Positions 1-64,000 of a stretch of 64,000 nucleotides of DNA are shown one piece after another. A program made the position numbers and the translations under genes. Each line of letters starts with the position of its first letter. Position 1 is the first letter of the stretch. Source of the stretch: a virus; IMG/VR virus record IMGVR_UViG_3300042535_000023, positions 1-64,000 of that record; one strand, given 5' to 3'. The notes below the pieces were generated by a model. The model saw only the letters and a list, made by a program, of their open reading frames with translations, was not told the origin of the DNA and searched no databases.

Positions 1-182
1 GATTTTTTAATTTCTTTAATGGCTTCATTTAAATCACCTGTTAAATCATCTTTAACTTCATACAGCTCATCAGAAAGTTTATCCACACTTTCATCTAGTT
101 TAACTAAAGAGTTAAGAACATGTTGGTACCAAGTGCGTCTTAATACATCAACTTCGGAGTTGTCTTTGGCTTCGTCTGTCAA
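1..182 (-). CDS. Hypothetical protein, 3' end beyond the window
   Basis: The reading frame is open to base 1, so the C-terminus lies outside the window; 60 residues are visible. I place the start at TTG 180-182 because an AGGGGA ribosome binding site sits just upstream, inside the end of the preceding gene. The visible part is charged, with hydrophobic residues every three to four positions (for example VLNSLVKLDESVDKLSDEL), which suggests an amphipathic helix or coiled coil. I do not recognise a family. The tight coupling to the upstream gene suggests one transcript. Confidence 0.6.
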   Translation of the reverse strand, partial: MTDEAKDNSEVDVLRRTWYQHVLNSLVKLDESVDKLSDELYEVKDDLTGDLNEAIKEIKK

Positions 183-186
183 TTTA

Positions 187-384
187 TTAATCCCCTGGTG
201 TTAATTTATTTCCACAAAAAGGACAAAAATTAATGCTTACGCCATAATTGTGTATTTGATGGTGGCTACGTTCTTCAGTCAATTCGATCCAGGAAATTAC
301 CCAGCCATAAGTTTCATGCCATTTAAAAATACTTGGATTACTATCTTTAATTCCTAACCAATCCTCACAATCACAAAATACCAT
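187..384 (-). CDS. Small zinc-ribbon-like protein
   Basis: This 65-residue protein has a C-D-C pair near the N-terminus and a CPFCG knuckle near the C-terminus (about residues 54-58). That is half of a typical zinc ribbon, with the N-terminal cysteines as possible partners. It has an aromatic core with several tryptophans. The function is unknown. It lies downstream of a weak terminator hairpin and directly upstream of the gene that runs off the left edge. Its ribosome binding site is weak, so the start is less certain than most. Confidence 0.6.
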   Translation of the reverse strand: MVFCDCEDWLGIKDSNPSIFKWHETYGWVISWIELTEERSHHQIHNYGVSINFCPFCGNKLTPGD

Positions 385-402
385 AAAACACCAGAAAGTA
401 TA

Positions 403-420
403 GGGGCCTTGGTAGGCCCC
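403..420 (-). terminator. Probable weak intrinsic terminator
   Basis: A GGGGCC / GGCCCC inverted repeat with a six-base loop is followed on the minus strand by a T-rich stretch (TATACTTTCT). It lies 15 bases past the stop codon of the 161-residue gene. The T-tract is interrupted, so termination may be partial. Confidence 0.55.
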
Positions 421-435
421 TTACCTTTAATTTAA

Positions 436-921
436 TTATAGATTACGTGTTCCTGGAGGAGTATAACCGAACGGACCAGCAGTCCTGCCACCGAAAGTAG
501 ACCAACCCTCAGCTGGGAACTGTTTCGGGACGTTTGTGCCATCGTCAACAGAGTATCGGGTGTCAGTAACATCAAACTTAGGTGCGTCTGTGGCACTATT
601 TGACCTACGATTGCCCATCCCCATAATAGCAAATTCGTCATTACGGGTTCTCTTAACAGTTGAACCCCATACGAAAGGATTCTCAGAGTAGTCCCCTTCC
701 ATAACAAAAGGAGGAACTCCTGGATTCATAAGGGTATCTTTATCGGCGAAGCCCAAACTTGTTTGTGTATAGTCAGCAGAGCTTCTTACTCCACCAACCA
801 AAGCACCAAAATTAGACATACGCATACCAAAATTCCTACCTTGAGCTGTGATACCACCAGTCATCGTGTCGCCCAAACCAGTATGATTGATTTGAAAATT
901 ATCAAAATTATATACCGCCAT
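436..921 (-). CDS. Probable small virion or abundant phage protein, family unknown
   Basis: This 161-residue protein is rich in Gly, Asn, Phe and Thr and has no signal peptide, membrane segment or cysteine cluster. Its composition (for example MTGGITAQGRNFGMRMSNFG near the N-terminus and a Gly/Pro-rich C-terminus) resembles small structural or decoration proteins, but I recognise no family. It is the only gene here that has its own promoter (975-1003), a strong GAGGAG ribosome binding site and a hairpin terminator (403-420). That arrangement suggests a separately controlled, strongly expressed unit, which fits a structural role; this is inference. Confidence 0.75.
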   Translation of the reverse strand: MAVYNFDNFQINHTGLGDTMTGGITAQGRNFGMRMSNFGALVGGVRSSADYTQTSLGFADKDTLMNPGVPPFVMEGDYSENPFVWGSTVKRTRNDEFAIMGMGNRRSNSATDAPKFDVTDTRYSVDDGTNVPKQFPAEGWSTFGGRTAGPFGYTPPGTRNL

Positions 922-974
922 AGTTAATCTCCTCTTTTAATTTTTATAAGTTAAGTTACAAAACCTTTACTTAT

Positions 975-1003
975 ATTATAGGACACAAAATCAGATTTGT
1001 TAA
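975..1003 (-). promoter_or_regulatory. Sigma-70-type promoter for the 161-residue gene
   Basis: On the minus strand TTAACA (998-1003) and a perfect TATAAT (975-980) are separated by 17 bases, 54 bases before the start codon of the gene at 436-921. The 92-base intergenic gap is otherwise AT-rich and empty. Confidence 0.8.
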
Positions 1004-1013
1004 ATTTTTATTT

Positions 1014-1292
1014 TTAAATTTCTTCTATTCCTAATTCATCCTGAATTATTTGTGCCATTAGAAATGGGTGCTCAACAAATAGACTTCTTTTCTTCTCTGA
1101 ATAATACTTAATCATATCATTGATTTTCTCATGTATTTCATCCTCAATTTCTTGATCGACAGTCAAGTTAATTACTTTCTTGTTTAAGTCAATTTGCTTT
1201 ACTTCACCGCCAGCACCATCTACAAGCTCGTGGATTTCATTAAGCATTTTTGAATCAATTTTTTCATAAAGAACCCTCAATCTTTCTTGCAT
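1014..1292 (-). CDS. Hypothetical acidic helical protein
   Basis: The protein has 92 residues from ATG 1290-1292, chosen because a GTGAGGATAAAT ribosome binding site precedes it. A GTG at 1302-1304 in the same frame is possible but would sit on the stop of the upstream gene. It is highly charged and helix-prone, has no cysteines and shows no recognised motif. The C-terminus is hydrophobic and acidic (QIIQDELGIEEI). Function unknown. Confidence 0.65.
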   Translation of the reverse strand: MQERLRVLYEKIDSKMLNEIHELVDGAGGEVKQIDLNKKVINLTVDQEIEDEIHEKINDMIKYYSEKKRSLFVEHPFLMAQIIQDELGIEEI

Positions 1293-1300
1293 ATTTATCC

Positions 1301-1517
1301 TCACTCTATTTCATTTTTTAAAATTAAGGCCCATGAAACGTCTTCATTTTGGGTATTAGTTGTTAAGGTAATGCTCTCTCTATCATTGCACATAGGACAC
1401 TGTAGCTCTAAAATAATATTTGCACTTTCTTTCATCGGGCGAAAAAAACATCGCCCTATAGTGCCACAATCACATTTGTAGGAAATACTTGTCATATTAT
1501 TTTGTAGTATTTGCATT
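1301..1517 (-). CDS. Small zinc-finger-like protein
   Basis: This 71-residue protein starts at ATG 1515-1517, which overlaps the TAA of the HNH gene (TAATG) and follows a GGGGGAA ribosome binding site; an in-frame ATG further upstream lies inside the HNH gene and is less likely. A CDCG pair and a CPMC pair about 29 residues later form a likely four-cysteine zinc site. It is probably translationally coupled to the HNH gene. Function unknown. Confidence 0.6.
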
Positions 1518-2469
1518 ATTTTCCCCCAACATCGCATTTTAATTCATTTAAGGTGCATCCAGGTAATTGATGAACTTCGTGATGGCAGTTAACGCATAGG
1601 GTTATGCCGTTGTCCACATCACAACTTTCTATGGGATTGTTAATTACTGGGTCGATGTGGTGGGCGTGAAGTTCCGTTTCAATGTTGCTCTCCTTATTTA
1701 TACCACATTTTTGGCAGGTCCAATTATCCCTTTCTAAAACCATCTTTCTAAATTGAGGTTGCATCTCACGGGAGGTTGCTGGGGCGTAGCCTTCTGGCCA
1801 CTCTGTTTTCCAAAAAATTGGGCACGCTTGTTTACAACCATCAGAACAATAAAATCTGGCCTGGCCGGCGCCGATAACACCCTCTATAGCTCTTATACGA
1901 TTTCTAACATGGGTTTGTTTTGGTACTAATATTTTATTACAATACAAACAATTTACCCCAAGTAAATATAAGTCGCCCTGTTGTATAATATGAACCTGCT
2001 CATACTTTTCAAGTTGATGTGCGTAGGTTTTATATAAAGGTAGATTTAATTTTTTAACTCCACCCTTATATGTAGGACTTCTTTCTCCAAATTTACTTTT
2101 CCAATAACAAACCGGGCACCCGTGGTTATTTATAAAAGTATCCCAAGCTATACTATGAATATTACTACATTTTTTACACCTGTATTCTAATTTTGTTTTA
2201 CTATTAATATACTCTGTGGAAAGTAACTCTAAATTCTTTTCAAAAAATTTTTGTTTAATAAAAATTAAAGTCGGTTTAACATCCTCATTATAACAATAAA
2301 AACACCCAGTATCCTTTTTAATATTATTAAAACTCATAGAGTGGCTATGCCCTCTATCACAAATAAAATCTAATTTAATATCACTACTAACATATTCTTT
2401 AGAAAGTAGTTTCCACCCTTTCTTTTCAAACTTCCCCTTTACAAACTCATATGTCAATTTTTTGCCCAT
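1516..2469 (-). CDS. HNH endonuclease with N-terminal zinc-binding repeats
   Basis: A 317-residue nuclease. The C-terminal third has a classic HNH (beta-beta-alpha metal) site: a CQKCG knuckle, then HAHHIDPV, an Asn-rich turn (DVDNGITLCVNCHHEVH) and a CVNC knuckle. The N-terminal half has two similar segments of about 65 residues (F..KG..LLS.EY..S..KL.F.C and the equivalent with LELLSTEYINSKTKLEY), each ending in a C-x-x-C pair, which look like duplicated zinc-binding DNA-recognition modules. Free-standing HNH genes in phages are often homing endonucleases. It stands between the ligase gene and small zinc-ribbon genes, and no interrupted target gene is visible. A defence or packaging role is also possible. 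Confidence 0.85.
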   Translation of the reverse strand: MGKKLTYEFVKGKFEKKGWKLLSKEYVSSDIKLDFICDRGHSHSMSFNNIKKDTGCFYCYNEDVKPTLIFIKQKFFEKNLELLSTEYINSKTKLEYRCKKCSNIHSIAWDTFINNHGCPVCYWKSKFGERSPTYKGGVKKLNLPLYKTYAHQLEKYEQVHIIQQGDLYLLGVNCLYCNKILVPKQTHVRNRIRAIEGVIGAGQARFYCSDGCKQACPIFWKTEWPEGYAPATSREMQPQFRKMVLERDNWTCQKCGINKESNIETELHAHHIDPVINNPIESCDVDNGITLCVNCHHEVHQLPGCTLNELKCDVGGK

Positions 2470-2481
2470 AATATCTCCAAC

Positions 2482-3732
2482 TTAAAGGTCAAGTCTAAGC
2501 CTCATCATTCTAGGAAAACGCATTCTCCCATTATTTCCAAATTTTTGGTGCCTTATCTCCACAATTTTATCAATCAAATCATTTTTATCTTTATAAGTTC
2601 TTCTAAATTTTAAATCAAAGCCTGATCCTACTTTACATTCTATCCCGTTATTTTGCTCAACAACTAAAGCCAGTAACATTTCCTCAGTAAACATCCTACC
2701 ATTTTCTATCACAGGGAAATTTCCTACCACAATATTTTTTATAACACAGTCCGACTCTATTTCCTCAGAGTTGTAATTAAGGTTCCTTTTTAACTTTACT
2801 ATAGCATCCGAACGTTTGAAGTCATAGGATTTCTTGGGATCGCGTAGCATGCATCCTTCATATCCCATATCAAAATAATCACTCAGAACTTCATAAACAT
2901 GCTCATTACTTATGACTCTTTGTTCCACAGGTTTTATAAACTTTGTTTCTTCAATAGTCCAATTAGCTACTACTATTGATTTATTTTTCTGAGATAAGAA
3001 GTCTTCTGCTTGCCCAACTACAAATACGTGGTATTCAATACCTTCGGCATCTCCAGACGTAAAACTCATTACCGGACCTTGAATATCTTCAAACTTTAGC
3101 CCGTGTTTGTAGAGCTCGCCATCAAAGAATGTATATCCATACTTATTATAAAGAAATTCTAAATCTTCTTTAATATAATCTACCGTAACAAACTCATGGC
3201 CCTTTCTTGATAACATTTTCCAACTTCCATCCAATCTTAAAGCAATATTTCTAAGACCATCGAGCTTAGGGGACACTATCCACTTAGAATTCTTATATTT
3301 TTTATCTGGTGAATAGGTGTTTGCCAGCTGCACTTCAAAAATTGGAAAAATTCCTGGGTATGCTTCTAAAATTAGTTTGGAACTTATACCGCTCTGCCAA
3401 CTTTTATTAAGGATACCAACTACTAAATCTTGTGATCCCTTATCAAGTAAGGCCAACAGTTCTAAAACCCTACTCTTATTCTGCTTTGGTGATAAACAGC
3501 CCAAGCAGTCTACTATTACTGAAGTTACTTTATTATAAATTTCTTCGAAGCTAAAAGGTCCTGGTTCAGGAATATCTTGCTCTTTAATTTTAATATGATA
3601 CATAGCAAAAGGGTTGTACGTGCTCTCAATTACCCATCTCAACATATCACTATCATGACTCAGCAGTATAGCTTGCTTTTCAGCAGGCTTAGACGTGCCT
3701 TTTATTTCTTTTAATAGTGTTGATAAACTCAT
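2482..3732 (-). CDS. ATP-dependent DNA ligase
   Basis: A 416-residue ligase that would seal nicks during phage replication and repair. Motif I KLDGLR has the adenylated lysine at residue 156, followed by FFDGELY (motif III), EGCMLRDP (motif IV) and IVKLK (motif V), then a C-terminal OB-like region. The architecture is the short phage/viral type without BRCT or zinc domains, and there is no NAD-dependent Ia domain. The start overlaps the stop of the upstream 51-residue gene, so the two are translationally coupled. Confidence 0.93.
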   Translation of the reverse strand: MSLSTLLKEIKGTSKPAEKQAILLSHDSDMLRWVIESTYNPFAMYHIKIKEQDIPEPGPFSFEEIYNKVTSVIVDCLGCLSPKQNKSRVLELLALLDKGSQDLVVGILNKSWQSGISSKLILEAYPGIFPIFEVQLANTYSPDKKYKNSKWIVSPKLDGLRNIALRLDGSWKMLSRKGHEFVTVDYIKEDLEFLYNKYGYTFFDGELYKHGLKFEDIQGPVMSFTSGDAEGIEYHVFVVGQAEDFLSQKNKSIVVANWTIEETKFIKPVEQRVISNEHVYEVLSDYFDMGYEGCMLRDPKKSYDFKRSDAIVKLKRNLNYNSEEIESDCVIKNIVVGNFPVIENGRMFTEEMLLALVVEQNNGIECKVGSGFDLKFRRTYKDKNDLIDKIVEIRHQKFGNNGRMRFPRMMRLRLDL

Positions 3733-3884
3733 TTTTTAAGTTCCTCATATCTTTTATAAATTGCTCTACGAAAATCCATATAATATCTGTCAATTAAGTA
3801 TTCAGGGTTTTCCATAACCAGGGTCAACAACCTATCTGAATCCATCTCACCTATCCATTCTATAAAATCGTCGTCATCACTCAT
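3729..3884 (-). CDS. Small acidic hypothetical protein
   Basis: A 51-residue open frame from ATG 3882-3884 to TGA 3729-3731. It overlaps the upstream stop and the downstream ligase start by a few bases each (ATGA type) and has a GGAGGTGAT ribosome binding site. It begins with MSDDDDFIEW and ends in a basic helix (RRAIYKRYEELKK). Exact packing between two real genes supports it as coding. Function unknown. Confidence 0.7.
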   Translation of the reverse strand: MSDDDDFIEWIGEMDSDRLLTLVMENPEYLIDRYYMDFRRAIYKRYEELKK

Positions 3885-4309
3885 TTAATCACCTCCAAAG
3901 TATCCCTTCTTCTCCAAATTGGTTTTATTTCTTCTAACTCTTCTGACGGAGGTGGCGGAGTATATGATTCCCTAATTGGCTCCCTACCTGCAGGCTCTAT
4001 TTCTTCCCTACTAAATAGATTTATAAACTTTTTACAGTCGCTACAATACACATCGTATATACTTGTCGTATGATATACACCAACCTCACGTGGATAGCCT
4101 ATAGGAACCCAATCTTTATGTATGCATGTCGTATCACCCACCATTACCGAAGAATCCCAAGGCTTTATACCTCTACTTTCTTCTTCGGGAGATACTAATC
4201 TACCAACTAAATTATCACATCCTCCAAAATGGCCACACTTTTTACAAATCCAACAACTGTGACAGCCTTCTTTGCTGTACTCTTTTTCTGGCTCTTTACA
4301 TTGGCACAT
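3881..4309 (-). CDS. Cysteine-rich zinc-binding protein with proline-rich tail
   Basis: A 142-residue protein. The first 35 residues contain C-x-C, C-x-x-C, C-x-x-C and another Cys (CHSCWICKKCGHFGGC), consistent with a zinc finger. A further C-x-x-C lies near residue 89 (YCSDCKK). The C-terminal 35 residues are rich in Pro and Glu (TPPPPSEELEE). Family unknown. It is one of a series of small zinc-ribbon proteins in this part of the genome. Confidence 0.7.
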   Translation of the reverse strand: MCQCKEPEKEYSKEGCHSCWICKKCGHFGGCDNLVGRLVSPEEESRGIKPWDSSVMVGDTTCIHKDWVPIGYPREVGVYHTTSIYDVYCSDCKKFINLFSREEIEPAGREPIRESYTPPPPSEELEEIKPIWRRRDTLEVIK

Positions 4310-4325
4310 TTTTTATAGCCTCAAA

Positions 4326-4529
4326 CTAAAATTTAGTAATAGAATTATATTCTTCTTTAACAGCTTTAACAGCCTTTTTTAGTTCCTCGAATGTTAAAAT
4401 TATTTCAGTCCCACCGTATCCATACCCCTGTCCTGCAACAAGTAAAGATATACCAACAGTTCTATCTTTTCCATCTTGAACACATACTATCTCTTGGTCT
4501 ACTATTGAATAATCGCTAAATATATCCAT
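4326..4529 (-). CDS. Hypothetical small protein
   Basis: A 67-residue protein with a beta-rich N-terminal half, a glycine stretch (AGQGYGYGGTE) and a C-terminal amphipathic helix. I recognise no family. It is the first gene downstream of the internal promoter at 4623-4651. Confidence 0.55.
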   Translation of the reverse strand: MDIFSDYSIVDQEIVCVQDGKDRTVGISLLVAGQGYGYGGTEIILTFEELKKAVKAVKEEYNSITKF

Positions 4530-4540
4530 AATTAAATCTC

Positions 4541-4876
4541 CTATACTAAAATTTTATGTAAAAAATATTTCGCGCTATAAAGGGATAACAAAAACTTATC
4601 GTTCCATTTAATAGTAACTCCTATTGTAACACGCCTATACTTTAATGTCAAGTAAATTAATATGCTGGTAATAATAACACAAGTTATATTGGTAATAAAT
4701 ACTGGTAAGTCTTTGATATAGTAACCGTAGTATGTATACCATAACTGGCCATGCAACACTATTAACCACATAATTAAACTTACTTCTTTGCTGGTTTTAC
4801 TTTTTATTAGCTTGTATATTTGGGGACAGCCAGATAAGGCCATACTAATTCCTACAAGTAGCATCCATGTTTTCAT
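4541..4876 (-). CDS. SemiSWEET / PQ-loop-like small membrane protein
   Basis: A 111-residue protein with three predicted membrane spans (about residues 3-20, 32-50 and 57-78) followed by a basic tail. It matches the single PQ-loop unit of bacterial SemiSWEET sugar transporters: a Pro-Gln pair at 18-19 (SGCPQIYKLIKSKTSKEVSL), a W..YYGYY segment ending span 2 and an Asn early in span 3 (ITNIT). SemiSWEETs dimerise in the inner membrane and move sugars down a gradient. It overlaps the upstream gene by four bases. It could instead bind another small solute, and I cannot show transport from sequence. Confidence 0.7.
   Translation of the reverse strand: MKTWMLLVGISMALSGCPQIYKLIKSKTSKEVSLIMWLIVLHGQLWYTYYGYYIKDLPVFITNITCVIITSILIYLTLKYRRVTIGVTIKWNDKFLLSLYSAKYFLHKILV
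4623..4651 (-). promoter_or_regulatory. Sigma-70-type promoter inside the SemiSWEET-like gene
   Basis: TTGACA (4646-4651), a 17-base spacer and TACAAT (4623-4628) on the minus strand. It lies about 95 bases upstream of the next start codon (4529). Confidence 0.65.
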
Positions 4877-5064
4877 TTTAATTCTCCATCATCTTTTATA
4901 ACCCCAGACCTTGTTAAAATAAAACTTGCGTCAAATATACCTCGTTCAAAATCTTCTACTTCCCACACCTTATCTTCAAGACTTTGTGGAGTTTCTTCCC
5001 CACGAAGTAAAGCTCCAGCAGCATAATCATAACCAGCTATGTATTGTTTTGAGTTGGCATTCAT
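4873..5064 (-). CDS. Hypothetical small acidic protein
   Basis: A 63-residue protein that overlaps both neighbours by four bases. The pattern YIAGYDYAAGALLRGEE followed by an acidic helix and FERGIFDASF resembles small helical phage proteins of unknown function. No motif assigns a role. Confidence 0.6.
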   Translation of the reverse strand: MNANSKQYIAGYDYAAGALLRGEETPQSLEDKVWEVEDFERGIFDASFILTRSGVIKDDGELK

Positions 5065-5246
5065 TTTGTTTTCCTCATATAATACATTAATGCTTCTGCG
5101 GCCAACAGTCTTTCATACTCAGTAAGAGTGACTGTAAAATCCTCATCCTTACCATATCTGTACAGTTTCTTCCAGGCAGAGTCTGCTGTATCAAGACGCT
5201 CTTTATGAAAATCTTCGCAATGCTTATGGTATTGTTCTGTATTCAT
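5061..5246 (-). CDS. Hypothetical small protein
   Basis: A 61-residue, charged, helix-prone protein (MNTEQYHKHCEDFHKERLDT at the start). It is the first gene after the internal promoter at 5303-5331 and is coupled by an ATGA overlap to the next gene. Family and function unknown. Confidence 0.6.
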   Translation of the reverse strand: MNTEQYHKHCEDFHKERLDTADSAWKKLYRYGKDEDFTVTLTEYERLLAAEALMYYMRKTK

Positions 5247-5247
5247 T

Positions 5248-6024
5248 TTAGTTCCTCGATAAATTATAAAAATCTAAAATATTAACCATCACTATATTTT
5301 CTACTATATCATATTTTGGATGTTCTGTCAATGGTGAGTTTGTATTTGCATCTTCTAGCCCCGCGAAAAGTTTTTCCGCCTCGGACTTTACCTGTTCTAA
5401 AGTCCATAAACCATTCTTAACTTCAAGAAACTTCTGCGCGTCTGGCCTAAAAACTACAAGCTCGCCAGTCTTTAAGAACTCTATCCCCATAGTTAGGAGC
5501 CTAAGACAGTGGGCAGCGTTCTTTAAATCATAACCATATTTTTCTACTATGGCCTTACGCTTAGCTCCCATGTAGCCTTCGTAAACTTGTCCCTGAGACA
5601 TTTTCTTTAACTGAGAAAATGCGTAACCTGCAAAACTTTCGTAGGCTAATTTAGAAGAAAAGGCTTTTCTATTCCTAATCAATCTTTTACCAAATAGGGT
5701 TTGCATTAAGTAGTGCTCTTCATTAATCCATAACATACTCAAAACATTTGGGTTAGACTTGAGCAATAAATTAACAAACTTACGAAGTTCATAGGACACG
5801 GTATCAAATCTGCCAACAAACTTATCTATTGACTTATCATACCTTCTACCAGCTCCAAGGCCTACATAATACTTTAGGGGAGCTATATAAATGGACATAA
5901 TATCTATATCATCGATAGAATTTGGGTCTGGGTTATGCATGCCATGGGCTATACTCCCTCTATAGCCTGATAGAATAGTATTATCTGGAAACACTTCTGA
6001 TGGTATATCTTTTAATTCTAACAT
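5248..6024 (-). CDS. RlaP-like nucleotidyltransferase
   Basis: A 258-residue protein with the polymerase-beta-type nucleotidyltransferase signature: a Gly-Ser motif (SGYRGSIAHGM, about residues 19-29) followed by a D-x-D metal pair (DDIDIMSIYI). The remainder is helical. This resembles the RlaP-type predicted nucleotidyltransferases associated with RNA repair, found in several large phages. The likely reaction is transfer of a nucleotide to an RNA or protein target; the substrate cannot be read from sequence. GGAGGATT precedes the start. Confidence 0.7.
   Translation of the reverse strand: MLELKDIPSEVFPDNTILSGYRGSIAHGMHNPDPNSIDDIDIMSIYIAPLKYYVGLGAGRRYDKSIDKFVGRFDTVSYELRKFVNLLLKSNPNVLSMLWINEEHYLMQTLFGKRLIRNRKAFSSKLAYESFAGYAFSQLKKMSQGQVYEGYMGAKRKAIVEKYGYDLKNAAHCLRLLTMGIEFLKTGELVVFRPDAQKFLEVKNGLWTLEQVKSEAEKLFAGLEDANTNSPLTEHPKYDIVENIVMVNILDFYNLSRN
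5303..5331 (-). promoter_or_regulatory. Sigma-70-type promoter inside the nucleotidyltransferase gene
   Basis: TTGACA (5326-5331), 17-base spacer, TATAGT (5303-5308) on the minus strand, 57 bases before the start codon at 5246. Confidence 0.7.
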
Positions 6025-6034
6025 TTTAATCCTC

Positions 6035-6649
6035 CTAAATATATTCCTTTACCCCGCCAAAAGTTTTTCTATGCAAAGGACTTGGCCCATGAAGTGCTAT
6101 TGCAATTCTATGCTCTTTAGTCCCGTATCCGTGGTGTTTTTCTAATGAATACTTATCATATTTCTTAGCAAGATCTTCTATAATAGTGTCACGAGTTACC
6201 TTAGCCAATACACTTGCTGCTGCTATAGAAAGAACTAATGAATCCCCTTTAATAACTTGTTCCTGAGGAGCCTCAATATTTTCTAACAATACTGGCCCAT
6301 CTACAAAGACATAATCATATTGTTTAAGATCGTAAAGAGCTAACTTCATAGCTAATTTTGCAGCCTCACGTACATTAATCTCCTCTATAATCTTATTATC
6401 AATTATACCTATACCACAATCACAAATTGTTAAAATATCTTTTGCTAACTCCTTCCTTTTTTCGGCCGAAAGCTTTTTTGAGTCATTTACTCTACCCAAA
6501 AAAGCTTTAGCAGCATAGAAAGGTATATGAACTGCCGCGGCCACTATTGGGCCAAACAATGACCCTTCTCCAACACAATCAGTCCCAGCTACATACTTAT
6601 ACCCTTTACTTATAACTGCCTTCTCAAAATCATAAGAGGGATAATTCAT
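6035..6649 (-). CDS. rnhB: Ribonuclease HII-like protein
   Basis: A 204-residue member of the RNase HII/HIII family, which removes ribonucleotides from DNA and RNA from RNA-DNA hybrids. The N-terminal motif reads AGTDCVGEGSLFGPIVAAAV (residues 21-40), with the first catalytic Asp at 24. Downstream are RVNDSKKL, YVFVDGP (third acid) and KVTRDTII (fourth acid), then KHHGYGTKEH. The usual D-E pair is D-C here: Cys25 replaces the normally conserved Glu, although Glu28 is three residues on. Activity may be changed. The gene has its own promoter (6774-6802) and a structured leader (6692-6750). Confidence 0.88.
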   Translation of the reverse strand: MNYPSYDFEKAVISKGYKYVAGTDCVGEGSLFGPIVAAAVHIPFYAAKAFLGRVNDSKKLSAEKRKELAKDILTICDCGIGIIDNKIIEEINVREAAKLAMKLALYDLKQYDYVFVDGPVLLENIEAPQEQVIKGDSLVLSIAAASVLAKVTRDTIIEDLAKKYDKYSLEKHHGYGTKEHRIAIALHGPSPLHRKTFGGVKEYI

Positions 6650-6691
6650 AAATTACTCCTTTTAAATACAAAAACTTATTAACAAATCACT

Positions 6692-6750
6692 TAAGTTGAC
6701 CGCGAGAAGCGCTGTTCAGTTTTCTGCCAAGCTGTGGGCGCGGCAACTTA
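6692..6750 (-). ncRNA. Structured RNA element in the rnhB leader
   Basis: A 59-base element forms a long stem: seven pairs (6744-6750 with 6692-6698) and five pairs (6739-6743 with 6700-6704), with a single unpaired base at 6699. An inner CAG-AAAA-CUG hairpin (6717-6726) sits in the loop. It lies about 24 bases after the predicted -10 box and 43 bases before the rnhB start. No T-run follows, so it is not a simple terminator. It could be a regulatory leader, an RNA-stability element or an independent small RNA. It is far more GC-rich than its surroundings. Confidence 0.6.
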
Positions 6751-6773
6751 GTTCTAAACGTTAATTTAAAACA

Positions 6774-6802
6774 ATTATATCATATTTGTGAACCAAAGCC
6801 AA
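6774..6802 (-). promoter_or_regulatory. rnhB: Sigma-70-type promoter upstream of rnhB leader
   Basis: TTGGCT (6797-6802), 17-base spacer, perfect TATAAT (6774-6779) on the minus strand, in the only 200-base gene-free stretch in this part of the window (6650-6849). Confidence 0.7.
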
Positions 6803-6849
6803 TAACTATCTGCAAATTTTTGTTAAATTCAAAAGTATATTATTGCACA

Positions 6850-7179
6850 TTACTCCGTAACTGTAGACCTAAATTGCGCCAAACAATCTGGGGCATCTAA
6901 AGAAACTGCTGGTGTAGCTACTCTATCTGCCATACGATCTGATTGTTTTGATAAAGCCTTCTTTAGTTTACTTACTGTTTTCTTACGTGTCCAATAATCA
7001 TCTGGTCGCATTGACGTTTGAACTTTTGGTCTTACGTTAACTTTTTCTGGCGCGAAAATAAAATCTTTACAAGCGCGAGACTTATTAACTTTAACTTTAC
7101 TATTTGGTTTAAGTCTACAAAAACTAGCATTTTCATAGGCACAAACTACACATTTAACTTTACCTTTAAAATCTTCCAT
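6850..7179 (-). CDS. Cysteine-containing basic hypothetical protein
   Basis: A 109-residue protein from ATG 7177-7179, chosen because AAGGAGAATTAAT precedes it; an in-frame ATG at 7203 overlaps the upstream gene. The N-terminal part has CVVC, then Cys at about 21 and 36 (FCRLK, RACKDF), which could bind zinc. The middle is very basic (RKKTVSKLKKALSKQSDR), suggesting nucleic acid contact. Function unknown. Confidence 0.62.
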   Translation of the reverse strand: MEDFKGKVKCVVCAYENASFCRLKPNSKVKVNKSRACKDFIFAPEKVNVRPKVQTSMRPDDYWTRKKTVSKLKKALSKQSDRMADRVATPAVSLDAPDCLAQFRSTVTE

Positions 7180-7192
7180 ATTAATTCTCCTT

Positions 7193-7378
7193 TTATTTAG
7201 CAACTATATTAAGCCAACACTCTTCTGGATGAAAATGGAGCCTTGTTAAATTAAGGCCCTCTAACTCTTTTTGAACTATAGGGAGCTGGACCATCTTCCA
7301 TCTGTTTCTTACCCAATCCTCACTTTCATCCGCTACGGAAACAATAAACTTATCATTTATAGACACCTTAATATCCAT
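7193..7378 (-). CDS. Hypothetical small protein
   Basis: A 61-residue protein with alternating beta-prone segments and a C-terminal HFHPEECWLNIV. The start overlaps the stop of the upstream zinc ribbon (TAATG), implying coupled translation. No family recognised. Confidence 0.6.
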   Translation of the reverse strand: MDIKVSINDKFIVSVADESEDWVRNRWKMVQLPIVQKELEGLNLTRLHFHPEECWLNIVAK

Positions 7379-7524
7379 TAATTCTCCTCATCATCATAAT
7401 CATCATCTTCTTCCATATCATCAAAGGATTCCCAACCACATCTCTTGCAACGAACGGCTTCCCACAAATCATTATCAACTACACTTAAACTAGGATTTCC
7501 ACACATTGGGCATTCTTCAAACAT
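7378..7524 (-). CDS. Small zinc-ribbon protein with acidic tail
   Basis: A 48-residue frame from ATG 7522-7524 to TAA 7378-7380 with a GGAGGTAAC ribosome binding site. A CPMCG knuckle near the N-terminus and a CKRCG knuckle about 20 residues later make a complete four-cysteine zinc ribbon. The last 15 residues are almost all Asp and Glu. Such proteins often act as small adaptors on nucleic acid or RNA polymerase; the target here is unknown. Confidence 0.75.
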   Translation of the reverse strand: MFEECPMCGNPSLSVVDNDLWEAVRCKRCGWESFDDMEEDDDYDDEEN

Positions 7525-7533
7525 AGTTACCTC

Positions 7534-8097
7534 CTATAATATCTCGTTCAAAGTTTTTATTTTTTTAACTCTCTTATCACTATACCAGATTCCCCAAGGT
7601 TTTGCAAGTAAAAAGTTTTGAGTTCCTGGGCTATGCTCCAACATACTTTCAATATTAGGAACATAATCATCTACAAATATATCTAAAGATAATTCTTTTC
7701 CTATTAGTCCTTTTGATTGCCCGCGAGAAATATGTGTAACACTATCAACTTTTAATTTATGCTTTTTAAGCCAAGCTTTAGTATTATTTTCTTCTCCTTG
7801 GGTGCGGGCAGTTACTATGTGTATACTATGCCCTCTTGATTTAAGTTCAGACAATGTCTTTTTTACGCCCACAAACGGTTTTGCTGACAACAAAAAGGAA
7901 GTATCTCTTGTTATAGCATCAAGGTATTCAGCTATATTTCTATTATGATATTTATTCTCTGTATAACTACACTCATAAAAATTGTAATTTTCAAAATCCT
8001 CTAAAGTTAGTTCTACCCCATAATCATTTCTTAATGAGGATAGGGCACTAGCCATTAAGGCGCAGCATACTTCATCCAAATCCAAACCTATATTCAT
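7534..8097 (-). CDS. 5'(3')-deoxyribonucleotidase-like HAD phosphatase
   Basis: A 187-residue HAD-superfamily protein of the NT5C type. Motif I is GLDLDEV (Asp6 nucleophile, Asp8), motif II IVTART, motif III around GQSKGLIGKE, and motif IV DIFVDDYVPN. These enzymes dephosphorylate deoxyribonucleoside monophosphates and would tune the dNTP pool with the reductase, dUTPase and ThyX encoded nearby. A helical cap follows motif I. Related phage proteins are usually of this length. Confidence 0.8.
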   Translation of the reverse strand: MNIGLDLDEVCCALMASALSSLRNDYGVELTLEDFENYNFYECSYTENKYHNRNIAEYLDAITRDTSFLLSAKPFVGVKKTLSELKSRGHSIHIVTARTQGEENNTKAWLKKHKLKVDSVTHISRGQSKGLIGKELSLDIFVDDYVPNIESMLEHSPGTQNFLLAKPWGIWYSDKRVKKIKTLNEIL

Positions 8098-8100
8098 ACT

Positions 8101-8316
8101 TTAATTTCCTATTAAATGCAGATACTGCTTCTCTTGTCGCTTGTTCTCCTCACTCATAGTAGGGTGTGAAGACATCACCCAACCATCCTTCTCTACTCCG
8201 GAAATAATTGACCAATCATCTTCAGAGATAATCTCATAATCACTATATCTACTATTAATTATTTCCATATCATCTGGGTACTTCTCGAGCATTTTCTTCA
8301 ATTCGGCCACATTCAT
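8101..8316 (-). CDS. Small phage protein of unknown function
   Basis: A 71-residue acidic protein. The start VAELKKMLEKYPDDMEI is the pattern of a common small phage/prophage family (helix, then a beta strand beginning at D-M-E-I) whose function is not known to me. It follows directly on an Arg/Tyr-rich small zinc-ribbon gene. Confidence 0.65.
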   Translation of the reverse strand: MNVAELKKMLEKYPDDMEIINSRYSDYEIISEDDWSIISGVEKDGWVMSSHPTMSEENKRQEKQYLHLIGN

Positions 8317-8330
8317 ACTTTAATCTCCTA

Positions 8331-8501
8331 TTAATAAATACAATCACAGCGCATATAACCATAAACGTATCTGTCAATTATAGCCTCTGGTTTTGGTTTA
8401 TCGTAAATACGTTCCTTCCACTGATCAACTACTCCACAGTCAGGACACTCTTCGTAATGAAATAAATACCAATAAGACTTTTTTATTTTATTCTTTTTCA
8501 T
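8331..8501 (-). CDS. Small zinc-ribbon-like protein
   Basis: A 56-residue frame from ATG 8499-8501 to TAA 8331-8333 with an AAGGAGAATTAAT ribosome binding site. It has a CPDCG knuckle near residue 19 and a C-terminal C-D-C pair, a likely zinc site, and a basic N-terminus (MKKNKIKKS). It is the first gene after the promoter at 8532-8559. Function unknown. Confidence 0.7.
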   Translation of the reverse strand: MKKNKIKKSYWYLFHYEECPDCGVVDQWKERIYDKPKPEAIIDRYVYGYMRCDCIY

Positions 8502-8531
8502 ATTAATTCTCCTTATTTAATTATTTAATAC

Positions 8532-8559
8532 ATTATACCAAAAATTAAATAAAAGTCAA
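8532..8559 (-). promoter_or_regulatory. Sigma-70-type promoter with extended -10
   Basis: TTGACT (8554-8559), a 16-base spacer and TATAAT (8532-8537), preceded by TGG so that it is an extended -10 box. It lies about 30 bases before the start codon at 8501 and ends at the stop of the upstream gene. Confidence 0.75.
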
Positions 8560-8560
8560 A

Positions 8561-9133
8561 CTATTTTATAATTATTGTTACTACAGCTGGCGAAGAGACT
8601 CCTTTGTTATTAGATGCTTTAAATTTAAAAGAGTCTATCATATTTGGCGGAGTATATCTATTAGTGTAATTAAAGTTCCCAGTAAAATTATCTAAAGTAA
8701 GCCTACCATATGGAGGAATAGTAACTAGTGAATATTTTGTAACGTCCCCGTTAGCAGTAAGTTTTCCAGAGACAGTTCCCTTTTTTAACACCGAAATACT
8801 TAAATCGTTGGCTACTGGTATGGTAGGTATGTCTGGAACAACGTATGTATAGTTGAAAGCATTGGAATGTGCAGATTCATTCCCAGCAATATCAACAGCA
8901 GTCAGGGTAAACTTATTAGTCCCTACAACTAAATCCACTGGACAGGCTAAATTCCTAGCCATAGGGTCTTTAGTTTCACACAGAATAGGATCCCCAGGCT
9001 TGGCCCAGTTATTATAAAGTCTAAATCCAGACACCCCTATTCCAGAATTATAATCCCAATTTATACTTACCGTTTTAGCATTTACTACAGCAGGTATAAG
9101 TATAAATAATAATAATTTTAAAATTGTTTTCAT
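8561..9133 (-). CDS. Secreted Fn3/Ig-like phage protein
   Basis: A 190-residue protein from ATG 9131-9133, chosen because an AGAGG ribosome binding site precedes it and because this start gives a clear signal peptide (MKTILKLLLFILIPAVVNA, cleavage after Ala19). An in-frame longer form would bury the signal. Residues about 20-100 look like a fibronectin type III domain (VSINWDYNSG...FRLYNN; FTLTAVDIAGNES), and 110-190 like a bacterial Ig/cadherin-like domain (YSLVTIPPYGRLTLDNFTG). It is probably exported to the periplasm or cell surface during infection. A role in surface modification or exclusion is inference. Confidence 0.78.
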   Translation of the reverse strand: MKTILKLLLFILIPAVVNAKTVSINWDYNSGIGVSGFRLYNNWAKPGDPILCETKDPMARNLACPVDLVVGTNKFTLTAVDIAGNESAHSNAFNYTYVVPDIPTIPVANDLSISVLKKGTVSGKLTANGDVTKYSLVTIPPYGRLTLDNFTGNFNYTNRYTPPNMIDSFKFKASNNKGVSSPAVVTIIIK

Positions 9134-9144
9134 ATTAACCTCTA

Positions 9145-9801
9145 TTATTTTATAGGTGTATAACCATATTGAGTTATTGTGCCCCAATCTATTGAGGCTG
9201 TAACTCGCTGCACCGTATCCAATGGATAAATTGGGGCCTGATTTATATAATACAAACGACTTTCCTTTTCAAATTTCTCTGTACATCTTACATTTTTAGG
9301 AAAGACTACCTCATCATTACCAAATACTATATTAAAAGCTTCTGATATGTCTAATAATACCTTTAGAGGATCTATTAATAAATCTTCGTACCTAACTAAA
9401 ATTATTTTCTTATATATCTCATTATTAGTTCCGTTTATAAAAGGTAAGTGGCCTCTATATAAGTCGTTATACTTAATAAAAATTTTTTCTGGTGTATCAT
9501 CTTCTACTATAAAATCATGTTTGTTATCTACAAGCCAGTTTAATATAGAAGTGTACCATGTATATGGATTTTTTATTATAACTATACAATACACATTTGA
9601 TTCCAAAGCCTTACGTGCTAATGCGCTCCTTGGATCATCTTTAAATAAATCAAACCATTCTGGCATATCTATATTAATAGGCCCATGCTTCCAGCCAAAC
9701 TCATGCGTTAGTACATCAACATCACAGAAATTACGTAATATAATGTTGGCTAGGTAAGTTGTACCGGTACGCTGTATTCCAAATATCTTTATATAATCCA
9801 T
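9145..9801 (-). CDS. P-loop sulfotransferase-like protein
   Basis: A 218-residue protein of the sulfotransferase superfamily, which transfers sulfate from PAPS. The 5'-phosphosulfate loop is FGIQRTGTTYLANII (residues 7-21). IIKNPYTWYTSILNW gives the 3'-phosphate binding segment and IILVRYEDLLIDP a following conserved strand. It stands outside the glycan cassette, between the reductase gene and the secreted Ig-like protein, but the cassette contains a second sulfotransferase (21863-22531). The acceptor is unknown; a glycan is most likely. Confidence 0.82.
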   Translation of the reverse strand: MDYIKIFGIQRTGTTYLANIILRNFCDVDVLTHEFGWKHGPINIDMPEWFDLFKDDPRSALARKALESNVYCIVIIKNPYTWYTSILNWLVDNKHDFIVEDDTPEKIFIKYNDLYRGHLPFINGTNNEIYKKIILVRYEDLLIDPLKVLLDISEAFNIVFGNDEVVFPKNVRCTEKFEKESRLYYINQAPIYPLDTVQRVTASIDWGTITQYGYTPIK

Positions 9802-9810
9802 GATGGTTCC

Positions 9811-12321
9811 TTATCCACATTTAGAATATGCACATTCAGAGCAGGAAATGCATCCCTCTTTTCTTATTAAAAGGCCTTCGCCACATTGTGGGCATTTTTG
9901 TTCCTTGCTATATTTATACTCTTTAACATAAGAGCTAAGAACTCTTGCTATAACTGTGGAGTAAGCTGTGATATCGCCGTTAGCTTTCTTCAACTGATCT
10001 ACTATGAACTCCAAAGGTGTTCCATGACGCATAGCCAGCGATAGTAACCTTGTAATGGAACGTTGTTCGCTATCCATAAGGGTGTGAGCTAAGTCTTTAT
10101 ATTCTATTTCTTGATTTCTAACCATAATCTCAAGTGAATATTTTCCACCATCTCGTTTAATAATCTTTCCAGACTTACAAGTTTTAGGAATATATAAACC
10201 ACTATCATCATTAACTTGCCCGCAGAACAGTTCATATGGCTGATTTTCTAAAAGACCTACTAAAACTAACCAAGCTTGTCCTTTAATAGAACAGTGGTGA
10301 ATATTGCACGAAAGCTCATTTAATCTTTTTGGTGCACACACTGGAGTAATAAATTTTGGTCTATTATCTTTACATAACTGTGTCTTACCGGCCCCCTCAA
10401 ACTTAGCCTTATTAGTAATAGGATCTTCAAAAATAAGGATGCCTTGACGGGAACCATCTCGATAAACAGATACTGCCCTAACGTCATTCTTATAGGCCTG
10501 CATATAAATATTCTCAACATCCTCTATTGTAGCTGATGCTGGTAAATTATAGGTGCAAGAAATAGAGGCATCCATCCATTTATAGACAGCGCTCATAAGC
10601 TTAATCTTTTGCATAGGATTAATTTCATGAGCTGGCTTAAAAAATCCAGCAGGTATATATTTATTAATTATCTCTATCAAAGCTTTACCAATCTTACCAT
10701 CCTCGTCCTGAATTGAGCCTTGAAAACTACTCATTACCTCATAGTCATTGGAGGCCTTATCAATCTTATTCAAAATATATTCCAAAAGTCTTTGAGGAAT
10801 AGTAAAGTAATAAATATAATTACCCTTATCTATTGCACGAGTTCTGCGCCAGTAGTAAAGTCCAATTACAGGCTCTATTCCTGAAGAAATACAAGGCGAT
10901 GGAAATATAGATGACAAAGACCCCGCAGGAGCAATACTCATATGTGCCATATTACGCATAGTTTTAATAGCTGAAGCGTCACCATTATAGAACTCATTAA
11001 CTATATTTCTAAAATAAGTTGTTCCCATAAAAACAGTTTTATCTTCAACCAGCTCGAACGCTGGAGCGCTACCTTTCTCCAAACCCAATGCTACAGAAGT
11101 CCTGAATACAATAGAAGCATATATTTTCATAAAATTTTCTACAGCTTTTACGGCATCATCAGAATCATAAGCTACGTCCTGCTTTAATAACCAACCATGA
11201 ACATTGGTTATACCCATACCTACTTCACGTAACTGCTCAATGATCCAACGTTGCTGAGATAGCGGGCTTAAATTCTTATCTAGTTCATAAGCTACAACAT
11301 TATCAGCCATCCTTACTATAGCAGGAACTATTTCATTAAGTTGCTCTACATACTCTTTTGGCGCCGTCGAAAAATGCTCCATATTTAAAGAAGAGAGATT
11401 GCAAACTGAGTAGGGTGCCATAAACTTTTCACTGCATGCATTCGAAGAATGAGGTAAAAAGCGGTCATCATTAAAATGATCTGCTATTGCCTTATACATC
11501 ACACTATTCTGAAGAAGATTTCTATACTGAATACCAGGCTCTGCTGTTTTCCAAGCCCGATCCGCTATAAGCCTAAATAATTTTTTGGCTTTAATTGTTT
11601 TCTTAATAACTTCTCCAGAATCTCTAACTGTAAAACTCATTTCCCAATCAGCATCTTTTTCTACAGCTTCCATAAAATCGTTGGTAATTTGGACTGAGAT
11701 ATTGGCATTGTTAATCTTGGTAATATCATCTTTACAGGTAATAAACTCCTCAATATCTGGATGACTGATAATTAAAGACTCAAGAAGTGCTGGCTTACGT
11801 CCTTGCTGACCTACGTAATCACCGATTCTATTAAGCTTATCCATCCATGGAATTACGCCTGTGGATTCAATAGCCGCGTTACCTAACTTGCTACCTCGTG
11901 GGCGTAGTTTTGAAAAATCTATACCGATCCCTTGTCGGTATGCAGCGCACTTCATCACATCATATTCGCACTGAGCAATAGCTTCTAGAGTATCATCACC
12001 TAAAGGGATAGTAGTGCAGTTCATAGTAGAACTTTTTCTGCCTAAACCTATACTGGATAAGATGCTACCACCAGGTCTGAACCAGCCATTCCACATAAGA
12101 GTGAACCACGCAGCGGTACAGTTATCTTGTGACTCTTGGCTAAGTTCATAAACAGATAAGCCTTTGGCTACCCTATAGAATACCTCGGCAGGAGTTTCCT
12201 TAGTTCCATCAGTTTTAATCATAGCATACTTAGTATTGAAAATGTCTACGGCGTACTTATCACCTGAAAAGTAACCTTCTGCTGTTACAGATTTAACATC
12301 CTCAAAATTAATAATTTCCAT
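9811..12321 (-). CDS. nrdJ: Class II (B12-dependent) ribonucleotide reductase
   Basis: An 836-residue single-subunit reductase that makes deoxynucleotides from ribonucleotides. Cys102 lies in STMNCTTIPLGDD, the thiyl/active-site motif N-x-C-x-E is present (Asn294, Cys296, Glu298), and GIGIDFSKLRPRGS, NLSSLNME and MSIAPAGSLSSIFPSPCISS follow. The C-terminus ends in a four-cysteine zinc ribbon (CPQCGEGLLI ... CISCSECAYSKCG), typical of NrdJ-type enzymes. No NrdB-like radical subunit and no NrdD activase is seen in the window, consistent with adenosylcobalamin use. The start overlaps a 34-residue gene and has GGGGG as ribosome binding site. Confidence 0.92.
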   Translation of the reverse strand: MEIINFEDVKSVTAEGYFSGDKYAVDIFNTKYAMIKTDGTKETPAEVFYRVAKGLSVYELSQESQDNCTAAWFTLMWNGWFRPGGSILSSIGLGRKSSTMNCTTIPLGDDTLEAIAQCEYDVMKCAAYRQGIGIDFSKLRPRGSKLGNAAIESTGVIPWMDKLNRIGDYVGQQGRKPALLESLIISHPDIEEFITCKDDITKINNANISVQITNDFMEAVEKDADWEMSFTVRDSGEVIKKTIKAKKLFRLIADRAWKTAEPGIQYRNLLQNSVMYKAIADHFNDDRFLPHSSNACSEKFMAPYSVCNLSSLNMEHFSTAPKEYVEQLNEIVPAIVRMADNVVAYELDKNLSPLSQQRWIIEQLREVGMGITNVHGWLLKQDVAYDSDDAVKAVENFMKIYASIVFRTSVALGLEKGSAPAFELVEDKTVFMGTTYFRNIVNEFYNGDASAIKTMRNMAHMSIAPAGSLSSIFPSPCISSGIEPVIGLYYWRRTRAIDKGNYIYYFTIPQRLLEYILNKIDKASNDYEVMSSFQGSIQDEDGKIGKALIEIINKYIPAGFFKPAHEINPMQKIKLMSAVYKWMDASISCTYNLPASATIEDVENIYMQAYKNDVRAVSVYRDGSRQGILIFEDPITNKAKFEGAGKTQLCKDNRPKFITPVCAPKRLNELSCNIHHCSIKGQAWLVLVGLLENQPYELFCGQVNDDSGLYIPKTCKSGKIIKRDGGKYSLEIMVRNQEIEYKDLAHTLMDSEQRSITRLLSLAMRHGTPLEFIVDQLKKANGDITAYSTVIARVLSSYVKEYKYSKEQKCPQCGEGLLIRKEGCISCSECAYSKCG

Positions 12322-12412
12322 CTTTAACCCCCTTCAAAAATTTCATGGCGCGCTGAAAAGCGTCCCAATCTCTAATGTTTAATATAGTGTATTTAGCAAA
12401 TGAAAGTTCCAT
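12308..12412 (-). CDS. Very small hypothetical protein
   Basis: A 34-residue frame from ATG 12410-12412, immediately after the upstream TAA (TAAATG) and with a GGAGAAG ribosome binding site. It ends inside the first codons of the reductase. The sequence ends DAFQRAMKFLKGVKDGNY. It fills the gap exactly and could couple translation to nrdJ. No function is assigned. Confidence 0.55.
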   Translation of the reverse strand: MELSFAKYTILNIRDWDAFQRAMKFLKGVKDGNY

Positions 12413-12895
12413 TTAATCTTCTCCAGCAGCTACAACTTTGGTATTCATTTCAAAATCCTCATCAAAAATACTTTTATGTGATTTAACAAAAACACCTACA
12501 AAGGACTCATCGTTAGATAAATAAATTGGCATATTCCATTGCTTAGTAAGAACCCCTTCTTCATCAACATCTTCATGATTGGGCAGTGCAAAAGCTACAA
12601 TCTCTCTCCGCATCTCTGATGTATAACTACCATCTGATTCTATTTCTAATCTTAACTGTCTGTCTGCCTCAAAACTTTTCTTGGCGGACGAAGTAAGTAT
12701 GGACATTTCTTGTTTACCTAATACTAATACCCTATCATCACAATCTGGATAATTTTTTTTATAAAATAATAATTGAGCATTTATTTCACTTGTCAACAAA
12801 GAAGCTTCTGCTTCAAATCTATCTTTAGGGTCAGAACTATCAATAATATCTTCTAACCTTTTGTCCATCATATTACATCGTTTAATATTTTCCAT
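12413..12895 (-). CDS. Hypothetical acidic protein
   Basis: A 160-residue protein from ATG 12893-12895, preceded by GGAGAATTGAAT; the longer frame would begin at TTG. It is acidic with helical segments in the first 90 residues and more strand-like residues later (MPIYLSNDESFVGVFVKSHK). No motif is recognised. The place between dUTPase and ribonucleotide reductase hints at nucleotide metabolism or replication only by position. Confidence 0.65.
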   Translation of the reverse strand: MENIKRCNMMDKRLEDIIDSSDPKDRFEAEASLLTSEINAQLLFYKKNYPDCDDRVLVLGKQEMSILTSSAKKSFEADRQLRLEIESDGSYTSEMRREIVAFALPNHEDVDEEGVLTKQWNMPIYLSNDESFVGVFVKSHKSIFDEDFEMNTKVVAAGED

Positions 12896-12916
12896 ATTCA
12901 ATTCTCCTTTAAAATT

Positions 12917-13354
12917 TTATCGACCTGAACTCCCAAATCCATTAGTTCCTCTAACTGTTTCTTCTAAATTAGTAGTCTCAATAAAGTGTGCTGTATAAAC
13001 AGGACTAAACTTCATCTGTGCTACTCGCTCGCCCTTTTCAATATTAAGCTCTTCTTGCCCGAGGTTGATAAGTGCTACTTTAATATTGTTTCTATAATGA
13101 CTATCAATGGTGCCTGGTGAATTCACTACTGTAAGTCCTCGCTTCCATGCTTGTCCACTACGTGGCCTAATTTGAGCCTCAAAGCCCTCAGGCATGGCGA
13201 TTTGTAATCCTGTGTCTGCCAGGTAACGTTCCCCTGGTTTAATCGTGAAGGCCTCTACAGTGGCTAAATCACAACAAGCGTCTCCTGGGTAAGCGTAAGT
13301 TGGAACTACTGCGTCTTCATGCACCTTCTTTAAATAAACTCTGATGTCGTTCAT
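12917..13354 (-). CDS. dut: dUTPase
   Basis: A 145-residue trimeric-type dUTP pyrophosphatase that hydrolyses dUTP to dUMP, preventing uracil in DNA and supplying ThyX. All five motifs are visible: GDACCDL (1), RPRSGQAWKRG (2), GTIDSHYRNNIKV (3), KGERVAQMKF (4) and the C-terminal RGTNGFGSSGR (5). Length is typical of the family. It lies between DNA polymerase and the small gene before nrdJ. Confidence 0.96.
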   Translation of the reverse strand: MNDIRVYLKKVHEDAVVPTYAYPGDACCDLATVEAFTIKPGERYLADTGLQIAMPEGFEAQIRPRSGQAWKRGLTVVNSPGTIDSHYRNNIKVALINLGQEELNIEKGERVAQMKFSPVYTAHFIETTNLEETVRGTNGFGSSGR

Positions 13355-13365
13355 ATTTGATTCTC

Positions 13366-15273
13366 CTATTTAATTATTCCATTGCATTTAATACAAGTTA
13401 AATCCTTTCCTCTAAACTCAAATTCTATTCCTCCACATTTTCCACCTTCTACATCATAGTCACATTTTTCCTTCATCCAACAAGGCGAAATTAAAGCGGT
13501 AGTTTCCATAACAATATGATCAAAATAATAACCGAAACCTTTAATAATAGATTCTTCTACTATTTTTGCTACCTCATAACGTTTTTCATAGATTGTCTGT
13601 ATAATCAATTCGTCATGGACTGTAAGAATTAACTCCGCATCATAATCCAATTGTTCGAGGGCTTCAACTACATACACCATGGCCTTCTTAATAGTGTCAG
13701 CGTTGGACCCCTGAATAGGTGCATTCTTAGCCTGCCTCTCTATACCCCTGGATATCTTTTTATAATCTGGAGATGACGGATAAGGAACATTATAAAATCT
13801 TTTTCTACCAGAAATTGATCTACTATAACCTAACCTTACAGCGTCCCTGCCAGATTTAGTTAAATATTCATAAATGAGGGGATACGCTTGGAAGTAGCCG
13901 TTGATTACTTTATCGGCCTCCTTCTCTGATATTTTTAATCTCCTTGATAGTCCATATTTAGACATACCATATACGATTCCGAACCCAATGGCCTTAGCAG
14001 GCTTCCTATATTTATTGTTGGCAGCTTCTTCCATAGATACCTTATATACTTCAGAGGCTGTCTTTGTATGTATATCCACCCCATGGTCGTAACAGTATTT
14101 AAATGCTGGCTCTTTGGATAAATTACCAAGTATACGAAGCTCAGCACCTGACATGTCTGCTGTGATTAATACGTACCCATCTTTGGCTATAAACCTACTC
14201 CTAAACTTTTGTTTCCCAGGAATATTCTGGAGGTTCGGGTTATTGCTTGACATGCGCCCCGTGCTGACCATCTGCTTAAAACTTGTGTGTAATCGACCAG
14301 TTACTGGATTTATCTGAGCAAGCAGTGTTTCCCCATAAGTAGATAATAACTTTTGTGTTTTCCTATAATCTAACAACGCATCTATAGCAGGATGGCCGGC
14401 ATAGTCTTCAAGAACCTCTACACCAGTACTCTCTAGATTAAATCCAAACTTATTCAGCTCTACTAAAAGCTGTTTGTTGCTATTAATATTTACTTTTGAT
14501 ACACCAAACAAAGTGGTTTGGTCTGCTTTAGTAGAGAGAATACTATGCAATGTTTTCTCATGCTCAAACTGCTCCTTCTCTACATCCGCCATTAATTCTC
14601 TCCACCTTTCTACATCCATAGTGATGCCATTTAATTCCATTTCACAAAGAGCTTTTACAAAATCAAACTCAAGTTGAACAACATCAGCAAGCCCATGCTT
14701 TTCTATCTCTGAAGCTTGCATATCTCTAATCATAGTTAAAATAGTAACATCTACTGCAGCATAATCTAATTGGTATTGTTGAAATTCTTGATAGTAATCC
14801 TCAAAAGTTCCTCGTGGCTCCTTATCCATCTCTAATCCAAGATACTTTTTAACAAGTAGTTGTAAGTTAGCTTTAGTAAATAGGCCCAAATTTAATAACT
14901 GCTCCACAAGCATTGTATCATAGATATTCTGAATATAATACCCAGCGTTAGCTTTAATCATTTCCATATCATAAGAAGCATTCTGTAATAACTTCTTTAT
15001 CTTTTTGTTAGTTAAAATATCTTTAAAGAATAGTAAATCTACTTCGCTCTTACTAATATCTTTTCTAACATCGAATATACATACTCTTCCTTCCGCGCCA
15101 AATTGCAATAATACTACCTTTGAGGTATAAGGATCAAGGCCTGTGCCCTCAGTGTCTACTTCAAACTCTGATAATGAAGAAAAATACTCTAAAGCTTCAG
15201 TAGCTTCATCAACGGTTCTAATGTATTCATAGGTTGGTATTGGTAAAAATCTTCTGCTCTCAACTAATTCCAT
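13366..15273 (-). CDS. Family A DNA polymerase with 3'-5' exonuclease
   Basis: A 635-residue replicative polymerase of the Pol I type without a 5' nuclease domain. Exonuclease motifs: FEVDTEGTG (Asp40, Glu42), LLQNASYDMEMI and YAAVDVTIL. Polymerase motif A is LITADMSGAELRIL, motif B KAIGFGIVYGMSKYGL, motif C LTVHDELII (His553-Glu555). After the polymerase fold, which normally ends the protein, about 35 extra residues carry Cys598, 604, 613, 627 and 630 (LTCIKCNGIIK at the end), a possible zinc ribbon. The motif B Phe argues against strong discrimination against dideoxynucleotides. It follows directly on the clamp loader gene. Confidence 0.95.
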   Translation of the reverse strand: MELVESRRFLPIPTYEYIRTVDEATEALEYFSSLSEFEVDTEGTGLDPYTSKVVLLQFGAEGRVCIFDVRKDISKSEVDLLFFKDILTNKKIKKLLQNASYDMEMIKANAGYYIQNIYDTMLVEQLLNLGLFTKANLQLLVKKYLGLEMDKEPRGTFEDYYQEFQQYQLDYAAVDVTILTMIRDMQASEIEKHGLADVVQLEFDFVKALCEMELNGITMDVERWRELMADVEKEQFEHEKTLHSILSTKADQTTLFGVSKVNINSNKQLLVELNKFGFNLESTGVEVLEDYAGHPAIDALLDYRKTQKLLSTYGETLLAQINPVTGRLHTSFKQMVSTGRMSSNNPNLQNIPGKQKFRSRFIAKDGYVLITADMSGAELRILGNLSKEPAFKYCYDHGVDIHTKTASEVYKVSMEEAANNKYRKPAKAIGFGIVYGMSKYGLSRRLKISEKEADKVINGYFQAYPLIYEYLTKSGRDAVRLGYSRSISGRKRFYNVPYPSSPDYKKISRGIERQAKNAPIQGSNADTIKKAMVYVVEALEQLDYDAELILTVHDELIIQTIYEKRYEVAKIVEESIIKGFGYYFDHIVMETTALISPCWMKEKCDYDVEGGKCGGIEFEFRGKDLTCIKCNGIIK

Positions 15274-15277
15274 TTAA

Positions 15278-16357
15278 TTACCTCTTCCTTTGAATATTCT
15301 CTACTACTTTGAAAATATAATTATAAAAAATATGCATGCCTGGTTTGCCAGCCTGATAAATTGGGGTGGTAACTATATCTAAAATATTTGAGTATATTTT
15401 TCCCTCTGGTATACTGCCTGCTTTCTTAAGACATCCCACAAAATAACCTGCTACTGCTATTCTTAAAGCCTCTACCGGATATTTTTTTGATAGTGACTCA
15501 AACAACTCGTTGGCTTGTCTAAACTTCCCACTAAACATTGCTCTACTTAATTCTATAACCTCAGGATTTTCCTCATCAATTAAAACACCCAATAACTGTT
15601 TAGTAGATTCCATAGTCCAAGATTTTTCATTGATAACATCATTAAGCAACATCAATGCTTTTCTTGGAACACCTTTTGTTTCCTCGGCTATGAAGGTGAG
15701 AATGTCTACATCATAATTTTCACCCTCGTATTCTACTACATTTATAAGCATTTCTAATACTTCGTTGGTGCTTAGAGGATCAAAGTGCATCCTCTTACAT
15801 CTATCTAGAAAGGCATTACCCTCCTCTTTCTTTTTACTTTCTAAAGCCTCGGGCTTATTTGTGCAGAATATGAAATACACATGCGAATATCCATCCTCCA
15901 TATCCTTTAACAGAAGATTTTTGGCTGCATCTGTTAGCTCATGTGCCTCATCAAAAATTATTACTTTACTTCTGGACATAAATGGTGCGCTAGGAAGATC
16001 TTTTACTATAGACTCTGCCGCATCCTTACCTCCTGCGCGAGCCACATTACACTCTATAACATCCACGCTATTTCTATTAATGATTGATTTACAAGAGGTG
16101 CACTCCATACAAGGCGTAGATGTTGGGCCTGAGCCACTTTGACAATTCAACCCCAAGGCTACTATACGTGCCATAGTAGTCTTACCACAACCAGGTTGGC
16201 CTGTAAACAACTGGGTATGAGGGACTTTATTTGAATCTAGGTTATTTTTAACTACTCTTTTGTTTATATCATTTCCCAAAAATTCGTCGGCAGAACAAGG
16301 ACGATATACTGTATTTAAATCATTACTTCCATTAAGACTCTTTCTTTTTACAAGCAT
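15278..16357 (-). CDS. DnaX-like clamp loader ATPase
   Basis: A 359-residue AAA+ protein resembling the gamma form of bacterial DnaX, which loads the sliding clamp encoded at 40616-41749. Walker A is FTGQPGCGKTT (residues 51-61), a zinc module has Cys72, 83, 86 and 89, Walker B is IIFDEAHELTD, and sensor 1 IFCTNKPE. The C-terminal third is the helical collar. It is a single-gene loader, as no separate delta or delta-prime homologue is seen in the window. It stands immediately before the polymerase gene. Confidence 0.92.
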   Translation of the reverse strand: MLVKRKSLNGSNDLNTVYRPCSADEFLGNDINKRVVKNNLDSNKVPHTQLFTGQPGCGKTTMARIVALGLNCQSGSGPTSTPCMECTSCKSIINRNSVDVIECNVARAGGKDAAESIVKDLPSAPFMSRSKVIIFDEAHELTDAAKNLLLKDMEDGYSHVYFIFCTNKPEALESKKKEEGNAFLDRCKRMHFDPLSTNEVLEMLINVVEYEGENYDVDILTFIAEETKGVPRKALMLLNDVINEKSWTMESTKQLLGVLIDEENPEVIELSRAMFSGKFRQANELFESLSKKYPVEALRIAVAGYFVGCLKKAGSIPEGKIYSNILDIVTTPIYQAGKPGMHIFYNYIFKVVENIQRKR

Positions 16358-16372
16358 AGTTAATTCTCCAAA

Positions 16373-16885
16373 TTAATTCTCTAATTCATTTGTCTGTCTC
16401 GACACAATCTCCGCCATTACTAAATCACAAAGTTCACTTAATACTCCCATACCACTTATTGAACTTAAAACAAAAGAAGCATACTTCTTTATAACATCTA
16501 CACTATCCAATGGACAGATAGATAAAGGTATCATTTGAACACACTCTAAGTCTGAATAAGTGCTGCCTATAAATAGAACTTCGTCTGGTGTCACGCTGTA
16601 GTATTGTAATATCTGAACTATAACGTCCTTCTTTTTCTTCTGCGCCCAATAAAATGGGATACACTTTTTTCTGAATAAGTTGTAGGATATAGCGTTATCT
16701 GAAGACATAAAAACAAACTTAAACCCTTTCTTAAGCTCATTAATAGCCTCAAAATCCTTTAGATGATAAGTTTTAAAAGGAACATTCTGTAACTCATCAT
16801 AGTTTACTAAGCCTTCTGTTATTATACCATCAACTTCAGAAATAATCAACTTAATTTTCTTCATTTTCTCTAAAAACTCTTTCAT
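16373..16885 (-). CDS. KdsC-like HAD protein with altered catalytic site
   Basis: A 170-residue protein from ATG 16883-16885, preceded by AGAGGTGAATAGT; an upstream in-frame GTG overlaps the previous gene. It aligns with KdsC-type sugar-phosphate phosphatases, but motif I reads SEVDGIITEG where the family has D-x-D: the nucleophile Asp appears to be Glu. Motif IV reads FIGSTYSDLECV, with Ser where the first Asp is expected. Motif II (VFMSSD) and the motif III lysines (QKKKKD) remain. It may be inactive or have another role. It adjoins the sugar-nucleotide genes. Confidence 0.7.
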   Translation of the reverse strand: MKEFLEKMKKIKLIISEVDGIITEGLVNYDELQNVPFKTYHLKDFEAINELKKGFKFVFMSSDNAISYNLFRKKCIPFYWAQKKKKDVIVQILQYYSVTPDEVLFIGSTYSDLECVQMIPLSICPLDSVDVIKKYASFVLSSISGMGVLSELCDLVMAEIVSRQTNELEN

Positions 16886-16886
16886 A

Positions 16887-17699
16887 CTATTCACCTCTAA
16901 GTGTTGGCCCGTACTCCTTTAATTTCTCAAGTTGCTGTTTCAATGGTGGTATGTCTAACTTAGGAGCACTATAAATAGAAGATAAAGTCCTATCACATTT
17001 CACAATAGTTTTATATTCATTAACTACAACATCCAAACTAAAAACGTCTGAAATTAATTTTGTTAGTTCATATTTATTAAATGAATCTGGAGAATGGAGG
17101 TGCTTCACTCCTTCCCAATATAAATTTTCTTTTATTATTATATCACAAATCTTTGCAAATGTCAAGCAAGTTATACCATTCCAAAAATGATTTGTATATC
17201 CATTAACTGTTTTACCTTCATTACTTTTTACCCACTCAAGTAAAGATACTTTATTTCTAAGCTCCTCCCCTATAATAGATGTCCTTATGACGCAACAGTT
17301 ATCTGGCTCTCCTAAAGATTTTGTTCTTCCATAAATATCGATGGCATCATGCAAAGACTCTTCATTATATGCACCTTTAGCGCCCGAAAAAACACAGTCG
17401 GTAGTGACGTGAATGAATTTAGCCCCAACATGTTCACAATGGTTTGCTACCCTCCAAGGAAAAGCAGAGTTTGCTAAAATAAAATCTACTGGATTAATTT
17501 TATTTCTTTGTTTTATTACTCCTATACAGTTAATAACCACATCCCCTTTAACTATAGAAGTAAAACTATTACCTCGTACTTTGGTAGCATCTACCATCTT
17601 CCTTGTTACACCAACAACATCATATTTTTTTAAAGAATTTAGATATGTAAAAACATATCTCCCTAACATACCTGTGCTACCTAATACAAATATTCTCAT
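16887..17699 (-). CDS. RmlD-like NAD(P)-dependent sugar-nucleotide reductase
   Basis: A 270-residue short-chain dehydrogenase of the extended RmlD type. It starts with the Rossmann motif VLGSTGMLGRYVF, continues with TTDCVFSG and the catalytic pair YGRTK (Tyr-x-x-x-Lys). In related loci such reductases act on the 4-keto-6-deoxy product of the adjacent dehydratase to complete a UDP-6-deoxy-HexNAc. It overlaps the dehydratase gene by four bases, so the two are translationally coupled. Exact stereochemistry cannot be read from sequence. Confidence 0.82.
   Translation of the reverse strand: MRIFVLGSTGMLGRYVFTYLNSLKKYDVVGVTRKMVDATKVRGNSFTSIVKGDVVINCIGVIKQRNKINPVDFILANSAFPWRVANHCEHVGAKFIHVTTDCVFSGAKGAYNEESLHDAIDIYGRTKSLGEPDNCCVIRTSIIGEELRNKVSLLEWVKSNEGKTVNGYTNHFWNGITCLTFAKICDIIIKENLYWEGVKHLHSPDSFNKYELTKLISDVFSLDVVVNEYKTIVKCDRTLSSIYSAPKLDIPPLKQQLEKLKEYGPTLRGE
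17137..17165 (-). promoter_or_regulatory. Consensus sigma-70 promoter inside the RmlD-like gene
   Basis: Perfect TTGACA (17160-17165), 17-base spacer and perfect TATAAT (17137-17142) on the minus strand. It would transcribe the HAD gene, clamp loader and polymerase independently of the glycan cassette upstream. Confidence 0.75.
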
Positions 17700-18685
17700 A
17701 ATAAAAACCCTCCGTCTGACAGTAACTGCGCCAAAAATTCATAATCTTTTATATCATCTGAAGAAGAAAAGTCTTTAAAAGTTGTCTTAGTAAGACCTAC
17801 AACATGTTCGTAATCCCTATTAATATTCAACTCAGGAAGTATAACATAATAATCATCGTCAAAAATGTAGGTTCTTGGCGCCTCATGCTCTGATACCAAT
17901 ACCTCATCCATCTTTTCCCCCTCTCTTATACCTATTTCTTTTATAGATGTATTTTTATTTCCGTAGTGTTTTATTAAAACTTCAGCAAGAGTCTCTATAA
18001 AAAATGCTGGCATATTCATCACGTATGTTTCACCACCAACACTTTTTTCAGTGGCTTTAAAAAGTAAAGTAATAGCTTCAGGAAGAGTCAAAAAGAATCT
18101 GGTCATCTTTCCTGATGTAACAGTAATTTCATTAAACCTTTTTATCTGATCTATAAATAAAGGCACTACACTACCATTAGACCCCAGCACGTTACCACCA
18201 CGAATACAAACAAAATCGGTGTCGTCAGTTAAATTATTAGCCTGAATAACTATCTTCTCTCCTACAGCCTTAGTAAAACCATATAGATTGGTTGGAGCTA
18301 CCGCTTTGTCCGTACTAACATCAATAAACTTTTTAATCTTATGTCTAATAGCAGCATTAACCAGATTGGTGGTTCCTATTATATTAGTTTTAATGGCCTC
18401 TTGGGGTTGATTCTCACACACAGGGACATGTTTTAAGGCGGCCAAATGATATACATAATCTATACCACGTTCGAATACCCTCTCTACAGCATCGGCATCT
18501 CTAACATCACCTATAATAAACTCTATTCGTTTATCTTTGAACTTACGCTCCATAACTACTTGAGCAAGTTCTCCCCTTGAAAATATAATAATTTTCTTTG
18601 GGTCTTTTTCAAGTAACTGCTTGGTTAGTTCGTTTCCCCAGCTCCCAGACCCACCACTTAAAAGGATTACCCTATTTTTAAACAT
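17696..18685 (-). CDS. UDP-GlcNAc 4,6-dehydratase family protein (WbjB/CapE-like)
   Basis: A 329-residue extended short-chain dehydrogenase of the CapD/WbjB/FlaA1 group. I choose ATG 18683-18685 because TTAGGAGAAATAATA precedes it; the longer in-frame start lies inside the upstream gene. Motifs: LSGGSGSWGNELTKQLL (NAD binding), IIGDVRD, HLAALKHVPVCE, DVSTDKAVAPTNLYGFTK with Tyr-x-x-x-Lys, then GGNVLGSNGSVVPLF and MTRFFLTL. It should convert UDP-GlcNAc to a 4-keto-6-deoxy sugar, possibly with C5 epimerisation. With the reductase (16887) and the WbjD-like 2-epimerase (23904) it would make a UDP-2-acetamido-2,6-dideoxy-L-hexose. Confidence 0.88.
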   Translation of the reverse strand: MFKNRVILLSGGSGSWGNELTKQLLEKDPKKIIIFSRGELAQVVMERKFKDKRIEFIIGDVRDADAVERVFERGIDYVYHLAALKHVPVCENQPQEAIKTNIIGTTNLVNAAIRHKIKKFIDVSTDKAVAPTNLYGFTKAVGEKIVIQANNLTDDTDFVCIRGGNVLGSNGSVVPLFIDQIKRFNEITVTSGKMTRFFLTLPEAITLLFKATEKSVGGETYVMNMPAFFIETLAEVLIKHYGNKNTSIKEIGIREGEKMDEVLVSEHEAPRTYIFDDDYYVILPELNINRDYEHVVGLTKTTFKDFSSSDDIKDYEFLAQLLSDGGFLL

Positions 18686-18696
18686 TATTATTTCTC

Positions 18697-19326
18697 CTAA
18701 TTTAATTTCCATAGGGACATTTGTTTATTATGCCCAGCATCATAATATCTCCATACATCTTCGTCATGTACTTCTAATGGCGCGCCAAGATTAAAAGGCT
18801 CTATCTCCAAATTAATATGCTTATAACCAGCTTCGACTGCTAATTCTTGTTTAGTTAACTCCCTGTTGACTTTTAACCAATTATGCTCGGTAGCTAGTAG
18901 GTATTTAGAACCACTTGCATAAAAATTCTTTAGGGCGCTTGAAACAAAAGAGTTAGGTAAATGAAAAAGACAATCCCTACATATAATTAAGTCTGTTTTT
19001 GGTAGCAATTCATTAACCATATCCAACTCAACGAAAGATATATTAGGATAAGTATCTAAATTTCTTTTTATAGCCAAATCATTTATATCATACCCTGTAT
19101 AAACTACATTTGTCAAATCCACAAGGTGCATCCAATTCTCAAACAACCCACAAGGGCAATCACTGATAGATTTTATGCCATATTTTTTAATTATACTATT
19201 TATAAACTCTATAGTTCCTGCCTGTTTAACTTGCTCAGGTTCGCTTCCAGGACCACAAGAACATCTACCATTACTCACCTCAAGATTGTAATGATATTTA
19301 AAAGTTTCTTTATTTTTTATACCCAT
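18697..19326 (-). CDS. Class I methyltransferase-like protein
   Basis: A 209-residue protein with a degenerate SAM-binding core: ISDCPCGLFENW occupies the motif I position (usually D-x-G-x-G), followed by VYTGYDINDLAI (motif II, acidic Asp) and DLIICRDCLFHLPNS (motif IV region). These elements are in the right order and spacing for a Rossmann methyltransferase. Loss of the Gly-rich loop makes activity uncertain. The start overlaps the upstream stop (TAATG). In the glycan cassette a sugar O-methyl group is the likely product. Confidence 0.68.
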   Translation of the reverse strand: MGIKNKETFKYHYNLEVSNGRCSCGPGSEPEQVKQAGTIEFINSIIKKYGIKSISDCPCGLFENWMHLVDLTNVVYTGYDINDLAIKRNLDTYPNISFVELDMVNELLPKTDLIICRDCLFHLPNSFVSSALKNFYASGSKYLLATEHNWLKVNRELTKQELAVEAGYKHINLEIEPFNLGAPLEVHDEDVWRYYDAGHNKQMSLWKLN

Positions 19327-19895
19327 TATAACACCAATTCATTTAAAATTTGCTCAATAGCATAGGTCCTTTGCTCTGCCACGCATTCATAAAAACCCTT
19401 TTTATTGATCTCTTCTAATTTCTGAATAAGGTATTTCTCCACACGATCACTAAGTGCTTGACAAGAATCAGTCATATGTTGGGACCTATCATTAACACGG
19501 AAGTCTTCACGCTTAATAGTCTCTATAGAAAGTCTATCCATCATTTCCCCAATACTGTAGACTACATCGTCGCTGACCCAAGATATTGCTTCTGTAGGTT
19601 CTTTAACAGACTTAACCGTAGCAATATATTTATTAATATGAGCTTTAGACGCAACACGATATTCCCCTACTGACCTGGCAACCCACTCTAAATCTGCTAT
19701 TAATTTATTATCTACAGTGTCTTTTTTACGCTCAGCTATCACAAGTGCATTCGCTTTATAGCAACGAAAATTAGCGTCAGCAAGAATCTCTACAAACTCC
19801 ATAATTCTTTGGGTCTCTTCAGCTGAAAAATGGTTGTTAAAAATACTTTCTACGTGTTCAAAAAATGGTTTAAAATCTATAGTTTCTAATATCAT
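19326..19895 (-). CDS. Glycan-cluster protein of unknown function
   Basis: A 189-residue helical protein. A motif SIGEMMDRLSIETIKRED (about residues 113-130) resembles the I-G-x-x-x-D-R-L-S-I-x-x-x-K signature of small uncharacterised proteins found in polysaccharide and LPS gene clusters. No catalytic residues can be named. AAGGAGAGA precedes the start and overlaps the natural end of the frameshifted methyltransferase upstream. Confidence 0.62.
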   Translation of the reverse strand: MILETIDFKPFFEHVESIFNNHFSAEETQRIMEFVEILADANFRCYKANALVIAERKKDTVDNKLIADLEWVARSVGEYRVASKAHINKYIATVKSVKEPTEAISWVSDDVVYSIGEMMDRLSIETIKREDFRVNDRSQHMTDSCQALSDRVEKYLIQKLEEINKKGFYECVAEQRTYAIEQILNELVL

Positions 19896-19897
19896 AC

Positions 19898-20018
19898 TTA
19901 TCTCTCCTTTATAGCTAAAAATGCGGGACCAAATATAAATATTTCGTAGCCCCTTTCTTTATAAAAATCAGGCCAAAGACTAATCAAATGTTTTTGGTGA
20001 ACATTGCCAGTTTTTTTT
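19898..20018 (-). other. Frameshifted 3' end of the methyltransferase gene
   Basis: The methyltransferase frame runs into TAG at 19980 shortly after an eight-A run (20011-20018, T on the plus strand). Removing one A gives an open frame to TAA 19898-19900, with a continuation GNVHQKHLISLWPDFYKERG and a final strand ending FLAIKER. That is the expected C-terminal helix-strand of such enzymes, and it ends exactly before the next ribosome binding site. Whether this is a sequencing error, a true mutation or slippage cannot be told here. Confidence 0.75.
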
Positions 20019-20465
20019 CATACAGGAATCATTACCACTTTCTCCTATAGGACCACCAATTATTGCGTACTTACTAAATGAATTTTCTATAAGTTCAAAA
20101 ACAATATCGTGAGCCTCTTGTGTTAAATGCTCTAACATATGATGACATAAAACAACATCATACTTCTTTTCTGGCTTAAAGTCAAGTATATTCATACATA
20201 AATACTCACCTTCAGGCCCATTATTTTTTCTCCAGTCAACATCTTTTTCAAATATATCTATACCTGTTATAGCTTTACCATTAAAAACATTAAATAAAAT
20301 ATCATAATTGTGAAAATTATCTATAGGCTGTCCATCAAAAGAACTACTTCCTAAATCCAAAACTGTAGTTATATTAGAAGAACTTATTTTATCTTTTAAT
20401 GTCTTTATCACTTGTTTAATTGGCCAGGTGTTATCTTTTGGTGCTTCAACTTTCTTTCTCCTCAT
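19980..20465 (-). CDS. SAM-dependent methyltransferase, frameshifted near the C-terminus
   Basis: As read, 161 residues; with the frameshift at 20011-20018 corrected it would be 188 and end at 19898. Motif I is TVLDLGSSSFDG, motif II AITGIDIFEKDV, and motif IV YDVVLCHHMLEHLTQEAHD, the pattern of small-molecule class I methyltransferases. The last residues in the current frame (NWQCSPKTFD) do not fit the fold, whereas the alternative frame supplies the missing C-terminal helix and strand. It belongs to the glycan cassette and probably methylates a sugar or sugar nucleotide. Confidence 0.78.
   Translation of the reverse strand: MRRKKVEAPKDNTWPIKQVIKTLKDKISSSNITTVLDLGSSSFDGQPIDNFHNYDILFNVFNGKAITGIDIFEKDVDWRKNNGPEGEYLCMNILDFKPEKKYDVVLCHHMLEHLTQEAHDIVFELIENSFSKYAIIGGPIGESGNDSCMKKNWQCSPKTFD
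20157..20185 (-). promoter_or_regulatory. Possible promoter inside the frameshifted methyltransferase gene
   Basis: TTGACT (20180-20185), 17-base spacer, TATGAT (20157-20162) on the minus strand. Each box differs from consensus by one base, so this is weaker support than for the other internal promoters. Confidence 0.4.
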
Positions 20466-20474
20466 AAAAATCTC

Positions 20475-21230
20475 CTATTCTTGCGCCATATTTTTAGCAT
20501 CTTCTGGTCTGCTACCACTTCTGCGCTCTACTGCCTCATGATGATATACTATAGAGGATCTACTCATGGTAAAATGGGCCCCTGCTCTACTACAGCGACC
20601 AAAGAATCGTGCGTCAGGAGTATCCCCACCTCTGAATATCAGTTCCCAAGGACCAGCTATTTCCCAATATTTTTTTGGAATAAGATAGGGCATAGTATTA
20701 GTGGCCTTCCATCCTCCACGCTCTTCTTCAGAAACTAATCTATCCTCAAATATCCTATCATACATTTCAAGGAACCCAACTATATTAAATTTTCCATATT
20801 CAGGTATACCAAAATCGGCAGTATCAATATTTGGTCCTCTAATGGGGGAGATGTGTGCGGAATTAACTATATCATTTTCATTAGCGTACTTTACAAGATT
20901 CAATAACCAATCCTTACCGAAATACATATCAGTATTAACTAAACCACAGTAATTATTTAGTTTAAACCCATAATCAAAACCACAATTCATCATGCCCCTT
21001 AGATTAGGCACGTAAGGAACAGCGTGATTTGTTTTATACTCAACGATATGTACATTACTATGCTTAGTCTTTAAATCAATTAAATAATCAGAAACCTCTT
21101 TTGTTGGTCCCCAAGTTACAACAATATAGTCAAAATTATCATAACCAGAATTAATAAGAATAGCATCTGTCGAAAAACGTAACATCTCAAATGCTGTTGA
21201 AACACAATTAAAAATAGACACTCTTTCCAT
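20475..21230 (-). CDS. GT-A glycosyltransferase
   Basis: A 251-residue glycosyltransferase-like protein. FDYIVVTWGPTKEVSDYL and a Rossmann-like strand pattern in the first 100 residues lead to YCGLVNTDMYFGKDWL, where N-T-D occupies the D-x-D metal and nucleotide-sugar site. A later segment (NTMPYLIPKKYWEIAGPW) resembles the acceptor-side motif of family 2 enzymes. Donor and acceptor are not predictable. It is transcribed with methyltransferases on either side. Confidence 0.75.
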   Translation of the reverse strand: MERVSIFNCVSTAFEMLRFSTDAILINSGYDNFDYIVVTWGPTKEVSDYLIDLKTKHSNVHIVEYKTNHAVPYVPNLRGMMNCGFDYGFKLNNYCGLVNTDMYFGKDWLLNLVKYANENDIVNSAHISPIRGPNIDTADFGIPEYGKFNIVGFLEMYDRIFEDRLVSEEERGGWKATNTMPYLIPKKYWEIAGPWELIFRGGDTPDARFFGRCSRAGAHFTMSRSSIVYHHEAVERRSGSRPEDAKNMAQE

Positions 21231-21241
21231 AATTAGCTCCT

Positions 21242-21859
21242 TTAATACATATTTTTAAATAAATCTTGTTGAGGGTTAATAAAAGTAGTGATTTCTTTTA
21301 TTTTTTGGGCTACAGCCCACATAACTATGCTAGGCTGAGTAGGACTAAAAACTGAAGGTATTGATACTTCTTCTCCTGAAAGTCCGCTAACTTTAAAGTA
21401 TAACACTTCAAAACCATTACTACTAAGGGCGACTTTAATTACCTCAGGACTAAAGGCGTAAAAACCATGCTGATATAGACCATTAGCTACGGTATGCAAC
21501 ATATAAAAACCGCCTAGTTTTATCATACTAAAACTTGTTGCTAAAACCTGTTTAACATCGAACACGTGTTCTATTGTACCTATATCAATAACTGCATGAT
21601 ATTTATTAACATGCTCTATAGGTGCTGGATTATTAAGATCAAAATTATAATTAGCAGACTTATCGAATAAATCTAGAGTATAAGCCTCTATCTCTTTCTT
21701 CTTTCTAAACCAATCAGCAAAATCATATACCCCTTTATACCTATCTGGCATTTTTTGTTCGGCTACATTTTTATGAACACCATATATTAATACAGGGCCC
21801 TCAGTAATGTAATTAAACATCTCATCGTAATACTTAAAATAGTCTGGGCTCATTGTCAT
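21242..21859 (-). CDS. Methyltransferase-like protein of glycan cassette
   Basis: A 205-residue protein. The second half fits a SAM methyltransferase: YHAVIDIGTIEHVFDVKQVL (motif IV and following helix), LGGFYMLHTVANG and GFYAFSPEVI. The N-terminal half has LIYGVHKN and YTLDLFD in place of the normal motif I region, so SAM binding is uncertain. Similar proteins with the D-x-G-T-x-E-H-V-F-D pattern occur in surface glycan clusters. The ribosome binding site is weak and the gene probably depends on coupling with the sulfotransferase upstream. Confidence 0.65.
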   Translation of the reverse strand: MTMSPDYFKYYDEMFNYITEGPVLIYGVHKNVAEQKMPDRYKGVYDFADWFRKKKEIEAYTLDLFDKSANYNFDLNNPAPIEHVNKYHAVIDIGTIEHVFDVKQVLATSFSMIKLGGFYMLHTVANGLYQHGFYAFSPEVIKVALSSNGFEVLYFKVSGLSGEEVSIPSVFSPTQPSIVMWAVAQKIKEITTFINPQQDLFKNMY

Positions 21860-21862
21860 TTT

Positions 21863-22531
21863 TTATATACCATAACCTAAAATTTTAATATAATTTTCTA
21901 ACTCTGGGGTAAGTACTTCTTTAACTCTTTCAATATGTTCTTCTTTTTTCCAATTATTTATAGAGTTTTTATCTATAGGTCTAGGTGAATTTAACGACTG
22001 ATTTTTTTTCAATTTTGCTTGAGGTAAATTATAAAAATTATTAAAAGTGTCGTTAAAAGGGCAGCCTATAAAATCAGAAACTCTACTTAATTCCGCTCTA
22101 GGATCTTCTACTAAATTCTCATATCTAACAAATATTACATTAGTATTATCTAAGTTATCAACATAGCATTGACTACCAGTAATGATTCTTTCAGGCTCCA
22201 CCCAGTAAATACTTGGATTAAATTTGTGCCTCGATACTAAAACATCTAAAGGATGCCTTACCATAAATATAATTTTATACCCGTATTGTTCTGTTAGAAG
22301 TCTACAAGTGTACTCTGGTGTAAATATGTCTGAATAGCCTATAGGTTGCTTTATAACAAAATATTTATAAGTATTCGGGACAACAACCCTACCAGGCCTT
22401 TCTAAAGGGTGGCGCTCCTCTTTAGAAAAAACAAAACAATCGTCAAAATAAGTCATAAGTAAACACATCATAGTTGTGCCTGCCCTAGGAAACCCACTTA
22501 TAAATACACCAGGTTTTCTAACTCTACCCAT
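21863..22531 (-). CDS. P-loop sulfotransferase of glycan cassette
   Basis: A 222-residue sulfotransferase. The PAPS 5'-phosphosulfate loop is FISGFPRAGTTMM (residues 9-21), and the 3'-phosphate segment IIFMVRHPLDVLVSRHKF is clear. VIFVRYENLVEDPRAELSRV is the usual strand-helix after it. It should add sulfate to a hydroxyl or amine, most likely on the glycan built by the neighbouring transferases. Methyltransferase genes flank it on both sides. Confidence 0.88.
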   Translation of the reverse strand: MGRVRKPGVFISGFPRAGTTMMCLLMTYFDDCFVFSKEERHPLERPGRVVVPNTYKYFVIKQPIGYSDIFTPEYTCRLLTEQYGYKIIFMVRHPLDVLVSRHKFNPSIYWVEPERIITGSQCYVDNLDNTNVIFVRYENLVEDPRAELSRVSDFIGCPFNDTFNNFYNLPQAKLKKNQSLNSPRPIDKNSINNWKKEEHIERVKEVLTPELENYIKILGYGI

Positions 22532-22535
22532 TAAA

Positions 22536-23063
22536 CTAGGCCCCCACCCACTCGTAACAACCTATAGCTACTAAACCATTATCATTAACACTTACATTTA
22601 ACAGAGTAAATCCAAGTTCGTATCTAATTTCTTTATCGCTCCAATGGTAATGATGTGTCTCAAATGGATTACCTATAGCATTACCGTCTTGAATACAAAC
22701 AGTTACAGGTATAGTTAAGTATATTCTACTCACATTGGTTTTCAGTTTATTTAAAAATTCTAAGGCGTCTTCTCTGGATAAATGTTCCAATACATCACCT
22801 AGAACCGCAACTGTATATTTTTTATTAAATTCAAATTGCCTCAAGTCTATGTTATATAATTCATTATAAAATTGAGGTAAATTATACTTAATTATATAAG
22901 GTTTCCAAGCCTCTATACCTTCTATCCAAGATACCCTACCTTTAAGTAATTTTCCCCATTTGCCCTCACCAATGCCTATATCTAAAACAACGTTGTTTGG
23001 ATTAGAAATAATCTTTCTAACTATGATATTGGTACCTAAATCTGATTGCTGTGATTGTGGCAT
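22536..23063 (-). CDS. Class I SAM-dependent methyltransferase
   Basis: A 175-residue methyltransferase with an intact SAM loop, VVLDIGIGEGKWGKLL (about residues 20-35), an acidic strand 2 (WIEGIEAW) and motif IV VAVLGDVLEHLSREDALEF, followed by a strand with RIYLTIPV. The C-terminal part has several His/Tyr residues (HHYHW) that may contact substrate. It overlaps the upstream glycosyltransferase by 28 bases. A small-molecule or sugar substrate is likely. Confidence 0.82.
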   Translation of the reverse strand: MPQSQQSDLGTNIIVRKIISNPNNVVLDIGIGEGKWGKLLKGRVSWIEGIEAWKPYIIKYNLPQFYNELYNIDLRQFEFNKKYTVAVLGDVLEHLSREDALEFLNKLKTNVSRIYLTIPVTVCIQDGNAIGNPFETHHYHWSDKEIRYELGFTLLNVSVNDNGLVAIGCYEWVGA

Positions 23064-23902
23064 AAAACCTCCCTCATTTTAATAGTGATAGTATTATCGA
23101 ATATATGTACATTTTCTTCATTAAGCATATTATTAAACTTCTGTGTCAATGGCGCTCCACCGTACCAATGTATTCCTGCTGAATCTTTATGTAATTTATC
23201 AGCATGATTTCCTATATATAACATATTTATTCCAATTTGCCAAGGAAAATTTATCAATGGAAAAACTATAGCGTCATGGAGCTTTGCTACAACTAGATCT
23301 TTAAAATTATCTTTAACCTCAGATATATTTTTTTCCTCTATACTCATAGTACCAAAACATTCATATACCTTAGGATCATAGTTTGTGAGCGCTTTATTAT
23401 AAACTTTAGTGAAAAATGCGTTGGCTCCCGCACTATACATAAAGGATACTGGAATGTAATCTTTCTTTGGGTAACCGTCAAAACAAATTAACCCTACATC
23501 AGCGCCTTCAAAAACAGACTCGTCTATAGACTTTGTAAATAAAATATCCATATCAGCTACTATACCACCACAGGTACTTAGAAGCTTCCAATTTAATAAA
23601 TCCTTTATATGAACGTCGGACATAGAATTAACTATATCTCTTGGTAGATCTAACATGTTGGGGTTAAACTCTATAATAGTTATAGGAAGTTTCTGTACCA
23701 TCTCAGAATAATCTGGACCACTATACTCTGTCTTATCTTGTTTCTCTACTATTACTTCATCTTGTACTCTATCTGATTGTAGGCAGTTCTTTATTAAATA
23801 TACTCCCCACCCTTTATTTAGCGCGCAAAAAGAAAAAAGGGTCATGTAGCGCATATAAGACATAGTCTCATTACCCCAATAAAAATAAATATCTTTTTTC
23901 AT
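23036..23902 (-). CDS. Glycosyltransferase with DXD sugar-binding motif
   Basis: A 288-residue protein of the capsular/DXD glycosyltransferase type. It opens with IYFYWGNETMSYMRYMTLFS and has the signature DLLNWKLLSTCGGIVADMD, in which D-M-D is the metal and nucleotide-sugar site. Related enzymes (family 32-like) add hexoses to cell-surface polymers. A conserved GGA-type loop (HWYGGAPLTQKF) is near the C-terminus. The cytoplasmic location is inferred from the absence of a membrane segment. Confidence 0.82.
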   Translation of the reverse strand: MKKDIYFYWGNETMSYMRYMTLFSFCALNKGWGVYLIKNCLQSDRVQDEVIVEKQDKTEYSGPDYSEMVQKLPITIIEFNPNMLDLPRDIVNSMSDVHIKDLLNWKLLSTCGGIVADMDILFTKSIDESVFEGADVGLICFDGYPKKDYIPVSFMYSAGANAFFTKVYNKALTNYDPKVYECFGTMSIEEKNISEVKDNFKDLVVAKLHDAIVFPLINFPWQIGINMLYIGNHADKLHKDSAGIHWYGGAPLTQKFNNMLNEENVHIFDNTITIKMREVLCHNHSNQI

Positions 23903-23903
23903 A

Positions 23904-24974
23904 TTACTTCCCTAATAAAATATTAATAACTATATCAGATACATTTTCCACCAAATAATCTGCTGGAGGTATCCATTTATTATCCCTCTTCTGAATAAGA
24001 TTAAATGATTCTAACATATTTTCATACTTTGTACCAGTTAAAATTGATGAGCCACACTCAATTAGTTCTTGTCTCTCTGTTGATTCACGAATTATTAATG
24101 AAGGGATACCAAATAAACAGGAGATTTCTGGATTAGAGCCTGAATCACTTACTAATAAATCAGCCGTTTTACTTAATTTATTAAACTCAAAAAACCCTAG
24201 TGAACTACTCACTATAACATTTTTTGGATGGAATATCAAATCATATTTTGACATTTTATCTTTTGTTCTTGGATGTAGCGACACCACTACTTTATATTGC
24301 TCTGACATCTTGTTTACTAACCTAACAATATTAGTTAAACTTTCTCTATTATCCACATTTTCCGCGCGGTGAAAAGTTACTAATACAAATGGAACAGCAT
24401 TTAGTCCTAAATCATTAACAACATTACTTGAGTCTATTTCATCTTTCCAATAGTTTAATACCTCATAAATAGGATTACCGGTTTTAAATATATAATTCTT
24501 ACAGTAACCTTCATTTATAAGGTTTTGTTTACTATTCTCTGTGTAAGGAAGATTGTAGGTAGATAACATATCGATAATTTTACGATTAGTTTCTTCAGGA
24601 ACTCTAGGATCAAAAGCGCGACTCCCAGCCTCCATATGGATTATTGGTATTTTATATCTATTAGCAACTAAAGCCAACAATCCTGAGTTGGTGTCCCCCA
24701 AAATCAATATTTTATCGGGTTTTTCTTTTAGAAGTATACGTTCAAAATCAAATATAGCTGCACCTAAAAATTCTCCAAAAGAACCACACGGTCCAGGCAA
24801 AGTATAGTCTGGTTCTCGTATTTTTAAATCTTTAAAAAACCTACCACTTAAATCGTAATCAAAATTTTGGTTGGTATATAGCAGGAAGTGCTGTACTAAT
24901 TCATCTAACTTTTTAATTATCAAATGTAGGCGAATCAGCTCCGGGCGGGTTCCAACGACGGTTAAAATCTTCAT
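23904..24974 (-). CDS. Non-hydrolysing UDP-HexNAc 2-epimerase (WbjD/CapG-like)
   Basis: A 356-residue epimerase. Family motifs include VVGTRPELIRL (residues 6-16), GDTNSGLLA, HMEAGSRAFDPRVPEETNRK, YTENSKQNLINEG, VTFHRAENVDN and SDSGSNPEISCLFGIP. The segment FDPRVPEE..R, together with KTGNP..EVL, is closer to the WbjD/CapG enzymes of UDP-L-6-deoxy-HexNAc pathways than to WecB, which makes UDP-ManNAc. It would catalyse the last C2 epimerisation after the dehydratase (17696) and reductase (16887). The assignment to the exact sugar is inference. Confidence 0.87.
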   Translation of the reverse strand: MKILTVVGTRPELIRLHLIIKKLDELVQHFLLYTNQNFDYDLSGRFFKDLKIREPDYTLPGPCGSFGEFLGAAIFDFERILLKEKPDKILILGDTNSGLLALVANRYKIPIIHMEAGSRAFDPRVPEETNRKIIDMLSTYNLPYTENSKQNLINEGYCKNYIFKTGNPIYEVLNYWKDEIDSSNVVNDLGLNAVPFVLVTFHRAENVDNRESLTNIVRLVNKMSEQYKVVVSLHPRTKDKMSKYDLIFHPKNVIVSSSLGFFEFNKLSKTADLLVSDSGSNPEISCLFGIPSLIIRESTERQELIECGSSILTGTKYENMLESFNLIQKRDNKWIPPADYLVENVSDIVINILLGK

Positions 24975-24976
24975 TT

Positions 24977-25801
24977 TTAACTCCTTATAAGTCTATTAGT
25001 GATCACTTTATAATCTGGAGATGCCGACTTAATTTCATATAAACTCTTATTTAACTGCTCTTTGGCTCTAAGATTAGGAATTTGTTCTAAGGACGAGGTG
25101 TGATATTGATGCAAACAAAACGGTGACGCAACCATCTCTATATCCATATTCTTTTTAACTATACGCATAGCAAAATCAGTATCATCGTAAGCAAAACCGT
25201 TAGCATACTCCTCATCGAAACCACCCAAATCATATAGGTCCTCTTTAGTTATAGCTGTAAGGAAATTAAAAAAGCATTTTCTATATTCTGGATGAGAAAA
25301 CCAGGACTCAAATCTACTACCTTCATCGCAACTACGAGGTAAAAAGCCACCTAAAGCGCTGCTCACGTTTGTTACTAACTCTTCTATTGAAGTATTTAGA
25401 TTGATTTGTCGAAGTTTGTTGGTCGAAGCTTGTCCAAGCGAGTAGCACGCAAAAACCAGATACTTATTAAGAGTTAGTTTATCATTTACATAACTAAGTA
25501 CGTCACCCATATTAACACACTCCGGGTTTTGTATAATTATATAATCACCTTTGGCCTGGCTAAAACCAATATTAAAAGGTACACAAGGATTAGTCCAAGT
25601 TTTTTCTTTAGGATTTATTCTTATCAATTTGATAAAGGGATATAGTGACGCAAAATCTTCTATCCGATGCTCATCATCACTGGCATCATCCACTAGCACA
25701 TACTCAAAGTCTTTGAAATTAGAAGCTTTTATAGACATGATGGAACGCCACAGCAAGTCTTTCCTATTATAATAGGCTGATACTATAGATATTTTAGGCA
25801 T
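24977..25801 (-). CDS. Family 2 glycosyltransferase
   Basis: A 274-residue GT-A enzyme. The family start ISIVSAYYNRKDLLWRSIMS leads to FEYVLVDDASDDEHRI (nucleotide binding), then YIIIQNPECVN at the usual D-x-D position and DLGGFDEEYANGFAYDDTDF, the canonical acceptor-site motif with E/DD. Donor sugar unknown. It follows a GT13-like enzyme and precedes the 2-epimerase gene. Confidence 0.88.
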   Translation of the reverse strand: MPKISIVSAYYNRKDLLWRSIMSIKASNFKDFEYVLVDDASDDEHRIEDFASLYPFIKLIRINPKEKTWTNPCVPFNIGFSQAKGDYIIIQNPECVNMGDVLSYVNDKLTLNKYLVFACYSLGQASTNKLRQINLNTSIEELVTNVSSALGGFLPRSCDEGSRFESWFSHPEYRKCFFNFLTAITKEDLYDLGGFDEEYANGFAYDDTDFAMRIVKKNMDIEMVASPFCLHQYHTSSLEQIPNLRAKEQLNKSLYEIKSASPDYKVITNRLIRS

Positions 25802-25810
25802 ATAATTCCT

Positions 25811-26689
25811 TTATTCTAATACCAAAGTTCCATCCCAGGCATCGATCTCTGGAATAAATTCTGTGTAGTCAGTGTATGTACCATCTAACGCAGATAAAAG
25901 TTCAGCGTTAAACATATTCTCTTCTAAAAATTTAATCCTATCTTCAAAGGTAGATAAATTTTCAGGGAATTTACCGCCGTGCCTATTGAAGCCAAAAAAT
26001 CCTATATGTAATAGTCTATTACACACAGAGGAGTAACCCCTTACCCCATTTTTATATGAAGTATAATCAACCAAACGATTCATCAGCCCGTCCCAATCAA
26101 GATGAGTAAAAGCACCTCTCTCTTTATTATATTTAGCATTGGGATTATTACTGTTCATTAAATTAATTTTATGAATAGTAGCCGTCCAATTTTTATAATA
26201 ATCAACAGTAGCGTGTTCTAACATGTAATTATTAAAAAAGTTTTTATTTATCATTACTCCTGGGCCATTTGAATAATCGGTAGTTCTAAGTATAGAAGGG
26301 CTTCCCGTATTATTGTAACCCCAACTTGTTATTACAGAGTAATTACCATTAGTTAATTTATGAGCTTTATTTACAAATTCAAAATAAGTTTTATGTAAAA
26401 TAAGGTCGTCTTCCATATTTATAACGTACTCTATATCCTGACTAAAGGCCTGCTTTAAAGCTTCCATAATATTAGCACATACCCCATATCTAACTTTACG
26501 TTGCATTACTATCTTTTTAAAAGGATAGGCATCCACTATTTCAAGACATTTTGGATCTGCTCCTCCCTCAATTGCAAATAACGTTGTATAGTCGTCATCA
26601 GGAAAATACTCCCTTGCTATAGTCTCATATTTAATTGAAAGTTGCAACATCTCAGGTCTATTAAACAAAGGCCTTAAAATTATATTCAT
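25811..26689 (-). CDS. GT13/GNT-I-like glycosyltransferase
   Basis: A 292-residue GT-A protein. It begins IILRPLFNRPEMLQLSI and has a metal motif INMEDDLILHKTYFEFV in which E-D-D is the signature of N-acetylglucosaminyltransferase I-like enzymes, followed by ITSWGYN. Such enzymes are best known from eukaryotic N-glycan synthesis, but relatives occur in bacteria and viruses. The likely reaction is transfer of a HexNAc. Length is close to the catalytic domain alone, without a membrane anchor. Confidence 0.75.
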   Translation of the reverse strand: MNIILRPLFNRPEMLQLSIKYETIAREYFPDDDYTTLFAIEGGADPKCLEIVDAYPFKKIVMQRKVRYGVCANIMEALKQAFSQDIEYVINMEDDLILHKTYFEFVNKAHKLTNGNYSVITSWGYNNTGSPSILRTTDYSNGPGVMINKNFFNNYMLEHATVDYYKNWTATIHKINLMNSNNPNAKYNKERGAFTHLDWDGLMNRLVDYTSYKNGVRGYSSVCNRLLHIGFFGFNRHGGKFPENLSTFEDRIKFLEENMFNAELLSALDGTYTDYTEFIPEIDAWDGTLVLE

Positions 26690-26698
26690 TCTGTCTCC

Positions 26699-27817
26699 TT
26701 ATAATACTTCTTCTATCTCAGAAATTAATCTTTTGCCTATGGCTTCGTAAGAGAAATTTTCTCTAATATATGATTGGAGTTTTAATCCTTTTTCTTTTGC
26801 CTGGGCTTGATTTTCAAATACTTCTCTCATAAGTCTGGAGGCATGCTCCTGATCAGCATTGGCCCACATTTGATCTCCACGGTGCCAAGGACTGTAGGGC
26901 ATACCAAAAGCAAACTCTTTAGTAAAATCAACAAGGTAGGAATTATCTGGTTTTGCATACTCTGTGCTACCGCCCCAACCTGTTAAAATAATAGGTTTGC
27001 CAAAAGATCCAGCTGTCAGAGGACCGATACCAACCCCCTCACCTTTATCAAGGGATATATAACAATCAAATCTTGAATGTAATGCTTTTACTTGGTTATC
27101 AGATAGCATGTCCAATATTAAGTATATTGGTGGATAATAATCTAAAGGAGAAAAATTCTTCATTCTTTTTATAGTGTCTCTAATTACATTCTTCTCTACA
27201 TCACTAAAATCATTTCTATATGTCTTAAGGACTAGGGCTACATTATCTTCTTTTTTAAATGTTGCCCAATAAGTTTTAAGAAGACCGCCAGGATTCTTTT
27301 TTTCAACCCACTGAAAGATGTCTCCAAAAACAAAAGTATCATCTGATAACCCTGATATTTTATAGTTATCTATATTTTTAGGAACATCATCAGCGCAATG
27401 TGAACAAACTCCTACTGGTATTGTCACACCACTATCTTCAAATACTTTCTTTCCCCACTCTGATCCAGTGATAACTTTGTCCAACGTATTAATAAAACCT
27501 GGCCAAGTTGGGAATAAGCGGTCATTCTCCCACACTGTAAAAGCAATAGTTTTTTCAGTCTTTTTTTGATAGATAGGAAAATGTTCTGGGGTAAGTTGAA
27601 TAAAATGGGCATCATAATCATCAAATCTGTTAACTAAACTCCTAAGCAACTCCCCATCTTCCCCTATACTAGGTTTATTCTTTTCAAATGAAATTGGATT
27701 TAATGTTAATTCTACTCCCATTTTATGCATAGCTAACGCATTTTGACGCGAGGCTTTTCCGTAGCCACTTGGGTCAAAAAAAGGAGCAGTAAATTTTAAT
27801 CTTTTAAGCTTTCCCAT
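26699..27817 (-). CDS. GT-B glycosyltransferase (family 4-like)
   Basis: A 372-residue GT-B enzyme. The N-terminal domain has FFDPSGYGKASRQNALAMHK, typical of the glycine-rich entry to the first Rossmann fold. The C-terminal domain has FVFGDIFQWVEKKNPGGLL, DCYISLDKGEGVGIGPL and GSFGKPIILTGWGGSTEY, with the E-x-G-x-G-x donor site. The C-terminal helix resembles other family 4 enzymes. It is similar in build to the transferase at 28845-30122. Donor unknown. Confidence 0.85.
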   Translation of the reverse strand: MGKLKRLKFTAPFFDPSGYGKASRQNALAMHKMGVELTLNPISFEKNKPSIGEDGELLRSLVNRFDDYDAHFIQLTPEHFPIYQKKTEKTIAFTVWENDRLFPTWPGFINTLDKVITGSEWGKKVFEDSGVTIPVGVCSHCADDVPKNIDNYKISGLSDDTFVFGDIFQWVEKKNPGGLLKTYWATFKKEDNVALVLKTYRNDFSDVEKNVIRDTIKRMKNFSPLDYYPPIYLILDMLSDNQVKALHSRFDCYISLDKGEGVGIGPLTAGSFGKPIILTGWGGSTEYAKPDNSYLVDFTKEFAFGMPYSPWHRGDQMWANADQEHASRLMREVFENQAQAKEKGLKLQSYIRENFSYEAIGKRLISEIEEVL

Positions 27818-27827
27818 CTATAACTCC

Positions 27828-28721
27828 TTAATTAGTAAACTCTTTTCCACAATTAGAACAAATCCATTTACCTTCATACATAATAGCATTTCCACCACAT
27901 TTATCACAATAACGTGAATAATCATAATTAACCATAGGTTTGTCTCCTTCTGATTTTAGAGCTTCCGCTTTTACTTTCTTTCGCCCGCAGCAACGGCTTT
28001 TTGCTTCTGGACAGTATCCCAACATCTCACATCTACTATCAACCTTATTAAATACACAAGGAAGCTTTAGTCTACAAATACGTAACATCTCTTTGGCTAA
28101 ATTTCTAATTTCCCATTGGGCGGCCGTGCAAAGTCTCAGGCTAAGAAAATGTGTCAAACTAACACAATTCATGGTGATAACTATACGAGTAGTAACTCCA
28201 TTAGGCATAACATAACGAGCGTCTTCGCTAGGGATTCCTAAGGCTTTAAGCTGATTATATGCTTTTTGAATTTCTTCTAAGATATTCACATAAATATTGA
28301 GTGCTTTAGCATCTGCGTTGCCCTCATTCTTTTCATTATCAACTATGCTTGGCGGAAAAACGTAATCGCTAAGCATAAACTCCCCAGCATTGCTCACATA
28401 ACGTTGTGACTGCTGAGAGTAACTCGCTATACGGTGACGCACTAACTGATGGCTAAGGGCACGAGAGATGCCATCTACAGCAAATGTAAACTTAACATGT
28501 TCAAATACTGAGGTGTGTCCTGATGTATGGAGATGCTTTAAAAGATTGTCCATCTCTTTATCAGTAGAGGGCTCATTCTTTTCGAGGTCCATAACTGTTA
28601 CTAAACCAGTTTCATCCTCCTGCCACATATCACCTGTCCAACCATCTGCGTAACACTGTCTAGCCGACGCAAAGATTAACTCCTTAGCATTGGGTGTCAT
28701 TGATAATAATTTAACTCTCAT
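27828..28721 (-). CDS. thyX: Flavin-dependent thymidylate synthase with C-terminal zinc ribbon
   Basis: A 297-residue ThyX that makes dTMP from dUMP with methylene-THF and FAD. The ThyX motif R-H-R-x7-S is present (QLVRHRIASYSQQSQRYVS, Arg95-Arg97). EDARYVMPNGVTT and ITMNCVSLTHFLSLR follow. Beyond the usual end, a linker and a four-cysteine ribbon (Cys272, 275, 288, 291) are fused. This extension is unusual. It follows the tRNA and probably starts from the promoters at 28885-28913 and 29031-29059. A strong AAGGAGGATT ribosome binding site is present. Confidence 0.94.
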   Translation of the reverse strand: MRVKLLSMTPNAKELIFASARQCYADGWTGDMWQEDETGLVTVMDLEKNEPSTDKEMDNLLKHLHTSGHTSVFEHVKFTFAVDGISRALSHQLVRHRIASYSQQSQRYVSNAGEFMLSDYVFPPSIVDNEKNEGNADAKALNIYVNILEEIQKAYNQLKALGIPSEDARYVMPNGVTTRIVITMNCVSLTHFLSLRLCTAAQWEIRNLAKEMLRICRLKLPCVFNKVDSRCEMLGYCPEAKSRCCGRKKVKAEALKSEGDKPMVNYDYSRYCDKCGGNAIMYEGKWICSNCGKEFTN

Positions 28722-28762
28722 ATGTAATCCTCCTTAATTCAGATTAATGTTCTACTACACTT

Positions 28763-28834
28763 TAGCGGAGGGTAGATTCGAACTACCGTGCTCAAGTTTA
28801 TGGGACTTGGGAGAAACCCCTTCTCTACTCCGCA
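28763..28834 (-). tRNA. tRNA with CAU anticodon (Met-type)
   Basis: A 72-base cloverleaf fits fully: acceptor stem with six pairs, D stem GAGA/TCTC, anticodon stem CAAGT/ACTTG, five-base variable loop and T stem GGTAG/CTACC with loop TTCGAAT. The anticodon loop is CCCATAA, so the anticodon is CAU, for methionine (or, if lysidine-modified, isoleucine). The first acceptor pair is T1-T72 mismatched, D-stem pair 11-24 is A-T, and position 33 is C instead of the near-universal U. No CCA is encoded. The first two features are hallmarks of bacterial initiator tRNAs, but the three G-C pairs of the initiator anticodon stem are missing. Confidence 0.88.
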
Positions 28835-28844
28835 ACAAAACTTT

Positions 28845-30122
28845 TTAGAAGGTTTCAGCTTCGATTACTTTGTTTGTGTTTTCTATTGTAACATTTTTCT
28901 TTGGGTTTGTCAAGTTTAAATAAGCATTGTCAAAAGCATTGACCCAGGCTTGTCCAATCTTGCCCTGCCAATCAAGTTCACTACGAACCCAGTTATAAGC
29001 CGTCTCTGCTTTTTTGGCTGCTTCCTCTCTATTATAATAGACGTGAAGCATTTTGTCAACCATATCCTCAACATCAACAAGAGGGCGACGCACTTCATTA
29101 TCATTTGGAAGAACGGTCCAAAGGCTTGGATTTGTTCCACTTTTTACAAGATAGCCTTTGTCTTCAGTAATGAACTCAGTCATAGCTGTATTATTTGGCA
29201 TAATAACTGGTGTCTTTGTGGCCATGGATTCTACCCACTGAAGACCAAAACCCTCACCAAGATTTGTGCTAACAGAAACGTCAGCACAGTTATAGAGTGC
29301 ATTAACGATATTTTTCGGATACCCAGAATTAACTGAAAAATTCTCTGGGAAAATAACATCCTCAGAAGTGCTTAGCCCAAATGAACGGCATACTTCTAAA
29401 AGATTCCAGCCCTGATCCTTCTGTGCCATATGTAAGTAAAGAATTGAGTCTTTAACTTGCTTCCGAAACTCTACAAATGCTTGAATAGTTCGTGGAATAT
29501 CCTTACGTTGCTGATTACGATTAAGGTTCATAACAATAAACTTGTCCGCATGCTTACCAAAATACTGCTTCTTAAATGGCATTAACTTCTCTTTAGGAAT
29601 AACATTATAGTCATTAAGATTAACACCATGAGGAATTACTTTAATATCTTCAAGAGATGGTAGGGCTTTGATAGCTTCAGCCTTACCATGCTCAGTATAA
29701 GCAAAAATTTCATCAGCATAACTAATGTTAACTGCCCACTCCGGCTTTAAAATAGAGTCCACTGGAAAATAAACTATTGATCGGAACGGTTTCTTCATAT
29801 TCTGTTTTAAATGTGGCATTAGTTCTGGAAGGAAGTCCATAATAAAAGTGTCCTGCAGAAGAAATAAAATATCAAAATCCATTCTTGGGGTCATTTGGCA
29901 GAATTTTCTCCTACCATAAGGATCCCTCTCTCCATTTGTACCAGCCGGGAAAATCTTATATGGAAATTCATGAGGGTCGCCCCAGTAATTAATACCAAAA
30001 TTACTAATCTCATAACGACCTGTCCTGTGCAAAGCCTCGAAAATATTACGAGAAACTGTTGAAAACCCTGTTGCGCTTGTTGGGCTGTCCATATAGGCCC
30101 ATACTTTAATTTTTTTGTCCAT
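28845..30122 (-). CDS. GT-B glycosyltransferase (family 4-like)
   Basis: A 425-residue GT-B enzyme. I choose ATG 30120-30122 because GGAG abuts the upstream ATG too closely. N-terminal domain: YMDSPTSATGFSTVSRNIFE. C-terminal domain: VIPHGVNLNDYNVI, FIVMNLNRNQQRKDIPRTIQ, DVSVSTNLGEGFGLQWVESM and ATKTPVIMPNNTAMTE, the nucleotide-sugar site of family 4. It is the first gene of the glycan cassette in transcription order. Two consensus promoters lie in its last 240 bases and point to the tRNA and thyX. Confidence 0.88.
   Translation of the reverse strand: MDKKIKVWAYMDSPTSATGFSTVSRNIFEALHRTGRYEISNFGINYWGDPHEFPYKIFPAGTNGERDPYGRRKFCQMTPRMDFDILFLLQDTFIMDFLPELMPHLKQNMKKPFRSIVYFPVDSILKPEWAVNISYADEIFAYTEHGKAEAIKALPSLEDIKVIPHGVNLNDYNVIPKEKLMPFKKQYFGKHADKFIVMNLNRNQQRKDIPRTIQAFVEFRKQVKDSILYLHMAQKDQGWNLLEVCRSFGLSTSEDVIFPENFSVNSGYPKNIVNALYNCADVSVSTNLGEGFGLQWVESMATKTPVIMPNNTAMTEFITEDKGYLVKSGTNPSLWTVLPNDNEVRRPLVDVEDMVDKMLHVYYNREEAAKKAETAYNWVRSELDWQGKIGQAWVNAFDNAYLNLTNPKKNVTIENTNKVIEAETF
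28885..28913 (-). promoter_or_regulatory. Sigma-70-type promoter before tRNA and thyX
   Basis: TTGACA (28908-28913), 17-base spacer, TACAAT (28885-28890) on the minus strand, 51 bases before the tRNA 5' end and inside the 3' end of the glycosyltransferase gene. Confidence 0.75.
29031..29059 (-). promoter_or_regulatory. Consensus sigma-70 promoter in the 3' part of the glycosyltransferase
   Basis: Perfect TTGACA (29054-29059), 17-base spacer and perfect TATAAT (29031-29036) on the minus strand, about 146 bases upstream of the promoter at 28885-28913. Confidence 0.72.
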
Positions 30123-30147
30123 AAACATCTCCTTTAATTAATTTTAA

Positions 30148-30582
30148 TTATACTGTCCTATACCCACACGAATTACAATACCACTTATCCAATTTGTACC
30201 ACGCCGGTTTCTTGCAGTTTGGGCATAAATGACCCTTAAAAGCCCCACATGCTGTGCAGGATTTAACTTCAAATCTATATTTTTTAGAGGGATAATACAG
30301 AATTTTTTGTTTGTATTCGTAACTCTCTCTACAATCACAAAACTTTTTGTTATCCGCAAACCAAAAGTAATTCTCCTTGTCAGGTTTTATTTCAAAACTA
30401 TCCTTCTCACATATAGAACAGGATACATAAATCTCTGCAACTATCTCATCAGAACCACATATACCACAATTCCCAAACCCTCTTCTTTTATCTCTACATT
30501 CTGTAGCCCGCTTAACTTTTTTGCCAGCATGTCTTGGGGTTTCTTGAACTTCATCTTTATGCGTATCAGGCGATTTAATCAT
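30148..30582 (-). CDS. Multi-zinc-ribbon protein
   Basis: A 144-residue protein with about seven C-x-x-C or related pairs: CGICG, CSIC, CDCR, CTAC, CPNC and CNSC. Two complete ribbons can be built (about residues 38-59 and 108-140), with a possible third Cys cluster between them. The N-terminus is basic and disordered (THKDEVQETPRHAGKKVKRA). Function unknown; it probably binds nucleic acid or a polymerase. Confidence 0.75.
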   Translation of the reverse strand: MIKSPDTHKDEVQETPRHAGKKVKRATECRDKRRGFGNCGICGSDEIVAEIYVSCSICEKDSFEIKPDKENYFWFADNKKFCDCRESYEYKQKILYYPSKKYRFEVKSCTACGAFKGHLCPNCKKPAWYKLDKWYCNSCGYRTV

Positions 30583-30583
30583 A

Positions 30584-31729
30584 TTACTTCACTTTCTTTG
30601 TCGCCAAAAATGGGTTTGTAAAGCTATTTGAACAGGCGTTAGCAATTCTATCTCTAAGTGCTGGATTCCTATCCATATAATTAACTACTGCTTTTTGATT
30701 AAGGTCTACCATCTCAAGAAGATGTTCTTTAGGAACTACCTTTGACACCATACCAAAATCAAATGACTTCCTAGACATCTGTCTAAGGTAGAGTTCTTGA
30801 TTACCTACTCTAAGATTATCTCCACCATACTTTACCTTATCCATTAATACTGATGCTAACTCTTTTTCTCTTTCGCCGATTGTTTTCTGTAAATCTCTTA
30901 CATACTGCCACTCATTAAATACTTGTTCATTATCCAAGGCACTAATATCTTTAAAAGCAAAATCAAACTTTGTGCAAGCATCTTTAAAACATTCGCAATA
31001 GTCGCGGAAATCGCACCAGCCACAAAACGTCGTAAGTGCTGGTTTTGCTTCACTTTCTTTCAAAGCACACATCTGGTCATACACTTCTTTTAAATACAAA
31101 GAAAACTCTTCGCGCTCTTCTTTAGTTCTATAAGAATAAATCATGTCGTGCTTCAACATATCTAAGGATACAATAATACGGGAATACTGTGGGAACAACA
31201 TACTACCCACCAAGTCGTAAATAGACAACTGCTTGTCGGTCTTAAGCTGGTCTGGCGTAGGAGCGGTCTTAGAGGTCTTGTAATCAACGATTAGTAGTGT
31301 ATCCTCATCTACCTCTATGGCCTTATCAATTGCACCGACCAGAGGAACTCCGTGCTCCGTAACTATCATATTGGTATCGTTCATACCGAACTCTATTTCT
31401 AATCCTATAATCTTTTTACCCATATCAAAATCGTTGATACGTTTCTTTACTAAGTCTTTACCTTCAAGATGGATAGACATTTCCTCTATCCCTTCTTTAA
31501 TGGCTACTTCCTCATAACGTTTCAGGATGTTCTTTTTATCTTCCGCCGAAAATTCTCCCTTCTCCATCCATATTTTTCCTGCCAACTCTAAAGCTTCGTG
31601 GCATGCAAGACCTAATCGAAATACAGGATTAGAAACCTTTGGAAGATGCTTCATGTAATTAAACCAATATTTCTGCTTACATTGTAAAAAAGTATTAATT
31701 CTTGTAGCACTAATTTTTATATCTGCCAT
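30584..31729 (-). CDS. PD-(D/E)XK nuclease of the RecB/Cas4 type
   Basis: A 381-residue nuclease. A first Cys lies in TFLQCKQKYWFNY, then LACHEALE (His of motif I), GAIDKAIEVD (catalytic Asp), LLIVDYKTSK (D-x-K) and KQLSIYDL (QxxxY). Three more cysteines in CGWCDFRDYC would complete an iron-sulfur cluster like that of Cas4 and AddB. It likely processes DNA ends in recombination. It follows directly on the lipoprotein gene and the RuvC gene, within the replication block. Confidence 0.88.
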   Translation of the reverse strand: MADIKISATRINTFLQCKQKYWFNYMKHLPKVSNPVFRLGLACHEALELAGKIWMEKGEFSAEDKKNILKRYEEVAIKEGIEEMSIHLEGKDLVKKRINDFDMGKKIIGLEIEFGMNDTNMIVTEHGVPLVGAIDKAIEVDEDTLLIVDYKTSKTAPTPDQLKTDKQLSIYDLVGSMLFPQYSRIIVSLDMLKHDMIYSYRTKEEREEFSLYLKEVYDQMCALKESEAKPALTTFCGWCDFRDYCECFKDACTKFDFAFKDISALDNEQVFNEWQYVRDLQKTIGEREKELASVLMDKVKYGGDNLRVGNQELYLRQMSRKSFDFGMVSKVVPKEHLLEMVDLNQKAVVNYMDRNPALRDRIANACSNSFTNPFLATKKVK

Positions 31730-31739
31730 TGTAACTCCT

Positions 31740-32042
31740 TTAATTTAAATACGTATTTTTTATGGTATGAATTAATTCTTTGGGGATTTTTTCACAAGAT
31801 ATGTTTCCCAAAGCAGGCCCGCCATTAGCAAAACCGGTATGAAAATATATAAAACATTCTTTCGTAATATCTTCTTGTATAAAGAAATAATTCTTGGATA
31901 GATCATGAGTCTGTCTCCAAACCTCATCTTTAAAAATATTTTTTTGTAAAATATCTTCTGTTTTAATTTGTTCTGAGGATGAAGGCTTTGAACAACTGAT
32001 CATAAACAAAAGAAACACGAAATAGACTATTTTTAAATTCAT
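31740..32042 (-). CDS. Small lipoprotein
   Basis: A 100-residue protein from ATG 32040-32042, chosen because CGGAGGTTAG precedes it and because this start gives a clean lipoprotein signal: NLKIVYFVFLLFMISCSKPS, with the lipobox ending at Cys17. The in-frame upstream ATG lies inside the resolvase gene. The mature part has two more cysteines. It would be exported and anchored in the membrane. In phages such proteins can block superinfection or take part in lysis; which applies here is not clear. Confidence 0.78.
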   Translation of the reverse strand: MNLKIVYFVFLLFMISCSKPSSSEQIKTEDILQKNIFKDEVWRQTHDLSKNYFFIQEDITKECFIYFHTGFANGGPALGNISCEKIPKELIHTIKNTYLN

Positions 32043-32043
32043 G

Positions 32044-32559
32044 CTAACCTCCGAAATAAGAGAACCCATAGGTCTCTTCATTTCTATATTTTTTAACTCC
32101 TAAAATTAAATCTGCGTAACACATAGCCATTGAGTATGCATCTACTATATCATTATTTTGTTTAAATGTCAAGTTTAAATTTAAGCTTTCGTTAACAAAC
32201 TCAAATAATTCTTCTTTTGTTTTCACTTTAAAATAGGCCTTGACTGTGTTGTTGCTGATAACGTAAGGATCTATCTTTAAAACATCTTGACATACCTCTT
32301 TTGCTACTCCTGCAAACTCTGCCAACATTTTTAAAGTCCCAACATTTATCTTACTGAAATTATCTTCCACAATTATAGCAGTTATTTTATAATTTGTCAA
32401 GACATTTTTGAGTTCGTTTCTAAAAATATTAAGTCTTTCTGACCTATTAAACTTCGGTAAAGTTTTAATTACTCCTGTAGTAGTTGTGTCTTTAGTTAAA
32501 ATACACCAACCAGTAGAAGCACCAGAAATATCAAGACTTAATATTGACCAATCACTCAT
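32044..32559 (-). CDS. RuvC-like Holliday junction resolvase
   Basis: A 171-residue RNase H-fold nuclease of the RuvC type. Catalytic acids are Asp10 ([12 protein letters not shown]), Glu65 (IIVEDNF), Asp137 and Asp140 ([14 protein letters not shown]). It would resolve recombination junctions before packaging. It overlaps the DnaJ gene upstream by eight bases. Two promoter-like sequences (32144-32172, 32372-32400) are found in it. Confidence 0.88.
32144..32172 (-). promoter_or_regulatory. Sigma-70-type promoter inside the resolvase gene
   Basis: TTGACA (32167-32172), 17-base spacer, TATAGT (32144-32149) on the minus strand, about 100 bases upstream of the lipoprotein start (32042). Confidence 0.7.
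32372..32400 (-). promoter_or_regulatory. Consensus sigma-70 promoter inside the resolvase gene
   Basis: Perfect TTGACA (32395-32400), 17-base spacer and perfect TATAAT (32372-32377) on the minus strand. It forms a tandem with 32144-32172. Confidence 0.7.
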
Positions 32560-33334
32560 AACTTAATCCATTCAACACAGCTATCTGCTCCTCAGTCATC
32601 TTTTCTACTTTAGGTAATGTCATCCTTAACTTGATAAAAATATTCCCACTTGGTCCTCCATTCAAACCTATACCACCTTGGCCAGGCAATGAAACTACTA
32701 CACCATCCTCCCCACCTTTTGGAACATCTACAACAATATCTTTATTTTTAGTTACGTGACTATTACCAGAACAAACCTCACATGGATCTGAACCTATCTC
32801 ACCAGCCCCTCTACAAGCGTGACAGGGATGTGTTGACATCATACGTGAGTTACCATTAACATGGGTTTGTGTGACCATTCCTGAGCCTCCACAGACACCA
32901 CAATGACGTGAGGTTTTAAATCCTCTACCTTTACATGCGACGCACCCTTCCTGATAAGTTACGTTTATACTTTTTTGGCCCCCAAAAATAAACATATGCA
33001 TAGGAACATCCACTACATACTTTAGGTCATTACCTTTCATAGGTCTATTAGGATCTGGTCTCTGCTGGCGCATACCTCCCATTGGACCATGGCCAAATCC
33101 CATATTACGTAGGAAATCATTTATATCCAGCCCAGGATTATCGTATTGGGAACGTTTAGAATCGTCGGATAAATGTTCATAAGCCTCATTTATCTGCTTA
33201 AACTTTTCTTCAGCTTCTTTATTCCCTTGATTTCTATCAGGATGATACTGCATAGCTAGTTTTCTATAAGCTTTTTTAATCTCTTCAGGCGAAGCTTCTC
33301 TGCCTACACCTAAAGTTTCATAATAATTCGCCAT
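32552..33334 (-). CDS. dnaJ: DnaJ-like co-chaperone, shortened
   Basis: A 260-residue protein with an intact J domain ([20 protein letters not shown], His31-Pro32-Asp33), a short Gly-rich linker and a four-repeat zinc domain (CKGRG, CGGSG, CRGAG, CSGN). It is shorter than the usual bacterial DnaJ of about 375 residues and lacks most of the C-terminal dimerisation and substrate domain. It would recruit the host DnaK, perhaps for replication-complex remodelling. It overlaps a zinc-ribbon gene and the resolvase gene. Confidence 0.92.
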
Positions 33335-33659
33335 CTATAACCTCCCACTCAAATCCACAAAGACTACATTTATACATATCAAAACCTACTTCATAACAAA
33401 CGGAATTACATTTGACACACTTATGAATTAATCCTCCCATAGTGGTGGGGGACTCTGAAACTTGAAAACCATTTTCATCCTCAAGTGTATCGGGGAGCAT
33501 CAAAGAATCCTTAACATACTCTCCATCTAAAGCCCGCCAAAGAGCGCCACATTCAAAGCAAGCTAAATACTCTATACTAATAGTGTCACCACATTTGCAT
33601 GGGTAATGTTCCACCAACATCGTTTCCACATGGCCATCTTTACAAGCTACACAATTCAT
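33318..33659 (-). CDS. Double zinc-ribbon protein
   Basis: A 113-residue protein. The first module has CVAC, CKC and CFEC (about residues 3-37) and the second CVKC...[10 protein letters not shown] (about 80-106). The middle is acidic. It overlaps both neighbours. I do not recognise a family; it probably binds nucleic acid or a replication protein. Confidence 0.72.
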
Positions 33660-34051
33660 GACTTACCTCCCTTCTTAGGAACGTCCTGCATCTCAATAAT
33701 TTGACCAAAAATATCTACTGTGTCTACATTAAATTTCAAAGCTACTGGAGCAAACAGTTGATTAGACTTCAAATCTGGATACTGTTTGGTAGCAAAAAGA
33801 ACTTTAGTTATAGATGGCATATACAAAGTATCGTTATCAAGCAAATTAAACTCCCCCTCATCCTCAGAAAAAAATTCGGGATCAAGATCATGATATTTAC
33901 CTGCCCGCGGTATAGTTATTTTATAGGTCTCTGATGAGGCTTTAAAATAATAATTTCTTGAAGGCAATAACACTGCTGTTGGTGTTCCTACTTGTGATGG
34001 GGTTTCCGCCCACGCCGCTAAATCTGTCATTTCATTTATCTCCTTTTTCAT
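33656..34051 (-). CDS. Hypothetical protein
   Basis: A 131-residue, beta-rich protein with no cysteine and no membrane segment. Features such as YKITIPRAGKYHDLDP and a basic C-terminus (DVPKKGGKS) give no family. The place directly after the primase suggests a replication accessory role only by position. AAGGAG precedes the start. Confidence 0.62.
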   Translation of the reverse strand: MKKEINEMTDLAAWAETPSQVGTPTAVLLPSRNYYFKASSETYKITIPRAGKYHDLDPEFFSEDEGEFNLLDNDTLYMPSITKVLFATKQYPDLKSNQLFAPVALKFNVDTVDIFGQIIEMQDVPKKGGKS

Positions 34052-34060
34052 AAAAACTCC

Positions 34061-35110
34061 TTAATAGTATGTCTTTAGGTAACTACAAATAACCTCTTTA
34101 CTTAAATCCGCTGGATCTAGTCCCTTACCTGTATCGTCCTCTTCTGTTACAAATACTGTGTGTATACTTTTAATATGCTTTTTTAAATCTAATTCTGCTC
34201 TTATCGTCCCTTTTACCCCGGCCAAATCATTATCAAACATTATCACTACACCATTAAAAGCGTATGTGCTTAAAAGATTTCTCTGTCCTTCTGTAACTGT
34301 GGCCCCCATCACTGCAACTACATTGTAAATACCATATTCGTATAAACGCCATACAGATTTAAACCCTTCCACTAATATTAATGGTTTATCTACACAATAT
34401 TTTTGAGCATTATTAAGATTATATAGAGTATTATCTTTATTAAATCCAGGAGTTAGTATATATTTAGATACATCTTTATCTAAAAAACCTCTTACATCCC
34501 TTAAACTATAAGCTAATAACTCTCCATTCTCGCTACGAATAGGTATAATATCCCGAGTCACTCCATCTACACCAACGTGTCCACCAGCCACCTCAAAGTA
34601 ATCTAAAGTTTCTGGTTTAAATCCGTCTTTTAAAAACTTGTCGGATCTAAAATATTTAAACTTGGCCAGACACTCATCACACACAAATGCTGGGATTTTG
34701 TGGCCAGCCCCATATTCCTCTATAAAAGCTTCGTTGGCTCTTTTTCTTTTATAGGCTGAATATTTGTGATCTATACTACTTATATCGCCAACCAATTGTC
34801 TTAAGTAATTTACAGAGTCGGTAAATCCATAACCTAGAGTGGCTTTAATTAACCCAATAATATCATAACCATATTGCTCCTGGCATCCTTTTGTAAAACA
34901 TACCCAAGTTTTTTTATCTTTATTGAAACTAAACCCTGTTTTATTATCCCCGCCATGTATTCTACAAGGACCTTGTATCCATTTATATGACTCATGATGA
35001 ATGCTAAATCCAAGACTCTCTAGTAAGAATCTTGGGTCTACGCTTGCCTTGAGATACTCTAGTTCCTCTTTTTGGGCATCATTATTTTTACTCAAGGTTG
35101 ATACTTGCAT
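34061..35110 (-). CDS. DnaG-type DNA primase
   Basis: A 349-residue primase from ATG 35108-35110, preceded by AGAGGATATTGAAT; an upstream in-frame ATG lies further inside the helicase gene. The N-terminal zinc module is GPCRIHGGDNKTGFSF...CFTKGC. The TOPRIM core is PLILVEGFKSVWRLYEYG (catalytic Glu) and VVIMFDNDLAGVKGT (D-x-D). It makes RNA primers for lagging-strand synthesis with the helicase encoded upstream. It is shorter than E. coli DnaG and lacks an obvious helicase-interaction domain. Confidence 0.9.
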   Translation of the reverse strand: MQVSTLSKNNDAQKEELEYLKASVDPRFLLESLGFSIHHESYKWIQGPCRIHGGDNKTGFSFNKDKKTWVCFTKGCQEQYGYDIIGLIKATLGYGFTDSVNYLRQLVGDISSIDHKYSAYKRKRANEAFIEEYGAGHKIPAFVCDECLAKFKYFRSDKFLKDGFKPETLDYFEVAGGHVGVDGVTRDIIPIRSENGELLAYSLRDVRGFLDKDVSKYILTPGFNKDNTLYNLNNAQKYCVDKPLILVEGFKSVWRLYEYGIYNVVAVMGATVTEGQRNLLSTYAFNGVVIMFDNDLAGVKGTIRAELDLKKHIKSIHTVFVTEEDDTGKGLDPADLSKEVICSYLKTYY

Positions 35111-36521
35111 ATTCAATATCCTCTTTATCTTCATCTGAACTATCATTATTAACCACTTTACCACTATAATCAGTTACTTGCTGTAGTAAATCAACCTCAT
35201 TTATTATTAATTTCTTTTTATGGAACTTATAAGCTATACCAGATTCAGGAGTAGAACCTCCGCGCCTTGTATCTCTAATTATTAACTTGTGAGATCCGCC
35301 AGTATTATTTTCTGGTCCTCCAGTTTTAGATATATCATCCTCTGTTCTTGTAGTCCAGAATGCTACGATGTCCCCGTATCTTGCTACTCTATCACTATCT
35401 GCCACATCTCCTGCGCGATTTAATTGCACTGCAGCCAACATCGGTATGTTTAATGTGCCAGCTAGATCTTTAAGCTTGGTAGTTACATCCCCAAGGATTT
35501 GGTGCTCCTGCCTTTGCTTATCTATACTGGAAGATTCTGGCTCTTTAATGTAGTCAAAGATACCAAAACCTATATTCTCCTTCACTTTATATTTCTTATA
35601 CAAGGTTACAAGTTTTTCTACAGTATAACCAGGCATACGTTCATGGAACAATTTACCTCTTTCTATCTTATCAGCTGCTTTGGATATTCTTTCATACTCC
35701 TCTTTTGTGTAGCCTCCGTGCTTGATTATCCTCTCTTCAGTGCTACTCATTGCTGCTAAAAGCCTATCTCTCCATTCCTCAAACGACATTTCTGTATCCA
35801 CGTAGAGTAGAGGAAGTTTCTCTGTATAAGCTATTCTGGCTGCTATATTAGTAAGTAAAGCACTTTTTCCCATCTTCTTGCGCGCGGCTATAATCATTAA
35901 TGTGCCTGGAACCATACCATCTATTTGCTTATCAAGAATTGGGTAATGGGTTCTGACGCCAGTCATCTCTACCCTGTGCTCTTTCTTTTCTTCTATATAT
36001 TCTCTAAGCCCATCAGCAAGATTCCTTGGCTCATTTATTGCTTTACTTGTGGTGGACAAACTCAATACTGAATTCTCCACACCGCCTATAAGATCTGACG
36101 CGCTGAGTGACCCTTCAACATTATTCTCTATCACAAGCTCTGAGTGCTCGTGAAGGGACTGAAATAATCTGAACTTAGTACTAGCCTCTAAAACATAGAT
36201 CAAAGCTTTATCAAAGATACCCAGGGCTACAGGCATAGTTTTGATGGCATTCAACATCCTAACGCCGCCAATATCTTGAAGATTACCACCTATTTCAAGC
36301 TCTCTTGCTACTATAGGAATATCAAACGACCTATGGTCTTTCAGATATAAAGACTTTAAAGCATTGTATATTACAGCATGGTCTGGGTGCAAAAAATCTG
36401 TATCATTAAGTTTGGTCATCATGGAATAAAAATGGTCCATGTTGTTTAAAGCACAACAAAGTAATGCCTTTTCGTATGTGAATTGCGAGAGCTCGACTCT
36501 TGCCTTTTCTAAATTCAGCAT
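35088..36521 (-). CDS. DnaB-like replicative helicase
   Basis: A 477-residue hexameric helicase. The N-terminal DnaB domain is visible (ALLCCALNNMDHFYSMM, DTDFLHPDHAVIYNAL), and the RecA-like core has a Walker A variant (MIIAARKKMGKSALLTN), LLYVDTEMSFEEW (Walker B region), then MLAAVQLNRAG and YGDIVAFWT. The Walker A region begins AARKKMGKS rather than GRPGMGKT. The gene overlaps the primase start by 23 bases, so the two are coupled. Confidence 0.92.
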   Translation of the reverse strand: MLNLEKARVELSQFTYEKALLCCALNNMDHFYSMMTKLNDTDFLHPDHAVIYNALKSLYLKDHRSFDIPIVARELEIGGNLQDIGGVRMLNAIKTMPVALGIFDKALIYVLEASTKFRLFQSLHEHSELVIENNVEGSLSASDLIGGVENSVLSLSTTSKAINEPRNLADGLREYIEEKKEHRVEMTGVRTHYPILDKQIDGMVPGTLMIIAARKKMGKSALLTNIAARIAYTEKLPLLYVDTEMSFEEWRDRLLAAMSSTEERIIKHGGYTKEEYERISKAADKIERGKLFHERMPGYTVEKLVTLYKKYKVKENIGFGIFDYIKEPESSSIDKQRQEHQILGDVTTKLKDLAGTLNIPMLAAVQLNRAGDVADSDRVARYGDIVAFWTTRTEDDISKTGGPENNTGGSHKLIIRDTRRGGSTPESGIAYKFHKKKLIINEVDLLQQVTDYSGKVVNNDSSDEDKEDIEYASINLE

Positions 36522-36977
36522 CTATGATTCCTTTCTGGTTTGCCATTGTTCATTTTCTCTACGGGTAAGTTCGCGTTTAAACGTCGAAATATAGTCACTT
36601 ATTGTCTTATCAATCCCTTCGATGAGCAGCAACTCATCCTGCATACTGTCTATATCTTCCTGCATAGAATTCAGGGTTGCTGACCCACTAATTATAATTA
36701 AGGCGGCGTCCTTCTTAGTTTTATACTGCTTAAGTAAATCACTAGTCATTAATTGAAATACTGCTCCGTCCAATGATCTCTCTTTGGCCACGATGGATGC
36801 TTTTGTCTTATTAGTCTGAGACTTAATATAGATCGAATATTGAGATAAAGCAAGAGAAAACTTACTTATATCTAAACTCGATGTTTGCTCTAGTTTAGAA
36901 ACATCATAAGCAAAAATGTCGTCTACCAGGCTGTGGTTTATTTTAACATTTTCAAAAGCAAATACATCTTTATTCAT
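36522..36977 (-). CDS. Hypothetical helical protein
   Basis: A 151-residue protein from ATG 36975-36977 (an alternative in-frame ATG at 36989 would overlap the endonuclease more). It is helical with a heptad-rich stretch in the second half (SMQEDIDSMQDELLLIEGID) and a charged C-terminus, which suggests a coiled coil. It precedes the helicase gene. Function unknown. Confidence 0.6.
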   Translation of the reverse strand: MNKDVFAFENVKINHSLVDDIFAYDVSKLEQTSSLDISKFSLALSQYSIYIKSQTNKTKASIVAKERSLDGAVFQLMTSDLLKQYKTKKDAALIIISGSATLNSMQEDIDSMQDELLLIEGIDKTISDYISTFKRELTRRENEQWQTRKES

Positions 36978-37626
36978 TATGATTACCATTAAACATTTTG
37001 TTATTTAATGAAAAAGCCTGCCTGAATGCTATAGGGTCAAACATATAACAACCTCTACATCCTATTTCCTCTGTTCTTATAGAATCCCCCTCTATCCAGC
37101 CCTCGGTATGGCCAATTTTTCTGGCATCATACCTATATCCAGTGTTTTTACATGTCTTACAACTTTCACGTTTTTTACTATTCATATTTCTATTAATAGG
37201 CTGATAATTATTTGGATCCGATTTATCAATTTCTGGATAAGTTCCATCTTTATGGTCTATTTCAATATCAGAATATGTTCCTAAAAAAGCACATGGCTGG
37301 CTAGCAAAAAAAGCCCTAATAGAAGAAGGGATATATCTAGTAGCACTCTTACAATCAGCTAATGATTCATACCCCTTAAACCCTTTGGTTCTTACAGCAT
37401 AAACTTTATTACCAGAGTAACTCTTCTCTATCTGATATTTTTTACCGATACCTCTATCGTCTTGAATTAGGGCGCAGCCATTACCATTTAATGAAAAGCC
37501 TACTTTATCCACGAGATCTTCTAAAAGCGCCCAATCTGATATACCAAGTATGTTAGGATTAAGAGCCATCTCAAGTAACTGTGACTGTGTTTGTTTACCA
37601 AATCTAATGCTTATATTTTTTGCCAT
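36970..37626 (-). CDS. HNH restriction endonuclease of the NlaIII/ICEA type (probable)
   Basis: A 218-residue protein. The core has CAFLGTYSDIEIDHKDGTYP, the H-K-D-G turn of HNH nucleases, followed by the cysteine pair CKTCKNTGYRYDARKIGH and a C-terminal CRGCYMFDPIAF. The order (a Gly-Asn-Gly loop, a GF strand, the D-H-K-D-G core, CxxC, a Gly-Trp-x-E-G segment, GCYxxDP) matches what I remember of the NlaIII/ICEA restriction enzymes, which cut CATG. It overlaps the methyltransferase gene by 16 bases, so they form an apparent restriction-modification pair. Target specificity is inferred, not seen. Confidence 0.68.
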   Translation of the reverse strand: MAKNISIRFGKQTQSQLLEMALNPNILGISDWALLEDLVDKVGFSLNGNGCALIQDDRGIGKKYQIEKSYSGNKVYAVRTKGFKGYESLADCKSATRYIPSSIRAFFASQPCAFLGTYSDIEIDHKDGTYPEIDKSDPNNYQPINRNMNSKKRESCKTCKNTGYRYDARKIGHTEGWIEGDSIRTEEIGCRGCYMFDPIAFRQAFSLNNKMFNGNHNE

Positions 37627-38363
37627 AATTCTTCTCCTTTATAATACTTATTAATTCGTGCATTTGCCTTAACACACATTTCCTTGTCTAAATCACTACC
37701 AAGAGCTTTTCTTCTGTTTTGAAGTGCCGCTAAAACAGTTGTTCCTGACCCACTAAAAGGGTCTACAACTAAATCACCCTCATTAGAATGAATTTCAATT
37801 AGCTCCCTCATCAAATCGAGCGACTTTTGTGTAGGATGTATTCGTTTGCCGCCGTCACGGTGTATTGGGTAACTAAATACACCGTCATTATACTTGGAAT
37901 TAAAGGTAGGCTTACTACCTTTAACAGCTACTAAAGCTACTTCTCTTGCATTTGATAAGTAAGTAGCTTTACTATTTATAGGAACTGGGTTAGTTTTTAA
38001 CATTTCAATGAATCTAAACATGCCGTAGCCTTTATTGGCCGCTTCCATAATACCTCGTAAAGACTCTAGTTTCCAAAGGTCATACCAAACTATAATGGTT
38101 CCGCCTTTTCTAAGCTTCATATAAGCTATTTTAAAAAAATCAAGCAGCATACTGTTATGAGTAGCAATGTCTACATTATCCCAGTCACCAAAATCAATAT
38201 CAATCATAAAACGGGCTACACCTTTCTTACCTTTAGATTTAAAGCCCGACTTCTTAGAAATAATATAAGGAGGGTCAGTCAATATTAAATCTATTGAAGC
38301 GTCGTCAAAGGACTTTAAAAACTCCTCGGCACTACAATTATTTATAAATGGCTTACTACTCAT
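37611..38363 (-). CDS. N6-adenine or N4-cytosine DNA methyltransferase
   Basis: A 250-residue DNA methyltransferase of the beta arrangement: catalytic LTDPPYIISK near the N-terminus (about residues 28-37) and the SAM-binding VVDPFSGSGTTVLAAL near the C-terminus (about 206-221), separated by the target-recognition part. HPTQKSLDLMRELIEIHS precedes the SAM motif. D-P-P-Y fits N6-adenine methylation. It is partnered with the HNH endonuclease just downstream. A bacterial-type regulator is not seen, but a promoter lies at 38678-38706. Confidence 0.88.
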   Translation of the reverse strand: MSSKPFINNCSAEEFLKSFDDASIDLILTDPPYIISKKSGFKSKGKKGVARFMIDIDFGDWDNVDIATHNSMLLDFFKIAYMKLRKGGTIIVWYDLWKLESLRGIMEAANKGYGMFRFIEMLKTNPVPINSKATYLSNAREVALVAVKGSKPTFNSKYNDGVFSYPIHRDGGKRIHPTQKSLDLMRELIEIHSNEGDLVVDPFSGSGTTVLAALQNRRKALGSDLDKEMCVKANARINKYYKGEELWQKI

Positions 38364-38623
38364 CGAGCTACCTCATCTATTTCCATTTCATTCTTCTGAA
38401 ACAAAATTCCACAACAAAGGTACTCATGATTAATTATTTTACCTGTTTTAGGATCTTCTAATTGAACATAGTCACTTTTATACCCGATCTGTCTACAGTC
38501 AAAGGATTTCGCACAATACTTCCACTCTCCTACTACAGTGTGATCGTCCATAGGCTCGAAATCTCTACAATCTTTTTTTAATTTTAATCTGCAAATACTA
38601 TCTGGTGTTATTATTAGGGACAT
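38360..38623 (-). CDS. Hypothetical cysteine-containing protein
   Basis: An 87-residue protein with Cys at several places (SICRLKLKKDCRDF, YCAKSFDC, YLCCGI), enough for a metal site, and an acidic C-terminus. Both ends overlap neighbours. Family and function unknown. It stands between the nuclease and the DNA methyltransferase and may be a small accessory protein of either. Confidence 0.58.
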   Translation of the reverse strand: MSLIITPDSICRLKLKKDCRDFEPMDDHTVVGEWKYCAKSFDCRQIGYKSDYVQLEDPKTGKIINHEYLCCGILFQKNEMEIDEVAR

Positions 38624-38973
38624 ATAGGCTCCTTATTTTGGGCTTCTAATATTCTTTGTAAGACTAATTGTTCGGTTATTATATCATTATAATAAAACAA
38701 AGTCAAGCATAATTTATTTTCTTCACAATATTCAACTTTCAAATTATCTCTTTTCTTCTGAGCACGGAAATTAGAAACATCATTATCATGCATATGTCTA
38801 TTAAAGGTGAAGTGCTGCTGGCCCTGAACCTCTATTAAAACTGATAAATCTCTTACAAAAAAATCAAAAAATAAACGAGCACCTTTATATTTTATATAGT
38901 GTTCCTTTATAATATGACTAAAAGGAAATAATACCTTAAGTATAGCGCCCACATCTTCAGCTATTTGACTCAT
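38614..38973 (-). CDS. VSR/EDxHD-type PD-(D/E)XK nuclease
   Basis: A 119-residue protein. LFFDFFVRDLSVLIEVQGQQ gives the catalytic core: an Asp, then Glu-x-x-Gly-x-Gln-His-Phe. It continues with RAQKKRDNLKVEYCEENKL and a final strand LTLFYYND. This is the small VSR-like endonuclease fold found in mismatch-nicking and EDxHD-type homing enzymes and in many phage nucleases. The role may be repair, homing or degradation of competing DNA. It follows directly on recA. Confidence 0.75.
   Translation of the reverse strand: MSQIAEDVGAILKVLFPFSHIIKEHYIKYKGARLFFDFFVRDLSVLIEVQGQQHFTFNRHMHDNDVSNFRAQKKRDNLKVEYCEENKLCLTLFYYNDIITEQLVLQRILEAQNKEPICP
38678..38706 (-). promoter_or_regulatory. Sigma-70-type promoter inside the VSR-like gene
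   Basis: TTGACT (38701-38706), 17-base spacer and perfect TATAAT (38678-38683) on the minus strand. It would transcribe the small Cys protein and the methyltransferase-endonuclease pair. Confidence 0.65.
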
Positions 38974-40031
38974 ACTAATCCTTGCTTCTTATATCCTTCT
39001 TCCAAACCTAAAGCTTTTATAACTGCCTCACGGATTATTAAATATATATCCATATTATCCTTCATAAATTGTATGGCCTTAGCTTCACCTTGTGCTATAT
39101 TCTTTCCCTCATAAGCATACCAAGCTCCAGATTTATCAAGGATACCTAAATCGGTGGCCAAAGTTACACATTCCCATATAGAGTCGTAACCTTTACCATA
39201 AACCAAAGGCACAACACAAGATCTAAAAGGCTTACTTAACTTGTTCTTTTTGATAACAAAATTAGTTAGATGCCCCATAACCTCGCCGGATTCAGGATCA
39301 ACTATATGTGAGCTCTTTGCTTCCCCACCATCTACTTTTATTCTACCAGTCGCACTAAAATCGAGCGCTATTCCTCCAGTTGTTACTTCCGGATTTCCGT
39401 AGCCACCTATCTTACTTCTAACTTGGTTAATAAATATTAAAAGTGTATTGGTTTCACCAGCTAAGGGAACAAACTTTCTCATAGCCTTAGACATAAGCCT
39501 TGCGAGAAGGCCCATAAATTGATCCTCCATGTCAGCATCAGCCTCAGATTGCGGAATTAGAGAGGACACACTATCAACTACAGCGACATCAATTTCTCCC
39601 GTGGCCATTATTTTTTCCAATACATCCAAATTCTCTTCTCCTGAAAATGCCCTGACAAGAAGTAGGTCATCAATATTAACACCCATAGCCGCAAATAACT
39701 TTGCGTCAGCTGCTCTTTCTGCATCGACAAAACAACAACGCTTGCCCTGTTTTTGGGCCTGTGCAATAATGCTCATGGTCAAAGTTGTCTTGCCTCCAGA
39801 TGGAGGACCATAGACCTCATACACCCTCCCAAAAGCTAAACCAGCTCGACCAAGTGCCGCATCAAGACCAAGTGATCCTGTGGATATAGTAGGGATAATA
39901 ACATCCTTCTGGTCACCCATAGAAGTTAATACCTTACCATACTTCTTCTCAATTGCTTTTTTGACTATGTCCAACGAATCTACCTTTCTATCCTTACCTT
40001 CCTCTTCCTTTACTTCCTTTTTCTTTGCCAT
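38970..40031 (-). CDS. recA: RecA-type recombinase
   Basis: A 353-residue RecA of the bacterial type. The N-terminus is basic and acidic (AKKKEVKEEEGKDRKVD). GPPSGGKTT (75-83) is Walker A, RCCFVDAERAADAKL and VAVVDSVSSLIPQSE follow (with Walker B), and LLIFINQVRSKIG is the L2/DNA-binding part. It drives strand exchange for repair and recombination-dependent replication. The C-terminal acidic tail of E. coli RecA is missing. A four-base overlap joins it to the nuclease downstream. Confidence 0.95.
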   Translation of the reverse strand: MAKKKEVKEEEGKDRKVDSLDIVKKAIEKKYGKVLTSMGDQKDVIIPTISTGSLGLDAALGRAGLAFGRVYEVYGPPSGGKTTLTMSIIAQAQKQGKRCCFVDAERAADAKLFAAMGVNIDDLLLVRAFSGEENLDVLEKIMATGEIDVAVVDSVSSLIPQSEADADMEDQFMGLLARLMSKAMRKFVPLAGETNTLLIFINQVRSKIGGYGNPEVTTGGIALDFSATGRIKVDGGEAKSSHIVDPESGEVMGHLTNFVIKKNKLSKPFRSCVVPLVYGKGYDSIWECVTLATDLGILDKSGAWYAYEGKNIAQGEAKAIQFMKDNMDIYLIIREAVIKALGLEEGYKKQGLV

Positions 40032-40040
40032 ATTCTCTCC

Positions 40041-40610
40041 TTAATCAAGTGATATTCCCATATCGTCGTTATCTAATTCTCCTGATCTATCTATACATTC
40101 ATTTAACTTATCAATATGTTTTGCTTCTGTTTTCTTATAAAGTAATTCTACTGCTTTATTTGTTATCCATACTGCTTTTCCTTGGCCGAAAATTGTAAAT
40201 CCTACTGGGGGTTTTAGTTGAAACTCTTCCATATTATCAAAGAATGAATCTATTATATCCATACATTCTTGGAAGGCTACTTTTTTATTGACTCCATTTT
40301 TTTGGCGCGAGGCTAAAAAATGCTTCGCCACTACTCTATCTCTAGTCTTATCTTCAGAACAAAGAACCTTTGGGTAACGATGTCTCAAAATATTATAGAA
40401 ATAACTTGGAAGATCATCTAACCTTGTTGTAATAGGCTTCTCTTTTACTTTATCTGATACCCTATAACCACGAAAAATAAGATAATCTTTACAAACAGCA
40501 TCAAGTTCATCGTAAACAACGTCATCAAACCCAAACACAGGGTTAGTAGAAAATTTATTTATAACATAATTTAAATCTTCCGTCAATGAATTTAATGTAA
40601 CCTTCTTCAT
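40041..40610 (-). CDS. Hypothetical replication-block protein
   Basis: A 189-residue protein between the sliding clamp and RecA genes. It has helical regions, a Phe/Tyr-rich segment (RLDDLPSYFYNILRHRYPK) and an acidic C-terminal tail (SGELDNDDMGISLD). No motif assigns a function. Position suggests a replication or recombination accessory role, such as a single-strand DNA-binding or mediator protein, but this is speculation. Confidence 0.65.
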   Translation of the reverse strand: MKKVTLNSLTEDLNYVINKFSTNPVFGFDDVVYDELDAVCKDYLIFRGYRVSDKVKEKPITTRLDDLPSYFYNILRHRYPKVLCSEDKTRDRVVAKHFLASRQKNGVNKKVAFQECMDIIDSFFDNMEEFQLKPPVGFTIFGQGKAVWITNKAVELLYKKTEAKHIDKLNECIDRSGELDNDDMGISLD

Positions 40611-40615
40611 AATTC

Positions 40616-41749
40616 TTATCTCTTTGTTAATTTAGTAATCAATGCCCTATGACTTTCTAAATTACCTGAATCAAATACCAACCAATTAGTATCATCTGAA
40701 AATTTAAAATTTAATTTGGCGTCCTTTATAACCGAAATAGTATTGATCATATGAGCACCATTTACGTCGACCGAAAAAGATTTATCATAATTAACTTCGG
40801 AATCACTATCAACCGTGGCCTGATTATTTGAGAATGTAATCTTTTTATCTTGGATTGTCAAGGATAATCTTTTGTTATCGTCTGGATCTAAAAGGTCCCT
40901 GAAAGGTGTAAGGCATTCCATTAACATATCTCTATCCAATTCTATTGAGCCCGAAAAATTTTCAAGAAGTGGTTGGTAGTCTGGGAAGGCACATCCAATA
41001 ACCATGCGCCCATAAACATTCACATTATCAATCTTAACCTCAATCTTGGCCCCCTCGATATTAAAAAATACCTGTGAATTATCTCCAAGTATTTTCCTTA
41101 GTCCCTGGGCAAAATCCATCTTAAATAAGAAACTTCCTACTTTAAGGTTACCCCTATTCTCGACCCTATACTCTGAAAGAGTTACAGCGTTAGAACCAAC
41201 AAAAATTATATGCTTGTCAGTAAATGTAATGCAAGGCCCCTGAAGGTATGTTCGAGTTTCTTTGGGATCAATGGCATAACTAATTTTTTCGATTGCTTCT
41301 TTTAGCAACTGTGAATGCATTATGAAGGTTGTTTTTTCTACAGGAATGGGTCTGTTGATTCCGAAGTTGTCAAAGTGGGTAAGTTTAATTTTACCTTTTG
41401 TTTCTTTACCATTACCATGAACATTACTAACATAAAGAAAGGTGCTGTCTTTAACTTCTTTAAGATGAAATTCTTTGGCGCCTACCGACCCATCATATGG
41501 TGCAAAAGAAGAAACAAAAGAACGCATATCTCCATAAGACACTGTTACATGTCCTGGAACTAAAATTTCTGCCTGGTCTACAGTAATATCTACCCCCATA
41601 GTTCCAAGGTTTGATATAAATATTAACTTATTATCCTCGGTAGACTCGATGTAAACTCTTCCTGATGACTCCTCTGTCCCTATCTTGGCCGTGATTCCTA
41701 AAACTTTAACTACTCTTTGAAACTCCATAGTATTCAATTTAAATTCCAT
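40616..41749 (-). CDS. dnaN: DNA polymerase III beta-type sliding clamp
   Basis: A 377-residue sliding clamp from ATG 41747-41749, chosen because AAAGGAGAAAGTATT precedes it (an in-frame ATG upstream lacks this). Length is close to the 366 of E. coli DnaN, and the three-domain repeat pattern is visible: an N-terminal helix EFQRVVKVLGITAK, three similar strand-helix blocks, and C-terminal LVFDSGNLESHRALITKLTKR. It tethers the family A polymerase. The promoter at 41804-41832 is directly upstream. Confidence 0.85.
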   Translation of the reverse strand: MEFKLNTMEFQRVVKVLGITAKIGTEESSGRVYIESTEDNKLIFISNLGTMGVDITVDQAEILVPGHVTVSYGDMRSFVSSFAPYDGSVGAKEFHLKEVKDSTFLYVSNVHGNGKETKGKIKLTHFDNFGINRPIPVEKTTFIMHSQLLKEAIEKISYAIDPKETRTYLQGPCITFTDKHIIFVGSNAVTLSEYRVENRGNLKVGSFLFKMDFAQGLRKILGDNSQVFFNIEGAKIEVKIDNVNVYGRMVIGCAFPDYQPLLENFSGSIELDRDMLMECLTPFRDLLDPDDNKRLSLTIQDKKITFSNNQATVDSDSEVNYDKSFSVDVNGAHMINTISVIKDAKLNFKFSDDTNWLVFDSGNLESHRALITKLTKR

Positions 41750-41803
41750 AATACTTTCTCCTTTAAACAATTAATAAAAACTATTATTCCTTTTTATTCT
41801 TCC

Positions 41804-41832
41804 TTTATACACTATTTTTTAATTCTTGTCAA
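41804..41832 (-). promoter_or_regulatory. Consensus sigma-70 promoter for the replication operon
   Basis: TTGACA (41827-41832), 17-base spacer, TATAAA (41804-41809) on the minus strand, in the short gap between the tail-protein stop (41839) and dnaN. It is the clearest intergenic promoter of the window. Confidence 0.88.
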
Positions 41833-41838
41833 GGTATT

Positions 41839-44800
41839 TTAACCGAAGATTAATAAATTATCTCTTGTTGAATAGTTGGTTGCTTTAGTCCAAGCACCTG
41901 ACCTTTGAATATTTGATATACGTGTCTCATCTAAATATCCCTTATAAGTATATCCTGTTCTAATATCTAAACCACTAAATATAATAGAAGTTCCACTTGC
42001 TACGGTAAAACCTGAAACGGAGAATTGATCATGAAGGGCCCCATTCTTATATGTCTTTGCAACACTTCCATCATAGTTAATACTAACATGTGCCAGCTCT
42101 AACTCTTGAATAGTAAATGTGGTTTCTGGAGTTAGCCCCGATATTGTTTTTGTGCTGGACGCTCCGTGCCAATTATAATGTATAATATACTTTGTTGGTG
42201 TTGCTGAAATCACGTTATTACCCCAAGCCCCATCTCCCTGCAAAGGCTTCATAAATGTTTCTACTGTGCAAGAAGTGAATCCTGGGAAATTATTTACCTG
42301 ACCTTCAGCATAAGATCCATCACAATATAAAGATCCGCCTCCATTAATTATTCCACTAACAAACTCAGGTGTTCCATACACACAAGGTCTATTAGAAGAA
42401 CTCTCAACAAACGATCCATCAAAGTGCCATACCCCTAAATAATTATCATCCCAAACGTCTTGTGCTATAGTAGAGCCACTATCATCTATCAAATTACTAT
42501 CTATGTCTATATTATACCACAAATAAATTTCGGTGTCAACAGAAGAACTTATAAAAGGCACCTTTACCCACATATGGGCTGAACCTAAAGTATGGTTCCA
42601 ATAAGAAATTTCAGCAGGGCAGGTTACTTGAGAACCAAAAGCATTAGCTATAAATCTTATTTTCTTCCTATTATCATAACTTTCTCCTGATCCATCAGAA
42701 AGAATTTCAAACAAAGAAGTAGAATCATAGTCACTACTTCCTGAAGTTAGCCCTATATTAACAAGTATTGGAAAATTTGTCAAGTCAGAATCTATCTTAG
42801 TATGATCTATCCTTATTCTAATACTATTTCCTTCATTAAATTCCCCATATGTGCCCACTATAACGGATCCTATGTCTTCTGTCAACTTATTTCTTTCACC
42901 AGTTATATATGAAATCAATTCATGTTGATAATTTGATCTTGAAGTTACATCCATTCTGCTTGGTAAATCTCTGAAACCTTTATATTTATAACCAACACTT
43001 AAAACTCTAGCACTTATATCTTTGTAACCACCCACCGCATTTATTAATGACTCTAAATTATATTTTCTTAAAATACTAACACGATCTATGACATCCCTCA
43101 TAGCTTCATCTATTGTAGAATAATCTCTTAAATCAAATATATATTTTTTCTTTACTTGTGCTCTATCTATTGTATTATCAGTTACTTTTTTAAATCCTTC
43201 TATTCTTATAGACCATTTAGAATTCCTATCTGCTTTATACACTTTTTCTTCGCCCGAAAAAAAGTAATATTGATCTACTGCTTCTCTAAAAGCAAACTCG
43301 ACCTCCCTTTGCCAGAAAGGTTCACCAGGAATAACATTTACAACTATATCTCTAGACTTAACTTCATCAAATCTATCTTTCATTGTATATGAAAGATTAA
43401 TAGTAGCTATTATACTAGCCCCTAAATCCATATACAAAGGCTGCCCATAAATATAGGAGTAAAAATCAAAGGTGTTTTGTCGTTTATAACGAACGGTAAA
43501 GTAATTGTAAGTGTAACTCGGCTGTCTAACACTAAATGACAATGGTATCCTTGTAACTTCTCTTCTATTATACCTTATTGTTATAGAATCTTCAACTAAA
43601 TATTGTTCAGAATTAATATATGATTTAATATCAAACATATTATCAACTATGCTCGAATAAATATAACCCCTCAAATCAAATTTAACTTTTGGATTTATAT
43701 AGGCATTTAAATCTTTATACCCAGAGCCAAAACACGCGGCGTTTATTACACCTTTTATATCTATATGAGACAGCAAAGCAATATTTATAAAGTTTTTTAC
43801 TAAAGTTATTTTTGGAACCAGCTGAGATGGTATATTTATTAACTTACCAACTGAAAAGATATAAGCCCCTAAATTAAAGGGCTCTATAGTTTCAATATAT
43901 GAGTTTATATTTTGTTCGCCATAACTTGTCACATAACCAGGTAAATCTAAAGATACCTTAAGCCCAAGCATACATTTTAAATATGCTTTTAAATCCACAG
44001 GCTGAACCACATTAATATAAGCCCTAATATCATTAGCTCCATACTCAGCTAACATATAGGCAGGTAAATCAAATATGTGCCAAACATCAATACTACTTGA
44101 TATATCTACAGGTCTTACAGCTTGTAAATAAGCACCCAAATCCTTAGGCGGGGCTTTAATTCCTAATTTACCCCACAAAAGAAATGAATTATAAATATGA
44201 GGAACAATACCTGGTAAATCATACTCCGCCCAACCATGTAAAAAAGCGGCCACATTTTTTATAACATTACGAGCATACACCCGCATTATATGGTTTATAT
44301 CTATAGATAATCTAAAATTAACTTTTAAATAATTTGGTATATTATGAGTGGCAGGAGTCCAACCGCGTATGGCTACTTTTAAATTCTTTTGATTTAATCT
44401 ATGCCAAGGTCTTATAGTTTGAAAATAATCATATTGTTCTGGATAAGTAGGTTTTAAATACTCTGCTACATCTTTTTCTAATCTAAAATTAGGTTTTAAA
44501 TAGTTTGGTATATCACGCTGTCCTGGTTTCCAACCTCTAATAGTATTAAAAATATCCTTACTATTATCACGGGAATAACCTCTAATAAGATTAGAAACAT
44601 TATATTGGTCTTTGCCCCACATTCTTATGGTTGAAAATACATCTTTAATATTACCAACAGAATACATTTTAATTACTGAGTTAACATCCAAAAAGGAATT
44701 AATAGCTGGTTTTATGTAATGTATTAAATCTACTGTATCTTTTATTGTGGGTTTAACATAATTTTTTAAATCTTTAATATACCATTTACCGTTAATAGTT

Positions 44801-45288
44801 CCACGCAAATCAAAATGAGGTGGATTTACCTTTAAATAGCCACCTATATCCCTTATACCACCATATCTACAAGGTAATTTTAAAGTTTTTGGTCCTCTAC
44901 TATCATAACCTACTATAATTGTAGGACAATCTTTTAAATAAGTATAATCACTGTTCTGATAAATACCCATAGCAGTCATAATTGAAGATATGTCTAAAAC
45001 TTCTTTAAACACGCCACGAATTGTATTTTTTATATTTATGTAAAATGGAGAATATAGATAGGCATTTAAATCATAAGAACTTTTAAACTTTATACCGGTA
45101 ATATCTGAAGATACATTTTCTTGGCCGGGAGCAAAAACCTTAATTATAGAATTAAGATTAACGGTCCCCTCACTAACAACCCCATAAGAAAATTTAAATT
45201 GAAGATCATCGTTTGAAGGAGGAGTATAACCTACATCCGAAAACTTAAAAAAGAGGTTATTTGAATTTGGTGGATTATAATCTGCCAA
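41839..45288 (-). CDS. Giant tail/adhesion protein: degenerate repeats, DUF2341-like and LamG-like domains
   Basis: A 1149-residue protein. Residues about 50-620 consist of a long run of short degenerate repeats built on (D/N)-(L/I)-x-x-(Y/I)-(L/I) (for example DLGAYL, DIRAYI, DLKAYLK, DLPGYV, INSYIE). After a beta-rich middle region, residues about 835-960 resemble DUF2341 (IRIRIDHTKIDSDLTNFPIL, EIYLWYN), and 965-1149 a LamG/concanavalin-like domain (GVWHFDGSFVE, CTVETFMKPL, DETRISNIQRSGAWTKATNY). LamG and DUF2341 pairs occur on phage and bacterial surface-binding proteins. No signal peptide, so probably part of the virion tail. A host-recognition function is inference. Confidence 0.8.
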   Translation of the reverse strand: MADYNPPNSNNLFFKFSDVGYTPPSNDDLQFKFSYGVVSEGTVNLNSIIKVFAPGQENVSSDITGIKFKSSYDLNAYLYSPFYINIKNTIRGVFKEVLDISSIMTAMGIYQNSDYTYLKDCPTIIVGYDSRGPKTLKLPCRYGGIRDIGGYLKVNPPHFDLRGTINGKWYIKDLKNYVKPTIKDTVDLIHYIKPAINSFLDVNSVIKMYSVGNIKDVFSTIRMWGKDQYNVSNLIRGYSRDNSKDIFNTIRGWKPGQRDIPNYLKPNFRLEKDVAEYLKPTYPEQYDYFQTIRPWHRLNQKNLKVAIRGWTPATHNIPNYLKVNFRLSIDINHIMRVYARNVIKNVAAFLHGWAEYDLPGIVPHIYNSFLLWGKLGIKAPPKDLGAYLQAVRPVDISSSIDVWHIFDLPAYMLAEYGANDIRAYINVVQPVDLKAYLKCMLGLKVSLDLPGYVTSYGEQNINSYIETIEPFNLGAYIFSVGKLINIPSQLVPKITLVKNFINIALLSHIDIKGVINAACFGSGYKDLNAYINPKVKFDLRGYIYSSIVDNMFDIKSYINSEQYLVEDSITIRYNRREVTRIPLSFSVRQPSYTYNYFTVRYKRQNTFDFYSYIYGQPLYMDLGASIIATINLSYTMKDRFDEVKSRDIVVNVIPGEPFWQREVEFAFREAVDQYYFFSGEEKVYKADRNSKWSIRIEGFKKVTDNTIDRAQVKKKYIFDLRDYSTIDEAMRDVIDRVSILRKYNLESLINAVGGYKDISARVLSVGYKYKGFRDLPSRMDVTSRSNYQHELISYITGERNKLTEDIGSVIVGTYGEFNEGNSIRIRIDHTKIDSDLTNFPILVNIGLTSGSSDYDSTSLFEILSDGSGESYDNRKKIRFIANAFGSQVTCPAEISYWNHTLGSAHMWVKVPFISSSVDTEIYLWYNIDIDSNLIDDSGSTIAQDVWDDNYLGVWHFDGSFVESSSNRPCVYGTPEFVSGIINGGGSLYCDGSYAEGQVNNFPGFTSCTVETFMKPLQGDGAWGNNVISATPTKYIIHYNWHGASSTKTISGLTPETTFTIQELELAHVSINYDGSVAKTYKNGALHDQFSVSGFTVASGTSIIFSGLDIRTGYTYKGYLDETRISNIQRSGAWTKATNYSTRDNLLIFG
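42857..42885 (-). promoter_or_regulatory. Possible promoter inside the tail gene
   Basis: TTGACA (42880-42885), 17-base spacer, TATAGT (42857-42862) on the minus strand. No gene start is close (about 1.1 kb to dnaN), so its use is less sure than its fit. Confidence 0.45.
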
Positions 45289-45301
45289 AACTTAAACCTC
45301 C

Positions 45302-45601
45302 TTAAAATATTACGTTTATGTCTACAACATTCGAACTATCCAAAGTTTCTTGAGCTCTTCCTGCCTGAGTTGTTGAATAAAAATCATACAAAGATCTGGT
45401 AGAACTATTTATTACACTAACTGTTCCTGATGAGGCTAAATAAAAATTACCTTTATTTATTCCAGCTGATGGATCCGCCCAAATAGAAGTAAGATTAGAA
45501 GAACCTTTCAGTATAAAACCATAAAAAGTTCCTATAGGAGCAAAATCAAAGTCTAAATTATAAACCTCTATGGGGTCATCAAAGTTAAAATCTGTGGCCA
45601 T
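45302..45601 (-). CDS. Small virion-associated protein (probable)
   Basis: A 99-residue, beta-rich protein without cysteines (FDFAPIGTFYGFILKGSSN). It lies between large tail-type genes and is transcribed with them. No family recognised. It could be a small tail or fibre-associated subunit. Confidence 0.65.
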   Translation of the reverse strand: MATDFNFDDPIEVYNLDFDFAPIGTFYGFILKGSSNLTSIWADPSAGINKGNFYLASSGTVSVINSSTRSLYDFYSTTQAGRAQETLDSSNVVDINVIF

Positions 45602-45610
45602 AATTAGCTC

Positions 45611-46234
45611 CTAAGAAGTTTCTGGTATAATCCAATCATGAACTATTGTATTAAAGTCTAAATTATTTTCATTAAAACAAACAATATAATAAGGAGTTGT
45701 TAGACTCACAGAAGTCTCAAAAGTATAATGTCCAGTAACATCGCTCCACGTTTCACTTAATAACTTTCCGGTATCTCTATGATAAAGACGTAACATTCTG
45801 GAAACTGGATTTATGCCCTTTTTTGTTACATGCCCTGTCACAAAACCCCTTTGCTCCATTTGCCAATCACCATGCATTAATAAATTTTCTTGCATGGTGG
45901 AGCCAAAAAAAGAAACTTGTGGTCTATTATTTATAGTAAAAGTAGGTGTATTTTTTATACCATTACCAGTCAATCTGCCTTGCTGTGGATCTAACTTATA
46001 AATAGAAGATATAACCTGTGGGGGTTTAATATTAATATCATCTGTTGATGATAAATCTACCACACCATAATAAACACTGTTATCTCTTATTATGGGGGAC
46101 ATAACATGAATATCATCTACAAAGGTCTCTATGGTAAGGTATAACTTATTATCTCTTAACACGGGCGACGTGATGTGTATATCATCCGCAGTATTTGAAG
46201 GTATTCCGACAACTACATTTCCAAGATCTGCCAT
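45611..46234 (-). CDS. Tail protein with short repeats and carboxypeptidase-regulatory-like domain
   Basis: A 207-residue protein. The N-terminal 70 residues contain three copies of a DDI(H/N)(I/V)-x-x-P pattern (DDIHITSPVLRDNKLY, DDIHVMSPIIRDNSVY, DDINIKPP). The C-terminal part (SRMLRLYHRDTGKLLSETWS, GHYTFET, YYIVCF) is a small beta-sandwich like that seen at the ends of many phage tail proteins and related to carboxypeptidase regulatory domains. A very similar module ends the 1717-residue protein (49703-54856). It is probably a structural or tail-tip protein. Confidence 0.72.
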   Translation of the reverse strand: MADLGNVVVGIPSNTADDIHITSPVLRDNKLYLTIETFVDDIHVMSPIIRDNSVYYGVVDLSSTDDINIKPPQVISSIYKLDPQQGRLTGNGIKNTPTFTINNRPQVSFFGSTMQENLLMHGDWQMEQRGFVTGHVTKKGINPVSRMLRLYHRDTGKLLSETWSDVTGHYTFETSVSLTTPYYIVCFNENNLDFNTIVHDWIIPETS

Positions 46235-46242
46235 AGATTATC

Positions 46243-47148
46243 CTATACTATCGGTGTATACCAATCACCGGTTATTTGAAAACATAAATTACCAGTATAA
46301 ATAGGACACATATAAAAAGTATTTCCTGATAATGCCCCTGATCCTTCAAAAGACATAGGATTACGAAATTGAGTAGTTCCTGCTATTATAGGATCAAATA
46401 ACCCAGGTAGGTATCCCAAAAAAGTATAATCATGCATAAGTTTAATTCTATCTATATGCATGGCCCCTGTTAATCTATCGGGATATACTAAATAACCATG
46501 TGATCCTATAGTTGCTCCATCTCCAGTTGTTCTAAAAACACACTGAGTAGAAGGAACAAGTAGATGATTCCAAGCTCTTCTTATATATTTACCGCCGCTG
46601 GTAAATTGTTGGCCTTGTATCTGGGAATTCCAACCATTAGTTGAGTGTTGTTGTGTTACTAAAAGTGTGTTGTAAGGAAAATCGGCCGAAGTGCATAAAT
46701 AATCTCCAAAAAACTGCATATTTCTGTAATCCATATAAGTGGTTGGGTAAGAAGCATAAGAAACACCACTTATAAAATAAAAACTTCTATCCGTAGCATA
46801 AATTTCCCAAGTATTATCTGATGTGACGCTGGTAGCTTTCCAAAACCGACTGTAAATATAACTCTCAGTAACGAAAGGCTCCGTGCCTGTATTTATATCA
46901 GACATTGTAGCGTAGGCATTAACAGACGTATAAGTTTGGGTATCATCTACTCTCAAATAACACCTTCTTCCCGCCGGAGCTCTATATACAGCCAGATTAG
47001 TTCCAGCAAATACTTTTGACCAACCAGCTGAAGGCTTTGAACCATAACCATTAACTAAACAAGCGTCCAAAACTTTTATAAGTTCGCCGGCCACATTACT
47101 CTGAGTTGGAGCTGATGTATCACTCCATCTATAAACAAATACACTCAT
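46243..47148 (-). CDS. Tail-type paralogue 1 of three
   Basis: A 301-residue protein, the third in transcription order of three tandem paralogues. Shared landmarks are a ...APT/Q..N start, (L/V)DACLVNGYGSKPSAGWS, a YLRVDD strand, the NAYATMSDINTGTEPF block, ATDRSFYFI, FGDY, and a C-terminal (L/M)PGL(F/Y)(D/E)PI segment. The C-terminal parts are beta-rich. Likely a virion adhesin or tail-tip subunit. The trio probably arose by duplication. Confidence 0.75.
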   Translation of the reverse strand: MSVFVYRWSDTSAPTQSNVAGELIKVLDACLVNGYGSKPSAGWSKVFAGTNLAVYRAPAGRRCYLRVDDTQTYTSVNAYATMSDINTGTEPFVTESYIYSRFWKATSVTSDNTWEIYATDRSFYFISGVSYASYPTTYMDYRNMQFFGDYLCTSADFPYNTLLVTQQHSTNGWNSQIQGQQFTSGGKYIRRAWNHLLVPSTQCVFRTTGDGATIGSHGYLVYPDRLTGAMHIDRIKLMHDYTFLGYLPGLFDPIIAGTTQFRNPMSFEGSGALSGNTFYMCPIYTGNLCFQITGDWYTPIV

Positions 47149-48759
47149 AATTTTCTCCTAAATTTAATACCAACTGGTGCTGGTATTTATAAAAACCTGC
47201 GCGTTCATTAAAGGAATAACACTCATAACAGTTCCTGACATAGTAACATCCCCATCAACTGTAAATGTATCCATATTTGTATAAGGCTGTCTATGCAATG
47301 GCTCATAAAGTCCTGGCATATCTCCCATATAAGCACCATTGGCCACTAATCTTACTTTATCCATTAATAATTCACCAGTGGCTGGGTTTGGAAAAGTTAT
47401 TGCATTATAATAACCAAGGTTAGTTTTACCAAAATTAAAATAAGCTATGGCTCTATTACCATTACCCTTTAGATAGTCCCAATAACGCCAACAACGTTTT
47501 CCATTAGTATCATAATTAATAGAATTTATATTATAGCCAGCTGAAGCCCTACTAGCATCACCTGTAATACCGTGAGTAAGCATAGTATTATATGGAAACT
47601 CTGTGTCTCTACATTTATAGTCCCCGAAAAAATTTAAAACTCTACTTGTGTAAGAAGCATTACTACACATAACAATATAAAAACTTCTATCTGAAGCATA
47701 AACCTCCCATCTTGCGGTTACACCAGAAACAGTAGAGTCAACCTTCCACCAAACTCTACTTGTGTCATTCCAATCGCTGAAGGGCTCCTCACCTGTGTTT
47801 ATATCAGACATTGTAGCGTAGGCCTGAACTTGAGCAAACCTGTAATCGCCGGCCGAAATCGGAGCATTATCATCAATATATAAATAACAGCCCCTAGAAC
47901 CAGAGAGAGTTGACCTAAATACGGCTTTGCCGGAGCCTACATCCTCATAAGGACATTGCCAGCCAGCACCTGAAATGGTAACTCCAGAAGAAGTGGTCCA
48001 TCCATCCACTAAACACTTTTTTAACACAGTATTTAAAGACCCTTTAGTGTAGTCCAATAAAGGGGCGCCTTGATCCAAATATGTATATTTATGAATTAAA
48101 CTCATCTATGTCTCCTATGTCCAAGGGCCTGTAAGATCTATAACACACATACTATTATAGCAAGGTAAACAATATAAATTTCTTCCTGATAGACTACCTG
48201 AACCAGAAAAAGTTACTGGATATGAAACTGCTGATGATGGGCTATGTATGATGTCGTATAGTCCTGGCATTTTTCCAATTAAACTTGAATTCTGCACCAT
48301 ATTGACAGGCTCTATTACCATGTCCCCCAAAATAGGATCAGGAAAAACTGATAAAGCAGTATGTAGCCCAAGGTAACTAGAATTTCCAACCGTCAGGTAA
48401 GTAAATTGCTGACCTGTCTGTAAAATTTCATTCCAACCACGTCTACAGTATTTTCCAGAAGTATTTATAGTCTGAAGATCATAATTATATTCCATATTAT
48501 CTCTATAAGTGCCATTAACACCATGTATTAAAGCTGTATTATAAACAAAGGCAGTATTCCTAGCTACATAATCTCCAAAAAAGAATATAGCTTTATGTGC
48601 GACAACTGTAGCATGACTACCAACATAGTAAAAAGAAGTGTCTGATGCTATAACTTCCCAAGGATTTGCTGCATTGTCTTGACTTTGGCACCAATTAACT
48701 GCAGCAGAGTTTGTAAACGGCTCAGTTCCCGTATTTATATCAGACATTGTAGCGTAGGC
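46892..48759 (-). repeat. Nucleotide-identical block shared by three tandem paralogues
   Basis: The same 26 bases occur at 46892-46917, 47798-47823 and 48734-48759, encoding AYATMSDIN. The flanking protein regions are much less alike. Identity including synonymous positions suggests recent duplication, gene conversion or a constraint on the DNA. Confidence 0.85.
47164..48105 (-). CDS. Tail-type paralogue 2 of three
   Basis: A 313-residue protein paralogous to its neighbours at 46243 and 48115. Shared segments: LKKCLVDGWTTSSGV at the position of LDACLVNGYGSK in the others, CYLYIDDN, VQAYATMSDINTGEEPFSDW, ASDRSFYIV, and FGDYKCRDTEFPYNTMLTHG. It diverges most from the others in the N-terminal 90 residues. 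Probably a subunit of the same virion complex or an alternative form of it. Confidence 0.75.
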   Translation of the reverse strand: MSLIHKYTYLDQGAPLLDYTKGSLNTVLKKCLVDGWTTSSGVTISGAGWQCPYEDVGSGKAVFRSTLSGSRGCYLYIDDNAPISAGDYRFAQVQAYATMSDINTGEEPFSDWNDTSRVWWKVDSTVSGVTARWEVYASDRSFYIVMCSNASYTSRVLNFFGDYKCRDTEFPYNTMLTHGITGDASRASAGYNINSINYDTNGKRCWRYWDYLKGNGNRAIAYFNFGKTNLGYYNAITFPNPATGELLMDKVRLVANGAYMGDMPGLYEPLHRQPYTNMDTFTVDGDVTMSGTVMSVIPLMNAQVFINTSTSWY

Positions 48760-48999
48760 CTGAACCACTGCATATCCAGATGCGTTAGAATTATCTACTC
48801 TTAAATAACATCTATTACCAGAAGGTGGGCGATAAACCCTTAGGTTAGCTCCTGTATATACTATAGACCAACCAGCGGAAGCCTTAGAACCATAGCCATT
48901 AACTAAGCATGCATCTAAAACACTAACTAACTGGCCAGCAGTAAAGTTTGTTATTTGTGGGGCACTTGCATCTGTTGAGCTATATTTTGTTATTGCCAT
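48115..48999 (-). CDS. Tail-type paralogue 3 of three
   Basis: A 294-residue protein, first in transcription order of the trio. It shares LDACLVNGYGSKASAGWS, RCYLRVDN, VVQAYATMSDINTGTEPF, ASDTSFYYV, FGDYVARNTAFVYNTALIHG and MPGLYDIIHSP with the others. No catalytic motif is seen. It is followed closely by the next paralogue, with a common translation signal pattern. Confidence 0.75.
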   Translation of the reverse strand: MAITKYSSTDASAPQITNFTAGQLVSVLDACLVNGYGSKASAGWSIVYTGANLRVYRPPSGNRCYLRVDNSNASGYAVVQAYATMSDINTGTEPFTNSAAVNWCQSQDNAANPWEVIASDTSFYYVGSHATVVAHKAIFFFGDYVARNTAFVYNTALIHGVNGTYRDNMEYNYDLQTINTSGKYCRRGWNEILQTGQQFTYLTVGNSSYLGLHTALSVFPDPILGDMVIEPVNMVQNSSLIGKMPGLYDIIHSPSSAVSYPVTFSGSGSLSGRNLYCLPCYNSMCVIDLTGPWT

Positions 49000-49007
49000 A
49001 AAATCTC

Positions 49008-49703
49008 CTATCTCATATGGTAAATACCTACTCTATTTGTTCCTTCATCAATAACAAAAGCCCCTGATGTGGTAGCTACAAATAGAACATTGTTTATTTT
49101 ATTAAGTGATGTTTTTTCAGTTACATAAATATCATTTATTTTTTCATTCTTTGGTAATTTTGAATCATCCGTTAAATATTTATAAGATGACTCTTCCCAA
49201 TTATTTAATTTATTTGTTTGAACATCTATTTCCCAACCAGCTACACCTGAAATAGTATAGTATAACTCACCATAACTTGTAATATGACACTTTTCGGCCC
49301 GGCCTCCGCCGGTTATAGTAGTAATACTTTTATAACCCTGTGGTATGGCCTCAATTAAAGAAACCCTTGTTCCTGAATTAGAGACTATACCTAAAAAATT
49401 ACCATTAGCATTAACATAATTAACATTATTACTTTCTATATAAGGGGAGGTTAAATAATCTTCTAAACAATTATATAAATTATAAGGAGTAATTACACTA
49501 CCACTAATACAAGTCTTGTTTACCCTTTTTAGCCCGCTGTAAGTAGTTCCAATATAAACATAATCTTTGGCCCCAGTTATTGATACGGTATCCTCTAATG
49601 GTATATAAGCACACAAATCATTAGTATCTACTGTGTATATACTTAACTGACTTGCTGCAGCTGCGTAAATATAATTACTATCTGTATATATTTGTTTTAT
49701 CAT
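49008..49703 (-). CDS. Beta-propeller-like tail protein
   Basis: A 231-residue protein with repeated beta blades: SNYIYAAAASQLSIYTVDTN, KDYVYIGTTYSGLKRVN and NNVLFVATTSGAFVID all have a strand-turn-strand Y-(I/V)-x-x-(A/G)-T pattern typical of propeller blades. No catalytic or metal residues are clear. It overlaps the giant LamG protein by one base and lies in the tail-gene array, so an adhesion or scaffold role is likely. Confidence 0.65.
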   Translation of the reverse strand: MIKQIYTDSNYIYAAAASQLSIYTVDTNDLCAYIPLEDTVSITGAKDYVYIGTTYSGLKRVNKTCISGSVITPYNLYNCLEDYLTSPYIESNNVNYVNANGNFLGIVSNSGTRVSLIEAIPQGYKSITTITGGGRAEKCHITSYGELYYTISGVAGWEIDVQTNKLNNWEESSYKYLTDDSKLPKNEKINDIYVTEKTSLNKINNVLFVATTSGAFVIDEGTNRVGIYHMR

Positions 49704-52700
49704 TAAGGTATAATCCTATCAAAAATCATAGCATTAAATGTATCTCTTGGTGGTAAAGCTACTACATAATGAGGTTCCCCAGCATAAGGAGAAGATACCA
49801 TGAAAGTCCCACTCTCGGTAGCAGTATTTGTGTAATCTACAACTTCCCCTGTGCTACTTCTATGTAAATAAATAGGCACTCCAGAGGACCTGGTCCCTAA
49901 ATCGGAAGCCCAACCATTAAATGTAAACCTATTATAAAAATTAAAAACTTCGCTTGTATTTGTTACTCCAGTTGTTGTGGTTTCAATATACCACTTATAT
50001 TCAATACCACTTGGAGTATCAAAATCTACATAAACAGTATCGCCACTATGAACACCTGAAACTGTGCTACCTATATGGGCATTATAAATATCATAAAAAT
50101 CAACTGAAAAACTACTATCAGGAAGACCTGACATAGTTACTATTGCAGACAATTGTTTGGTTTGGCCATATACTGTGCTTCCATTTTCTGGTATAATATT
50201 AGAAAAAGCAAAAAACTCAGAAATAGATTGAAGTAGCCCATCATTTAAACTATAATATGTAGCCTTTCTCCAAGCATCTGATCTAGCTATACTCGATATT
50301 CTAACCTCATCTATATGGCCTTTAAATGACTGACTATAACCAACCGAACCGCCTATAGCGTTTGATGTATTAGCTCCTATACTCACCCCACTAACTGATG
50401 TGCTACTATCTTTTTGAACCAAATCCATGTAAGCTATAAGATTTGACCCAGATCTTACTAAATTATAATATTGCCAAGTTCCAGTTACAGTAGCTATATT
50501 ATCTACATAAACTGACCCATTAACAAAAGTTACACCATAAGCAAGCCCAGAATCAACATATAAGGCATGAAACTTATTAGCAGAGGAACTATTACTAAAT
50601 ATGGTATTCGGCCCTACTATATAAATACCGCCTTCTATAGTAAAATCACCTGTTCCAAAGTTAAAATTAGAACTATCCTTCAAAGCTATTAGGTCGTTGG
50701 AACCGTCAAAATCTAAGGCTCGTCCTACTTGTCCATTTACTATAGAATCTGCTTCTATCATTGACCCTTGTGGGGTGCCATGTAATTGATATTTAGTTGA
50801 ATCTTTTATACTATCTGTTCCATATACTGGGTTTTGATTTAAATGATATACAGCACTGTAATTATTAGACCACACTTTTTGCGCGGAAAAATCTCCAACA
50901 TCGCCAATATATTGGGAGGCTGGTTTATTTTTATCATAATAAAGTTTAAGTTGTGTGTAGGAGATGCTATCAACAGTAGGAACTTTTGTCCAAAGTGATG
51001 CCTTATTGACATACTCATATAAACATATTTTACGAATTAAAATATTGGTTCCGCCTCCAGAAATATTATCAGCGACCCTAAAAATATAATATCTAAATGA
51101 CTGATTATTATCTAAATAGAAAAATTGTTTATCTATACGATCTATAGCAACATGGTCTCTGGCTGTAAAGGTGCCCAACAAAGTTAAATCATCTATATTA
51201 GAATAAGTTGTATTAGAAAAAGCAGCACTACTATTAGAACCATAAATAGAAAAGTTCTTTGCACCCATATTAGTAACACCGCCAGAAGAATGTCCATTTT
51301 CTATATAAAATCTTTTTATTATCTTACTTTCACCTAAATCAATATTAAATTTTTGATTGGTTATTTGCCCATTCCCTGATGCCCAGGTGGCGTTTGCATG
51401 ATTACCTAAAACGGTTATGGTTGGATCAACAGCAAACCAAGGTAAATAATTTGAATCATGATAACTTGTGGCTATTACTGTAGTTGTGTTAATTATTTTA
51501 GGATAAACAGAAACATATCTATTTTCCCAATCACTAATTTCTGTATAAAGTTCTGTCTCTATTCCACTCACAGTGGTAGTTACAGCCATACTTTTTCTGT
51601 TATGCCAAGATTTACCATACTCATCTTTGGGGTAATCAAAGCCTATTTTATAGTAATTGGGTATACCTTTAGTTATTCTTGGATAAGCTATGTAGCCGGC
51701 AGTAAATTGAATTATATTATTTTCAGAACTGTTCATTCTTCCACCAACACGTATTGCTTTATTTGTACATCCTAAAGAGGCAGAATGTGTGGTCTTGCTA
51801 AGGAAAAACCCATTTAAATAAAAATACAAATAACCATCCATCCTGACCAAGGCTACATGATGCCATTGGTTAGTAGTAAGTCCTGGGGCCGATACAGCTA
51901 TAAAAGAAGATGCCCCCGAAGCTCTTGTAGCAAAAACTATCTTTACTCCAGAACCCCAAGCGCCGTCTGTACCATATTGAAGTGCCCAGGTTCCGTCTCC
52001 GGCTGCATCCATCGCCCCTTGTGAAAATAAACATTTGGCAACCGATACATCTGTAGGATATACCCAAGCCTCCATAGTAAAGTCGCCGATGCCCAGATTT
52101 ATAGAGGGATCGTATGGAGTGTATAAGTAAGAAGTCGATCCATTAAAATATAAACTCTGCTTAAAAGATAACAATGTACCTATAGGGACAAAATTAGAGG
52201 GTGGAGAATAAGAAAACTCATTAGAATTAAATCTAAAAGTAGCAGTAGAGGTAGTATATAAACCTACTATTGGTTTTACTGGCACCGCTCTATTTTTTAA
52301 AAAAGAGGAGCCCGTAAAAGCTGGATTCTCGCCAGTAGTTGGATTTCCTGATGCTTGCCAAACACCATTTTTAGAAAACCAAACAGAGCCCGTGTAATGA
52401 TCGACAGCAACACCAACCACATCCCCAACAGCAAAAGTATTACCATAAGCTGTTGGTAAGGCATTATAATATGTATTTCCACTATTTCCATAATAACCAT
52501 AACTTGTGGTGTTGTCTCCAGGGTAAAAACCCGTAGGATTGCCTATACCTACCATATGATGGGTACTCGAACCCTGGTCCACTATAACTTCAAAATAGTA
52601 TCTACCAAAATCTGCATGGGCATTTGTAGTAATACTTGCCCAACTATTATAAGCGGCGTAAGATACTGATTTTTTTTCAGTTGTAATAGTGGCATGGTAA

Positions 52701-54856
52701 TTAAAATAATACTTTTTTATTAGATTACCAACAAAAGATACTGGATTTTTATAATTGGAGATGTCACCATCAAAAGATAAAAGTAATTTAGTCCCGCTTG
52801 TTGTTGTATAAGGATAAGTTGGAGGAGTAAAATTAGATGTCCATAAAGCCTCCCCTTTGGTTATTCTTACGCCATACATACTACCAACAAACGGTATTAC
52901 TGTTCCTCCGTCAAGTAAATCTTTTCCTATATTTAAAGGACGAGTTGTAGCGAAATTATTAGAAACGGTCCCAGATGCTGTAGCTATACCATCCTTATAT
53001 ATCTTTGTCTGATTGGTCCCTTCCCTGACAACCGCTATGTGGGTAAAGGTATTACTAGTAGGTGTTCCCCCATTATTTATCATCTCTACTAAACCACTGT
53101 GAAACTCTAACTGGCCGCCAAAAATTTCAAAAGACCACATATCAGCACTAGCACCGGAGCTTGGCCTATTACTAATTAAAGCTCGTCCTGTTCCAATGGC
53201 TGACATATTAACATACATATCTATAGTAAAAGGGCCTGTTCCAAAAGTCCAATCATCGGAACTTGGTAACTGTAAGTAAGAAGTTCCATCAAAATTACAA
53301 CAATAGTTAAAACCACTAACTGTTGTCCCACTTATTGTAGCATTATTATAAAAATTAATTTGTCTTGATGAATCAACATCATCCATGGTAGAATGTATAT
53401 ATAAAATATCCTCTGCTTCCGCTGGAATTTCTTTTTCATTGGTTGGAATAAAAGTATTATCAAACAAACAATTGCCGTTATTGATTCTTAATTCAGATAT
53501 ATATCCGTTTAAGTAATGATCAGAAAAAGTATTACCATTTATGCCTATAATTAGGGGCTGAGTAGAAATACCCAAAATAGGTCCAGCGTAATAAGAATCT
53601 TGTTCACCATTTATATAACAGGACGTTATTTTACCATTATAACATAAACTAATATGATACCATATATTAGCGCTAATGGTTTTTGCCCCTGTTATCAACG
53701 TTCCTGCGCCAGCAAAATATCCTTGTGGATACCAACATATTTTATTTCCTGAGCTAAGATACAAATACCAAGAACCATTAACAGAAGTATTCTGCCAAAC
53801 ATTTAAAAGTGTTTGTTGCGTAGAAACTACGCTAAAATTAACCCAAAAGTCTATAGTAAAATCTTGATTATTAAAATAAAAATCCGATGATGCTGGGATA
53901 GAAATATAAGAACTTAATCCATTAAAATAATAACTTTTTTCAAATATCCCGTACCCTGAGTAAGATTGCACATTAGTAAAAGACATATATTTTACGGGAG
54001 TTGATAAATCCCCCTCTGGTAACAACAATAATCTAGTATCTTTATCAGGAATATATGATCCTATAACCGAATCCAATTGAAAATCCGAGGTCCATTTAGC
54101 CACACCTTTAGTAACCCTAATCAATGCTAAATTACCTTTAAATCTTCTATCTGAGGGATTAGACCCTATGTAAAGATCGGCCGCAACAATAGATGTGGAA
54201 TTATTTGATGACCCAGAAGCTACTCCGTTAATATAAATACTTATTGCCCCACTATTTTTTACCACTGCGACGTGTGACCACTGTCCTGAAGTTAAAGCGG
54301 AAGTAGAGGCCAGCTGAAATGCCCACACAGAACCATTATAATAAATATGAACTCCTATGTAAAGACCGCCTGTAGACCAATCAGAGGCTGTAGAATACCC
54401 CAAAGTTATTTCCAAATAAGCGGCAATTCTAAAAACTATATCACGCTCGTTTGTAGATCCGTATGGCTCTATCCAAAAATCTACTGTAAAATCTTCTGTA
54501 CCAAAAGCCCAATCTGAACTGGAAGGTATAAGCAAATAATCATCTAAACCATCAAAATAATAACAATAATCCGTGTCATTTAAACTAGATGTACCACTTA
54601 TAATCGCCCCACCATAATAAGTAATATTATGCCTAGACCATGAAGAGTCTCCAACACAGTGATTTAATAAGCTTGTACCACTGACATTAGGATCATAATC
54701 TAATTTTGTAAATACGTTAGAAAGGTCATAATTATTTATACCCGTTCCAGATGCTATAGACATTAAGGCAGGAAAATCTACAAGATCTTCATCTATTTTA
54801 CTACTATCAATTACTAAAGTAGTGCTATAATCCCAACCTGTTGGATCAAAGGTCAT
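49703..54856 (-). CDS. Giant multidomain tail/adhesion protein with several LamG-like and SPRY-like domains
   Basis: A 1717-residue protein, the largest complete gene here. A short DUF2341-like start (LVIDSSKIDEDLVDFPAL) is followed by at least four LamG-like domains with the signature YYFDG/NG..YL.IP...DF.FG..DFTIDFW and a following SGQWSHVAVVK-type strand. Near residues 700-850 is a SPRY-like domain (RYYFEVIVD, MVGIGNPTG, VVGVAVDHYTGSVWFSKNGV). A discoidin-like block (KFNIDLGESKIIKRFYIENG) and another LamG follow; the C-terminus ends with Ig-like and carboxypeptidase-regulatory-like modules. No signal peptide. It likely binds host surface glycans as part of the tail. Confidence 0.85.
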   Translation of the reverse strand: MTFDPTGWDYSTTLVIDSSKIDEDLVDFPALMSIASGTGINNYDLSNVFTKLDYDPNVSGTSLLNHCVGDSSWSRHNITYYGGAIISGTSSLNDTDYCYYFDGLDDYLLIPSSSDWAFGTEDFTVDFWIEPYGSTNERDIVFRIAAYLEITLGYSTASDWSTGGLYIGVHIYYNGSVWAFQLASTSALTSGQWSHVAVVKNSGAISIYINGVASGSSNNSTSIVAADLYIGSNPSDRRFKGNLALIRVTKGVAKWTSDFQLDSVIGSYIPDKDTRLLLLPEGDLSTPVKYMSFTNVQSYSGYGIFEKSYYFNGLSSYISIPASSDFYFNNQDFTIDFWVNFSVVSTQQTLLNVWQNTSVNGSWYLYLSSGNKICWYPQGYFAGAGTLITGAKTISANIWYHISLCYNGKITSCYINGEQDSYYAGPILGISTQPLIIGINGNTFSDHYLNGYISELRINNGNCLFDNTFIPTNEKEIPAEAEDILYIHSTMDDVDSSRQINFYNNATISGTTVSGFNYCCNFDGTSYLQLPSSDDWTFGTGPFTIDMYVNMSAIGTGRALISNRPSSGASADMWSFEIFGGQLEFHSGLVEMINNGGTPTSNTFTHIAVVREGTNQTKIYKDGIATASGTVSNNFATTRPLNIGKDLLDGGTVIPFVGSMYGVRITKGEALWTSNFTPPTYPYTTTSGTKLLLSFDGDISNYKNPVSFVGNLIKKYYFNYHATITTEKKSVSYAAYNSWASITTNAHADFGRYYFEVIVDQGSSTHHMVGIGNPTGFYPGDNTTSYGYYGNSGNTYYNALPTAYGNTFAVGDVVGVAVDHYTGSVWFSKNGVWQASGNPTTGENPAFTGSSFLKNRAVPVKPIVGLYTTSTATFRFNSNEFSYSPPSNFVPIGTLLSFKQSLYFNGSTSYLYTPYDPSINLGIGDFTMEAWVYPTDVSVAKCLFSQGAMDAAGDGTWALQYGTDGAWGSGVKIVFATRASGASSFIAVSAPGLTTNQWHHVALVRMDGYLYFYLNGFFLSKTTHSASLGCTNKAIRVGGRMNSSENNIIQFTAGYIAYPRITKGIPNYYKIGFDYPKDEYGKSWHNRKSMAVTTTVSGIETELYTEISDWENRYVSVYPKIINTTTVIATSYHDSNYLPWFAVDPTITVLGNHANATWASGNGQITNQKFNIDLGESKIIKRFYIENGHSSGGVTNMGAKNFSIYGSNSSAAFSNTTYSNIDDLTLLGTFTARDHVAIDRIDKQFFYLDNNQSFRYYIFRVADNISGGGTNILIRKICLYEYVNKASLWTKVPTVDSISYTQLKLYYDKNKPASQYIGDVGDFSAQKVWSNNYSAVYHLNQNPVYGTDSIKDSTKYQLHGTPQGSMIEADSIVNGQVGRALDFDGSNDLIALKDSSNFNFGTGDFTIEGGIYIVGPNTIFSNSSSANKFHALYVDSGLAYGVTFVNGSVYVDNIATVTGTWQYYNLVRSGSNLIAYMDLVQKDSSTSVSGVSIGANTSNAIGGSVGYSQSFKGHIDEVRISSIARSDAWRKATYYSLNDGLLQSISEFFAFSNIIPENGSTVYGQTKQLSAIVTMSGLPDSSFSVDFYDIYNAHIGSTVSGVHSGDTVYVDFDTPSGIEYKWYIETTTTGVTNTSEVFNFYNRFTFNGWASDLGTRSSGVPIYLHRSSTGEVVDYTNTATESGTFMVSSPYAGEPHYVVALPPRDTFNAMIFDRIIP

Positions 54857-54867
54857 ATATTACCTCG

Positions 54868-57597
54868 TTATATTCCCCACCAAACTTTTAATCTAGTGGT
54901 TTCATTTGTGTCGAAAGATTCATTAGGAAAATTAGTCTGAATATATAAAGGCTGGCTTGAATTTGGCTGTATATCTTCCACTTTTACCGCCGGCGGAGAA
55001 AGTATCTCATGAATTATAGGTGTCACAGAAGGATTATTAGTCATCAAATCAAACTTAACTTGGTGATATTTAGTTTTAGGTAAAAAATAACCACTAGCTT
55101 TTACTTTTTGCCAAGCCAAAGTCCCACTAACTCCCCAAACTGGATCATAGGTTGCTGGTAAGACTTGTATATCACTTTTACAATGTGTATCATGTTCTAC
55201 ATGATAAATATCAAAAAATCCTGTAGTAGTATAACCGGTTGTCATAGTTTTAAGTATATTCCCATTATTATTATAAATAATTATGCTATCATTAGAAGCG
55301 CTATAAACTGCTACATACCCTTTTTCTGCGCGAATTTGTGTAGGAGCTGACACAGCAAAAGTAATTCTTCTAACCCCAGAACTATCATGATGGCTAATTT
55401 GATTATTATTAGCCCCCCAAAATCCATCAGAACCATCATTACAAATATAATACATAGAGTGGGTGGCTTGTATGATTCCTAAAGAACTACCATCATCAAT
55501 AAATCGTTTAACAGTATAACCAACAATGTCTGAAACCCAACACCCCCCATCCCCTGTAGAACAAACTGCTCCTGGATCTGTCATAGATGTATCACTAAAC
55601 AAAGAGTTACCTGAACTATCTAAATGAACCAAACTTTTGTTAGATTTGTCTATATACCAAACACCACCTCCATTTATTTCTGGAGAAAAGTTTTTAATAT
55701 AATCAAAAGTCGATTGATAAGACCAAACAACAACAAGACTACCACTACTATAATCTATTAAAACAAATTTTGTGTGACTTTTACAATACGCCCATAAACG
55801 ACCATTCCCATCATAAGATAGTCCCCCATCAAATGCATAATCGTTACCTAAACTAGAAACATTATTTATTAACAATTTACCAGTGTTAATTACCTTTACT
55901 GTCTGCAGTACATAATCCCATGGGGCGGAAATGGAAGTATTAACAAAAACATGTCCTTGTTTTCTACATACAGCTGTTCCTATAGTAGTATAATAATTAT
56001 TATATCCAGGATTTGACCAATTATACCAAATGGCATTTTCTATATTTGTATATAAGTTATATGTATATATAACTGTAGCATATATGGTGCTTGCTTTATA
56101 TCCCCAATAAATTTCATCCACCGCTACAGGCTCTATATTACTACTTCTTACATTTATTGTTCCACCATACACATTTAAATCGTCGCCTATAGTAGTCCCA
56201 CTAACTACTGTGGTGGTAGTTAATAAATAACTTGAAGAATATTGATCTGGAAAATTAAATATTGGTGTAAGATAAGAACCTGAGGCAGTAACTAAACTAC
56301 CAATCGAAACAAATCCTGTAGGAATAGGGTAAGAAAAAAAGGCACTATCAAATCTAAAAGTTACTTTATCATTCTGATGATATAGTGCAGCTGCTGGCCT
56401 AATTGGGGTAGTTTTACTTTTTATGAAAGCCAGATTAGTATAATTAGGAGAAGTATCAGTGGATGGATTACCACTATTTTGCCAAACTCCATTTTTTGAA
56501 AACCAAATAGAACCATAAGTATGATCAACTGCTATACCTATTACATCATTTGTTGTGTATGCTGAACCCATACCAAAAGCACCGTTATTATAATAACCAT
56601 TCCCATCATAACCATAATAAGCTATACTAGTAGAATTGTTTCCTGGGTAAGTATCTATATTATAAGTTATGTTACCTATACCTATCATCATGTGTGTAGG
56701 AGAGGTTAATTGATCCACTTTTACTTCAAAATAATATTTACCATGCATTATAGCGCCGGCCGTTTGGCCGGCTTTCCAAGAATCAGTAACAGTTTTAGTT
56801 AAAGAAAACCCACTTATAGTTATAGCTGAATTAACATTATTACTATCAAAAACAAAAGGCTCTGTTTTATATAATTTAATAGTATTACCTGATACACAAG
56901 TAAAATCTCCAGGAAAAGTTCCTAAATCCCATCTGTAGTCAGTATTTATATTATCACTACCTATAGCAAAACCATCTTCTAAGCCATAAAACTTATTCTG
57001 CTCTCCGTTATAAAGTTTAATATATTTATCAGACTCTTCTCCTGTATAATCAATAGTAATATAAGCATTGGCTACAGTATCACCGCTATTGTATAAATCT
57101 ATATGAGATACATCTCCGGATAACATATTATTAAGAGTTATGTCTGATTCATTTCCTTCCACGCCAAAACTTACTATCTCATCGTTATTTAATGCTTTTA
57201 TTTCCAATAACTCACAAGTAGTATTAGTAATATAAAATCTAATATATCTTGGAGAAAAAGAGTCTGGAAGATTTTCAACATAAAAATATTCGGAATTAAA
57301 ATTTCTTGTAAGATTGGTATAAGAATCAACCTCATAATTTTTATAAGATAGGTTCATATTACCTAAAATGGTTCCAGATGCTGTAGAGCTACTTAAATAT
57401 ATCCTTATATCACTAATATTTATTCTATTAGATAGATCTATATCTAAATATAAAGTCTGGCCTGTTAAGGATGCGCCTGAAGAAGTAGTGTTATTATTTA
57501 CAAGTTTAGCTAATTGATCGTAGGATAAACTAATGCCGACCCCAGAAACTGTGGTTGATTTTATTATCCCATCAAGTATTATATTATCCTTGGGCAT
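54868..57597 (-). CDS. Tail protein with discoidin-like, SPRY-like and propeller parts
   Basis: A 909-residue protein. Residues about 45-130 resemble a discoidin-like fold (TLYLDIDLSNRINISDIRIY ... DSFSPRYIRFYITN). About 260-410 is a SPRY-like domain (KYYFEVKVDQ, MMIGIGN, VIGIAVDHTYGSIWFSKNGV). About 480-800 shows repeated blades of a beta propeller (CSTGDGGCWVSDIVG, YICNDGSDGFWGANN, QIRAEKGYVAVYSA). The C-terminal 110 residues (DPVWGVSGTLAWQKV ... LPKTKYHQVKFDL) match the paralogous end of the 751-residue protein downstream. A GC-rich hairpin (56755-56772) lies within the SPRY-coding part. Confidence 0.78.
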   Translation of the reverse strand: MPKDNIILDGIIKSTTVSGVGISLSYDQLAKLVNNNTTSSGASLTGQTLYLDIDLSNRINISDIRIYLSSSTASGTILGNMNLSYKNYEVDSYTNLTRNFNSEYFYVENLPDSFSPRYIRFYITNTTCELLEIKALNNDEIVSFGVEGNESDITLNNMLSGDVSHIDLYNSGDTVANAYITIDYTGEESDKYIKLYNGEQNKFYGLEDGFAIGSDNINTDYRWDLGTFPGDFTCVSGNTIKLYKTEPFVFDSNNVNSAITISGFSLTKTVTDSWKAGQTAGAIMHGKYYFEVKVDQLTSPTHMMIGIGNITYNIDTYPGNNSTSIAYYGYDGNGYYNNGAFGMGSAYTTNDVIGIAVDHTYGSIWFSKNGVWQNSGNPSTDTSPNYTNLAFIKSKTTPIRPAAALYHQNDKVTFRFDSAFFSYPIPTGFVSIGSLVTASGSYLTPIFNFPDQYSSSYLLTTTTVVSGTTIGDDLNVYGGTINVRSSNIEPVAVDEIYWGYKASTIYATVIYTYNLYTNIENAIWYNWSNPGYNNYYTTIGTAVCRKQGHVFVNTSISAPWDYVLQTVKVINTGKLLINNVSSLGNDYAFDGGLSYDGNGRLWAYCKSHTKFVLIDYSSGSLVVVWSYQSTFDYIKNFSPEINGGGVWYIDKSNKSLVHLDSSGNSLFSDTSMTDPGAVCSTGDGGCWVSDIVGYTVKRFIDDGSSLGIIQATHSMYYICNDGSDGFWGANNNQISHHDSSGVRRITFAVSAPTQIRAEKGYVAVYSASNDSIIIYNNNGNILKTMTTGYTTTGFFDIYHVEHDTHCKSDIQVLPATYDPVWGVSGTLAWQKVKASGYFLPKTKYHQVKFDLMTNNPSVTPIIHEILSPPAVKVEDIQPNSSQPLYIQTNFPNESFDTNETTRLKVWWGI

Positions 57598-59852
57598 TAT
57601 CTACTCCATTTTATAGACAAATTAATATTTAAATCTTTAGGTTCTTGTATGTTGACCAATTTTACATATATACTTTTACTTTCTCCGGGGGAAATATTTT
57701 CTAATTTTACTGTTGGATAAGTTAATACCCTTCTAATTTTAGTAGAAATATGATCATGCTCAGAAACAAAGGTAAATTTTAATTGGTAATAAGAACTTTT
57801 AGGCAATTCGCCACCATTTTTATTTATAGTATACCAATCTAATTTACTAGTATCTCCCCACACAGGGTCGTAACTTAATGGAAATACCTTATAATCTATT
57901 TTACTTTGATCATCGTAGTCCAAATAAAAAACCGCCGGCTTAGAAGAAGTTACTCCAAAATTCTTAAATGTATTTATTATAACAAGGGTTACTTTATCTA
58001 TAACATAAACTACTCTTAATTTTTCACTATAAATATAAATATTTTTTGGGGATAAACATACATGATCTGCTTTGGATGGCAACATCATTTTAAACATAAG
58101 AACCCCAGAAATATCTATATGTCCTAAAATATCTCCGTTTATATACCAAACAGTGTCATCATCATCTGAATAAATGTAAGAGAGATTAAAATCTAAGGCT
58201 GAGGAAAAAGTAACAGCCCCATTGTGTGATACTCTATGAAGATTCCAACCTATAGACTCGAATACCCAACAACCATTATCAGTTGTTGAGGCTACAGCTG
58301 TAGGAGATGAAAAATATTTTTCATATAGTTTTGTTCCATAAGAATCCCTGTGAACTAGTGACCCCTTTTTTTTATTTGTATACCAAATACCACTACCACG
58401 TTTCTCTACTGAAAAATCATATATATAATCATCTTTATTTAAATTATAGGTCTCTGTAAAATCGGCTGCATTAATAATGTTAATATTAGTTAAAGTTCCT
58501 AAAATTTTACTATAGCCCCAAATAGAAGAACCTGCGTAAGAAAACTCCATCTTATTAAATTGAGAGTTAGTAGCAGAAACATTACTCAATAAAATACCAT
58601 CTTTATTATAAACAGTCAAGTATGTAGATGAATTATAAGCTATTAAATTTCTCAGAGGACTAACAGCCACACAATTAGGAGGAGAATAATAATTAGCAGG
58701 GTTCCAATATATATCTAAACTACCCAAAGTAGTGTTATATTTTTTAAGTCCTACACTGGTGCCCCAGTATAATTCCTCTAAAGCGATAGGTTTTGTATTA
58801 GAACTTCTTATTTCAACATTTTTTTCTAAACCACCAGAAACCTTTATCTCATCAATATCAATATAACTATTTTTTAATTTATCAATTGAATATAATATTG
58901 GTGATATATAAAAAGCATTAAATGGGACTTTATCTAAAATATAATCAGATACATAGGAATAAATAATTGTTTCGCCTACATATGGTAATAAAAAAATATG
59001 ACCTTCACCGGCCTCACAGTTAGCAGTAATTACTGACAAAGGTTGATTAGCGCCAACAATACAAACCATGTTACCGCCACCATAATTAATACTCATTTGT
59101 ATCTGATTAGAGATGGCAGAATAAAAAACCGGAATTATCGGTTGGGTATCTATATGGGGATTAGATATAAAATATGAATTACTAGTAACATCCCTAACAT
59201 AATTTGGATCATAATAACCCCAACCTGGAACAATATCATATATCCCCGCAGCAACAAAAATGGGGGCCTGATCCGCTAAAACAAAATTAATATAGCAACC
59301 ACCCCCAACATGACCATCGCCTGCTACAGCTATCCCAATTTGACAAGGAACACTAAAAGCTAATGATCCAATACTAGTAAAATAGCCCTTATTCTCTAAA
59401 ATAAACTCCAAATTATTAGAAAGATTCCAACTTCTTTCATAAAAAAGCCCAGCTAGATTTTGTAAATAACCACTTATAATATATACACCATTAACTACAT
59501 CTACGGTAAGATCTAAGGCAGTAAATAAACTATAACTACCAATACCGGATGCCAACACAAACAAACTTCCTGAAGTAGTTGTTATATCATCTGAACCTGT
59601 ATAACCTCTATCAACAGCAATGTGCCCATCAGAATCTATATAGGTTCCAGTAAAAGCACCTAAACTTTTATTTAATAATATATTTGTGCCAATTTCTAAA
59701 GAAAAATTGTTTGTTATTGGGGCTATACTAATATAATCATGACTACCATCTTCAGAATATTCTACATAAACATAAGCGTCGGAGGCAGTAGAACCAGAAT
59801 TAGTGATTGGTACCTCATAAACAAAGTCTATATCATCCATAACTATATCCAT
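57597..59852 (-). CDS. Beta-propeller tail protein, paralogue of the 909-residue protein
   Basis: A 751-residue protein. The C-terminal two thirds parallel the 909-residue gene: EEL(Y)WG, a propeller of several blades (VASTTDNGCWVFESIGWNLH, YSDDDDTVWYINGDILGHID), DPVWGDTSKLDWYTI and LPKSSYYQLKFTF. The N-terminal 250 residues are different and rich in Gly, Tyr and Asn. The two share a one-base junction, and both lack signal peptides. A tail or fibre role is likely. Confidence 0.75.
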   Translation of the reverse strand: MDIVMDDIDFVYEVPITNSGSTASDAYVYVEYSEDGSHDYISIAPITNNFSLEIGTNILLNKSLGAFTGTYIDSDGHIAVDRGYTGSDDITTTSGSLFVLASGIGSYSLFTALDLTVDVVNGVYIISGYLQNLAGLFYERSWNLSNNLEFILENKGYFTSIGSLAFSVPCQIGIAVAGDGHVGGGCYINFVLADQAPIFVAAGIYDIVPGWGYYDPNYVRDVTSNSYFISNPHIDTQPIIPVFYSAISNQIQMSINYGGGNMVCIVGANQPLSVITANCEAGEGHIFLLPYVGETIIYSYVSDYILDKVPFNAFYISPILYSIDKLKNSYIDIDEIKVSGGLEKNVEIRSSNTKPIALEELYWGTSVGLKKYNTTLGSLDIYWNPANYYSPPNCVAVSPLRNLIAYNSSTYLTVYNKDGILLSNVSATNSQFNKMEFSYAGSSIWGYSKILGTLTNINIINAADFTETYNLNKDDYIYDFSVEKRGSGIWYTNKKKGSLVHRDSYGTKLYEKYFSSPTAVASTTDNGCWVFESIGWNLHRVSHNGAVTFSSALDFNLSYIYSDDDDTVWYINGDILGHIDISGVLMFKMMLPSKADHVCLSPKNIYIYSEKLRVVYVIDKVTLVIINTFKNFGVTSSKPAVFYLDYDDQSKIDYKVFPLSYDPVWGDTSKLDWYTINKNGGELPKSSYYQLKFTFVSEHDHISTKIRRVLTYPTVKLENISPGESKSIYVKLVNIQEPKDLNINLSIKWSR

Positions 59853-59882
59853 AATCTTTCTCCTATAATATAGATAAGTTAC

Positions 59883-62800
59883 TTAAACAGGGGTTACCCA
59901 AGTGATTTCAAGGTTTGCTGTCTTCTTGCTGCAGGATTTAAAACTTGAGTCCTTATTTGTTCTAATAAATATAGGCACTTTTTCTCCTGCCGGAACTTGT
60001 TCGAATATAAAAGGAAATTGGCCATCAGAAACTTTATAAAAATTTATACCATCTTTAGATAACTCAACAAAACTATTTGGAGTAATGGCACTATCCTCTA
60101 TTGGGGATTGTTTTTCTATATCAAAGAAAGTTTTACAGTAATCGTAAACTCTTAAATTCTCAAAAATAGCACTACCAAAAGCATCATTATTATAAGCCAA
60201 AAATGTATTGGCACCGCCGAGTCTTAAATTAACCGATTTAGCATCCCCAATAGTCCATGGATCTTTGCTGGCTAATACTAAAACACCATTCAAATAAAGA
60301 CGCACTGTGTCCCCATTGTCAGTATTCATGCCATCATTGCTCCAAACTAAAGCCACATGCATTGGAACTTTATAACTAATATAAAATTCTGGTAATATTT
60401 TTTCACTATCATGCAAATAAATAATTTTATAATTTGTTTTAGCGTTACCAACACCAACCTCAAACCAAGAGGCTGATCTTATACCTAAAGAAACAATATC
60501 ATTATTATTATTTACCAAAGTAAATAAAGTTCTTGAATTTATATTCCCATATAAATCCAAACCTTGAGAATCACAATAAGGCTTAAACCAAAATTCTACG
60601 GTACCTTTATTTAATGTTAAATTAGATATAGGAATCTCTAAAAACTCGTTCCAAGTTAAACACAGCCCTTTACCAAAATGAACCGTATCTTCAAAATAGT
60701 TACGTTTAATCTTAAAACTATCTATACACATATAAAATGATTTTCCTACCCCAGAGTAAATCAACCCGATAGATTCAAAAGGCCTGTACATGAAATTTAA
60801 ATTATTATCTAATCTGCCAGTCGAATTATTTTTTGTAGGATTAGTAAAATCAAAATTATTAAAAGGTATCTCTATTTTGTTCCATCCTGTAACCAAATTC
60901 AAATTAGTAAAATCTTTTATATAATAACCTAACGGGGTATTATTTTTAAAAGAGCCGAAGGCTATACCACCGAAGGTAGTATCAATGGCCGTAATGTCAC
61001 TTATATATAACCAAAAAGATAACAAATCCATTTCAGAAAAATTATTATCTATATCAAAATTGTCTCCTTGTAAAAATTCTACTAAATCTATTCCTGAAGA
61101 AGTTGGATAATCTACTCTTAAAGATCTTTTTGATTCTTTAACATTTAAACTATCATTAGACAACGTGCTTAAAACTGACCGCCACCACCAATGATAGCTT
61201 ACTGGGTCAAATTTTTGATCTGAGTATATTCTAATATTCCCAACTGTATGTGGCCCGTAATGATTCGTATTATTATCGTAAGAATAATTAGTAGCCGTGT
61301 CATAAGTCAGGGCTATCCATTTTAATTTGTCTGCCCTCTTTTTTACTACTGGTATACCGACACCCCAAGAATATGGAGTACTTTCATGAATTACTCCTTT
61401 AATTATATAATAACCTTCATTTGAAATATGTAATAAACTATTTTGAGAAACCCAACCGGCACCTAATATAGAAGCTGATAGTTCAATAATATCTTTATTT
61501 CCTATAAATTGTAATCCTATAAAATTGTTTTTTAATGCACCATAAGATTCCCAAGTTACTGTATAAGAACCGACCGGCAAAAAAGTAGACTCGGAAAAAA
61601 TATACTCAATAGAATCAGACATCAGTTGTTTAATAGCAGATGAATAAAAAGTTAAATAATTACCGGCCGAGGTTGCAAAAGAAACTTTATTAGGATTATT
61701 ATTTGCACTATCTGAACAACTAAAAAACTCCCCGTACTCATTCCAAAGTTTATAATAATATAATCTACCTTCCTTAACAAATTGAGATTTACTAATAAGC
61801 TCATAGTTTGTGACACTAAAAAAATCCTTCATATTAATACAAATTATAGGATGGTCCTCGCTACTCATCTCACCGCCTTTAGATGTAGTGTATACTTCAA
61901 ACTCGCTAACAAAACCACCATCTAAGTGTAATGAAACATCTGCATCCGGATTATAAATATAATCATCTCCATGAGCATAATTCAATATCTTCAACCTGAC
62001 ACGCATAGCGTCCACTGGTGAAAAATAATGAGAAGTTATTAAATCTAAATTATCTTCTATATCTAATACTTTTTCAAAATCTTCTCCTGAGGCTGTTGAA
62101 GAAGTCCATACTGCGTAGTCTATATTATAATAAGCCTTATCATTACCTGGACCATGATAAATTACCACACGTTCTATATTTTGTATAGTATCGAATGTTA
62201 ATTCTAAAGTTGGGTCTTCATCAGAAGATAAAAATCCCCAACATGAATCGAAACTTCCAATAGATTTAATACCATCATTAACATTTGCTGGACTTAAGTT
62301 TGTAACAGTATAGGACGAACCACTAACTGTAACATAAGATGAGCCACTTACAGTTGCAGTAAGAGCCACATTTATAGGAGTAATATAATAATTTGTAAGT
62401 TTGCTACCCAAATCCACCCAATTACAATTATAGCCGCCTGCTCTTGTGTAAGGAGTAGTTATGTCTGGATAAACTCCTAGTTTGTCTATACACCTTGTGA
62501 CGCCATCACCGCAGGTTAAATTTATACGTAACCATCTCGCTTCTGGGTCTTCCAAATATGTATACTTTTCAGAAGGAACTGTAAAGGACTCGGTCCAAAG
62601 AGCTGTTCCTCTAATTATGATAATTTCATCTAAATAGCCTTTAAAGTAGTTTTGTGAATTATCTCCCCACATATAGTAGTAACCCACAAGAAAATACTCA
62701 TCAGCAGTACCTTGATGAAAATCTGATATAGCAAAAGCACCAGAATTTTGCAAAATACCATTTTTAAATGCGTATATTTTACCTTCTTTTCTACAAAGTG

Positions 62801-64000
62801 CCCAGTGTGTCCATGTATCGTAAGTAACAGCACCCATAGAAAAGGTATAATGTCCATAACCACCATAATACGATGCTAAATACATAATGTCCGCCGATAC
62901 AATTATTGAATACCCATAATTATTAGAATAAGACATAACAGAAGATATAGCTATACCTTTATTCCCTACTGCTCGCTTTTCCCACCAATGCATAGTAAAA
63001 TCATCGGTCCTCAACATTAATTTTTCTACAGTATTATCTGTAGATTTATATTTTACTTTTAAGTAAGAGGAGCCATTTAAGTAAAGGGAGCCTTCAGGGA
63101 ATTTATAAGTGCTTCCGCTTATTGTTGGGGTACCTACAGTACTAATTTTATAATAGTTTTGAGAAGTATCCACAAAATTAATAGCATCAAACTGTAATAA
63201 TAAAGTTGGTTTTGGATTATTCCATATAACCTTACTTGGTGATTCTACATCACTATTTGAATAATACGTCCTCATGTCCTTTGTTATAAAATACTTATTT
63301 GATAAAGACCCATAATTACGCACTATACTTAGGTTATGTGCTTTCTTTAAATCCACCGCTATCGAATTTTCATAAAAAGTATCATGCTTTCCTATAGTTG
63401 CGCTACCCAATTTTAAATAATTTATATTATTGTTACTTACATAAATATCAAAAGAAGTATTAAAAGTATTAATATGTCTTATTTTTATTGTATCAATTAA
63501 ATCACCACATTTTAAATTAAAAGCCACACTTCTCTGCCCTGATATAGAGTCATTACTTAACATAGGCGCCCCACATATTTTACACGCAAGAGTCCCTATA
63601 TTAGTTATTTTTATTTTTGCTATTTTGGAATCAGTCATATAACCGTTGTATATCTCGGTTCCATCTAATAAACAAACAAGATTTTTATTTTTACGTTTTA
63701 TTATTAATCTACTATTTGTCACGCGTGAAAAAGTAGTAACTTCAAAAGATGGAAAAGTATCCCTATTATTGCTTACAATAGTCATCATCTTATAGCTTGT
63801 GGAAGCATCACTAAAAAGTCTTACTTTACATACTAACTGATTATAAGCATCGTAAAAGTAATAGTTCATGTCTATAGTGGCTGTAGAGATACCTACAGCG
63901 TAAAAATGAACATCAAAAGTAAAATCGGATATTAATTCAACATCAGCTGTTATCTCGCTTAAACCTGTAGAATTAAACTTCGCATAACTATTATTTATAT
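59883..64000 (-). CDS. Giant LamG/discoidin-type tail protein, 5' end beyond the window
   Basis: At least 1371 residues. An ATG at 63867-63869 (MNYYFYDAYNQ) could start it, but the frame stays open upstream to base 63998 (TADVELISDFTFDVHFYAVG precedes it), so the true start is probably outside the window. Two LamG-like regions are visible (about 250-430: LYLNGSSYL, DFTMHWWEKRA, WTHWALCRKEGKIYAFKNG; and in the last quarter: GTVEFWFKPY, MHVALVWSND, RLYLNGVLV). Between them are discoidin-like repeats (LELTFDTIQNIERVVIYHGP) and a cysteine-containing segment. The C-terminus ends in a small beta domain similar to those of the two downstream propeller proteins (VPAGEKVPIFIRTN). Probably a major tail or adhesion protein. 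Confidence 0.8.
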   Translation of the reverse strand, partial: INNSYAKFNSTGLSEITADVELISDFTFDVHFYAVGISTATIDMNYYFYDAYNQLVCKVRLFSDASTSYKMMTIVSNNRDTFPSFEVTTFSRVTNSRLIIKRKNKNLVCLLDGTEIYNGYMTDSKIAKIKITNIGTLACKICGAPMLSNDSISGQRSVAFNLKCGDLIDTIKIRHINTFNTSFDIYVSNNNINYLKLGSATIGKHDTFYENSIAVDLKKAHNLSIVRNYGSLSNKYFITKDMRTYYSNSDVESPSKVIWNNPKPTLLLQFDAINFVDTSQNYYKISTVGTPTISGSTYKFPEGSLYLNGSSYLKVKYKSTDNTVEKLMLRTDDFTMHWWEKRAVGNKGIAISSVMSYSNNYGYSIIVSADIMYLASYYGGYGHYTFSMGAVTYDTWTHWALCRKEGKIYAFKNGILQNSGAFAISDFHQGTADEYFLVGYYYMWGDNSQNYFKGYLDEIIIIRGTALWTESFTVPSEKYTYLEDPEARWLRINLTCGDGVTRCIDKLGVYPDITTPYTRAGGYNCNWVDLGSKLTNYYITPINVALTATVSGSSYVTVSGSSYTVTNLSPANVNDGIKSIGSFDSCWGFLSSDEDPTLELTFDTIQNIERVVIYHGPGNDKAYYNIDYAVWTSSTASGEDFEKVLDIEDNLDLITSHYFSPVDAMRVRLKILNYAHGDDYIYNPDADVSLHLDGGFVSEFEVYTTSKGGEMSSEDHPIICINMKDFFSVTNYELISKSQFVKEGRLYYYKLWNEYGEFFSCSDSANNNPNKVSFATSAGNYLTFYSSAIKQLMSDSIEYIFSESTFLPVGSYTVTWESYGALKNNFIGLQFIGNKDIIELSASILGAGWVSQNSLLHISNEGYYIIKGVIHESTPYSWGVGIPVVKKRADKLKWIALTYDTATNYSYDNNTNHYGPHTVGNIRIYSDQKFDPVSYHWWWRSVLSTLSNDSLNVKESKRSLRVDYPTSSGIDLVEFLQGDNFDIDNNFSEMDLLSFWLYISDITAIDTTFGGIAFGSFKNNTPLGYYIKDFTNLNLVTGWNKIEIPFNNFDFTNPTKNNSTGRLDNNLNFMYRPFESIGLIYSGVGKSFYMCIDSFKIKRNYFEDTVHFGKGLCLTWNEFLEIPISNLTLNKGTVEFWFKPYCDSQGLDLYGNINSRTLFTLVNNNNDIVSLGIRSASWFEVGVGNAKTNYKIIYLHDSEKILPEFYISYKVPMHVALVWSNDGMNTDNGDTVRLYLNGVLVLASKDPWTIGDAKSVNLRLGGANTFLAYNNDAFGSAIFENLRVYDYCKTFFDIEKQSPIEDSAITPNSFVELSKDGINFYKVSDGQFPFIFEQVPAGEKVPIFIRTNKDSSFKSCSKKTANLEITWVTPV

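What the first reader, a model, noticed from the sequence alone, without database searches (positions are those of the whole stretch)
16373..30122. Phage-borne cassette for an unusual sulfated, methylated glycan with its own UDP-6-deoxy-HexNAc pathway
Within 14 kb there are at least six glycosyltransferases (20475, 23036, 24977, 25811, 26699, 28845), one sulfotransferase (21863), four methyltransferase-like genes and three sugar-nucleotide genes. The dehydratase (17696-18685), RmlD-like reductase (16887-17699) and 2-epimerase (23904-24974) match in kind and order of reaction the WbjB/WbjC/WbjD (CapE/CapF/CapG) and WbvB/WbvR/WbvD routes from UDP-GlcNAc to a UDP-2-acetamido-2,6-dideoxy-L-hexose. 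The epimerase motif FDPRVPEE and the KTGNP..EVL segment favour this over plain UDP-ManNAc synthesis. A phage that builds, transfers, methylates and sulfates its own amino sugar could remodel host surface polysaccharide to exclude rivals, or glycosylate its own virion. I know of no described phage with this full set; that is a statement of limited knowledge.
Basis: partly seen in the sequence, partly recalled or inferred. Interest (0 to 1): 0.88.

Follow-up and report, generated by a model that had tools for sequence, protein, structure and literature searches.

The report
Phage operon building a rare-sugar glycan
An uncultivated bacterial virus carries a complete set of genes to make its own rare sugar (a 6-deoxy-L-amino sugar, probably N-acetyl-L-quinovosamine), string it into a methylated and sulfated sugar chain, and most likely hang that chain on its own particle, and some twenty related phage contigs carry shuffled versions of the same set.

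Summary
Genes at 16373-30128 include a UDP-GlcNAc 4,6-dehydratase, an RmlD-fold reductase, a CapG-type 2-epimerase, a sulfotransferase, about six glycosyltransferases (five with tool support) and about four methyltransferases (three with tool support). ThyX, a tRNA-Met and probably the HAD gene are not part of the glycan set.

The pathway call needs sharpening. The dehydratase is FlaA1/Mg534-type (YxxxK), not WbjB/CapE-type (MxxxK). The reductase lacks the WbjC/CapF cupin domain but has a TDC motif whose Cys102 aligns with the catalytic Cys109 of GDP-fucose synthase. That predicts a C3-epimerase/C4-reductase, as in giant-virus Mg535. Most likely route: UDP-GlcNAc to UDP-L-RhaNAc to UDP-L-QuiNAc.

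About 20 IMG/VR contigs carry relatives. In phages sharing the window's flanks, six genes are constant and the rest vary, like serotypes. In three other phages the same genes sit between the major head protein and the head-tail connectors; in others, beside terminase. No cassette encodes a recognisable flippase, polymerase or priming transferase. I therefore favour virion glycosylation over host-surface remodelling. Phage glycan clusters and this giant-virus pathway are known separately; their combination in tailed phages appears new.

The parts
17696..18712 (-). UDP-GlcNAc 4,6-dehydratase/5-epimerase, FlaA1/Mg534-type (STDKAVAPTNLYGFTK); start probably 18685
   Evidence: PF02719 E=1e-95; PseB model 303 bits, FnlA 251, both under cut-off; profile best on FlaA1 2gn4 283 bits; YxxxK in nearly all relatives
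16887..17699 (-). RmlD-fold reductase with TDC motif; predicted C3-epimerase/C4-reductase
   Evidence: PF04321; Cys102 aligns with E. coli Fcl Cys109 where RmlD has Tyr; top viral fold match Fadolivirus reductase, TM 0.90, 40% id
23904..24974 (-). non-hydrolysing 2-epimerase, CapG/WbjD-type
   Evidence: 7ya2 CapG 302 bits against WecB 120 bits; wecB model just above cut-off; catalytic motifs invariant
21863..22531 (-). PAPS-type sulfotransferase
   Evidence: PF00685 E=6e-15; SGFPRAGTT loop kept in L024
28845..30128 (-). GT-B glycosyltransferase, constant in same-site cassettes
   Evidence: PF00534; phrog_2170 E=5e-52; 58-63% in L020/L024/L025
26699..27817 (-). GT-B glycosyltransferase, constant in same-site cassettes
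   Evidence: phrog_2170 E=4.5e-20; 47-48% in L020/L024/L025
25811..26689 (-). GT2-like glycosyltransferase (weak)
   Evidence: PF00535 E=1.4e-4, just under cut-off
24977..25801 (-). GT2 glycosyltransferase
   Evidence: PF00535 E=9e-12
23036..23902 (-). GT32-like glycosyltransferase with DxD (VADMDILF)
   Evidence: weak Pfam; profile matches a mannosyltransferase 9n3s E=7e-5
20475..21230 (-). putative GT2-like transferase
   Evidence: no library match; NTD..DWL pattern by eye; 68-75% in L024/L025/L026
18697..19326 (-). methyltransferase
   Evidence: phrog_3382 E=1e-37
19980..20465 (-). methyltransferase
   Evidence: PF08241 E=5e-6, above cut-off
21242..21859 (-). putative class I methyltransferase
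   Evidence: no library match; motif by eye; 65% in L024
22536..23063 (-). methyltransferase-like
   Evidence: PF13489 E=5e-5, under cut-off; 67% in L025
19326..19895 (-). conserved all-helical protein of unknown function, constant in same-site cassettes
   Evidence: 61-72% in most relatives, 44% in L026; weak DUF4254 in one member; AF2 pLDDT 83.5, no PDB fold match
16373..16894 (-). HAD-type hydrolase, probably flank rather than cassette
   Evidence: PF08282; kept beside DnaX/PolA in L011
27828..28721 (-). ThyX (nucleotide gene inside the cassette)
   Evidence: TIGR02170 E=4e-57
28762..28835 (-). tRNA-Met(CAT)
   Evidence: ARAGORN

Best explanation
A phage operon makes and uses its own rare amino sugar. 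Step 1 (inferred from family and active site): the dehydratase converts UDP-GlcNAc to a UDP-2-acetamido-2,6-dideoxy-4-keto-L-sugar with inversion at C5. Step 2 (inferred from the TDC motif): the reductase inverts C3 using Cys102 and reduces C4 with NADPH, giving UDP-L-RhaNAc. Step 3 (inferred from CapG-type similarity): the 2-epimerase converts part or all of it to UDP-L-QuiNAc. About six glycosyltransferases then build a short glycan in the cytoplasm; about four methyltransferases and one PAPS-dependent sulfotransferase cap it. The glycan is most likely put directly on phage structural proteins (virion glycosylation). In the sampled phages of the same genome type, the glycosyltransferase/methyltransferase content is swapped while six core genes stay, so particles of related phages would differ like serotypes.
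For: Families. 2-epimerase CapG-like, not WecB-like. Dehydratase catalytic STDK...YxxxK intact and invariant in close relatives. Reductase Cys102 aligned with Fcl Cys109; kept in nearly all relatives. Characterised precedent of the same trio with the same kinds and near-equal sizes (323/270/370 aa) in Megavirus chilensis, where Mg535 (270 aa, conserved Cys) does 3-epimerisation plus 4-reduction and the sugars are on the virion: PMC9614988, PMC10117803, PMC4691112. Co-occurrence of the trio in most relatives. Same-site cassettes with a constant six-gene core. No multi-span membrane protein in the cassette, with Wzx/Wzy/WcaJ detected by the same scan in E. coli K-12. Cassette between major head protein and connectors/tail genes in L028, L030, L031; beside terminase in L029 and L027 (by coordinates) and L034/L035. 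Inteins in dehydratase, reductase and a glycosyltransferase of relatives suggest well-conserved, important genes.
Against: No enzyme activity, product or virion chemistry was measured. In the window's own genome the cassette lies in the replication module, not beside virion genes, and its terminase and major capsid genes were not identified, so the acceptor is unknown. L028/L030/L031 share one arrangement and may be one evolutionary event. Glycosyltransferases without membrane anchors can still work on host lipid-linked intermediates and use host export. The stereochemistry of the C4 reduction cannot be read from sequence, so L-talo/L-Fuc products are not excluded. The Mantel test for co-inheritance was modest (D-R r=0.53, D-E r=0.52, R-E r=0.22, not significant), and different dehydratase types are paired with the same reductase/epimerase.
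Confidence: 0.55

Rival explanations
1. Host-surface remodelling: the phage makes the same sugar but delivers it through the host's lipid carrier and export system to change LPS/capsule and block rival phages or hide the infected cell.
For: Proposed for jumbo-cyanophage polysaccharide clusters (PMC7824862). Cassette lies in the replication module, compatible with early/middle expression. Serotype-like variation is typical of cell-surface antigens.
Against: No priming transferase, flippase, polymerase or ligase in the window cassette; none recognisable by membrane-span scan in the relatives. Same genes embedded in the head-to-tail module of other phages.
Confidence: 0.28
2. FucNAc branch: reduction at C4 goes to the L-talo form and the 2-epimerase makes UDP-L-FucNAc, as in WbjB/C/D and CapE/F/G. 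(This concerns the product only and can be true together with either delivery model.)
For: 2-epimerase is closest among solved structures to CapG, which makes UDP-L-FucNAc.
Against: Dehydratase is not the MxxxK type and the reductase has no cupin domain (270 aa). The giant-virus trio of the same sizes makes RhaNAc/QuiNAc (PMC9614988).
Confidence: 0.2
3. Recently captured host O-antigen genes without lasting function in the phage.
For: The trio also exists as an operon on Priestia megaterium plasmids.
Against: Closest relatives found are in viral contigs (68-75% for the dehydratase) against 49% for Priestia. Catalytic residues intact, conserved locus in several phages, composition like the phage.
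Confidence: 0.05
4. Sugars are used to modify phage DNA or a small molecule rather than a protein or lipid.
For: Phage glycosyltransferases are known for DNA bases (T-even phages; PMC9614988). DNA replication and ThyX genes are adjacent.
Against: Six or so different glycosyltransferases plus sulfotransferase fit an oligosaccharide. No base-hydroxylating gene was noticed, but this was not searched systematically.
Confidence: 0.07

Closest known systems
Megavirus chilensis Mg534/Mg535/Mg536 (UDP-L-RhaNAc to UDP-L-QuiNAc)
   Same: Same three enzyme kinds, near-equal sizes, YxxxK dehydratase, cysteine-bearing bifunctional reductase, viral genome; Moumouvirus australiensis also has a sulfotransferase next to the trio (PMC10117803, PMC9614988).
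   Different: Giant virus of amoebae; Mg534 only distantly similar (4tqg 189 bits to the phage profile); phage cassette has more glycosyltransferases and methyltransferases and belongs to a prokaryotic virus.
WbvB/WbvR/WbvD of Vibrio cholerae O37
   Same: Same reaction logic and an RmlD-like reductase (own knowledge; Mg536 is 50% identical to WbvD per PMC9614988).
   Different: Bacterial O-antigen locus; sequences not compared here.
WbjB/WbjC/WbjD and CapE/CapF/CapG
   Same: 2-epimerase is CapG-like; same substrate and same first chemistry.
   Different: Dehydratase MxxxK and CapF cupin domain are absent in the phage.
Polysaccharide-modification clusters of jumbo cyanophages (P-SSM2 and others)
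   Same: Phage-borne block of sugar-nucleotide enzymes plus variable glycosyltransferases and methyltransferases (PMC7824862).
   Different: Those are described with other sugar genes and read as host-surface systems; this one has a defined L-HexNAc route and a sulfotransferase, and relatives sit inside virion modules.
Glycosylated mycobacteriophage virions (Freeman et al. 2023, cited in PMC12691614)
   Same: Precedent that tailed-phage virions can carry glycans.
   Different: The paper itself was not held; no rare-sugar pathway known to me there.
Priestia megaterium plasmid operon (NZ_CP048885)
   Same: Adjacent 2-epimerase, dehydratase (49%), reductase (37%, TDC).
   Different: Bacterial plasmid, downstream of a giant carboxypeptidase-regulatory-like-domain protein; no variable glycosyltransferase block of this kind seen in the fetched stretch.

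Membership tests
WbjB/CapE dehydratase subfamily | MxxxK in place of YxxxK (PMC3699295, PMC5774825) | tested here: not met
   NLYGFTK; Tyr in the window protein and nearly all relatives; only L034/L035 has NAMGVSK
WbjB/CapE dehydratase subfamily | C-terminal 'latch' loop | not tested
   no structure of the dehydratase was predicted
[quoted passage not shown]
   D135 K136 Y144 K148 invariant in A3; FlaA1 best in profile search, but margins are small: 283 vs 271 (WbjB) vs 259 (CapE) bits
[quoted passage not shown]
   303 bits against cut-off 408; so not PseB proper
WbjC/CapF reductase | C-terminal cupin domain | tested here: not met
   270 aa, one RmlD domain only
Mg535-type bifunctional C3-epimerase/C4-reductase | catalytic Cys as in GDP-fucose synthase, plus YxxxK | tested here: met
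   Cys102 aligns with Fcl Cys109, RmlD has Tyr; YGRTK present
Mg535-type bifunctional C3-epimerase/C4-reductase | sequence similarity to Mg535 itself | not testable with these tools
   Mg535 not in the collections; nearest viral fold hit was Fadolivirus
CapG/WbjD/WbvD 2-epimerases | closer to CapG than to WecB/MnaA, catalytic D/E/H residues intact | tested here: met
   302 vs 120 bits; GDTNS, HMEAG, PEE, HRAEN motifs
O-antigen/capsule locus with own export | Wzx, Wzy, priming transferase, ligase or ABC exporter | tested here: not met
   no membrane spans in the cassette; positive controls detected
Phage polysaccharide-modification clusters | phage-borne sugar-nucleotide plus variable glycosyltransferase genes | tested here: met
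   phage genes around
PAPS-dependent sulfotransferases | Sulfotransfer_1 above cut-off with 5'-phosphosulfate loop | tested here: met
   55.7 vs 22 bits; SGFPRAGTT

The most novel reading that the evidence does not exclude
A widespread group of tailed phages coats its own particles with phage-synthesised L-RhaNAc/L-QuiNAc glycans that are methylated and sulfated, with a fixed core pathway and swappable glycosyltransferase genes giving virion 'serotypes': a prokaryotic-virus counterpart of the giant-virus glycan coat.
Probability: 0.42. Interest if true: 0.85.

Novelty: new variant of a known kind. Interest (0 to 1): 0.62.

Why it matters
If right, it gives a concrete chemical prediction (L-RhaNAc/L-QuiNAc, O-methyl, sulfate) for phage particles that can be tested by mass spectrometry, and turns the usual 'phage LPS gene' label into a testable choice between virion coating and host-surface change. 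It also suggests that rare-sugar pathways were taken up separately, or shared, by giant viruses and tailed phages, and that phages may vary their surface much as bacteria vary O-antigens.

Tried and rejected
1) WbjB/C/D filing: rejected on MxxxK and cupin tests. 2) Pseudaminic acid route (PseB best NCBIfam model): the window's cassette has no PseC-type aminotransferase among its annotated genes and the PseB score is under cut-off; rejected. 3) Plain UDP-ManNAc synthesis: 2-epimerase far closer to CapG than WecB; rejected. 4) Host identification: the genome-contig scan gave only two short, near-identical contigs binned to two different phyla (Parcubacteria, WOR-3), read as misbinned phage DNA; host remains unknown. 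5) 'Staphylococcus/Listeria phage' records with CapE/CapG-like hits look like host chromosome in phage deposits; not used as phage evidence. 6) Fold of the conserved 19326 protein: good model, no PDB match. 7) Promoter/terminator scan: counts at or below shuffled expectation; no conclusion. 8) PDB profile searches for 20475 and 21242: nothing. 9) Mantel co-inheritance: only modest.
Full report
What was checked. The window is part of an 82,191-base virus record. It encodes DnaB helicase, primase, UvsX, a polymerase clamp, DNA polymerase A, a DnaX-like clamp loader, ribonucleotide reductase, DNA ligase and tail assembly proteins, so it is a tailed-phage genome or fragment. All cassette genes are on the minus strand. 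From 16373 to 28721 they are nearly contiguous (gaps -28 to +84 bases); a 123-base gap with a tRNA-Met precedes the 28845 gene. GC content is like the rest of the window.

The three sugar-nucleotide genes. The dehydratase (17696-18712) belongs to Polysacc_synt_2. Profile searches put it nearly level between FlaA1 (283 bits), 6bwc (281), WbjB (271) and CapE (259), with FlaA1 first. The active site decides: WbjB and CapE are defined by MxxxK (PMC3699295, PMC5774825), whereas the phage enzyme and nearly all its relatives have YxxxK as in FlaA1. Megavirus Mg534 also has YxxxK (PMC9614988). FlaA1, CapE and Mg534 are described as dehydrating UDP-GlcNAc and inverting C5. The reductase (16887-17699) is a 270-residue RmlD fold without the CapF cupin domain. 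Its motif is TTDC, where RmlD has STDY. In an alignment with E. coli GDP-fucose synthase and RmlD, Cys102 falls on Fcl Cys109. A cysteine of GDP-fucose synthase is described as the residue for C3 epimerisation and as conserved in Mg535 (PMC9614988; that it is Cys109 is own knowledge). Nearly all reductases in the set keep it, including the Priestia plasmid and a 635-kb uncultured phage; L017 is the exception. The AlphaFold model (pLDDT 80.5, but below 50 at residues 103-109 next to the motif) matches RmlD structures and, among viral models, best a Fadolivirus reductase (TM 0.90, 40% identity). The 2-epimerase is clearly of CapG type.

Reading of the pathway. Together these give UDP-GlcNAc to UDP-4-keto-6-deoxy-L-sugar, to UDP-L-RhaNAc, to UDP-L-QuiNAc, as in Megavirus (Mg534/535 shown experimentally; Mg536 inferred from virion sugars; PMC9614988, PMC10117803). 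For the phage every step is inferred. The direction of C4 reduction is not readable from sequence, so the FucNAc branch is kept as a rival.

The other genes. The sulfotransferase is sound and is kept in L024. Five glycosyltransferases have tool support of varying strength; 20475 does not. Three methyltransferases have tool support, one of them weak; 21242 is by inspection. 19326-19895 is a conserved helical protein of unknown role.

Relatives. Scans with the dehydratase and the 2-epimerase gave about 20 distinct IMG/VR contigs, 20 to 340 kb. In contigs sharing the window's flanks (PDDEXK and the 28845 glycosyltransferase on one side, HAD-DnaX-PolA on the other) six genes are constant in the four compared: reductase, dehydratase, 2-epimerase, 19326, 26699 and 28845. 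The window shares 8 to 11 of its 17 cassette genes with each of the three others. L011 has HAD-DnaX-PolA, but other sugar genes beside it (UDP-sugar dehydrogenase with an intein, GDP-mannose-dehydratase-like, PfkB). Relatives pair the reductase and 2-epimerase with at least three dehydratase types, including a true MxxxK type in L034/L035, which is consistent with a shared chemical goal.

Virion or host surface. No cassette protein has a predicted membrane span, and no multi-span export protein was recognised in relatives, while the same scan detects Wzx, Wzy and WcaJ of E. coli K-12. The scan is a simple hydropathy filter, and a tail tape-measure protein is among its few multi-span hits. In L028, L030 and L031 the glycan genes lie between head genes (portal or head morphogenesis, major head protein) and connectors/major tail protein, with a tape measure seen in L030 and L031. 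In L029 and L027 a terminase lies close by (by coordinates), and L034/L035 lies between terminase and, in L035, a tail fibre. This arrangement favours expression with virion genes and hence virion glycosylation. It is indirect for the window's phage, whose cassette sits in the replication module.

Inteins. Relatives carry inteins in the reductase (at TTD|C), the dehydratase and the 26699-type glycosyltransferase. Inteins usually persist in conserved sites of important genes (own knowledge), so this is mild evidence that the cassette matters to these phages.

Novelty and verdict. Phage-borne polysaccharide clusters are known (PMC7824862) and this sugar route is known in giant viruses. I found no open-access description of the route in tailed phages, but the library is partial and several searches were narrow. 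I call it a new variant of a known kind.

Noticed in passing
L003/L025 reductase; L009/L010/L020/L021 dehydratase; L008/L019 and L016 26699-type GT; L005/L009 PolA; L011:3448-5367: Inteins or intein-like insertions in sugar-nucleotide and glycosyltransferase genes, unusual hosts for inteins; the PolA cases are inferred from split matches only.
   Followed up: partly
window 19326-19895: 189-aa all-helical protein, 61-72% conserved in most relatives' cassettes, weakly DUF4254-like, no fold match.
   Followed up: partly
L013, L014: Nearly the same cassette contig binned to Parcubacteria and to WOR-3 in one project, so probably misbinned phage DNA.
   Followed up: partly
L028, L030, L031: Glycan operon inserted between major head protein and head-tail connectors, with a sialyltransferase-like gene in L030.
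   Followed up: partly
L038 (LR745206, 634,780 b): Huge uncultured phage with reductase 45% and dehydratase 36% identical about 5 kb apart in one run of co-oriented genes.
   Followed up: partly
L037 (Priestia megaterium plasmid): The trio as an operon downstream of a giant carboxypeptidase-regulatory-like-domain protein gene.
   Followed up: no
window 49703-54856, 59883-63869, 41839-45288: Very large tail-region proteins with several concanavalin-like lectin, SPRY and F5/8 domains, possible sugar binders.
   Followed up: no
window 5248-6024: RlaP-type RNA repair nucleotidyltransferase.
   Followed up: no
window 27828-28835: ThyX and a tRNA-Met inside the glycan cassette.
   Followed up: no
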